Positions 1-36,953 of a DNA stretch of 36,953 nucleotides are shown here, piece after piece. The notes under the pieces were generated by a model that saw only the letters and a list, made by a program, of their open reading frames with translations, ran no database searches and was not told the origin of the DNA. The translations under genes and the position numbers were made by a program. Within the stretch, counting starts at the first letter, position 1; each line of letters begins with the position of its first letter. Source of the stretch: Halothermothrix sp. (lineage in GTDB: Bacteria; Bacillota; Halanaerobiia; DY22613); contig JAENYK010000024.1 of the NCBI GenBank assembly GCA_016841825.1, positions 1 to 36,953 of the forward strand. Direction: 5' to 3'.

Positions 1-264
1 GGGCAGAAAGAGGGGTATGCCAGAGGAGTTACTGATGGTAAGCGGGAAGGCATAAAGGAAGGTAGAAGAGAAGGTATAAGAGAAGGTAGAAAAGAAGGGA
101 TGTTAAAAGGGGTGAAAGAAGGAATAGTAGAAGGTAAACGTAATATTGCCGTGCGAATGATTGAGGCTGGAATGTCTGTTGATTCGATAGTTAAATATAC
201 TGATTTATCTGTAGGAGAGATCTCAAGACTGGCTAAGCAGTTAGAACATTCTTTGGAAGATTAA
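1..264 (+). CDS. Rpn-family recombination-promoting nuclease / putative transposase, C-terminal fragment (5' end outside window)
   Basis: An open frame runs in from the left edge and ends at TAA 262-264, giving 87 residues with no start in view. The first half is a tandem of short Lys/Arg-Glu-Gly units (KEG, REG, KEG), followed by a helical tail beginning RNIAVRMIEAGMSVDSIVKY and ending in a helix-turn-helix-like TDLSVGEISRLAKQLE. This pattern of charged EG repeats followed by an 'IA..M...G.....I...T.LS..EI..L' tail is typical of the C-terminus of Rpn/YhgA-like proteins, PD-(D/E)XK nucleases linked to RecA-independent recombination. The catalytic domain would lie upstream of the window, so its integrity cannot be judged. 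The assignment rests on the tail alone. Confidence 0.7.
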   Translation, partial: GQKEGYARGVTDGKREGIKEGRREGIREGRKEGMLKGVKEGIVEGKRNIAVRMIEAGMSVDSIVKYTDLSVGEISRLAKQLEHSLED

Positions 265-704
265 TATCAGTCTACAGGATCAAAACAAAAGGTGGAATTC
301 TATTTCTCTTGCATTATAACAATCAACTTCTTTCACGCTAATAACTTTATTTGAGAGTAAAAACCCACTGGGTATTATGACGGAAGATAAATTAATAATT
401 AGACTGCGAAGAGGTTGCTGAACCGTGTAGTTTAAACATGAAAAGAGGATACGAATTTCCAAACCATGGTTTCTATGCTAATGTAAAAGAGATAATAGAA
501 CAGTAAAGGCCTGTGAATTCTTCTGAATTTCATAGGCCTTTATTAGATTGAATAGATCTTATGTAGTCTAAAAGTTTCTTATGATATGTTCTCTTGAGGT
601 AGAAAAAGGATGGGCTGAGAGAGGCGAATCTATCAAAAAACAAACCGGAAAATATATTCCAATAAGAAGGAGAATGCAAATCAGAAGTCGAAAATATAAA
701 TTAA
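265..704. other. Intergenic stretch with no recognisable intact gene
   Basis: Apart from the hairpin at 505-545, I see no intact gene here. A short + frame from about 399 to 506 (ending EFPNHGFYANVKEIIEQ) and a 60-codon frame on the other strand (280-462) both lack a credible ribosome binding site and resemble no family I know. The stretch looks like decayed coding or mobile DNA downstream of the Rpn gene. Confidence 0.4.
505..545 (+). terminator. Hairpin, likely intrinsic terminator
   Basis: AAAGGCCTGTGAATTC and GAATTTCATAGGCCTTT form a long stem with one G-U pair, one bulged base and a short TTCT loop, followed by a weak T-rich tail. It probably ends transcription coming from the left before the ccpN promoter. 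Confidence 0.5.
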
Positions 705-747
705 TGTGCTATACTATTAAAGCTAAAGAGTCAAACAGCATATCACA
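705..747 (+). promoter_or_regulatory. Extended -10 promoter with two inverted CcpN-like operator sequences
   Basis: TATACT at 710-715 is preceded by TG at 707-708, an extended -10 element; no good -35 is visible. The 11-mer TGTGCTATACT (705-715) fits the CcpN operator consensus TRTGHYATAYW, as I recall it for Bacillus subtilis, at all 11 positions. A second copy at 737-747, in inverted orientation, fits 10 of 11. The sites are 32 bp apart centre to centre, about three helical turns, and flank the expected transcription start. The next gene encodes a CcpN-type repressor, so autoregulation is likely. The site match is seen in the sequence; binding is inference. Confidence 0.55.
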
Positions 748-797
748 TTTCCATTAATTTTTTCATATTATAGCTGGCGAAAGCATAAATATATCTT

Positions 798-1451
798 TTG
801 AGAGGAGTGATTTCTATACAACTAACCGAACGTCAAAAGGAGATTATCGAGATTGTTAAAAAAAATGAACCAATAACCAGCCGGGAGATTGCCGAGTACC
901 TGGGTTTAACCAGGGCCGCCTTGCGTCCTGATTTGTCGATATTAACGATGGCAACAATTCTGGATGCTAAACCACGGGTTGGCTACTATTTTGTTCAGGA
1001 GCCTGACAAAATAGATAAGTTAGAAAAATTATTGGAGGTGAAGGTAAAGGATTTACAATCACATCCTGTGGTAGTTCAGGAGAATTCTTCAGTTTATAAT
1101 GCAATTGTCACATTATTTTTAGAAGATATAGGTACACTGTTCGTTAATGACCAGAATGGTTATCTGATTGGGGTTGTTAGCAGGAAGGATTTGTTAAAGA
1201 TAACCATTGGTGATTCGGACATTCATCAACTGCCGGTCAGTGTGGTGATGAGTAGAATGCCAAATATCATTGTTACTCAACCTGAAGAACCTTTTTATAT
1301 AGCTGCCAGGAAGTTGGTAGATTATAAGATTGATGCCTTACCTGTTATCCAGGAAGAGCAGATATCGGGAAAAACTCTTTTAAAGGTTATTGGTAGATTT
1401 AGCAAGACTAACCTGGCTAATGCTATCGTTAGCCATCTGTTAGAGATGTAG
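798..1451 (+). CDS. ccpN: CcpN-type transcriptional repressor (HTH + two CBS domains)
   Basis: This is a helix-turn-helix repressor with a tandem CBS ligand-binding module. Residues about 7-65 form the winged HTH (ERQKEIIEIVKKNEPITSRE, then the recognition segment LGLTRAALRPDLSILTM and PRVGYYF), and the two CBS motifs fill about 80-215. The HTH closely resembles B. subtilis CcpN (YqzB), which represses gluconeogenic genes when glycolytic substrate is present. Its next-door neighbour, the PPDK regulatory protein, matches the conserved ccpN-yqfL pairing. The start is uncertain. TTG 798 has no ribosome binding site. GTG 807 would give the same N-terminal length as B. subtilis CcpN but lies within the Shine-Dalgarno sequence AGAGGAGTGA. 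The only in-frame codon at normal spacing is ATA 816. The stop lies 11 nt before the next gene's ATG. Confidence 0.9.
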   Translation: MRGVISIQLTERQKEIIEIVKKNEPITSREIAEYLGLTRAALRPDLSILTMATILDAKPRVGYYFVQEPDKIDKLEKLLEVKVKDLQSHPVVVQENSSVYNAIVTLFLEDIGTLFVNDQNGYLIGVVSRKDLLKITIGDSDIHQLPVSVVMSRMPNIIVTQPEEPFYIAARKLVDYKIDALPVIQEEQISGKTLLKVIGRFSKTNLANAIVSHLLEM

Positions 1452-1462
1452 GAGGGAGTTTG

Positions 1463-2281
1463 ATGAATAATTTTGTTAATTTGAAAGCCAAAGTAATTAT
1501 CATTGCTGATTCCACTGGTGAAACTGCTGAAACTGTAATGAGAGCAGGATTAAGTCAATTTGGGTTAAAGGAAGTAGATATAAAAAAATATGCCCATGTC
1601 GAAGATCCCGAACAGATTGTGGCTATTATAGATAGATTTAAAAATACAGATTGTCTGATAGCTTTCACCATAATTATGCCAGAATTAAAAGAGACTTTAC
1701 GTGATGAAGCCAAAAAATATCAACTCCCTATAATCGATCTCATGGGTCCAATCATAGATAGAATATCCCATTTCCTGGGCATTACTCCCAGACTAAAACC
1801 TGGGGCGTATCGGGAGATTGATCAGACCTATTATCGGCGAATTGAAGCTATTGAGCATGCGGTGCGCTGTGATGATGGCAAAGATATGAGAATACTATTT
1901 AAAGGTGACATGGTGATTATTGGAATTAGTCGTACATCCAAAACACCTTTATGTATGTATTTAGCTCACCATGGGATTAAGACGGGTAATTTACCTCTGG
2001 TTCCGGAGGTGACTCCACCCAGGGAGTTATTTGCCTTTGATCCCGACAAAATATATGGATTAATTATTGAACCTGAAGAGTTACATAAGATTCGCCTTCA
2101 GAGACTTATAGCGATGAAATTAGATCATCTTGCTGACTATGCTCAGATGAGACGAATATATGAAGAGCTCAGTTATAGTCGAGGTATAATGGAAAAAATT
2201 GGCTGTAGAATAGTGGATGTTACAAATAAATCTATTGAAGAGACAGCCTCAGAAATATTAATTATGAGAGGGGACATATAA
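1463..2281 (+). CDS. ppsR: Pyruvate, phosphate dikinase regulatory protein (bifunctional kinase/Pi-dependent phosphorylase)
   Basis: This DUF299/PDRP-family enzyme inactivates PPDK by ADP-dependent phosphorylation of a threonine beside the catalytic histidine, and reactivates it by phosphate-dependent dephosphorylation. The 272-residue length is normal for the family. Visible motifs are the N-terminal IIADSTGETAETV and the P-loop-like GISRTSKTP at about residues 154-162, followed by YLAHHGIKTGNLPLVPE. ATG 1463 is chosen because GGAGGG at 1451-1456 sits 6 nt upstream; an in-frame TTG at 1460 is less likely. It lies between the CcpN-like repressor and glpX, and its presumed target ppdK is 1.1 kb downstream on the same strand, so the regulator and its substrate are encoded together. 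The distinction from PEP synthase regulators rests on the ppdK linkage. Confidence 0.92.
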   Translation: MNNFVNLKAKVIIIADSTGETAETVMRAGLSQFGLKEVDIKKYAHVEDPEQIVAIIDRFKNTDCLIAFTIIMPELKETLRDEAKKYQLPIIDLMGPIIDRISHFLGITPRLKPGAYREIDQTYYRRIEAIEHAVRCDDGKDMRILFKGDMVIIGISRTSKTPLCMYLAHHGIKTGNLPLVPEVTPPRELFAFDPDKIYGLIIEPEELHKIRLQRLIAMKLDHLADYAQMRRIYEELSYSRGIMEKIGCRIVDVTNKSIEETASEILIMRGDI

Positions 2282-2282
2282 A

Positions 2283-3272
2283 ATGATGCAACGCGAATTA
2301 GCTTTGGAGTTTGTCCGGGTAACTGAGGCAGCGGCTTTGGCCAGTGCTCCCTGGATGGGTAAAGGTGATAAATTATCGGCTGATGGTGCTGCAGTGGCAG
2401 CTATGCGAGCAATGTTCGATACAGTAAATATTGATGGAGTTGTTGTGATCGGCGAAGGAGAGATGGATGAAGCACCAATGTTATATATCGGGGAACATAT
2501 TGGCTCTAAAGGAGCTTCGAACCAGGTTGATATTGCTGTAGACCCAGTGGAGGGAACCAATCTGGTAGCTAAAGGTTTGCCTAATGCTATTGCAGTAATT
2601 GCTGTGGCTCCAAGAGGTACTCTTTTGAATGCACCAGACATGTATATGGAAAAGATAGCTGTTGGTCCGAAAGCTAAAGGATGTGTACATTTAGATAGCC
2701 CAATAGAAGTGAATTTAAACTCTGTGGCCAGAGCACAGGGGAAGAGTGTCAGTGAATTAACGGTAGTTTTATTAGATCGTGAGCGTCATCATGGAATTAT
2801 TACAAAAGTAAGAGAGGCTGGAGCTAGAATCAAACTGATCAGTGATGGTGACGTATCTGCTGGTATTTCTGTCGCTTTTGAAGAGACTGGTGTGGATATG
2901 TTGTTGGGTACTGGAGGCGCTCCAGAAGGTGTTTTGACTGCTGCTGCATTAAAATGTCTAGGTGGTGAGTTTCAGGGACGTCTGATCTTTGCAGATGATC
3001 AACAGTTAGAACGTGGTAAGCAGATGGGAATTACTGAACCTAACAAGATTTATACTATTGATGAACTGGTACGGACTGATGATGTTATGTTTGCCGCAAC
3101 TGGAATTACTGATGGGGATTTTTTGAGAGGAATTCGCTACATCGGTGAATGGGCTACTACCCATTCTTTGGTGATGAGAAGCACAACCGGTACTGTTAGA
3201 TATATCGATGCTAGACATAAAATCACCCAGAAACCTGATTATTTCCGAATTGACGGCATGGCGAAAAGTTAA
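2283..3272 (+). CDS. glpX: Fructose-1,6-bisphosphatase class II
   Basis: GlpX hydrolyses fructose 1,6-bisphosphate to fructose 6-phosphate, the committed step of gluconeogenesis, in the cytoplasm with a divalent metal. The product is 329 residues, the normal size. Signatures include KGDKLSADGAAVAAMR near residue 27, the metal-site motif GEGEMDEAPML from residue 57, VDPVEGTN from about 86, and LLGTGGAPEGVLTAAALKCL. ATG 2283 follows AGAGGGG by about 9 nt; a second ATG at 2286 is possible. The gene begins one base after the regulator's stop codon, so translational coupling is likely. Its place in a ccpN-ppsR-glpX-ppdK series fits a dedicated gluconeogenic unit. Confidence 0.95.
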   Translation: MMQRELALEFVRVTEAAALASAPWMGKGDKLSADGAAVAAMRAMFDTVNIDGVVVIGEGEMDEAPMLYIGEHIGSKGASNQVDIAVDPVEGTNLVAKGLPNAIAVIAVAPRGTLLNAPDMYMEKIAVGPKAKGCVHLDSPIEVNLNSVARAQGKSVSELTVVLLDRERHHGIITKVREAGARIKLISDGDVSAGISVAFEETGVDMLLGTGGAPEGVLTAAALKCLGGEFQGRLIFADDQQLERGKQMGITEPNKIYTIDELVRTDDVMFAATGITDGDFLRGIRYIGEWATTHSLVMRSTTGTVRYIDARHKITQKPDYFRIDGMAKS

Positions 3273-3388
3273 TAATAAAATAACCGATACGTTAATTGTT
3301 CTATTTTAGATGACGAATAAAGTGCAATTAAAAAAAATAGTTGAAGATGATAAATACGATGAAAAAACGATTAGGGAGGCATATATTA

Positions 3389-6031
3389 ATGGCTATCAGA
3401 TATGTCTATTCTTTCACTGAAGGTGATGGTTCACTAAAGACAGTGTTGGGTGGTAAAGGTGCGAATCTTGCAGAGATGACCAATTTAGGACTTCCGGTTC
3501 CCCCCGGTTTTACAATTACCACTGGCGGATGCCTGGATTATTATAAGGAAGGCGAAAAGATTCCGGAGGCGATTTTGCGGGAGGTGCCTGGATATATTGC
3601 TGATTTAGAAGAAGAGACAGAAAAGGGTTTTGGAAATCCTGAAAATCCGCTATTGGTCTCTGTTCGTTCGGGAGCTGCAATCTCTATGCCGGGCATGATG
3701 GATACTATTTTGAATCTGGGATTGAATGATCAGGTGGTTTTGGGGCTGGCCCGGGTAACTAACAATGAACGTTTTGCTTTTGACTGTTATCGTAGATTTA
3801 TTCAAATGTATGGTGAAGTTGTGTTGGGAATCCATGGTTCCCGTTTTGGTCGTCATCTGGATCGACTCAAGGCTGATGTAGGTGTAAAAAATGATCCAGA
3901 GTTAAGTGTAGATCATTTACGGAGGTTGGTTGAAGACTTTAAAGAGATAGTTAAGAGTGAAGCCAGAGTCGAGTTTCCACAGGAACCTCAGAAACAGTTA
4001 TTTGGGGCAATCGAGGCGGTTTTCAAATCCTGGCAGAATAAACGTGCTATAGTATATCGGGAGGCCAATCAGATACCCCATAATTTGGGTACTGCTGTAA
4101 ATATCCAGTCGATGGTATTTGGTAACACCGGTGAAGAATCGGGAACAGGTGTCCTCTTTACCCGTGACCCTTCAACAGGAGAAAAAGTACTGTATGGAGA
4201 ATTTTTAAAAAATGCTCAGGGAGAGGATGTAGTTTCGGGTTCCAGAACTCCTATGCCTATTGGGCAGATGCAACAGGAGTTTCCGAAGATATATTTTGAA
4301 ATAGTAAAAATTACTCAAAGCTTAGAACATCATTATCATGATATGCAGGACATAGAATTTACCATTGAGAATGGGCGACTCTATCTCTTACAGACTAGAA
4401 CCGGAAAGAGAACAGCCAGAGCTGCTACTAAGGTAGCGGTGGATATGGTTAAAGAAAAGTTAATAACCAAAGAGGATGCTTTATTACGAATAGAACCTAG
4501 ACACTTAGAACAGATTCTCCATCGTCAGATTGATACATCTGCCCAGGCAGAGATTATAGCCAAAGGTCTCCCTGCATCTCCGGGTGCTGCCAGTGGAATA
4601 GTAGTTTTTGATGCAGATGAAGCGGAAAGGTTAGCTGAATCTAATAAAGTGATTCTTGTGAGTCTGGAGACTACTCCCGAAGATATTCATGGTGTTTTGG
4701 CAGCTCAGGGCGTCTTGACAACCAGAGGCGGTATGACTAGCCATGCAGCAGTTGTGGCTAGGGGAATGGGAAAACCTTGTGTATGTGGCTGTGAATCAAT
4801 TAAAATTGATTTTGAGGAAGAGATTTTTACTGTTGGTGATTATATAGTTAAAAAGGGTGATCAGATTACCATAAATGGTGGAACTGGTGAAGTAATCCCT
4901 GGCCAGGTTCGGATGATCGAACCTGAGTTAAGTGTTGAAGCTCGGGAGATTTTATCCTGGGCTGATGAGATCCGTCAATTGGGGGTAAGAGCTAATGCTG
5001 ATTATGGAGCAGATGCTAAAAAAGCCAGAGATTATGGTGCTGAAGGTATTGGTCTTTGTCGAACAGAACATATGTTTATGGCTCCTGAAAGAATCCCGGT
5101 CGTTCAAAATCTAATTCTTAGTGAAAATGAGACAGAACAGAGATTAGCTTTGGAGCGACTCTTACCTATGCAGACTGGTGATTTTATAGAAATTTTTGCA
5201 GCTATGGAAGGGCTTCCGGTAACTATTCGGCTATTAGATCCACCTTTGCATGAATTTTTGCCACGGATGACAGAGATTGTTGAAGATGTAGCACATTTAG
5301 AACATGCAGATAATCCTGAAGAATTAAAGGCTAAACGCAATCTCTTGCGTAAAGTTAAGAATATGAGTGAATCTAACCCCATGTTGGGTTTTAGGGGTTG
5401 TCGTTTGGGAATTATTATACCTGCTATTTATGAAATGCAGATGAAGGCTATCTTTACTGCAGTTGTAAAACTAATTCAAGAGGGTAAAGAGGTTATTCCG
5501 GAAGTTATGATTCCCCTTGTTGCCAGAGTAACAGAGTTGAGATATTTAAAAGATAGACTTAATAGAATTGCTCAAGAAATCATTGCTGAAGCAGGAGTTA
5601 AGGTTAATTACAAATTGGGAACAATGATTGAATTACCACGTGCAGCCTTGACTGCTGACGAGATCGCCCGGCATGCTGAATTTTTCTCTTTTGGAACTAA
5701 TGATCTTACCCAGACGACTTTTGGCTTTAGTCGGGATGATGCTGAGGGTAAATTCCTTCATTCGTATTTGGAGATGGAGATTCTGGAAGAGAATCCCTTT
5801 ATGAGTATTGATCAGGACGGTGTGGGTAAATTGGTTGATCTGGGCACTAGATTGGGACGTCAGGTAAATCCAGAGTTAAAAGTTGGTATCTGTGGAGAAC
5901 ATGGTGGTGATCCAAAATCCATAGAATTTTTCCACAGAACTGGACTCGACTATGTTAGTTGTTCACCATACAGAGTACCGATTGCTAGACTGGCTGCTGC
6001 TCAGGCTGTGATAAAAGAAAAGGCGTATTAA
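3389..6031 (+). CDS. ppdK: Pyruvate, phosphate dikinase
   Basis: PPDK reversibly converts pyruvate, ATP and Pi to PEP, AMP and PPi. The 880-residue chain has the usual order. The N-terminal ATP-grasp nucleotide-binding domain carries GGKGANLAEMTNLGLPVPPG and SVRSGAAISMPGMMDTILNLG. The swivelling phosphohistidine domain carries TTRGGMTSHAAVVARGMG, with the catalytic His at residue 452. The C-terminal PEP/pyruvate TIM barrel carries GIGLCRTEHMF, FFSFGTNDLTQ and the CGEHGGDP motif. I start at ATG 3389, which has AGGGAGG at 3373-3379. An in-frame ATG at 3341 would add 16 residues (MKMINTMKKRLGRHIL) with no good ribosome binding site and no counterpart in the family. A 116-nt spacer separates it from glpX, so it may also have its own promoter. 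The Thr next to the catalytic His is the expected target of the regulatory protein encoded upstream. Confidence 0.97.
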   Translation: MAIRYVYSFTEGDGSLKTVLGGKGANLAEMTNLGLPVPPGFTITTGGCLDYYKEGEKIPEAILREVPGYIADLEEETEKGFGNPENPLLVSVRSGAAISMPGMMDTILNLGLNDQVVLGLARVTNNERFAFDCYRRFIQMYGEVVLGIHGSRFGRHLDRLKADVGVKNDPELSVDHLRRLVEDFKEIVKSEARVEFPQEPQKQLFGAIEAVFKSWQNKRAIVYREANQIPHNLGTAVNIQSMVFGNTGEESGTGVLFTRDPSTGEKVLYGEFLKNAQGEDVVSGSRTPMPIGQMQQEFPKIYFEIVKITQSLEHHYHDMQDIEFTIENGRLYLLQTRTGKRTARAATKVAVDMVKEKLITKEDALLRIEPRHLEQILHRQIDTSAQAEIIAKGLPASPGAASGIVVFDADEAERLAESNKVILVSLETTPEDIHGVLAAQGVLTTRGGMTSHAAVVARGMGKPCVCGCESIKIDFEEEIFTVGDYIVKKGDQITINGGTGEVIPGQVRMIEPELSVEAREILSWADEIRQLGVRANADYGADAKKARDYGAEGIGLCRTEHMFMAPERIPVVQNLILSENETEQRLALERLLPMQTGDFIEIFAAMEGLPVTIRLLDPPLHEFLPRMTEIVEDVAHLEHADNPEELKAKRNLLRKVKNMSESNPMLGFRGCRLGIIIPAIYEMQMKAIFTAVVKLIQEGKEVIPEVMIPLVARVTELRYLKDRLNRIAQEIIAEAGVKVNYKLGTMIELPRAALTADEIARHAEFFSFGTNDLTQTTFGFSRDDAEGKFLHSYLEMEILEENPFMSIDQDGVGKLVDLGTRLGRQVNPELKVGICGEHGGDPKSIEFFHRTGLDYVSCSPYRVPIARLAAAQAVIKEKAY

Positions 6032-6077
6032 AGATAATGTCCGGAATACTGTCCAGGTATCCGGACATTATCTTTAA
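6028..6077 (+). terminator. Long perfect hairpin overlapping the ppdK stop codon
   Basis: TTAAAGATAATGTCCGGA (6028-6045) and its exact complement (6060-6077) form an uninterrupted 18-bp stem with a 14-nt loop. The ppdK TAA (6029-6031) lies inside the left arm. There is no T-run after it, so it could be an atypical terminator or a 3'-end stabiliser/processing hairpin. Confidence 0.55.
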
Positions 6078-6083
6078 TATACG

Positions 6084-6228
6084 TTAGACGAAAAGTCCCC
6101 CAATCTCTATAGGCAAAAGAATAAATAACTAAATAGTGTTTACTTCAGTGGAGCTATAGATCGTCTTTTGAAGTCGTTAAACTTAAGACAATAACAACTT
6201 GTGATAATACAACTTTAATATATGAAAC
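6084..6228 (+). ncRNA. Unidentified conserved intergenic structured element, copy A
   Basis: This is homologous to 11464-11602. Two blocks are identical between the copies: 22 nt at 6125-6146 and 14 nt at 6169-6182. They form a hairpin with GTTTACTTC pairing to GAAGT and AAAC around a bulged CGTT. A 5' segment AGACGA (6086-6091) can pair with TCGTCT (6161-6166) inside that hairpin's loop, giving a pseudoknot. In copy B the corresponding segments differ but remain complementary. Some similarity continues to about 6225 (ACTTTAATATAT). The element starts just after the ppdK hairpin and ends about 105 nt before the dgt start. It could be a cis-regulatory leader, a small RNA or a non-autonomous mobile element; I do not recognise a known riboswitch or ribozyme. 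Confidence 0.45.
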
Positions 6229-6332
6229 TTGTTTTTATAGCCAGTAGATAATAAGCAGGATTTTTGTTAGCCATGGTGTATTATACTATATGTGAGATTT
6301 TGAGAATCAAAATCAAATTATGGAGTGATCAC

Positions 6333-7349
6333 ATGTTAACAAGAGTGGATTTTGAAGCGAGGGAAAGACAAATTTTATCCAAATATGCAGCATTTAGTGC
6401 TGAAAGCCGTGGGCGTGTACATCCAGAGCCACCTTGTCAGACGAGAACTATTTATCAGCGTGATCGGGATCGGATAGTTCATTCTAAAGCATTTCGCCGC
6501 CTCAAGCACAAAACCCAGGTATTTATTTCTCCGGAAGGGGATCATTATAGAACAAGATTGACCCATACATTAGAGGTTGATGGGATTGCACGTAATATTG
6601 CCAGGGGGCTTGGATTGAATGAAGATTTGACAGAAGCTATCGCCCTTGGACATGATCTGGGGCATACTCCCTTCGGTCATGCTGGTGAAGAGGCTCTAAA
6701 TCAGGTATATGCACCTGGTTTTAAGCATAATGAACAAAGTTTACGAGTGGTTGACTTTTTGGAATACAAGCTGCATAAACCATTCCGAGGATTGAATCTC
6801 TCTTCTGAAGTTCGAGATGGAATATTGAATCATACAGGTCCTAATATCCCCTTTACTTTAGAGGGTCAGATAGTTCGAATAGCCGATAGAATAGCTTATA
6901 TTAATCATGATATTGATGATGCACTTAGAGCGGAGGTTATTAGTTTAGAAGAGTTGCCAGAAGAACCTTTGAAAATTTTGGGCAAAACTCATACAAAACG
7001 TATTGATTTAATGGTTCGGGATATTATAACAAATAGTTGGAATCAGTCATGCATTCATCAAAGTATAGAAGTCAAGAAGGCGACCACAGAGCTGCGTGAC
7101 TGGTTGTTTGCTAATGTTTATAAATCATCTTCTAAGGCTAAAACTGAAGAATGTAAGGCGAAAAGGCTTTTGCAAGAGTTGTATCAATATTATTTAGAAC
7201 AACCTGATCAACTACCAGAAGAGTATCAGATTATGCAAAAAGAAGTGGTTTTAGAACGGATTATTGTTGATTATATAGCTGGAATGTCAGATCGATATGC
7301 TCTGGCCCTGGCTCGTCAGATATTTTTTCCTAAACCATGGTTGGGATAA
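6333..7349 (+). CDS. dgt: dGTP triphosphohydrolase-like HD-domain protein
   Basis: This HD-superfamily hydrolase is expected to split deoxynucleoside triphosphates into the nucleoside and tripolyphosphate, affecting dNTP pools. The 338 residues match the shorter Bacillota form. The signature is clear: FRRLKHKTQVF, then THTLEVDGIARNIARGLGL with a metal-ligand His near residue 76, GHDLGHTPFGHAGE with the HD pair at residues 107-108, and VRIADRIAYINHDIDDALRA. ATG 6333 has GGAGTGA at 6322-6328. Longer in-frame starts from 6264 lack a ribosome binding site and add residues unlike the family. It precedes the YaiI-like, dnaG and rpoD genes in an order common in related anaerobes. Exact substrate preference cannot be read from the sequence. 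Confidence 0.92.
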   Translation: MLTRVDFEARERQILSKYAAFSAESRGRVHPEPPCQTRTIYQRDRDRIVHSKAFRRLKHKTQVFISPEGDHYRTRLTHTLEVDGIARNIARGLGLNEDLTEAIALGHDLGHTPFGHAGEEALNQVYAPGFKHNEQSLRVVDFLEYKLHKPFRGLNLSSEVRDGILNHTGPNIPFTLEGQIVRIADRIAYINHDIDDALRAEVISLEELPEEPLKILGKTHTKRIDLMVRDIITNSWNQSCIHQSIEVKKATTELRDWLFANVYKSSSKAKTEECKAKRLLQELYQYYLEQPDQLPEEYQIMQKEVVLERIIVDYIAGMSDRYALALARQIFFPKPWLG

Positions 7350-7432
7350 AAATGGTAAGATTTATCGAAAAAAATAAAATTAAAGGAGGAATTAAGCCTT
7401 TAATCTTGAATTAGGAATAGAGGTAAAAACAG

Positions 7433-7870
7433 ATGAGGTTAGTTATTGATGGAGATGCCTGTCCAGCTAAACAGGCTATTCTTAAATTGGCTAAAAAGCA
7501 TGTTGTTGAAGTTATTTTGATTACCAGCATAGCCCATTATAGTGATTATCCAGACTGTACTTATATTGTGGTTGATAATCAACCTGAGGCTGTAGATATG
7601 GCTATAATGAATCAAGTTAAAAAGGGTGATGTGGTTATAACCGGAGATTATGGCTTAGCGGCGATGGTTATGCCCAAAGTGGATTGGGTGCTTTCTCCAC
7701 GGGGGAGAGTATATAATGAAGGTAACATTGATCAATTATTGTTACAGCGTCATTTAGTAAAGAAAGAGATCAGAAGTGGTGGGCGTGTAAAAGGGCCAGC
7801 CCAATATACCGGGTCTGACCAACAACGCTTGTTAGATATATTGGAAAGAATATTTAGAAGGAATAATTAA
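7433..7870 (+). CDS. YaiI/YqxD family protein (DUF188, PIN/NYN-like fold)
   Basis: This 145-residue protein is of the conserved UPF0178/DUF188 family, whose biochemical function is not established. The hallmarks are present: VIDGDACPAKQAI at the N-terminus, YIVVDNQPEAVDMAI, VITGDYGLAAMVMPK and VLSPRGRVYNEGNID. The spaced aspartates recall PIN/NYN-type metal-dependent nucleases, which is the basis for a guess that it acts on RNA. ATG 7433 follows AGAGGT by a normal spacing. It sits 83 nt after dgt and 84 nt before dnaG on the same strand, so co-transcription is possible. Confidence 0.88.
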   Translation: MRLVIDGDACPAKQAILKLAKKHVVEVILITSIAHYSDYPDCTYIVVDNQPEAVDMAIMNQVKKGDVVITGDYGLAAMVMPKVDWVLSPRGRVYNEGNIDQLLLQRHLVKKEIRSGGRVKGPAQYTGSDQQRLLDILERIFRRNN

Positions 7871-7895
7871 ATCTTTGGCGAAAATAATTAAAGTC

Positions 7896-7920
7896 GATGT
7901 AATAACCAGGTTATCACATC
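7896..7920. promoter_or_regulatory. Near-perfect 25-bp palindrome upstream of dnaG
   Basis: GATGTAATAACC and GGTTATCACATC surround a single central A, with one mismatch in 12 pairs. With a 1-nt centre it is a poor RNA hairpin but a good dyad for a dimeric repressor. It lies 34 bp upstream of the dnaG TTG start. No known operator is matched with confidence. Confidence 0.4.
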
Positions 7921-7954
7921 TGATATATTACAAAAAGGTAAAGGGTGAACGCTT

Positions 7955-9817
7955 TTGGCCTTTAATAACAATTTTTTAGAAGACATTCGTTCGAGAGCAG
8001 ATATTGTTGAGGTGGTCTCTGATTATGTAAAATTAGAATTAAAGGGCAAAAATTATACTGGTTTATGCCCATTTCACCAGGAAAAAACACCATCATTCAC
8101 AGTTAATCGCGAAAAACAGTTATATTATTGTTTTGGTTGTGGAGCGGGTGGTGATATTTTTAATTTTTTAATGGAGATAGAGAATTTACCATTTTACGAA
8201 GCAGCAAAAGTATTAGCAGAACGTTTTGGGGTTCCCATTCCCGAGTATAATAATTATAGCAGCAGTCGAAAGTTGGATGAGATGCGTGACCAACTTTTCG
8301 CCATTCATGAATGGACAACCCGGTATTATCAATATCTTTTAATGGATCATCCCAGAGGTCAAGCGGCCAGGGAATACTTTGAAAAACGTGGATTTACCAG
8401 AGCAACCATTGAGAAATTCCGATTGGGATATGCTCCTCAAGCCTGGACTGCTCTTTTTCATTTTTTAAAGAAAAAAGGTTATTCTGATTACCTATTAGAG
8501 AATTCTGGACTAGTATTACCCAGTAAGCAACGTAATAACTATCGCAATTCTAAAGATTTTGCAGATTTTTATGATCGTTTTCGCGATCGGGCGATGTTTA
8601 CCATCTTTAATTTACGTGGACAGCCCATTGGATTTGGTGGTCGGGTGATGAGTTCTGACCAATCTCCCAAGTATTTAAATTCTTCTGAAACTGAAATTTT
8701 CATCAAAAACCAGAACTTATACGGTTTGAATTTTGCGAGAGATGCGATCAGACAGACTCACCAGGCGATTATTGTTGAGGGCTACACTGATGTTATTACA
8801 GCTCATCAGCATGGAGTAGAGAATGTTATTGCATCTCTGGGGACCTCTTTAACAGAAAATCAAGCTCGTCTACTGGCTCGATATGCAGAAGAAGTCTATA
8901 TAGCCTATGATGCAGATACTGCTGGCCAGAGTGCTACCTTACGGGGGTTAGATATTTTAAAAAATGAAGGTCTGTTAGTTAAGGTTGTTCAATTGCCTGA
9001 TAGCACTGATCCTGATGAATTAATCAGAGAGGGTGGAGCAGAAAAGTTTCATAGTTTATTACAAAATTATGTATCTTTGATCGATTTTAAACTAGGTGAA
9101 GTAATAAAAAATCATGATATTGATAATCCAGAGGGAAAAGTACGGGCTGTTCAGGAATTATTACCATTATTTTTGAGTATAGATAATGAGATTGAAAAGG
9201 ATTATCTGCTAAATCAGATATCTGATAAAGTCAAGACATCGCGCCTGGCTGTGGAGCGAGAACTGGAACAATTTATAAAAGAAAAAAGTAAAAATAAGGA
9301 TAAAGAGAATAAAAACTGGCATACTATAGAAGAGAAGAATAAACTTCAAAAAGGGTCTGATGATGCTTTTGAAGCCAGATTTCTTAGTGCTATAGTAAAG
9401 AATCCCGGAATGTTTCCCCAGATATTTGCCAGTATTTCATCGGATTGTTTTCGTAATCCCGATTATAAATTAGTGGTAGAACAGATTTATTTATACTATT
9501 TAAATAGACAGAACGATACTGAAGGATCAAATTTTCCATCCTTGACTACCAGTGAACTAGTTGAGAGTATTGCTCAGGAGAGGGCCAAAAAACTGATTTT
9601 AGAACTATTATTTAAATATCAGGAAGTAGATGTCACAGAGAATTTTATTAAAGAAGGATTAAATAAGATAAAGGAGTATCAAAAGACAATGGAGATGGGG
9701 ACAATAATACAAGAGATACGGGAGATTGGATCTCAAGGCTCTCTAAAAGATTTAAATCAAACACTTATTAGATATCACTGTTTGCTTCACCATGATAGTG
9801 GAAAGGGGGGGTGTTGA
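7955..9817 (+). CDS. dnaG: DNA primase
   Basis: DnaG makes the RNA primers for chromosomal replication together with the DnaB-type helicase. The protein has 620 residues. The CHC2 zinc-binding domain carries Cys38, His41, Cys59 and Cys62 ([14 protein letters not shown] and [15 protein letters not shown]). A catalytic core follows, with the toprim motifs [14 protein letters not shown] (about 270) and [20 protein letters not shown] (about 315). The C-terminal third is more variable and probably binds helicase. Translation starts at TTG 7955, supported by AGGGTGA about 7 nt upstream and by the family-typical [20 protein letters not shown] just after it. The stop codon TGA (9815-9817) overlaps the rpoD ATG, so the two are translationally coupled, as in the classical macromolecular synthesis operon. 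Confidence 0.97.
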
Positions 9818-10935
9818 TGGCTAAGGAGAAGCAATTGAAGATACAGTCTGAAGTTTTGAAAGCGGTTAATTCTTTGATTGAGCGGGGTGAGAAGAGGGGT
9901 TATCTTACTTATGAGGAGATTATGGATGCCCTTGAGGATAAGGATTTAGAACCAGATGCTATAGATCGGATTTACGAATTGATTGCTGATAAAAATATTG
10001 ATGTGGTTGATCAGGTTCCAGATAATTATAATGAAGAATCTGATGATTATGAAGATGAAGATGAAGATAACTCTCCCGATCTGGATTTAAGTGTTCCTGA
10101 TGGAGTAGGAATAGATGATCCTGTGCGGATGTATCTTAAAGAGATCGGAAAAGTTCCACTTCTTTCAGCAGAAGAAGAGGTTGATTTGGCTAAGAGAATG
10201 GAACAGGGTGATGAAGAAGCTAAGCGCAAATTAGCGGAGGCTAACCTGAGATTAGTAGTCAGTATTGCCAAAAAATATGTCGGTAGAGGGATGCTTTTTC
10301 TGGATCTGATTCAAGAGGGAAATTTAGGCTTAATAAAAGCTGTTGAGAAATTTGACTACCGTAAAGGTTATAAATTTAGTACCTATGCTACATGGTGGAT
10401 TAGGCAAGCCATCACTCGATCAATTGCTGATCAGGCGAGAACTATTCGGATACCTGTTCATATGGTTGAGACAATTAATAAACTGATTAGAGTGTCTAGA
10501 CAATTATTACAGGAACTAGGACGTGAGCCCACTCCCGAAGAGGTTGCCCGGGAGATGGATTTAACTGAGGAGAAAGTTCGAGAGATTATGAAGATTGCTC
10601 AGGAACCTGTTTCCTTAGAGACCCCAATAGGTGAAGAGGAAGACAGTCATTTGGGAGATTTTATTGAAGACGAAGACGCACCTGCACCAGCCGCTGCAGC
10701 ATCTTTTATGCTATTAAAAGAACAATTAGGTGATGTTCTTGATACTTTGACCGAACGTGAAAAGCGAGTTTTAGAACTTCGTTTTGGGATTGAAGATGGT
10801 AGACCCAGAACTCTGGAAGAAGTTGGTAAAGAATTTGGTGTAACCCGGGAACGGATCCGTCAAATTGAAGCTAAGGCATTACGTAAATTACGTCATCCCA
10901 GTAGAAGCAAAAAATTAAAAGATTATCTGGATTAG
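9817..10935 (+). CDS. rpoD: RNA polymerase primary sigma factor (sigma-70/SigA)
   Basis: This is the housekeeping sigma factor of 372 residues. Region 1.1 occupies about 1-75 and is followed by a very acidic linker ([12 protein letters not shown]). Region 1.2 contains [21 protein letters not shown]. Region 2 contains [37 protein letters not shown] and the -10 recognition helix [20 protein letters not shown]. Region 3 begins [13 protein letters not shown]. Region 4 has the -35 helix-turn-helix [23 protein letters not shown] 9817 overlaps the dnaG stop as TGATG and follows a G-rich Shine-Dalgarno; upstream in-frame GTG 9811 and TTG 9814 are less likely. The close-to-consensus -35/-10 boxes seen for the tRNA and rnpB genes are what this factor would read. 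Confidence 0.97.
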
Positions 10936-11186
10936 ATTGGTGTATTTTAGCAGATTTATACCGGGAATTCACCCAGGAGATAATAGCAAGAGATAAGATG
11001 TTTTTGAATTTGGTCGCTCATTTTGTAACAATCAACCTCTCTTGCTATTGACCTTCTTACAAATTTAATATATACTAAGTTATGTGTTGAGAAGAACTGT
11101 GAGGGGATACTCCTTGTTTCTATAAATTTTGATTAACAAATTTTCTTCTGGAGTAAGAAAAATTTTTAAAAAATAGATTTTAGTAC
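10936..11186. other. Intergenic stretch with a 12-bp inverted repeat
   Basis: No gene is seen between rpoD and the tRNAs. AATAGCAAGAGA (10982-10993) and its perfect complement (11038-11049) enclose 44 nt. The enclosed sequence, read on the minus strand, contains GTTACAAAATGAGCGACC, which vaguely recalls the terminal repeats of IS21-type elements. It could be a relic of an insertion sequence or a long-range RNA stem closing the rpoD transcript. No T-tract follows. Confidence 0.35.
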
Positions 11187-11215
11187 TTGACCTTGATCTG
11201 ATTTTATCGTATAAT
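11187..11215 (+). promoter_or_regulatory. Sigma-70 promoter of the tRNA pair
   Basis: TTGACC (11187-11192) and TATAAT (11210-11215) are separated by exactly 17 nt, a nearly perfect housekeeping promoter. The first tRNA starts 37 nt after the -10 box. Confidence 0.85.
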
Positions 11216-11251
11216 AAGTCTTGTGTTAAGAATGTGTGACGATAATTCTGT

Positions 11252-11327
11252 TCCTCAATAGCTCAGCCGGTAGAGCAACTGACTGTTAATCAGTGGGTCG
11301 CAGGTTCGAGTCCTGCTTGAGGAGCCA
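11252..11327 (+). tRNA. tRNA-Asn (anticodon GTT), CCA encoded
   Basis: The 76-nt cloverleaf has acceptor arms TCCTCAA and TTGAGGA, D stem GCTC/GAGC, anticodon loop CTGTTAA with GTT, and T arm CAGGTTCGAGTCCTG. The 3' CCA is encoded. Confidence 0.97.
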
Positions 11328-11331
11328 TTAC

Positions 11332-11408
11332 GGGCCTATAGCTCAGTTGGTCAGAGTCCTCGGCTCATAACCGAGTTGTCCCAGGTTCGAGTCCTGGTGG
11401 GCCCACCA
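11332..11408 (+). tRNA. tRNA with CAT anticodon (elongator Met, or Ile2 read through lysidine), CCA encoded
   Basis: The 77-nt cloverleaf has acceptor arms GGGCCTA and TGGGCCC with one G-U pair, anticodon loop CTCATAA, and T arm CCAGGTTCGAGTCCTGG. The D stem GCTC/GAGT has a G-U closing pair where GAGC is usual. It is not initiator tRNA: the GGG/CCC anticodon-stem pairs are absent. Deciding between Met and Ile2 needs identity-element comparison. It lies 4 nt after tRNA-Asn and shares its promoter. Confidence 0.93.
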
Positions 11409-11422
11409 TTTATGATAATTTT

Positions 11423-11461
11423 GCGATATTTGTCCTGGCAGATATCGTATTTTTATATTTT
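11423..11461 (+). terminator. Intrinsic terminator of the tRNA operon
   Basis: GCGATAT (11423-11429) pairs with ATATCGT (11442-11448), followed by a T-rich tail to 11461. Confidence 0.7.
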
Positions 11462-11463
11462 CT

Positions 11464-11602
11464 ACGGGGAGTCTCCCAATCTCAATAGACGGGAGGATAT
11501 AGATAACTAAATAGTGTTTACTTCGTGGATACAGATCTCCTTCTGAAGTCGTTAAACCCTATTAACAGTGCTGTTAATGTGACTTTAATACATTTCTTAA
11601 TA
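11464..11602 (+). ncRNA. Unidentified conserved intergenic structured element, copy B
   Basis: This is the second copy of the element at 6084-6228. The 22-nt and 14-nt identical blocks are at 11503-11524 and 11544-11557. The hairpin GTTTACTTC / GAAGT-CGTT-AAAC is unchanged. The 5' arm is GGGGAG (11466-11471) and its loop partner CTCCTT (11537-11542), replacing AGACGA/TCGTCT of copy A while keeping pairing, a compensatory change that argues for a real helix. Downstream, ATTAACAG and CTGTTAAT form an extra hairpin. The element ends where an intrinsic terminator begins, about 113 nt before the ATG of the metalloprotein gene. It may be a leader with attenuator or a free small RNA. Confidence 0.5.
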
Positions 11603-11640
11603 GATCATTCTGACCTGTAAAGGGAAGATGATCTTTTTTT
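11602..11640 (+). terminator. Intrinsic terminator directly after structured element B
   Basis: AGATCAT (11602-11608) pairs with ATGATCT (11628-11634), followed by seven T. It lies between element B and the next gene, so it either ends an element-B small RNA or serves as an attenuator in the leader. Confidence 0.75.
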
Positions 11641-11714
11641 GTAAAAAGGATTTTTCATGGTTTTAGACAACTAATATATAAAAGAAATTTAACAATTGCA
11701 AGGAGGATAAAAAG

Positions 11715-12173
11715 ATGTCAGTAGATATTAAGGTAATTGAGGAGCATATGAAAAAATGGCAGAATATTTTACGTTTACGGGACTGGGATATTATTATTAG
11801 ATTGATGGATGCTAATTGGCGGAAATCTGGTGATGTGAAGATTGACCTGGATGATAAGAAAGCGATTCTTTTGATAAACTCAGAACCGTATACACAAAAT
11901 CTTGAGGAACTGATCATCCACGAATTGTTACATATTAAACTATTTCGAATGGATCAAATGATTGAGGAGTTTATCAAAAGTATTTTTGGAGATGATCTGA
12001 CTGATCCCAAATGTGACTTTGCTTATACCCAATTTTTTACGCTTCTGGAGGGAACAGTTGAGGATTTGACAAAAGGTTTTTTGACAGTGGGTGGTGAAGA
12101 TAAAGATCTTTCTTTTGGAAGACTACAACCTCAAGTTAATGAAGAGTTACAGAAAAACAAGAAGAAGCAATAG
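11715..12173 (+). CDS. Small putative zinc metallopeptidase-like protein (HExxH)
   Basis: The 152-residue protein contains the zincin motif HELLH at residues 69-73 in the context LEELIIHELLHIKLFRMD, and an acidic patch downstream (LLEGTVEDL) that may provide the third zinc ligand. The N-terminal half reads as a short alpha/beta domain (LRLRDWDIIIRLMD, KAILLINSEPY). No signal peptide or membrane segment is present, so it is probably cytoplasmic. AAGGAGG lies 10 nt before ATG 11715. Many single-domain zincins of this size occur in Bacillota with unknown substrates, so proteolytic activity is inference. Structured element B and a terminator precede it, so its expression may be controlled by premature termination. 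Confidence 0.75.
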   Translation: MSVDIKVIEEHMKKWQNILRLRDWDIIIRLMDANWRKSGDVKIDLDDKKAILLINSEPYTQNLEELIIHELLHIKLFRMDQMIEEFIKSIFGDDLTDPKCDFAYTQFFTLLEGTVEDLTKGFLTVGGEDKDLSFGRLQPQVNEELQKNKKKQ

Positions 12174-12234
12174 TTATCACTCTATTGTGGTTATTGTAAT
12201 GCTTCGTTATTTTACACGATAAATTAAGAATATA

Positions 12235-12275
12235 AAAAGGCAACTTATCTTTTTCACAGGGATAAGTTGCCTTTT
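12235..12275. terminator. Bidirectional intrinsic terminator between convergent genes
   Basis: AAAAGGCAACTTATC and GATAAGTTGCCTTTT form a perfect 15-bp stem with an 11-nt loop and T/A runs on both flanks. It would end the metallopeptidase transcript on + and the psuK-psuG transcript on -. Confidence 0.85.
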
Positions 12276-12338
12276 GGCGTTTATTGTTATGGAATTGTTT
12301 TCGGTATATGCACAAATCGAGCAGAGAATCTCAGATTA

Positions 12339-13256
12339 TTATCTCTCCAATTTGGCATACTCAACTGCTATCTGGGCAGCCAGTCTGGCATTATTCTTCA
12401 CAAGAGCGATATTGGCAGTTAGACTCTTACCAGATGTTAAATGTTTTACTCGATCAAGCAGGAAAGGAGTAATCTCTTTGCCTTTGATTCCTAGAGTATC
12501 GGCTTCTTTCAGGGCTGTTTCAATGGTATCATGGATCTTTTCTGCAGGGATTTCTGCATCTTCAGGGATTGGGTTGGCTACAACTACTCCTCCTGCTATG
12601 CCTAGATTCCATTTTACTCTAAGAATATCTGCAAATTCTCCAGGAGTATTAATCCGTTGATCTAATTTTAATCCACTTTTACGACTATAGAAAGCCGGGA
12701 ATTCTTCAGTTTGATAACCCAGAACTGGTACTCCCAGGGTTTCTAGTCTTTCTAGAGTGAGTGAAAGATCCAGGATAGCTTTTGCCCCAGCACAGATGAC
12801 AGCAACATTGGTCATCCCCAGTTCTGCTAAGTCTGCAGAAATATCAAAACTGGTTTGAGCACCTCGATGAACACCACCAATACCACCAGTAGCAAAGATA
12901 TGAATTCCTGCCAAATTAGCCAGATACATAGTAGCTGCGACAGTTGTGGCTCCATGTTTTTTTTGAGCAATAACTACAGGTAGATCTCGACGACTCACTT
13001 TGTGGACTTCGTTGTTGGTGCTGAGAATCTCCAACTGTTCATCATTTAATCCAATGAGAATCTTGCCACCCAGAATAGCAATAGTCGCCGGAACTGCCCC
13101 TGCAGATCTAACGATCCCTTCAAGAGCACGGGCAGTCGTTATATTTTCCGGATAAGGCATCCCGTGGGAGATGATAGTAGATTCCAGAGCTACAACACCT
13201 TTACCTTGCAGTAATGCTTCCTGGACTTCTGGATGAATAATCATATAGTTGTTCAT
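12339..13256 (-). CDS. psuG: Pseudouridine-5'-phosphate glycosidase
   Basis: PsuG breaks the C-C glycosidic bond of pseudouridine 5'-phosphate, giving uracil and ribose 5-phosphate. The 305 residues match the family. Conserved stretches are VVALESTIISHGMPYP (Glu25), AQKKHGATTVAATMYLA, FATGGIGGVHRG, FDISADLAEL, CAGAKAILDLSLTLERLETLG and VVANPIPEDAEIP. The ATG (13256-13254) overlaps the psuK stop as ATGA, so the kinase and glycosidase are translationally coupled: the kinase makes the glycosidase substrate. The gene reads leftward toward the bidirectional terminator at 12235-12275. Confidence 0.95.
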   Translation of the reverse strand: MNNYMIIHPEVQEALLQGKGVVALESTIISHGMPYPENITTARALEGIVRSAGAVPATIAILGGKILIGLNDEQLEILSTNNEVHKVSRRDLPVVIAQKKHGATTVAATMYLANLAGIHIFATGGIGGVHRGAQTSFDISADLAELGMTNVAVICAGAKAILDLSLTLERLETLGVPVLGYQTEEFPAFYSRKSGLKLDQRINTPGEFADILRVKWNLGIAGGVVVANPIPEDAEIPAEKIHDTIETALKEADTLGIKGKEITPFLLDRVKHLTSGKSLTANIALVKNNARLAAQIAVEYAKLER

Positions 13257-14203
13257 TTTTTATAGACCTCCTGATAAATTCGATTTATATACCTGGGGTT
13301 AATTGCAGAAGAGACAGTCTCAGTGGTTTGAATGGTTAATTTCGCTGTGATTAACCCATAAGGTATGGAATTATAGATGTCACGATCCTGGAGTAGTCCG
13401 AAAATAGTCCCTGCCACGAAGGCATCTCCAGCACCTGTGACATCCACTACTGATGTAGGGATTGCAGGAAAATGATGAAAACCGGTGGCATTAGCTAAAA
13501 TAACACCATCAGAGCCCAATGTGACCAGTAGGTTTTGGACACCTTTGTTGAGTAAAATTTGGCTAGCAGTATATATATCTGCTAATGAACTCACTTTCTT
13601 ATCTGCTAAAGCTCCTAATTCATTGATATTAGGGGAGATATAGGTGGTATTTTCTAAAATAGTTGTCACCTTTTTGCTTTTTTCTATTGAAACTGGTTCA
13701 ATCCAGAGAGGAATCTGTTTATCTATACAGAATTCTGAGATAGTAACTAGACTATCCCGGGGGAGATTGGTATCGACAATTACTATTGATGTTTGACTAA
13801 TCTGGTCTGCAAAAGCTAAAATGCGTTCTGAATTTAATTGGTCAAAGATCGTCATATCAGCAATAGCAGTATGTAGATCACCAAATTCATCTAAAATGGC
13901 TGTATAGATAGCTGTCGACTGATCATCTAATTTATATATACCTTGAAGATCTAACCCGAGATTTTTTCCATGGAGGAATAAAGCGTCTCCGATTAGATCA
14001 TCACCTACAGCTGAAATGATTAATGGATTACATTTTAGGCGAAATAAATTTTCGCAGATGTTGCGACCAACTCCTCCGGGAATCTGTCTAAGGATTCCGG
14101 GATTGGAAGTCTGTAGTTTGAGTTTACTCATAGGTTGGCCCCGCATATCCATTACCATACCACCGATTATGATGGGTTTAAGCGTGTTTTTCTTTTCAAT
14201 CAT
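13253..14203 (-). CDS. psuK: PfkB-family carbohydrate kinase, probable pseudouridine kinase
   Basis: This PfkB/ribokinase-fold kinase probably phosphorylates pseudouridine at the 5' position to feed PsuG. Features are the N-terminal PIIIGGMVMDMRG, the substrate motif IPGGVGRNICENLFRL, and the C-terminal PfkB signature VVDVTGAGDAFVAGTIFGLL with the catalytic Asp in GAGD. I start at the ATG 14203-14201 (MIEKKN), which puts the first beta strand at the usual distance from the N-terminus and has a GGTG sequence upstream. Earlier in-frame starts exist at 14215 (ATG) and 14272 (TTG) but the added residues look non-native. The pseudouridine specificity is inferred from the overlap with psuG; other PfkB substrates cannot be excluded from sequence. 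Confidence 0.9.
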   Translation of the reverse strand: MIEKKNTLKPIIIGGMVMDMRGQPMSKLKLQTSNPGILRQIPGGVGRNICENLFRLKCNPLIISAVGDDLIGDALFLHGKNLGLDLQGIYKLDDQSTAIYTAILDEFGDLHTAIADMTIFDQLNSERILAFADQISQTSIVIVDTNLPRDSLVTISEFCIDKQIPLWIEPVSIEKSKKVTTILENTTYISPNINELGALADKKVSSLADIYTASQILLNKGVQNLLVTLGSDGVILANATGFHHFPAIPTSVVDVTGAGDAFVAGTIFGLLQDRDIYNSIPYGLITAKLTIQTTETVSSAINPRYINRIYQEVYKK

Positions 14204-14465
14204 CTGAATCACCATCTTTAATATCTTATTATTCCACTTAGTTAAAATTAATAATTCTTCCCATTTTGACAAACCATATTATGTGTGTTAATTTAATTAC
14301 TTTTTAGTTGTGATGGATTTCATTTTTGTAAGTTTTCAAAATACCTTGCCCTGCCATTTTAACATGGTTTGAACAAAAATACAATGGCAAATGTGATTAT
14401 CTGTCATGAGCAGGAACTTGCTTGACCGATATTGAATATAATATTTAAGGAATAGGAGGTAACAT

Positions 14466-15170
14466 ATGCAATCACTCCGTTTACAGCAACTTATCAAGTA
14501 TATTCCAGATGGCGAAGGAGTAGCCGATATCGGTACCGATCATGCACAGATTCCCATCTATCTGGCCAGACATTCCAATTGCCGACCAATTATTGCTGGT
14601 GAGGTTAGTACAGGGCCTTATCTCACTGCACAACACTGGATAAGAGAAGCTGGTTTGGAAGATGTTATTGACTTAAGATTGGGCTCAGGGTTAACGATTT
14701 TAAAGCCTGGTGAAGTGAATTGGGCTGTGATCGCCGGTATGGGTTTTAAGTCTATAATTGAGATCATAAGTGAGACTGAAACAGTAGCCAGGTCTGTAAA
14801 AGGTCTGATTTTGCAGCCTATGCAAGGCTCAGATGAGTTACGAAGGTGGCTTGTGGGGAATTTTTTTCAGATTAAGGATGAAGTATTGATTAAAGAAGAT
14901 GATAAACTTTTTCAGATTATGTTGGTTACATCTGGAGAGTCGCACGGACTTGAAGATATTTTTTATGAAATAGGACCAGTTTTGTATGAAAAGGGTGATC
15001 CCTATTTGGCAGAGCATATTCAGAGTCTTATTACATATCACCGGGAAGTTTTAGATAAGATATCATCTACAGAGAGTATGGAACTTAATATCAAAGCCAA
15101 TAAATTGAACGCTAAAATACATCGACTCAAGGAGGTTTTAGAACAATGGCAGAAAAAGTTCAACGGATAG
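14466..15170 (+). CDS. trmK: tRNA (adenine(22)-N(1))-methyltransferase
   Basis: TrmK uses S-adenosylmethionine to methylate A22 in the D loop of bacterial tRNAs. The protein has 234 residues: an N-terminal Rossmann-like methyltransferase domain with motif I VADIGTDHAQIPIYLA (about 19-34), VIDLRLGSGLTIL and the catalytic-loop VIAGMGFKSI, then a C-terminal helical coiled-coil domain (about 170-234). AGGAGG lies 8 nt ahead of ATG 14466. Its 3' end overlaps the next gene by 25 nt, and that neighbour is the Nif3-like protein, a pairing widespread in Bacillota (yqfN-yqfO) and also linked to the sigA region. Confidence 0.94.
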   Translation: MQSLRLQQLIKYIPDGEGVADIGTDHAQIPIYLARHSNCRPIIAGEVSTGPYLTAQHWIREAGLEDVIDLRLGSGLTILKPGEVNWAVIAGMGFKSIIEIISETETVARSVKGLILQPMQGSDELRRWLVGNFFQIKDEVLIKEDDKLFQIMLVTSGESHGLEDIFYEIGPVLYEKGDPYLAEHIQSLITYHREVLDKISSTESMELNIKANKLNAKIHRLKEVLEQWQKKFNG

Positions 15171-16267
15171 TTAATATCATCAATCAGATTGCTCCTCCGC
15201 GACTGGCGGAGAATTGGGATAATGTAGGACTCCTGGTTGGAGATTATGCGGCTGATGTCCATAAGGTGATGGTAAGTCTGGATGTGACAGAAAAAGTTTT
15301 AGAACAGGGGATTCAACAGGGAGTCGATCTAATTATTGCTCATCACCCACTTATTTTTAAAGAGATCAAATCTGTAAGATCTGATCAGCCAGTAGGGCGA
15401 CTGATTATTAAAGCCATTCAAAATGGTATAAATATATTTGCGGCCCACACTAATCTGGATATTGCCACTGGGGGAATTAATGACCTGTTGGCAGAAAACT
15501 TGGGCATTATTAACACACAACCACTAGTTGTAACTTCAACAGAGCAGTTATTTAAACTTGTAGTATACATACCTGCAGGACATGAAGAAGCTATCCGTAA
15601 TGCGATTGGTGATGCAGGCGCAGGTTGGATTGGGAATTATAGTCATTGTACTTTCCAGACAACTGGAGTTGGAACTTTTAAACCATTGGAAGGAACCAGT
15701 CCATTTATAGGTCATCAGGGTGAGTTGGAGAAACTAAAAGAGATACGTTTAGAGACTATTGTGCCTAACTCTAGACTATCAAAAGTGATTAGAGCGATGA
15801 TTAAAAATCATCCATATGAAGAAGTAGCTTATGATCTTTATCCACTATCTAATCAGGGAGAAGAAGTAGGTATAGGACGGATTGGATATTATTCAGAGGC
15901 TATGTCTTATCAGAATGTTATCGGACATATCAAGGAGGTTTTGGACTTACCTTATTTACGTTATTCTGGAGATTTGACACGTATGATTCGTAAGGTAGCA
16001 ATCTGTGGAGGTAGTGGAAGTAGTTATATTAATCAGGCTGTGTTCAAAGGAGCAGATTTGTACATAACTGGAGATGTGGGTTTTCATGATGCTCAACTGG
16101 CGGAGAGTCTCGGAATGGAGATTATTGATGCAGGACATTATTGGACTGAGGTTATTGTTGTACCATATTTGTTTAAGATATTAAAAAGTGCAATTGACAA
16201 AGAATCTATGTCTGTTGAATTAGTTCAGTCTACAATTCAAACTGATCCAATGTTTTTATACAAGTAG
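15146..16267 (+). CDS. Nif3-like dinuclear metal centre protein (YqfO family)
   Basis: This conserved hexameric-type NIF3 protein has 373 residues, the long YqfO form with a PII-like/CutA-like domain inserted at about 130-235. Metal-binding motifs are LAENWDNVGLLVGD, LIIAHHPLIFK, FAAHTNLDIATGG and, near the C-terminus, GADLYITGDVGFHDAQLAE and IDAGHYWTE. The reaction is not securely established; GTP cyclohydrolase I type 2 annotations exist for the family but are doubtful. ATG 15146 begins within the trmK coding sequence and is preceded by AAGGAGG, so translation is coupled. It is followed immediately by an intrinsic terminator. Confidence 0.93.
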   Translation: MAEKVQRIVNIINQIAPPRLAENWDNVGLLVGDYAADVHKVMVSLDVTEKVLEQGIQQGVDLIIAHHPLIFKEIKSVRSDQPVGRLIIKAIQNGINIFAAHTNLDIATGGINDLLAENLGIINTQPLVVTSTEQLFKLVVYIPAGHEEAIRNAIGDAGAGWIGNYSHCTFQTTGVGTFKPLEGTSPFIGHQGELEKLKEIRLETIVPNSRLSKVIRAMIKNHPYEEVAYDLYPLSNQGEEVGIGRIGYYSEAMSYQNVIGHIKEVLDLPYLRYSGDLTRMIRKVAICGGSGSSYINQAVFKGADLYITGDVGFHDAQLAESLGMEIIDAGHYWTEVIVVPYLFKILKSAIDKESMSVELVQSTIQTDPMFLYK

Positions 16268-16291
16268 GTCATATAAAAGACCTGCTTTTTC
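16263..16291 (+). terminator. Intrinsic terminator after the nif3-like gene
   Basis: AGTAGGTC pairs with GACCTGCT (8 bp with one G-U), loop ATATAAAA, then TTTTTC. The stop codon of the preceding gene lies in the left arm. Confidence 0.8.
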
Positions 16292-16362
16292 TATTCTTAT
16301 GAAACATGTCCAAAAAAAATTTAAATCAAAGAACATTTATTAAGAGAAAAGGAGGGATGGGG

Positions 16363-16554
16363 ATGATTTATGTATTTAGAACCTGTTCAGTATGTGGAGA
16401 ACCCATTAGTTGGGAACGATTATCTGTCTTTCCGGAGACACGCTGTTGTGTAAAGTGTGCCGAGGAGTATGGCTCAGATGTTAATTTTTCCAATCCAGTT
16501 ATTGGTATGGATTTGGAGACATATAAAGACTTATTGGGAGCAGTCAGAAGCTAG
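16363..16554 (+). CDS. Small DksA/TraR-type C4 zinc-finger protein
   Basis: This 63-residue protein is essentially one zinc finger: Cys8-x2-Cys11 (CSVCGEPI) and Cys29-x2-Cys32 (CVKC), with the intervening ERLSVFPETRC segment typical of the DksA/TraR finger. The coiled-coil that lets DksA enter the RNA polymerase secondary channel is absent, so a full DksA role is unlikely. ATG 16363 is chosen because AAAAGGAGGG ends 6 nt upstream; ATG 16357 is too close, and a start at 16306 would place the ribosome binding site inside the gene. It stands between the nif3-like gene and the coiled-coil zinc-ribbon gene. Confidence 0.78.
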   Translation: MIYVFRTCSVCGEPISWERLSVFPETRCCVKCAEEYGSDVNFSNPVIGMDLETYKDLLGAVRS

Positions 16555-16658
16555 CAAAAATCTATAAGGTTATTGGAAAAATTGATCGATAAGTAGAGGG
16601 AAATCTGGATTAAGAGAGAAACTAAAGATAGTGGAGACCAAGAGAGGAGGAAGCAGAG

Positions 16659-17375
16659 ATGACTGTTGTGGAGCAACTGTATCGCTTGCAGAGAATTGAC
16701 AAAGCCTTAAAAGAGATTGAGGCAGCACAGCTGGATCAAACAGAATTAAAAAGGTTGGTACAGTTAAAACAGGAAGAGCAGGCATCGGCGCTCCGTTTAG
16801 GTCAGTTAGACTGGCGATTACGGGGTATTAAACGACAGGTGAGCCAGGGAGAGACAGAGATTAATGAGGTTGCTCAAAAAGTTGATAAATATGAAGAAAA
16901 GTTGTATGATGGTTCAATTCAAAATTCTAAAGAGTTAGAACATATGAAATCAAATATTGATGTGTTAAGGGCTCAGCAAGAAGAGATGGAACAGACAGTG
17001 ATTGAATTGATGGAAGAAGTAGAGGAAGTGGAAGGAGAGCTAACTGAGTATAAGGTTGAACATCAAAAACTACAGGTAGATTGTGATCAATTGGAGAAGG
17101 AGTTAAAGGAAAGGCTATACAAACTCCGATCTGATGAAAAACGTTTTCGGGGAAAACGTGAGGTATTAGTAAACCTGATTCCAGAAAAACTCTATCAGCA
17201 TTATCTGACTATTTACGGCAGACATGACGGTTTAGCTGTGGTGAGAATTCGGGGAAATATTTGTTCAGGTTGCCAGGTTAGTTTACCGGCAATGGTTATT
17301 GATAAAGTCAAACAATCAGCAGAACCAGTGCATTGTGAATTCTGTGGAAGGATTCTATTTTATAAAAAAGGATAA
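16659..17375 (+). CDS. Coiled-coil protein with C-terminal C4-type zinc ribbon
   Basis: The 238-residue protein is almost wholly heptad-like coiled coil from residue 1 to about 190 (for example ELEHMKSNIDVLRAQQEEME), ending in a zinc ribbon with NICSGCQVSLPAMVID and HCEFCGRILFY (two CxxC pairs). This architecture (zf-RING_7 / DUF164-like) is widespread. The family is often placed next to nif3-like and trmK genes and its molecular function is not well defined; nucleic-acid or chaperone-type roles have been suggested. GAGAGGAGG lies shortly before ATG 16659. It is the last gene before rnpB. Confidence 0.88.
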   Translation: MTVVEQLYRLQRIDKALKEIEAAQLDQTELKRLVQLKQEEQASALRLGQLDWRLRGIKRQVSQGETEINEVAQKVDKYEEKLYDGSIQNSKELEHMKSNIDVLRAQQEEMEQTVIELMEEVEEVEGELTEYKVEHQKLQVDCDQLEKELKERLYKLRSDEKRFRGKREVLVNLIPEKLYQHYLTIYGRHDGLAVVRIRGNICSGCQVSLPAMVIDKVKQSAEPVHCEFCGRILFYKKG

Positions 17376-17414
17376 TATCTAAATTAAGTGGGAAATATTA
17401 ATATAGAAGATTGC

Positions 17415-17443
17415 TTGACACTGAATATTAGGTGTGTTATACT
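17415..17443 (+). promoter_or_regulatory. Sigma-70 promoter of rnpB
   Basis: TTGACA (17415-17420) and TATACT (17438-17443) are separated by 17 nt. The start point would be near 17450, leaving about 70 nt of 5' leader before the folded RNase P RNA. Confidence 0.85.
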
Positions 17444-17522
17444 TTGTCTTGTCCTTGAGGGACGTAATACAGAAAGATTAATTTTTACGGAAAGTGAATT
17501 TATAAAGTTATTAAAAATTCAA

Positions 17523-17880
17523 TAGATAAGTAGACTAGATGATCGCGAGTAACAATGCTGAGAGGCGTTATTCGAGGAAAGTCCGGGCTCCATAGGGCAG
17601 GGTGCTGGGTAACCCCCAGTGGAGGTGACTCTAAGGACAGTGCCACAGAGATATACCGCCATACTATTGTATGGTAAGGGTGAAAAGGTGCGGTAAGAGC
17701 GCACCAGCATTCAGGTGACTGAATGGCTAGGTAAACCCCACCTGGAGCAAGACCAAGTAGAGAGACTTTAATGGGTAGCCCGCCCAGTCTCCGGGTAAGG
17801 TCGCTTGAGATGTCTGGCAACAGACATTCTAGATAGATGATCATCCACGACAGAACCCGGCTTATCGGTCTGCTTATCCT
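17523..17880 (+). ncRNA. rnpB: RNase P RNA, bacterial class A
   Basis: This is the catalytic RNA that matures the 5' ends of tRNAs. The ends pair as helix P1: GATAAGTAGAC (17525-17535) with GTCTGCTTATC (17868-17878). The universally conserved regions are present: GAGGAAAGTCCGGGCTCC (CR-I), CACAGAGA, GGTGCGGTAAGAGCGCACC (the P10-P11 area), and ACAGAACCCGGCTTAT (CR-V) near the 3' end. Layout and length of about 356 nt match the ancestral type A rather than the Bacillus type B. A T-rich run (from about 17887) follows. Confidence 0.96.
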
Positions 17881-17964
17881 ACTGAATTTTTTTATTTATA
17901 AGGAAAAAATTTATTTTTCGTGATATTTTCGTGATATATTTTGCTTAAACTAAATACATAGCGA

Positions 17965-18116
17965 TTCACCCAGTAGCTAGACTATATTATAAAGATATTA
18001 AATTACCCTAATTCAGTAGTTGAGATCGAGAACCTTCCATGTATTTTCGATCAAGGCTATTTAAATAAATACCCCCTTTCCCCGACATAACCCCTGTGTC
18101 GGGGTTTTGATTTTTT
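17965..18116 (+). ncRNA. Candidate small RNA with promoter-like sequence and intrinsic terminator
   Basis: TTCACC (17965-17970) and TATAAA (17988-17993), separated by 17 nt, form a plausible promoter. The transcript from about 18000 would include an internal stem, TTGAGATCGA (18020-18029) with TCGATCAA (18047-18054), and end at the strong hairpin CCCCGACA/TGTCGGGG (18080-18104) followed by TTTTGATTTTTT. The length would be about 115 nt. It has no coding potential that I can support. Confidence 0.35.
18080..18116 (+). terminator. Intrinsic terminator
   Basis: CCCCGACA (18080-18087) pairs perfectly with TGTCGGGG (18097-18104); the tail is TTTTGATTTTTT. Confidence 0.85.
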
Positions 18117-18137
18117 ACCCGTAAAACTTATAAAATT

Positions 18138-18180
18138 CCCTGAAGTCCACGATTGATTTGGATTTTGGGGATTTTTTATT
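18138..18180 (+). terminator. Second, tandem intrinsic terminator-like hairpin
   Basis: CCCTGAAGTCC (18138-18148) pairs with GGATTTTGGGG (18160-18170) through 11 pairs including three G-U, followed by ATTTTTTATT. Confidence 0.6.
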
Positions 18181-18271
18181 TTCCTGCACTCCAAAGCTGT
18201 TGATTGGGCGGTATAAATTATTGGAGGTGAAAAATAGATAAAACTTCTGCTAAAAAGAGGATTTGTCATAT

Positions 18272-18304
18272 ATATGGATAAAAACAGTTTATATAAATTT
18301 AAAG
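18272..18304 (+). repeat. Upstream motif, copy 1 (ATATGGATAAAAACAG plus AT-rich tail)
   Basis: The 16-mer at 18272-18287 is identical to 19006-19021, and both are followed by a similar TATATAAATT-AAA run. Each copy precedes a gene start, by about 78 and 33 nt respectively. It may be a shared promoter or regulator site, or the relic of a local duplication. Confidence 0.5.
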
Positions 18305-18364
18305 CAGCTCAATTGTTTCATTTGAAAAATCTGGATACTAATAACCTTAAGGAGGAATCTTTCG

Positions 18365-18919
18365 ATGAAAATTGAAATTAGGTCAGTAAAAATTGAAGAA
18401 TTTGCCCAGATAATCGAAATCAAACATGAATGCTGGAGGCATGATTATAACAAAGTAGTTCCCAAAGCGACCCTTAGGAATTTGAATGCAGCTGAAGATA
18501 CTATCTGGCTGCAGGAATGGATAGCTGATGAGACTGATGATCTGCGAATCATTTTAGGAGTTATTGTGGATAATCAGCTTGTCGGATTTGTCGCAGCTAG
18601 TTCAGTTGAAGAGTGTGATGCAGAATATGATGTGGAGGTGAACATGTTATTTGTTAGTAATAAATATCGTGGAATGGGATTAGGTCTAAAACTACTTGAA
18701 GAAGTAATGAAATTCTTTGGTAATGGAGATGTCACTTCAGTGATTTTGTATAACTGGCGCGAACTCGATTCTAATCAATTCTATCGGAATATTGGTGGGA
18801 AGGTGGTCAAGGAACAGATTCAAAATTGTGGTGGCAAGGAATTAGTTACCGATATATTTGCCTGGCAAATTGATGAGTTATTAGCTATTTTGCGTACAAA
18901 ATTGGTTAAATACTCTTAA
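18365..18919 (+). CDS. GNAT-family N-acetyltransferase
   Basis: This 184-residue acetyl-CoA-dependent acetyltransferase has the GNAT fold. The N-terminal segment is IEIRSVKIEEFAQIIEIKHECW, beta-4 and the pyrophosphate loop are VEVNMLFVSNKYRGMGLGLKLLEEV (the R-G-M-G-L-G motif A), and motif B is YNWRELDSNQFYRNIGGKVV. The substrate cannot be told from the sequence; the closest general type is RimI-like or small-molecule acetyltransferases. AAGGAGG lies 8-9 nt before ATG 18365. A motif shared with the next gene lies upstream, which suggests similar regulation. Confidence 0.85.
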   Translation: MKIEIRSVKIEEFAQIIEIKHECWRHDYNKVVPKATLRNLNAAEDTIWLQEWIADETDDLRIILGVIVDNQLVGFVAASSVEECDAEYDVEVNMLFVSNKYRGMGLGLKLLEEVMKFFGNGDVTSVILYNWRELDSNQFYRNIGGKVVKEQIQNCGGKELVTDIFAWQIDELLAILRTKLVKYS

Positions 18920-19005
18920 TTTAAAGTTTTATTATTATTAATAGGGGTTTACTGACTATTTGGATATAAAATAAAAAAAGCAAATAAAAGAAGGAATTTG
19001 AAAGA

Positions 19006-19036
19006 ATATGGATAAAAACAGATATATATAAATTAA
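19006..19036 (+). repeat. Upstream motif, copy 2 (ATATGGATAAAAACAG plus AT-rich tail)
   Basis: This is the second copy of the motif at 18272; here it lies only 33 nt before the ATG of the NTF2-like gene, so it would be in the promoter or 5' untranslated region. Confidence 0.5.
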
Positions 19037-19053
19037 ACTAAGGGGTGGTCAAA

Positions 19054-19512
19054 ATGAAGAAGATACTAATAAGTTGCTTGGTGATAATTTATCTGTTTAT
19101 ATTTGTATCATCGGAATGTATTAAAGCAGATAATGTTGATGATCAGGTGGAGTTGGTGATGAATACAGTTACCCAGTTTATTGAAGCTTTTGAAAATGAA
19201 GATGTTGATAGTATTAAAACAATTTTGTCCAGTGATTTTGTAATGTTAGACGAAGGTAATACATTAAATAAGGATGTGTATATTGGTTTGTTACAAGATG
19301 TTTTAGAGAGCGGTTTAGATTACCATTACTTAACTATCAGTGATCTAGCTGTAGAACAAATTAGCGATGGAGAATATAAAATATTGGGGGAATTAGAGAT
19401 TTCAATGACAGATGAACCTGTTACTATAGTTTCATCGTTATTTAAAGTTAAAAAAATAAACGATATTTATTATATATCAGAATTTAGTACTTATAATGCA
19501 GTAGCCAAGTAA
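19054..19512 (+). CDS. Small secreted NTF2-like (SnoaL/DUF4440-type) protein
   Basis: The 152 residues begin with a signal peptide (MKKILISCLVIIYLFIFVSS, likely cleaved after CIKA). The mature part follows the NTF2/SnoaL pattern: a first helix VTQFIEAFENEDVDSIKTIL, then SDFVMLDEGNTLNKDVYIGLL, and paired strands ending SSLFKVKKINDIYYISEF. Such domains bind small ligands or act as enzymes or partners; none of these roles is visible here. The Cys in SSEC does not fit a good lipobox. I start at ATG 19054, with AGGGGTGG at 19041-19048; the in-frame GTG 19045 lies within that ribosome binding site. It is the first of three consecutive secreted-protein genes. Confidence 0.75.
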   Translation: MKKILISCLVIIYLFIFVSSECIKADNVDDQVELVMNTVTQFIEAFENEDVDSIKTILSSDFVMLDEGNTLNKDVYIGLLQDVLESGLDYHYLTISDLAVEQISDGEYKILGELEISMTDEPVTIVSSLFKVKKINDIYYISEFSTYNAVAK

Positions 19513-19522
19513 TTGTGTGAAC

Positions 19523-19614
19523 TCGTTCAGCTAAAACTGAACTTTGGGACTTCAGATGGGGATTCAACTCGCCTGAGGTAGAACAAGGTAGCTCTCACTT
19601 ATAGGAGTGGGAGT
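19523..19614 (+). mobile_element. Three-hairpin element, possible orphan IS200/IS605-type end or structured RNA
   Basis: Three consecutive hairpins are visible: GTTCAG/CTGAAC (19525-19542), CTTCAG/CTGAGG (19550-19578) and CTCTCACT/AGTGGGAG (19592-19613). The last, followed by TCATAG, and the GGGGATTCAAC...CCTGAGGTAGAACAAGG run resemble right ends of IS200/IS605 elements, which carry the omega-RNA scaffold of TnpB. No tnpA or tnpB is nearby, so this would be a solo end. Alternatively it is a leader RNA of the giant gene that starts 37 nt later. The resemblance is from memory, not from a search. Confidence 0.35.
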
Positions 19615-19650
19615 CATAGAAATTAGATATATCTTGAAAGGAGAGTCGGA

Positions 19651-22600
19651 ATGTTTACCTTAAAACTAAAAAAATTTTTGCAGCTTATCTGCTGCTTCCT
19701 ACTGGTTTTTTGCATAATGATGATTCATAGTAAGGTTGTTTATGCGTTTAATTTTATTGGAGTCGAGGATGAGTCAATAAATTATCACTATAATAAAAAT
19801 GAGAATTGGGTTCACTTTAAGACGATAAACTTAGATCAGGAGAAATTGAAAGATGTCACAACCTTAAAATGTGAGATAAAGGCGAGTATCAAAAACCATT
19901 GGGTTTTGGTTGGTGGTTGGGGAAATTGGTATTTGAATGTTAAATTACATTTAAACGGAGTATATTTAGGGAAAGTATCCTGCTGGACAGATACTGTTGA
20001 TGGTTATAAGAACTACACTAAAGAGTTCACTGTACGACTGGACAATCTGAACTTAGTGAACTGTTCTAATCCGACGATCACAATGTACTATCAGACAGAT
20101 ATTAGGGGATTAGGCCCAGTAGACGGGGGATATATCCAACGTTTAAGAGTTTATGCCGATGACATCAATGCTCCTGAGATTAAAGATTTTTACATTCATG
20201 ATGGTAAAGCGACCAATAGCAGGAACGTTAACTTACATATATCAGCCAAAGATGTGCTGAGCGGGTTGTATCAGATCTGTTTTAGTAATAACGGTAGTAG
20301 CTATACTGCCTGGGAATCCTATAAAACTACAAAAACCTGGACTTTGACCAGTGGTGATGGGCAGAAGAAGGTTTATCTGAAACTAAAGGATAAGGTTGGC
20401 AATATATCGCAGGGCTATCTTTCAGATCCAGTTGTTCTTGATACCACTCCACCGGTCAAAAAATCTATTACAATTGGAGAAAAACGGATAGAGAGTGTGG
20501 CTGTAAACTGGAATTTTACCGATGCTTTAATCGGTATGTCAACCAATCATCCCTACGAATATGCACTAACGACAGGCAATGTAACACCCTCATCGGGAAG
20601 TTATAGTACACTAAAAACAACAATATTTAATCAGTTAACCAGTAAACAGGGTTACTATGCCTGGGTAAGGGCTTATGACAAATTAGATAATCGAAGTTCC
20701 TGGTATCGTTCAGCACAATTCTCTCCACTATCTGAATCAATTTCTTCATTTACAGCACTGCCTGTAGCGGAGATAGATCAGCTAACTGGTCAACCAGTTT
20801 ATCAAGTGAGGTTGACGATACCTGAAGTCGATTGCGCTTCCTATATTATTGAAAGAGATTCAGCAGAACTGACCGAATTAAATAGTAGTGGTTCTTATAC
20901 TGATAACCGGGACCTTCAGAAACACGGAATTTATCAGTATTCGGTTTATACTGAAAATGTGATTGGTGATAAGTCTACAAAAACGTCACAGAATGTTATC
21001 ATTCCGAATATTTCTCCTGAACTGGATAACGGGGATGTCAGTGTTTCAAATTCAGACCTGACAGACATAGATCTAGAACAGGTTTTTTATACAAATAATA
21101 GAACTTTTCATCTCAATCTGCCAACTGTTGATCCTGAAGATGATGAGCTCAAATACCAGCTGATCTACAAAAAAGATAATGGGAATTTGAAAACATATTT
21201 CACAGAGTTGCAGAGTAGTGGATCTTCGGTGAATTTTGCACAGGATGGAGTATATCAATGGTATTTACAGTTTGCAGAATTTGATGGTGGGACAGAGATA
21301 ACGACCACTGATCCCAACGACTCTGATAAACCTTTAAGAACCAGAGTGCCGGCGGATAGTCTGTATGAGTTTGTTTTAGATACCATTGCACCTGCTGCTT
21401 CAGCTAATACTTTCAGGTTAACTAATGACACCCAGAGTATCACCTATAGCCAATCCAGACCAACCAATAATCGGGAGGTGAGGATTGCTAATATTCAGCT
21501 ATTTGATAATATTGGTGTTGAAGAGGTATATTTTTGGAATGATACTGCCAGCATGCCAGACAAGTTCTACACCGTGAGTCAAGCGGTAGAGAATAATTTT
21601 TTGAAATCAGCCGTCAAGAATGAATTGGCCAGTACTGCTGCCGGGATAAGATTGTCTTCTGAAGAGATAACCCAGATAACTGATCTTCCCTGGATTTTAA
21701 AAAGCGGTGCAGATGGTAGCCGAACTGTAAAGATGAAAGTTGTCGATAAAGCTGGTAATGTAACGATTAAAACTATGGCTGTTAAGTTGGATACTACACC
21801 ACCATTGCCTCCGATATTACAGGATTTTGATCATGTTCACAGCCAGGATAATGATCGAAGGAGAATCAATATAATCTGGGATAATCGTATCACAGATGTA
21901 GCTGGTTTTATGGGTAATTACTCAATAGCCGGTCATATTCAACAGATAAATCAGAGTGAGATATTACTAACCACAGATAATGGCCTTGTCACTGGGGGCA
22001 GTTACTCTATTGAGGTAACTGATTCGGGATATAACCAACCTGTAAAAGTAGCAATCTATGCTATCGACAGAGCAGGGAATATTTCCATGACAGCTACGCA
22101 ATATACAGCCTTTACACCAGCCAAATTGGGTGAGGTTAGATATAACCAACAGGAGAGTGGCTATAATGAAATCGTATATGGCGGTCATTTCATGAAATTC
22201 ACCTTAATTGATCCCGGTAAGGCAAACAAACATGTTTTAGAGTATGGAGCTTTAACGGGAGGAGAATTTACTCCCCAGGGTGAGCTGGCAATTGTTGACT
22301 CTAATCTTTTTTTCCATCAGGCTCTTAACCCTCATCAGGAAAAATATTATCGACTGGTAGCATTTAATGACTCCGGTGATAGGACTATAGGTGAGTATTT
22401 TGTAGCAAAAGTACCCAATATTCCACCGATGGCACCGATTATCTCTGATGTGAGCTATCCACAGAATTTTAATGTAGTCTATAATGAAGATTCAGAGGTA
22501 ATTTTTAATTATCAACCTGGATTAGATGTGGATGGAGATGACATTGCTCATACCATCAATTGGGCACCTGGAAGTACTCCCGGGGAAGACGAGTTTAATA

Positions 22601-25600
22601 AGATTAGGATTGGAGATCCGACCAGCATTCCTTTAAGCAAAGATGATCTGATCCATGGAAGTTCATATACCTGGTATGTAGAGGTTCAGGAAATAGAAGA
22701 AACATATCAATTGCACAGTGAGAGTCAAAGGATAACTTTCATTGTAGATAAGCATGCACCACTAATTAAAGGAGATAATATCGATCAATTATACACTAAT
22801 AAAGAGAGCTTAAAGGTGATAGCGACCGATCTGACTGAAACAGGTAATCCGGGTGAAATCTATAGCAATATCAACAGAGTATTCTATCAGAAGAACAATC
22901 AATCCTCTGAGTACGAAGTGGAGCTCACTCCAAATTCTGATGGGACATGGGGAGGTTTTATCACTCTGGAAGCAGGGGAGTACTCACTTCAAGTTTTTGC
23001 CCAGGATAACGCTGGTAATATTTCAACAGAGTTTCTCAATTATCAGCTCAAGGTTGATCATACTTCACCAGAGATAGTAGAGGCAAATATTGACTTAGAA
23101 CTTGAATCAGGAAGCTACAATACATATCGATCTAACATTCCTTTAGAGATAACTATTACAGATCCTGTTGTCCACAATATAGCCTCTGGGAGTAGGAGAC
23201 TGACCTATTGGTTTGTGGAAAATCCGGGAGATGAAGCAAATATAGCAGGTCAGACGATAAATTTAATTGATAACTCTTCAACATCTAATTTAGTTCTGGA
23301 TATGTCCGGGGTAGTTGATAATCGGGAATACTATCTGGTATTACAGGTAGAAGATCGGGCTGGTAATAAATCGGAGAAAAAATATCTGGGCCAGATCTAT
23401 ATTGATACAACGGCCCCGGAAGTAAATCTAGATCTGACAGGTCATAAAACATATGGAAGTAAGAATTATTTGGCTGATCTGAACTCACTAATATGTGATT
23501 CTTTCGCTCTAGACACTGAAAGTGGGATCAAGATTGAGGAATACAATATCTACTCAGTAAAGAAAGAAGACTTCGTAAATGACCAGTGGGCTGATTGGGA
23601 CACTGTTCAACAGACTGCTTTAATAGATGGAGATAGTTACAGTATTGCCTTTAGAGGAACCAATGGGGTTGGAAATAGTACAACTGTAATCAGTGAAGAG
23701 TTGGTTTATGACAGTTCTGAGCCTGTCGATCTGGATCTGGGTATATCAGCAGATATAGTAGTGTCAAATGAGACCATAATTATCACTGCCCAGGCTCATG
23801 ATGAGCATTCACCAATTACTTCACTAATGCTGGCAATAGGGTCAACACCTGGTGGAAACGAATTAACCTCGGCAATTTATGGAAATGAAGCAGGCTGGCT
23901 GCAGATGAAATTAGTAAATGGGGAGTATCGTTTAACCATTCCAGATATAGCGGACGGTATATACTACTCAACGTTGGCAGTTACAAATGCAGCAGGGAGT
24001 ACTTCCATTCTTGATGGTCAGACGATTGAAGTAGATAATCATCAGGAAAAATTGATAGTAAATGATGAAGGTCCTTATACGGCTTTTAATGATAAGCTAA
24101 CTGCCAGTTGGCAATACGTTGGAGGAAAAGAGATTGTCGAATATCAATACAGGGTTAAAATTAAAGATGGCAGTTATATTACTGAGATGAGATCCACCGA
24201 TCAAACCCAGATAAGATTGGAGAATCTGAATCTGACTCATGGTGAAACGTATCAATTTGAGGTAACCGCTGTATCCGATGATGGTGCACTCTTATCAGAC
24301 CTTAGTCCAGGGATAGCGGTGGATACTTCTGGGCCTGTCATTGACTTCTTTAATGTGCCGGAATATAGCAGTTCAGGGAAAATTAGATTTGATTGGCAGG
24401 GCACTGATACTGAGTCTGGTGTGATCAAAGTCGAAGTAGCCCTGGGAAGTGATTATAAACTTACCGATATAACCGATGGCTGGATAGAGCTTGTTGACAG
24501 TCATCTGAATAGTCAAGAGTTAAATCTAATTACTGGTCAGCGCTATTATACCATGTTTAGAATAACCAATGGTGCGGGTACTCAGACAGATAGAACCGGT
24601 TCACCTGTAATAATTGATGACACTCCACCACCAGTACCTGAGATTGAAGATCGGGCAGTTTATATTAATTATGATCAACCCTTTACTATTGATATGACCA
24701 ATACGATTCTACTGAATAGAATCGATGCCGAAAGTGGTAATCAAGAATATTATTGGACATACTCGCATGATCAAGATAGTTTAGTTTTGGACAATCAGAC
24801 TTTGAACTGGTCAGAATTAGAAAGTCTGAAAATAAGGTTTAGCAATATACTCGATTTAGTCGATAGCAGTCAAATAATCGATGGGACAACCTATTATTTT
24901 GCGGTTAAAACTATTAATGGGGCTGGACTAGCCAGTATTGGTGTTAGTGATGGAATTACTATTGATAACTCTGCACCCTCAATTCCGGAATTGAAGGTGC
25001 TTCATACCACAAATTTAAATCAGGATGAGGAAGTAAATTATATTACCAATACTAATAATCTAAAACTGTGGATTGATTCAACAGATGTACATTCGAATGT
25101 AGATAAATATCTATATGCATATGGCCTCTGGGGAGAGGTATCTGGAATCCCACGCCAGGAACTGCCAATCACTGACCCGGAGGAATACAATCAACCACAG
25201 GTGATTTCGTTAACCGATCTGCAACTTACGGAAGGTCAGATTTATTACTTCGCTGGTGAAAGTTGTAATGGTGCGACGATAATCTCCCAGACCGGATATA
25301 GTAGTGGTTTGATTTTAGATGCTTCAGTACCTGAGATTATTAATGTCAATGGTACAGCATCGGGCGATAAACTAATTTTTGACTGGGATGTTAATCTGAG
25401 CACAACAATATCTGCGATAACCAGGTATGAAATAGGTTTGGTCACAGATCCAGCCATAGAACCTGCGGAATGGATAGATATGGGATTGGCAAAGACCAGT
25501 ACTATAGATGCCACTTCCTTAGCGGATGGAGAATACTATCTAAAAATTCGGGCATATAATGCAGCCGGAAATTATTCGAAACCCAATAATGGAATGGGGA

Positions 25601-27405
25601 TCAGTCCTCTGGTTATATTGGATCGCACAAAACCTGAAGTAACAGAGATTGAGCATGCTAATTATACTCATCAAGAAATAGAAGCAATTATTAAAGCAGA
25701 AGATAACTTGTCTGGTATCAGTTGTTATCAGTATGCTGTGGGTACTTTATTCGATTCCACAATCTATAGCAAAGGTTGGATTGAAGTCACTAATATTACG
25801 GATCATGCAGAACTAAAAGATCAGATCCAGGCTATTTTGAAGACTGATCAAATACCTCATGCAGAAGAAGTTTATCTACGGGCCAGGGTAAAAGATAATG
25901 TAGATATCTGGTCAGATACTCTCCTGGGAGGAAAAATAATTGTTGATCATCAACCACCTGTGGAAGTAAGGATTACTGGCCCGCAGTGTACAAACACTAC
26001 CTCAAAAATTGGAGGAGTAAATATTGAATATTATGATCCCGAAAGTGGAGTTTCCCATTATCGAATGAGTGTAGCCAGTGAAATCGGTGGGAGTTGGTTG
26101 ACTGATCCAGCGATACAACCTATTGGTTCATTTGATCATCAGGTTACCGGTCTCGAACTTTCTGAGCAAGATTACTATCTGGTTCTGGAAGTATTTGATC
26201 GAGTTGGTTTAAGTACTGTGGTATACAGTGAAAATCCAGTGACAATCGATATTACACCACCGATCATCGAGTTTGTAGATCCTGCTGATCAAATTGTCTT
26301 TAATCATCCGGGTCTGGTTGAGTATACTTTGAGTGAACAGGCAAATGTATTCTTTACCTTGACAAATCCCGATGGCAGCAGTACGACTCAGCAGTATTAT
26401 CAGCTTGAGCCTGGTAGAATACATAGCTTTTCATTCCAGGAAGAAGGCTATGGAGTCTATAGATTGTCTGCTGAAGTGATAGATCTGGCCGGAAATAGTA
26501 TGCAGAATGTTATAGAAAAACAAATCAGAGTAAACGAACCTCCGATACTGACTTTTGCTGAAGACGAACAGGGAATAGCTTTCTATACCACACCGGGTAA
26601 ACCAATACAACTGATACCTTATCAGGTATATGATCCTGATGGAGGAACAATTGACAGTTATGAGTGGGATTTCGGTGATAGTTCACTCATTTCAGATGAA
26701 GCTGTACCAGAACACATCTATGAGCAATTAGGAATGTATACAGTTAAAGTAAAAATCTGGGATAATAATGCTGGAGAGACTATTGTAACGACAAAAGTAC
26801 AAGTAGAAAATACTCACCAGGGAAGCCTATATCGGGATGAGACCTGGAGCGGTGAACAGACGATTACTGGAGATATTATTGTTCCTGAAGGCAGAGTACT
26901 GACTATTCAGCCGGGGACACAGGTGTTAATTGACACAACCCCGGAAGGTAGCGGTTACAATCATCAGATATTAATTCAGGGTGAGTTGGTAGCTGGAATA
27001 ACTGATGGTAGCTCAAATGAGGTAGTAAGTATTAGCATGGTGGAAGCTGGTACTGGAAATTGGCAGGGAATTCATGTAGAAGGAACAGCTAATTTAACTA
27101 ATGTAGTAATTGAAGATGCCTTAAGAGCAATAACTGTCGTAAATCAGGCGGAACTCAAATTAATTGATTCAACTGTCTCAGATAATGTAATCGGCGTGCA
27201 TGTTTATGGGACAAGACCAACAATCGAGAGGACATTATTTAAAAATAACAGCCGCTATGGGATTAAGGAAGACCAGGGTGGCAGACCAATTGTCATAAAT
27301 TGTATCTTTGATGATAACTGGATAGATTATTATCATCAAAAACTATCCCGGATAACTATGGATGAATTAAATAATCTGGAAGGTAATTCAGGTAATCGGC
27401 AATAG
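19651..27405 (+). CDS. Giant secreted protein: Ig-like modules, PKD domain and C-terminal beta-helix (2584 residues)
   Basis: A signal peptide (residues 1-32, two Lys-rich starts then a long hydrophobic core ending VVYA) directs export. A beta-rich N-terminal domain (about 33-175) is followed by some fifteen Ig-like modules of about 90-150 residues, separated by linkers such as LDTTPP, VDTSGP, IDDTPP, VDHQPP and IDITPP, the typical OmpL47/bacterial Ig pattern. A PKD domain lies near 2300-2395 (YDPDGGTIDSYEWDFGDSS), then a right-handed beta-helix at about 2403-2584 (IIVPEGRVLTIQPGTQVLID). No LPXTG, S-layer or membrane anchor is seen, so it is secreted or held non-covalently. AAAGGAGAG precedes ATG 19651. 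It is followed after 82 nt by the RHS gene, so the two are probably co-expressed. Adhesion or scaffold roles are inference. Confidence 0.85.
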   Translation: MFTLKLKKFLQLICCFLLVFCIMMIHSKVVYAFNFIGVEDESINYHYNKNENWVHFKTINLDQEKLKDVTTLKCEIKASIKNHWVLVGGWGNWYLNVKLHLNGVYLGKVSCWTDTVDGYKNYTKEFTVRLDNLNLVNCSNPTITMYYQTDIRGLGPVDGGYIQRLRVYADDINAPEIKDFYIHDGKATNSRNVNLHISAKDVLSGLYQICFSNNGSSYTAWESYKTTKTWTLTSGDGQKKVYLKLKDKVGNISQGYLSDPVVLDTTPPVKKSITIGEKRIESVAVNWNFTDALIGMSTNHPYEYALTTGNVTPSSGSYSTLKTTIFNQLTSKQGYYAWVRAYDKLDNRSSWYRSAQFSPLSESISSFTALPVAEIDQLTGQPVYQVRLTIPEVDCASYIIERDSAELTELNSSGSYTDNRDLQKHGIYQYSVYTENVIGDKSTKTSQNVIIPNISPELDNGDVSVSNSDLTDIDLEQVFYTNNRTFHLNLPTVDPEDDELKYQLIYKKDNGNLKTYFTELQSSGSSVNFAQDGVYQWYLQFAEFDGGTEITTTDPNDSDKPLRTRVPADSLYEFVLDTIAPAASANTFRLTNDTQSITYSQSRPTNNREVRIANIQLFDNIGVEEVYFWNDTASMPDKFYTVSQAVENNFLKSAVKNELASTAAGIRLSSEEITQITDLPWILKSGADGSRTVKMKVVDKAGNVTIKTMAVKLDTTPPLPPILQDFDHVHSQDNDRRRINIIWDNRITDVAGFMGNYSIAGHIQQINQSEILLTTDNGLVTGGSYSIEVTDSGYNQPVKVAIYAIDRAGNISMTATQYTAFTPAKLGEVRYNQQESGYNEIVYGGHFMKFTLIDPGKANKHVLEYGALTGGEFTPQGELAIVDSNLFFHQALNPHQEKYYRLVAFNDSGDRTIGEYFVAKVPNIPPMAPIISDVSYPQNFNVVYNEDSEVIFNYQPGLDVDGDDIAHTINWAPGSTPGEDEFNKIRIGDPTSIPLSKDDLIHGSSYTWYVEVQEIEETYQLHSESQRITFIVDKHAPLIKGDNIDQLYTNKESLKVIATDLTETGNPGEIYSNINRVFYQKNNQSSEYEVELTPNSDGTWGGFITLEAGEYSLQVFAQDNAGNISTEFLNYQLKVDHTSPEIVEANIDLELESGSYNTYRSNIPLEITITDPVVHNIASGSRRLTYWFVENPGDEANIAGQTINLIDNSSTSNLVLDMSGVVDNREYYLVLQVEDRAGNKSEKKYLGQIYIDTTAPEVNLDLTGHKTYGSKNYLADLNSLICDSFALDTESGIKIEEYNIYSVKKEDFVNDQWADWDTVQQTALIDGDSYSIAFRGTNGVGNSTTVISEELVYDSSEPVDLDLGISADIVVSNETIIITAQAHDEHSPITSLMLAIGSTPGGNELTSAIYGNEAGWLQMKLVNGEYRLTIPDIADGIYYSTLAVTNAAGSTSILDGQTIEVDNHQEKLIVNDEGPYTAFNDKLTASWQYVGGKEIVEYQYRVKIKDGSYITEMRSTDQTQIRLENLNLTHGETYQFEVTAVSDDGALLSDLSPGIAVDTSGPVIDFFNVPEYSSSGKIRFDWQGTDTESGVIKVEVALGSDYKLTDITDGWIELVDSHLNSQELNLITGQRYYTMFRITNGAGTQTDRTGSPVIIDDTPPPVPEIEDRAVYINYDQPFTIDMTNTILLNRIDAESGNQEYYWTYSHDQDSLVLDNQTLNWSELESLKIRFSNILDLVDSSQIIDGTTYYFAVKTINGAGLASIGVSDGITIDNSAPSIPELKVLHTTNLNQDEEVNYITNTNNLKLWIDSTDVHSNVDKYLYAYGLWGEVSGIPRQELPITDPEEYNQPQVISLTDLQLTEGQIYYFAGESCNGATIISQTGYSSGLILDASVPEIINVNGTASGDKLIFDWDVNLSTTISAITRYEIGLVTDPAIEPAEWIDMGLAKTSTIDATSLADGEYYLKIRAYNAAGNYSKPNNGMGISPLVILDRTKPEVTEIEHANYTHQEIEAIIKAEDNLSGISCYQYAVGTLFDSTIYSKGWIEVTNITDHAELKDQIQAILKTDQIPHAEEVYLRARVKDNVDIWSDTLLGGKIIVDHQPPVEVRITGPQCTNTTSKIGGVNIEYYDPESGVSHYRMSVASEIGGSWLTDPAIQPIGSFDHQVTGLELSEQDYYLVLEVFDRVGLSTVVYSENPVTIDITPPIIEFVDPADQIVFNHPGLVEYTLSEQANVFFTLTNPDGSSTTQQYYQLEPGRIHSFSFQEEGYGVYRLSAEVIDLAGNSMQNVIEKQIRVNEPPILTFAEDEQGIAFYTTPGKPIQLIPYQVYDPDGGTIDSYEWDFGDSSLISDEAVPEHIYEQLGMYTVKVKIWDNNAGETIVTTKVQVENTHQGSLYRDETWSGEQTITGDIIVPEGRVLTIQPGTQVLIDTTPEGSGYNHQILIQGELVAGITDGSSNEVVSISMVEAGTGNWQGIHVEGTANLTNVVIEDALRAITVVNQAELKLIDSTVSDNVIGVHVYGTRPTIERTLFKNNSRYGIKEDQGGRPIVINCIFDDNWIDYYHQKLSRITMDELNNLEGNSGNRQ

Positions 27406-27487
27406 TAGAGCTGATATCAGTAGTTGTCCTGAAATGCTATAGTCATTTAAGAGAAAAAGAATAGGATAACCAGAAAGGAGAAAGAAA

Positions 27488-30400
27488 ATGCTAAAAAAAT
27501 GCGGAATCTTTTTAGCAGTAATTGTTTTGTTTTTGGGGCTGATCCCCGCTGCGGCTGAAGGAAATAAAACGAATATAACCTCACAGTCAGAGTTGGCGGT
27601 AGAAATATCAAATAATATTCTACAGGCCACTCCAGGTTCTGATGGGGCTGCAATAGAATTGGAAAATAAGTCTGCACGACTGGTAATCGGGAGTATTCGC
27701 AACCGGGGAGGTGATGACTGGATCACTCCCTCCTGGATTCCCGGTGGATATCAGGGAATTAATCAAAAACAGAAGGAGCAGATCGAATTTGAAATTAACT
27801 GGGATTCCTTCACGAAAGGTGAAACCAGAACTGCTGTCTTTGATCTGGAGTTAAAGATGTTAGATGATCAAGGCTCTGAGTGGACAGAGACGGTTACTAT
27901 AACCGCTACTAATACTATTCAATCCAGCAAACCTAATAAGCGATATACAATGGGAGTTGAAAAAACAGGTGATAGTTCGGCAACAATCTGGTTTAAACCA
28001 CAGGGATTTAATTCTCGATTTGCTATTGTCTATTATCAAGTAAATTCTCAGTTACGGCGGAATCATTTTCTCAAATATCAGACTGGAACCCAAAGGTGGG
28101 AATACCAGGTCAGAGATTTGCAAGAAGGAGATATAATTAATTATTATGTCGGATATGAGAAGTCATGGTTATACTATACGACAGAATGGAGTCAGTATGT
28201 TTATTCCACCGGGCCAGTATTGGCTCCAGTATTAACGGGTGCCATAGCTGGTGAGAATGAAGTTAATTTAAGCTGGGATAGTGTAAGTGGAGCTGATGGA
28301 TATCAGATATTCTATGGTACAGTCAGTGGAAGTTATAGTGATATTATACATGTGGGTGAGGAAACAAATTATCTGGTAACTGATCTTCTAAATCATACTA
28401 CCTATTATTTTGCAGTCAAAGCTATAAAGGGTAGTAAAGAGAGTGAATTATCAAATGAAATAAATGCTACACCAATACCTGCCAAATTATCAGCTATCTC
28501 TGGACCGAATACAGATATATTACATCCAGTGGGATATCTGATTGATGGGGATTTAACAACCAGTTGGGGTTTTAAACCTGGTTCAGAACAGGGGTGGGCT
28601 GAGTTAGATTTAGGAAAAGATACCCTCATCTATGGATTGCAGGTCTCAGGAACCCTTTATCCAGAGACTACCATCTATCTTGAATATGAAAAAGACGGAT
28701 TCTGGTTACCATTTTTGGCACCTCAAATAAAGGAACTGGGAATGAATCAAATAATCGACCTATCTTACGATAATCTTGTCAGTAGTAAGTTGCGAATAAG
28801 ATTAAACGGAAGTGGAGTTCAATATAGCAGTATTGCAGAAATTAGCATAATTGGAGAAAAGGCGAGCAGCTTATATCAGAAGATTAAACCTGAGAAAATT
28901 ATCGCATCTGAAAACACAGCACCAACCGCACCAGCCAAATCGTTGATTGATGGAAATACTTATACCGTGTGGCAGACGCAACCTTCTTTCTGGGCAAGAT
29001 TCCAATTGCCAGGACTGGATGAAATATTTGACGCCATAGATGATTCATCGACACTAAACTTGATAGAAGGCAAAAATAGGGATCAAGAAATAAATACTGA
29101 AGACCAGGTTATCTTTGAATTTGCCAACAGTTATCAGCTAGAAAATATTAATATCTTTTTGACGGAAAAAACCAGAGGCGACTTTAGTCTTGATATAGAG
29201 GATAATGGCACCTGGCAGCAGATAGAATACATACCAGATGACACTCAAAGAGGATGGCATAGACTGGATTTGAGTGACCGCCAGGTTACTACCAATAAAG
29301 TGCGTTTACGTGTATCGGGAACTGATGGTGGACTGGGTGGGATTAGTGAAGTCCAATTCTTTGGGAATGGTGAATTTACAGGAGATGAATACAAGACGAT
29401 TGGAATTCCAGATACTGTAGAATTAGACCAACCATATAATGGCTATTTCCAGTTATCACCCGAAGAGTTAAAAGATCAGTACCTGGAACTGGTGGTTACA
29501 GAGAATACTACTGATAATTTGCAGGTAGAATTAAATGGAAAACAAGTAATTCTCGAACCCACCTTCATTCTCAGAGGACATACTGTTTATAGACATTTGA
29601 TTGAAGATCTGGATTTTAGAGAAGGGCGTAATTTTCTGAAGATCAGTTCCAATACAGAATTGACATTGGTGAATGCAAGATTTAATCCAGAAATTAGGGA
29701 TTGGGCACACAATTATCCGAACTTAACTGATGGACTATTACTTACACCGGTTACAGCGGAAAATAGTATAGAATTAAACCTCAGTCAAGAGACACTGATA
29801 GAGGAGATAGCAATCTATTCAGAAAATGATAATCCTTCTTTTGGAGTATCTGTGCTGGTAGATGGCAGTTGGCTATCCTTAAATTCTAGAGAAAGTGGTA
29901 TTAAAAGCATCAAATATACTGCTAGTCTAACTGCTGAAAAGATCAGGATTGAAAATCCAGGATATCTTAATATATCTGAAGTGAAGATAAGTGGAAGTGC
30001 CATAACAGACCATGCTCCTCAAGTAAAGATTTTATCTCCCGGCGATGGTGAGGTTATCAATTTCTTTGAGGTGGGTACAAAATATATTTATGGTTTTATT
30101 GATAACCAGGAAGCTCAGGTCTATGTTAATGGTGAGAAAGCTTATCAGAATGGAAATTACTTCTGGATTAGATTGATCAAAGCGGGTATGAGGCCATGGA
30201 AAACCATGGAAATAAATGCGAGAGTTACTGATCACCAGGGTAGAGAGAGTTCTGATACTGTTGAAACGATGTTGGGCGAACTTCCACTATTCCGCATCGA
30301 TCAATCTGATACTATAATTTATACAGCAGATGATATTTTTACCGTTAGTGGTCAATTACTGGCCCCATTATGTAAAATTACTGTAAATGGTCAAGAGATA

Positions 30401-33400
30401 TCAACATCAAGGTGGGGTGCATTTAGTACAGAGGTTGGCTTAGAAGAAGGATTTAACCTGATCAAAATAAAATGTATCCGGACAGTAGGACAGGATCGGG
30501 AATTTACTCAAACAAGCTACCGCATGGTCTATCTGCGCAAAGACCAGGCTGAATTGACTATCAATTCACCTTTACCAGGTTCATATATTAAAAGAGACAG
30601 TGTAATCGTGAGTGGTACAGTCAAGGGATTAGGAGATATATCTGTACTTGTTAATGGAAAACCTGCTGAGGTAGATGGCATGTACTACGTCTCTCCAATT
30701 ATCTCCATAACTGAAGAGAATAGTACAGTTACAGTTCAGGTTACTGATAATAATGGAACTGTCAGTGAATCAATTACTCTTTATCGTGACCTGATTCCAC
30801 CGATAATCTCTCAGGTATTACCTGAAGAATCTGATCTGACGAAGAACAGTATTGTGGCAGTAAGTGGTCAGGTAGAAGAAAGTGGGGAGTATTGTGTTTA
30901 TATAAATGGAGTAGCGGCAAATATTACTGATGATCATACCTTCAGTCAGCAGATAAGCTTATCTGATGGTAAACAGATGGCAATTAACATCGAAGCTGTA
31001 GATCTGGCTGGTAATATTGGGTATTATACAAGAAGGATTATGGTAGATACTACATCACCTGAGAATTTTAACCCTGTCGCTAATCCAATAAACTGGACAA
31101 ATAACACGCAGCCAGAGATTACTTTTAATACTAGTGACGCTGTAAGTGGGATTAACCGTTACCAATTAGCCATAGATGGGGGAGTATATCAGGAAGTTAT
31201 AAGTCCGTATCAATTACCGATGCTGGAAGATGGGATACATGAAATATCTGTCAAAGCTATAGATAATGCTGGTTGGGAGACGATTGCAGTAACCAGAGTA
31301 TATATTGATACAACTGCTCCCAATCCATTTACTCCGGTGGCAAATCCGGCAGATTGGACGAGTACTCCACCTGCAATAAGTTTTAGTGCAGCTGATAATG
31401 GATCAGGGATTGATCATTATGAATTAAGTATAGATGATGGAGAATATCTCACTGTAGAAAGTCCATATAGTTTGCCTGAATTGGCAGATGGTAGTCATTT
31501 GATTAAGGTTAAAGCTATTGACAACTTAGGCTATCAAACTATTGGTACTGGTGAAGTATATATTGACACCACCACTCCAGTAATCACCTTAACAGGAGAG
31601 TATGACGGTCTATATACAAGTGATGATAATTACCAGATCACTGGGAAAATTGCAGATCTAACTGATGTGTCTTTGACTGTTCAGGGACGTAAGGTAACTG
31701 TTAATGAAGATACTACTTTCAATACTGCTTTAAATCTTCAGGAAGGTGCCAACACCATTATCGTGAAGGCTATAGATCAGGCTGGATTGACAAGTAGTCT
31801 GCAGTTTATGATCTATCTTGATACGACAGCTCCCAATGAGTTTGTTCCAATAGCGACTCCAGATGAATGGACTAATAATGTCCAGCCAGTAATTACGTTT
31901 GAAACCACCGATGATCTGTCAGGTATAGATTATTATGAACTAAAGGTAGATGCCGGAGAGTTCGTTCGGGTAGAAAGCCCATATCAATTGCCCGAACAGG
32001 AAGATGGTGTGCATGTGGTCAGTGTAAGAGCGGTAGACGAAATGGGATTTGGAACTGTCTGCACGACCAAGATTTATATCGACACCACAGCACCAGAAAT
32101 CCCCGGAAATTTACGGGTTATTCCGGGTAATGGTAAAATGATAGTCAAATGGGATGTTATCTCACAGGATGTCATTGAATATCGAATAGCGAAAAAGAAT
32201 CAAGATGAACCAGAATACTTTACAGTAACCGGGAATGAATTCACTGATACTGATTTAGCTAATGGCGATCAATATACGTATCAGGTCTTAGCTATTGACC
32301 GGGCGTCCAATGAAGGTCAATCAACTGAATGGCAAGAAGGAACGGTGGGTTTGACTGAGGTTCCATATGAACCTGACGAGGGTGCGATTCTGGAATATGA
32401 GGATGTCACTCTAACAATGGCTCAGGAAGGTTTGCTGGACGATGTAGAAAAGGTAACTATTTCTGAAGTAAAAAGTGAGGAAATGGAAGATAAGGCAATC
32501 TTCCCGATGGTAGGTCCGATGTATGAGTTTTCTGTTTATAAAGAGGGTAGTGATACTCCAGAAGAGAACATGGTTGCTGAGAAAGGATATATTGGCTGCA
32601 TCAGTTATGATGAAAGTCAAATACCGGAGGGTTTTCCTGAGCAAAATCTGGGAGTATATCATTTTGATACGATGTTTGGTAAATGGTTTTTAGTTCCATC
32701 AGCAGGTGTCGATATAGAGAATAATAAGATATATTTCATTACCAATCATTTTAGTTCTTTCTCAGTACAGGCAACCGTTTTACAGGATTTAACACCCCAG
32801 GAATACAAAGATGCTGGCTATTCCCCATTGAAAACCTATTCTACACACGAAGGGATAACAATTTCTCCACAGTTTGGTACAGCCAGTACTGAGGTAACAG
32901 AATTAGTCTTGCCAGGAAGAAATGGATTTGATCTTGTTTTGTCCAGAAGATATGACACTGCAACAGCCAGAAGTGATGCTTTTGCTCTGGCGATTAACGG
33001 TACATTAGGATTTAATTTAGTTAGTGGGGGCGATAATGTTTCTACTGTCAAAGACCTTGCCGAGGTTACAGGTTTAGTAGAGGAATACACCAAAAATATC
33101 AATTGGGCTAATCAGGCTGCTGCTAATGTGATTCAAATGATTGAAGAATACATCTTTAACCAGGGGGATTTTGCCTATTCTATGGGACAGGGTTGGCGTT
33201 TGAACATTCCCTATGTTAAGGCTGCCAATAGTTCCTTAATTCTGCGGACAGAAAGTGGCAGCATGTATTATATCAACGAGATGAGCCTTGTGGATGTACT
33301 TGGCTATGTGCCTAAGCAGTATCGAAAATTAAAATTTGAGCAGCATGAAGGCGCAGATTTTACTCTCTATATCGAACAGGTCTATTCACCACTTGATGTC

Positions 33401-36400
33401 ACCCAATATCTGGGGGATAATTCAATCAAGAGTCGTTGGTATAGTCTGGGCTACAAATTGGTCATGAAAGATGGAACTACATATGAGATGGATGCATTAG
33501 GTCGGACTACTAAAAAGATTGATCCGACAGGTTTAAATGCCATTGAGTTCAAGTATAGTGGTTTATTTCTCGACTATATTATCGATACAATGGGAAGAAA
33601 GATTCGCTTTGGCTATGAGAGTGATATATTATGGCCTAAAATTAACAAGATCTGGGTAGAAAATGATTCATATAATCGTCAGATTAATTATGATATCGGG
33701 GTAGATGATCTGTTACAGCATGCAACTGATGCTCAGGGGAGAGTTAGCAGCTATGAATATGACTTGCGCTTAATGTTTGGCGGTCAAGCAGGTTTTAAAG
33801 TTAACATATTGAATATTATCTGCAAAGTTGTTGGCGGTCCTTTTGCTGGATTAGCAGGTTCGGTCTTTGGAGCAGCTGATGTAGAATTATTTGGACAGTT
33901 TAAGGTTCAGGTTGTGCAGCCTATGATAATGATGACTGCACCCGGACAGGGAATGACGAAGATTGAGTACGAACAGCCTACTTTGATGTATGGGTCGTGT
34001 AGTATCAACTGGTTTTTAGCTGTACCTGAATCGGTGACCTTCAGTGTTAATCTGGAACAGTATCTTTTGGCTAAAAAAGTTGAGGTATTTTTAAATTCCA
34101 GCCAAAAGGTCAGGACGACGACTTATGATTATACTTTTGAATACTATGATTGGTACCAGCCAGTCAACTATTGTACTGTAGAGAACAATGGACAGCGAGA
34201 AACAATTTACAACTATCTACCGATTCCCAAAAAACGTTATCGTTGGGAGGATAGATCAATTGATGTAGTTGATATTCCGATGCAGTTCTGGACATATCAT
34301 CTTTTGAGCGTGATTGATAATATTGAGATGACAGATGCACAGAATGGCAGTCTGCTAGAGAGGCGTGAATATAAGTATAATACCGACAGCATGAGACCTA
34401 CCGAGATCGTCACTCTGCGGGGCGATAATTATCGTAAAGTAAACTATGATTACGACAATTGGGGAAACGTTGAATATCTCAAAGACTATAGTAAGAGTAA
34501 TGGTCAAGAGCAGCAGAGCGAGACCTGGTCATATTATTTGAATGCTGATTCAGCACCAGATTCTGCACTACCATGGAAACAGTCTCCTTTTGCCCAGAGC
34601 GAGATTGACAGTCATATTCATGATCGTCTGGGTGGAAAATTAATTAAAAACTATATACCTGATGAACAGGGTAATTTTACTGCTAGTTATCTTCACAATT
34701 TCAATAACTATAATTTAGCTGGACAGTTGATCGAAACTGCTACCTGGGCCAATAATAATTGGTCAATCTCCAGATTCGAATACTATTCAACAGATGGTAG
34801 TCTAAAAAGGAAGATAAATCCCATCGGGCATGAGACTATCTATGAATATGATAACTATGGTTTACCGAAAAAGGTGATTGAAAAGGACATTGTTGACCCT
34901 CAGGGATACACCCGGGATATAATAATTCAATATGGCTTTGATTATATCTCTGGCTGGAAGATTTGGGAGAAGAACCCACGGGGCTATGTGAATGAATTTG
35001 AGTATGATGCCCTTGGGCGGACTATTAAGATAGTCAATCCTGATGACGATGACGACGTCAACTGGATGCCGGACGGTTATACACCTGCTTTCAGGGAGAA
35101 CAATCCAACTTCAGTGATTGAATACGATGATAGCAGTCTATATTCGGTTGTGACCAATTCCCTGGGACAGAGAACCATGTATGATTTTGATGACCTTGGG
35201 CAGATGGTCAAAGAGGTGAAATATAGACAAGAAAATGGTACATACGTGGAAGCAGCAGTTACAACTCTGAAATATGATGGTTGGGGTAACATTGTCGCGA
35301 TCACGGATCCCAATGGGATCAGTACTGGCCCTGCCTGGCGATATACTACCAGATATGAGTATGATGCTCTGGGTAGAAATAAGTCCATCATCTATCCTGA
35401 TGAGACCGAAAGTTTGACCGATAATCCAGAGAGAAGGATGGAGTTTGACTATGATGAGAATATCCTGACTATCACTGATGAGCGAGGCAAGATCACTGAA
35501 CAGTATTTGGATATGCAGGAGAGGGTAATCAAACAGATCAATTATAATCAATCTGATTATTTACTGGAAGAGATAGTCTCTCAGGTCTATTATGATGGTC
35601 TGGGGAATGAAGTCATCACAATCGATCCCAATGGGAGTAAGACAGTCAAAGAATACAATGAATTGAACTTACTGGCCAGAGTAACTTTTCCAACGGAAGA
35701 TTTTTTTGACAAGGGAAGACAGATTACAACTGCTCCTTATCAGTGGTCTGAATATAACTCAGCCGGTCAAAAGATCAAGGATGTAATTAGTATTCCCGGT
35801 GGTGGAGAACATGAGACATTCTATGAGGTAGATGGATTGGGGCAGATATATAGGACAACCACTAGCTACACAGATCGAAGTGGTCTCTGGAAAGAGGCGA
35901 TAACAGAGGTCTATTATGATGCCAATGGCAATCAGATAAAACTGGTAGATGCCAACAATACTCCATTGCCTGATGCTGAACAGAAGGCTTATACATATAC
36001 CTATTCAGCCCTTGATAAACCATTAACCGAGACTGATCTCGCTGGTAATACTACCTCCTATACCTATGATCAGATTGGGAATCGGACGTCAATGACCGAT
36101 CCACGGGGTAATAGTGGTAAATATGAAGGTGACTTTACCATTATCTATCACTATGATGATCTGAATAGGTTAATCAAAGGTGAACTGCCGCGGACAAAAG
36201 ATGATCCAGAAAAACCACTGGTAGAGTTAAGTTATGATCCCCGGGGTAATCTGGTAGAGAGAATTGAACCAGATGGAGCTGCAGCCAGTTATACATATTA
36301 TCCCAATAACCTGGTGAAAACAGAGACAGTCAGCGGGGACGGTAAGAATTATACCTACACCTATAGATATGATAAGGCAGGTAATCAAGTAGAGATTATT

Positions 36401-36953
36401 GATCCTTCTGATAAGGTTACCAGAAAAGAGTACGATGATCTGAATCGGTTGATTAAGATCAGCTATCCGGAGGGGAATGAGGAACGCTTTGAATATGACA
36501 TCAACGGGAACCGTAAGGGTTATGAAGATGGAGAATACAACTATACCCGGTACAACTATGATAAGTACAATCGTTTAACAGAAGTAGTGGATGCCAGGAA
36601 TGGTGTTACCAGTTATAGTTATGACCAGCTGGGTAACCTGACTCTGAAGGTCAATGCTCTGGGCCAGAGGACAGTCTATGACTATGATCAGTTGAATCGA
36701 CTGATTTTAGAAAGAGACTCACTGGGTTATGAGACCAGGTATGGTTATGATGCAGTAGGTAACAGAATCTACAAAAAAGATCCCAAACAGACAGAAAGCA
36801 CTTACGAATACTATCCAAATTATCTGGTCAAAAAGGTAACTATGACCAATGGTGAAGATGCAAAAGTGCTGGAATATACCTATGATGAGGCCGGTTACCA
36901 GATAACAGCCAATGATGATGGGGTTACCACCAGTTATAATGTGTATAACGGTG
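27488..36953 (+). CDS. Giant secreted RHS/YD-repeat protein with Ig, FN3 and discoidin-like modules (3' end outside window)
   Basis: The frame stays open from ATG 27488 (AGAAAGGAG upstream) to the window edge: at least 3155 residues, no stop codon seen. A signal peptide (MLKKCGIFLAVIVLFLGLIP, to AAA) begins it. Modules in order: FN3-like about 243-327 (LSWDSVSGADGYQIFYG); F5/8-type discoidin-like segments about 353-459, 483-629 and 746-839; Ig-like domains with short Y/V-VNG strands to about 1186; three 86-87-residue repeats at 1187-1359 and 1445-1531; a second FN3 about 1538-1620; a beta domain ending ITNHFSSFSV near 1755; an RHS-type N-terminal domain with LPGRNGFDLVLSRRYD near 1800; and YD repeats (YEYDALGRTIKIVNP, YDELN-type units) from about 2000 onward. 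WapA-like surface RHS proteins are the best comparison. A C-terminal toxin tip is possible but not visible. Confidence 0.85.
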   Translation, partial: MLKKCGIFLAVIVLFLGLIPAAAEGNKTNITSQSELAVEISNNILQATPGSDGAAIELENKSARLVIGSIRNRGGDDWITPSWIPGGYQGINQKQKEQIEFEINWDSFTKGETRTAVFDLELKMLDDQGSEWTETVTITATNTIQSSKPNKRYTMGVEKTGDSSATIWFKPQGFNSRFAIVYYQVNSQLRRNHFLKYQTGTQRWEYQVRDLQEGDIINYYVGYEKSWLYYTTEWSQYVYSTGPVLAPVLTGAIAGENEVNLSWDSVSGADGYQIFYGTVSGSYSDIIHVGEETNYLVTDLLNHTTYYFAVKAIKGSKESELSNEINATPIPAKLSAISGPNTDILHPVGYLIDGDLTTSWGFKPGSEQGWAELDLGKDTLIYGLQVSGTLYPETTIYLEYEKDGFWLPFLAPQIKELGMNQIIDLSYDNLVSSKLRIRLNGSGVQYSSIAEISIIGEKASSLYQKIKPEKIIASENTAPTAPAKSLIDGNTYTVWQTQPSFWARFQLPGLDEIFDAIDDSSTLNLIEGKNRDQEINTEDQVIFEFANSYQLENINIFLTEKTRGDFSLDIEDNGTWQQIEYIPDDTQRGWHRLDLSDRQVTTNKVRLRVSGTDGGLGGISEVQFFGNGEFTGDEYKTIGIPDTVELDQPYNGYFQLSPEELKDQYLELVVTENTTDNLQVELNGKQVILEPTFILRGHTVYRHLIEDLDFREGRNFLKISSNTELTLVNARFNPEIRDWAHNYPNLTDGLLLTPVTAENSIELNLSQETLIEEIAIYSENDNPSFGVSVLVDGSWLSLNSRESGIKSIKYTASLTAEKIRIENPGYLNISEVKISGSAITDHAPQVKILSPGDGEVINFFEVGTKYIYGFIDNQEAQVYVNGEKAYQNGNYFWIRLIKAGMRPWKTMEINARVTDHQGRESSDTVETMLGELPLFRIDQSDTIIYTADDIFTVSGQLLAPLCKITVNGQEISTSRWGAFSTEVGLEEGFNLIKIKCIRTVGQDREFTQTSYRMVYLRKDQAELTINSPLPGSYIKRDSVIVSGTVKGLGDISVLVNGKPAEVDGMYYVSPIISITEENSTVTVQVTDNNGTVSESITLYRDLIPPIISQVLPEESDLTKNSIVAVSGQVEESGEYCVYINGVAANITDDHTFSQQISLSDGKQMAINIEAVDLAGNIGYYTRRIMVDTTSPENFNPVANPINWTNNTQPEITFNTSDAVSGINRYQLAIDGGVYQEVISPYQLPMLEDGIHEISVKAIDNAGWETIAVTRVYIDTTAPNPFTPVANPADWTSTPPAISFSAADNGSGIDHYELSIDDGEYLTVESPYSLPELADGSHLIKVKAIDNLGYQTIGTGEVYIDTTTPVITLTGEYDGLYTSDDNYQITGKIADLTDVSLTVQGRKVTVNEDTTFNTALNLQEGANTIIVKAIDQAGLTSSLQFMIYLDTTAPNEFVPIATPDEWTNNVQPVITFETTDDLSGIDYYELKVDAGEFVRVESPYQLPEQEDGVHVVSVRAVDEMGFGTVCTTKIYIDTTAPEIPGNLRVIPGNGKMIVKWDVISQDVIEYRIAKKNQDEPEYFTVTGNEFTDTDLANGDQYTYQVLAIDRASNEGQSTEWQEGTVGLTEVPYEPDEGAILEYEDVTLTMAQEGLLDDVEKVTISEVKSEEMEDKAIFPMVGPMYEFSVYKEGSDTPEENMVAEKGYIGCISYDESQIPEGFPEQNLGVYHFDTMFGKWFLVPSAGVDIENNKIYFITNHFSSFSVQATVLQDLTPQEYKDAGYSPLKTYSTHEGITISPQFGTASTEVTELVLPGRNGFDLVLSRRYDTATARSDAFALAINGTLGFNLVSGGDNVSTVKDLAEVTGLVEEYTKNINWANQAAANVIQMIEEYIFNQGDFAYSMGQGWRLNIPYVKAANSSLILRTESGSMYYINEMSLVDVLGYVPKQYRKLKFEQHEGADFTLYIEQVYSPLDVTQYLGDNSIKSRWYSLGYKLVMKDGTTYEMDALGRTTKKIDPTGLNAIEFKYSGLFLDYIIDTMGRKIRFGYESDILWPKINKIWVENDSYNRQINYDIGVDDLLQHATDAQGRVSSYEYDLRLMFGGQAGFKVNILNIICKVVGGPFAGLAGSVFGAADVELFGQFKVQVVQPMIMMTAPGQGMTKIEYEQPTLMYGSCSINWFLAVPESVTFSVNLEQYLLAKKVEVFLNSSQKVRTTTYDYTFEYYDWYQPVNYCTVENNGQRETIYNYLPIPKKRYRWEDRSIDVVDIPMQFWTYHLLSVIDNIEMTDAQNGSLLERREYKYNTDSMRPTEIVTLRGDNYRKVNYDYDNWGNVEYLKDYSKSNGQEQQSETWSYYLNADSAPDSALPWKQSPFAQSEIDSHIHDRLGGKLIKNYIPDEQGNFTASYLHNFNNYNLAGQLIETATWANNNWSISRFEYYSTDGSLKRKINPIGHETIYEYDNYGLPKKVIEKDIVDPQGYTRDIIIQYGFDYISGWKIWEKNPRGYVNEFEYDALGRTIKIVNPDDDDDVNWMPDGYTPAFRENNPTSVIEYDDSSLYSVVTNSLGQRTMYDFDDLGQMVKEVKYRQENGTYVEAAVTTLKYDGWGNIVAITDPNGISTGPAWRYTTRYEYDALGRNKSIIYPDETESLTDNPERRMEFDYDENILTITDERGKITEQYLDMQERVIKQINYNQSDYLLEEIVSQVYYDGLGNEVITIDPNGSKTVKEYNELNLLARVTFPTEDFFDKGRQITTAPYQWSEYNSAGQKIKDVISIPGGGEHETFYEVDGLGQIYRTTTSYTDRSGLWKEAITEVYYDANGNQIKLVDANNTPLPDAEQKAYTYTYSALDKPLTETDLAGNTTSYTYDQIGNRTSMTDPRGNSGKYEGDFTIIYHYDDLNRLIKGELPRTKDDPEKPLVELSYDPRGNLVERIEPDGAAASYTYYPNNLVKTETVSGDGKNYTYTYRYDKAGNQVEIIDPSDKVTRKEYDDLNRLIKISYPEGNEERFEYDINGNRKGYEDGEYNYTRYNYDKYNRLTEVVDARNGVTSYSYDQLGNLTLKVNALGQRTVYDYDQLNRLILERDSLGYETRYGYDAVGNRIYKKDPKQTESTYEYYPNYLVKKVTMTNGEDAKVLEYTYDEAGYQITANDDGVTTSYNVYNG
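31046..32080 (+). repeat. Three copies of an 86-87-residue Ig-like repeat inside the RHS gene
   Basis: Copies at 31046-31306, 31307-31564 and 31820-32080 each start DTT(S/A)P, continue P(V/I)A(N/T)P..WT....P.I.F...D..SGI..Y.L, then SPY.LP...DG.H...V.A(I/V)D, and end (I/V)YI. A different Ig-like module (31565-31819) separates copies 2 and 3. They mark internal module duplication. Confidence 0.8.

Follow-up and report, generated by a model that had tools for sequence, protein, structure and literature searches.

Gene content and layout of the locus

The DNA analyzed here (hereafter, the window; 36,953 nt) is the complete contig C23 of a Halothermothrix sp. genome (G000; 5.08 Mb in 43 contigs). 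Its left part carries mostly housekeeping genes (glpX, a PEP-utilising enzyme, an HD-domain hydrolase, dnaG, a sigma-70 factor, trmK, and nif3), and its right part is occupied by three plus-strand open reading frames (19045-19512, 19651-27405, and 27488-36952), all of them free of internal stops. A first-pass annotation of the window had described three export-signal proteins in succession, the last two of them giant, and each frame was indeed found to encode a single hydrophobic segment, located at the N-terminus. That reading of the giants stands, with the addition that the window is a whole contig, which breaks inside RHS repeats at an assembly junction. The features considered below are as follows:

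19045-19512, plus strand: small exported protein of 155 aa with a weak SnoaL/NTF2-like match
19651-27405, plus strand: Ig giant of 2,584 aa, with signal peptide, bacterial Ig-like array, PKD, right-handed beta-helix, and conserved C-terminal tail
26593-26802, plus strand: PKD domain, residues 2315-2384 (PKD_4, 8.4e-11)
26818-27330, plus strand: short right-handed beta-helix, approximately residues 2390-2560 (Beta_helix, 5.7e-6)
27331-27402, plus strand: conserved C-terminal tail, in the window YYHQKLSRITMDELNNLEGNSGNRQ (from alignments)
27474-27480, plus strand: Shine-Dalgarno-like AAAGGAG before the ATG of the RHS gene
27488-36953 (frame to 36952), plus strand: WapA-like RHS protein of at least 3,155 aa, its frame still open where the contig stops
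27953-28843, plus strand: modules CBM56, FN3, and F5/8 type C (discoidin), identified by Pfam in the N-terminal half of the RHS protein
32351-32776, plus strand: ZU5-fold domain, approximately residues 1622-1763, after the Ig modules and before the RHS shell (predicted structure)
32747-32755, plus strand: motif at which self-cleavage is predicted (His1754-Phe1755-Ser1756), at the ZU5 domain end (homolog alignment)
32903-36953, plus strand: RHS/YD shell, starting at LPGRNG (residue 1806; RHS_repeat, 6.7e-49, seven stretches)
36899-36953, plus strand: assembly junction of 55 nt, exactly common to contigs C23 and C6; on C6 the reading frame carries on into the RHS remainder

The Ig giant and the RHS gene are separated by 82 nt, and a search for a terminator-like site between them found none. 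Spacing, AAAGGAG motif, and missing terminator are together arranged as in an operon. The SnoaL-like gene lies directly upstream of the Ig giant in the window but is not adjacent to it in the other homologous loci read, and it probably falls outside the conserved pair; among the upstream neighbors of the homologous loci, no third conserved gene was seen.

Domain architecture of the two giants

Pfam recognized Big_13, FN3, PKD, and Beta_helix in the Ig giant, which is homologous to the other Ig giants described below over most of its length (25-42% identity). No hydrophobic segment was detected beyond its N-terminus, in agreement with the earlier view that it lacks an anchor, and the approximately fifteen Ig modules proposed for it are plausible, given 17 module-boundary-like motifs under a loose regular expression and seven under a stricter one. 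Its proposed ending in PKD and a beta-helix was borne out by Pfam and by structure prediction, performed on this region from eight homologs (mean pLDDT 87.5): the predicted PKD fold matched a collagenase PKD (Z 13.5, rmsd 1.4 over 86 residues), and the following segment was modeled as a ladder of beta-strands, with pLDDT mostly >90, that matched a GH87 beta-helix (Z 10.9). Two tyrosines of the C-terminal tail are invariant in the eight-sequence alignment, and the tail recurs in further loci.

The only hydrophobic segment of the RHS protein is signal-peptide-like and N-terminal, suggesting export by this route. Pfam identified CBM56, FN3, F5/8 type C (discoidin), Glucodextran_B/Big Ig modules, and RHS repeats, which agrees with the discoidin-like, FN3, and Ig modules followed by YD repeats that had been listed previously; the CBM56 domain and a ZU5-fold domain had been missed. 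The latter was not called by Pfam and emerged from a structural model that is reliable only over approximately its residues 10-150, where pLDDT is ~80. It matched the ZU5 domain of ankyrin (Z 12.4, rmsd 2.9 over 128 residues), clearly above unrelated entries, and, at lower scores than ankyrin ZU5, GAIN domains and the FIIND of NLRP1 and CARD8. The motif at the end of the domain is HFS in 12 of 13 aligned homologs and HFT in the other. PIDD self-cleaves at HF/S, and CARD8 and NLRP1 at SF/S (PMC3210808). Fold and motif together predict that the ZU5 domain of the RHS protein likewise cleaves itself. The resemblance to PIDD, CD97, NLRP1, and CARD8 comprises the predicted fold and an HF/S-type motif placed between two strands at the domain end; in contrast to those proteins, the ZU5 domain here belongs to an exported protein of a bacterium and is followed by an RHS shell, and its cleavage is predicted only. 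ZU5 autopeptidases have been known from RHS toxins since 2012 (PMC3482391), and this part of the protein is accordingly of a known kind. We also considered whether ZU5 might be unique to the RHS clade under study and rejected the idea, as the ZU5-like part alone matches many proteins of the phylum, mostly in frames of <2,000 aa.

Toxin tips and immunity genes in the same genome

The window's RHS gene runs to the contig end within repeats, and its terminal sequence is nearly identical to a stretch of contig C3 (1,222 nt at 98%), with more copies on C35, C9, and C6. On C3, C35, and C9, RHS core ends are fused to differing tips, or tips lie beside RHS fragments. These comprise PG_binding plus SLT tips (C3 and C35), two AHH nuclease tips (C3), a GIY-YIG tip (C35), and a LysM-bearing tip that has no recognized toxin domain (C9). 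Imm11 is the next gene after one AHH tip and Imm26 the next after the GIY-YIG tip, and the gene after the peptidoglycan-hydrolase tips encodes a protein of 267 aa that has a membrane segment at its N-terminus, a placement that immunity to a hydrolase acting in the periplasm would require. The first-pass annotation had suggested that a toxin tip and an immunity gene could follow beyond position 36953; such cassettes do exist in this genome, on the nearly identical RHS ends of other contigs, and they are not assigned to the window gene. With that scope, their domain content argues strongly for antibacterial tips with immunity genes in this genome.

The numerous adhesive modules of the RHS protein (CBM56, FN3, discoidin, and Ig) could also suggest that the pair, using RHS as teneurins do, serves chiefly in adhesion or contact rather than as a weapon. 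Toxin tips beside immunity genes are, however, the standard signature of antibacterial polymorphic toxins (PMC3482391), and RHS ends fused to peptidoglycan hydrolase or nuclease domains, with Imm11/Imm26-type neighbors, occur in this very genome; we therefore regard a mainly adhesive system as very unlikely.

Co-occurrence of the two giants across genomes

To survey the distribution of the pair, the C-terminal module of the Ig giant was used as a query among 60 relatives. Near-full-length matches were found at six loci in five other genomes and in a second copy in G000, each within an open frame of 2,601-2,898 aa. A profile-based search, covering 398 genomes of the phylum, brought in Ig-module loci from other families. 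At all 15 testable Ig-module loci, an RHS-type giant lies immediately downstream on the same strand, at a spacing of -4 to +512 nt where measured. Thirteen of these loci could be read into the RHS start or the YD repeats; the other two, C43 of G000 and one in G225, run off their contigs, so that only the discoidin/Ig N-terminal architecture of the RHS giant is readable, and in G225 just the last part of the Ig module is visible. A further locus (G360:C212), which ends at a contig edge, was left out of the 15. Conversely, of the 12 readable loci that share this ZU5-RHS-start region, 10 have an Ig giant upstream. The exceptions are G017:C9 and G249:C58, the latter partly masked; therefore, the Ig giant is not essential to every such toxin. 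As a negative control, other RHS loci were inspected, and an Ig giant was present at none of ten, three of them in Omp85-encoding genomes. Among the genomes sampled, the full C-terminal Ig module occurs only beside this RHS clade. A scan with the RHS side recovered four MAG loci. A scan for the Ig module with a single protein as the query returned no relative, and no plasmid record among those searched contained the module.

Because the same two genes recur in other genera and families, their arrangement is far beyond chance, and by this conservation they form a two-gene unit. The co-occurrence check proposed with the first-pass annotation is thereby answered positively; neither a lack of co-occurrence elsewhere nor an RHS frame that ends soon without a variable domain, the two outcomes named as speaking against it, was found. 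Linkage could in principle reflect common descent of one mobile block without selection for a functional unit, and repeats and a group II intron do occur in or beside RHS fragments. Such descent is highly improbable, as the linkage extends across several families at 25-50% identity with incongruent trees, and a neutral hitchhiker would be expected to have often been separated or to have decayed.

The pair is present twice in G000 and twice in G001. The second Ig giant of G000 (contig C43, L037:2-11214) is 2,727 aa in length and 31% identical to that of the window over residues 1100-2582; behind it begins a second RHS N-terminal half, which the contig end truncates. At the first G001 locus (L051:8893-19156), the RHS gene is split into two overlapping frames of 1,813 and 1,647 aa and looks frame-broken.

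Sequence co-variation between the partners

Across 13 loci, distances in the Ig module showed no correlation with those in the ZU5-RHS-start region (Mantel r 0.025, p 0.38), and the trees of the two conflict at well-supported nodes. By segment, co-variation between the Ig module and the N-terminal half of the RHS protein was weak (Spearman 0.33, p 0.0065 without correction, one of several comparisons), and between the Ig module and the ZU5-core there was none (Spearman -0.08); the ZU5-core and the shell do co-vary (0.46). These values support neither strict co-evolution of the two giants nor a tight, lock-and-key interface between them. The pattern of segment co-variation indicates that the locus is a mosaic that tends to break near the predicted cleavage domain. 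The earlier proposal is supported in part: the two genes are conserved neighbors, but the Ig giant is at most a putative physical scaffold for the RHS chain, its C-terminal module showing no co-variation with the ZU5/RHS-start region.

Ig/PKD giants are in general common adhesins. The Ig giant might accordingly be an independent adhesin or biofilm protein that is co-expressed with the RHS toxin and acts in parallel to it, a view also favored by the lack of strict co-variation and by the two clade RHS genes that have no Ig giant. We consider this possible but rather doubtful, since the full C-terminal module is confined to this RHS clade among the genomes sampled and since simple co-regulation explains less well why linkage persists while the sequences shuffle. 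Linkage kept despite shuffling argues for a functional link and against a narrow lock-and-key interface, and it is more easily reconciled with a generic partner than with two closely matched proteins.

Association with an outer membrane

Omp85 is a marker of the outer membrane. It is encoded in all 11 carrier genomes tested (G000 and 10 of 10 others), compared with 101 of 398 genomes of the phylum sample and 22 of its 81 RHS-bearing genomes. Outside the window's class, all five carriers, from four families, are Omp85-positive, vs. 18 of 77 RHS-bearing genomes (P = 4e-4 by genome and 2e-3 by family); shared ancestry of two-membrane lineages could produce part of this association. G249 and G380, which belong to the RHS clade, are also Omp85-positive. 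As the RHS clade itself follows the Omp85 pattern, the association concerns the system in its entirety and is not specific to the Ig giant. No Omp85 gene adjoins the pair (the Omp85 matches of G000 lie on C43 and C21), and neither an anchor nor an outer-membrane exporter was found in or beside it.

A proposed two-gene toxin locus with a surface partner

On balance, we favor the interpretation that the pair is a two-gene antibacterial polymorphic-toxin locus in which the Ig giant serves as a dedicated surface partner; we infer both the antibacterial use and the physical role of the Ig giant. Counting against this interpretation are the weak co-variation of the partners, the two clade members that have no Ig giant, the lack of any anchor or outer-membrane exporter in or beside the pair, and the breaking-off of the window's RHS gene ahead of its tip. 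The RHS protein would be the toxin chain, exported via its own signal peptide and equipped with adhesive N-terminal modules. Its ZU5 domain is predicted to cut itself between Phe1755 and Ser1756, ahead of the RHS shell and an exchangeable C-terminal toxin tip against which a neighboring immunity gene would protect. The Ig giant would be the secreted partner, most probably in the form of a long filament or adhesin at the surface, and may help to keep the toxin chain in place or display it on the outer membrane of these two-membrane Bacillota. More speculatively, and with considerable doubt, these bacteria might own a two-protein surface device for RHS toxin delivery, in which an exchangeable Ig giant and the RHS N-terminal half make up the surface-bound part and self-cleavage by ZU5 frees the shell and tip. 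If true, such a device would solve an outer-membrane problem that the WapA-type toxins of one-membrane relatives do not face.

How RHS toxins of >300 kDa leave cells that have no type VI system is an open question, and even for WapA of Streptococcus suis, the authors of its study have no explanation for how it crosses the cell wall (PMC12704120). The Ig giant gene, conserved next to a single RHS clade and with Omp85 in all tested carriers, offers a concrete candidate in this context. In addition, the C-terminal Ig module provides a genomic flag by which such toxin loci can be found in fragmented genomes.

Comparison with known systems

The RHS protein resembles the WapA-type RHS toxins of Gram-positive bacteria (Bacillus subtilis and S. 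suis) in its signal peptide and large exported RHS chain. WapA of S. suis is exported by Sec and undergoes autocleavage (PMC12704120). WapA-type toxins carry a variable C-terminal toxin with an adjacent immunity gene, and here cassettes of this sort occur in the same genome. However, WapA is held to a one-membrane cell wall by cell-wall-binding repeats such as LysM (PMC12704120), and Pfam detected no LysM or other cell-wall-binding repeat in the RHS N-terminal half; the present hosts encode Omp85, the N-terminal half consists of CBM, FN3, discoidin, and Ig modules plus ZU5, and an Ig giant lies upstream.

A ZU5 autopeptidase N-terminal of the RHS repeats is shared with the ZU5-containing RHS toxins, for which Zhang et al. 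(2012; PMC3482391) proposed that ZU5 releases the toxin at the cell surface. As described there, ZU5 is mostly joined to SpvB and a beta-propeller (TcdB/TcaC-like), neither of which had a Pfam match in the window protein up to the contig end. PKD is nowhere mentioned in that paper, and its passages on these toxins describe no partner giant. Two-partner secretion (CdiA/CdiB) differs as well: within the pair, Pfam matched neither a TPS signal domain nor an FhaC/CdiB-type transporter, and there is no adjacent Omp85 transporter. The RHS toxin alone is of a known kind; in the open-licence literature searched, we found no description of a dedicated Ig giant beside one RHS clade, and this partner would be the new element.

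The RHS ends on the other contigs of G000 recall the orphan Rhs tip/immunity arrays of Salmonella (PMC3967940) in their truncated RHS cores, alternative tips with immunity genes, and near-identical core stretches usable for recombination. They differ in belonging with a signal-peptide RHS protein in a two-membrane Bacillota that has an Ig giant upstream.

Additional observations on RHS ends

A weak discoidin-like domain occurs among RHS repeats (L008:5760-8255 and L010:13419-14381; F5_F8_type_C, 2.5e-4, below the curated cut-off). Another RHS end array is present on contig C24 of G000 (L038:380-16478), with Ntox47, HINT pretoxin, and PG_binding tips and small genes between them; it may or may not continue C43. 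Inside the RHS tip arrays of two genomes lies a KptA/Tpt1 RNA 2'-phosphotransferase gene (L038:5664-6269 and L054:10600-11154), and that it offers repair-type immunity to RNA-cutting tips is only a guess. The tip on C9 continues after its LysM stretch without a Pfam family (L009:666-1100) and is followed by a 185-aa gene without a convincing match, possibly an undescribed toxin/immunity pair. Near the end of C6, a group II intron with a reverse transcriptase frame is located directly upstream of an RHS fragment (L010:14297-16379). Finally, two 770-nt RHS core stretches on one contig (L008:6537-7306 and 11041-11810) are 99.7% identical and are likely a substrate for recombination between tip cassettes.
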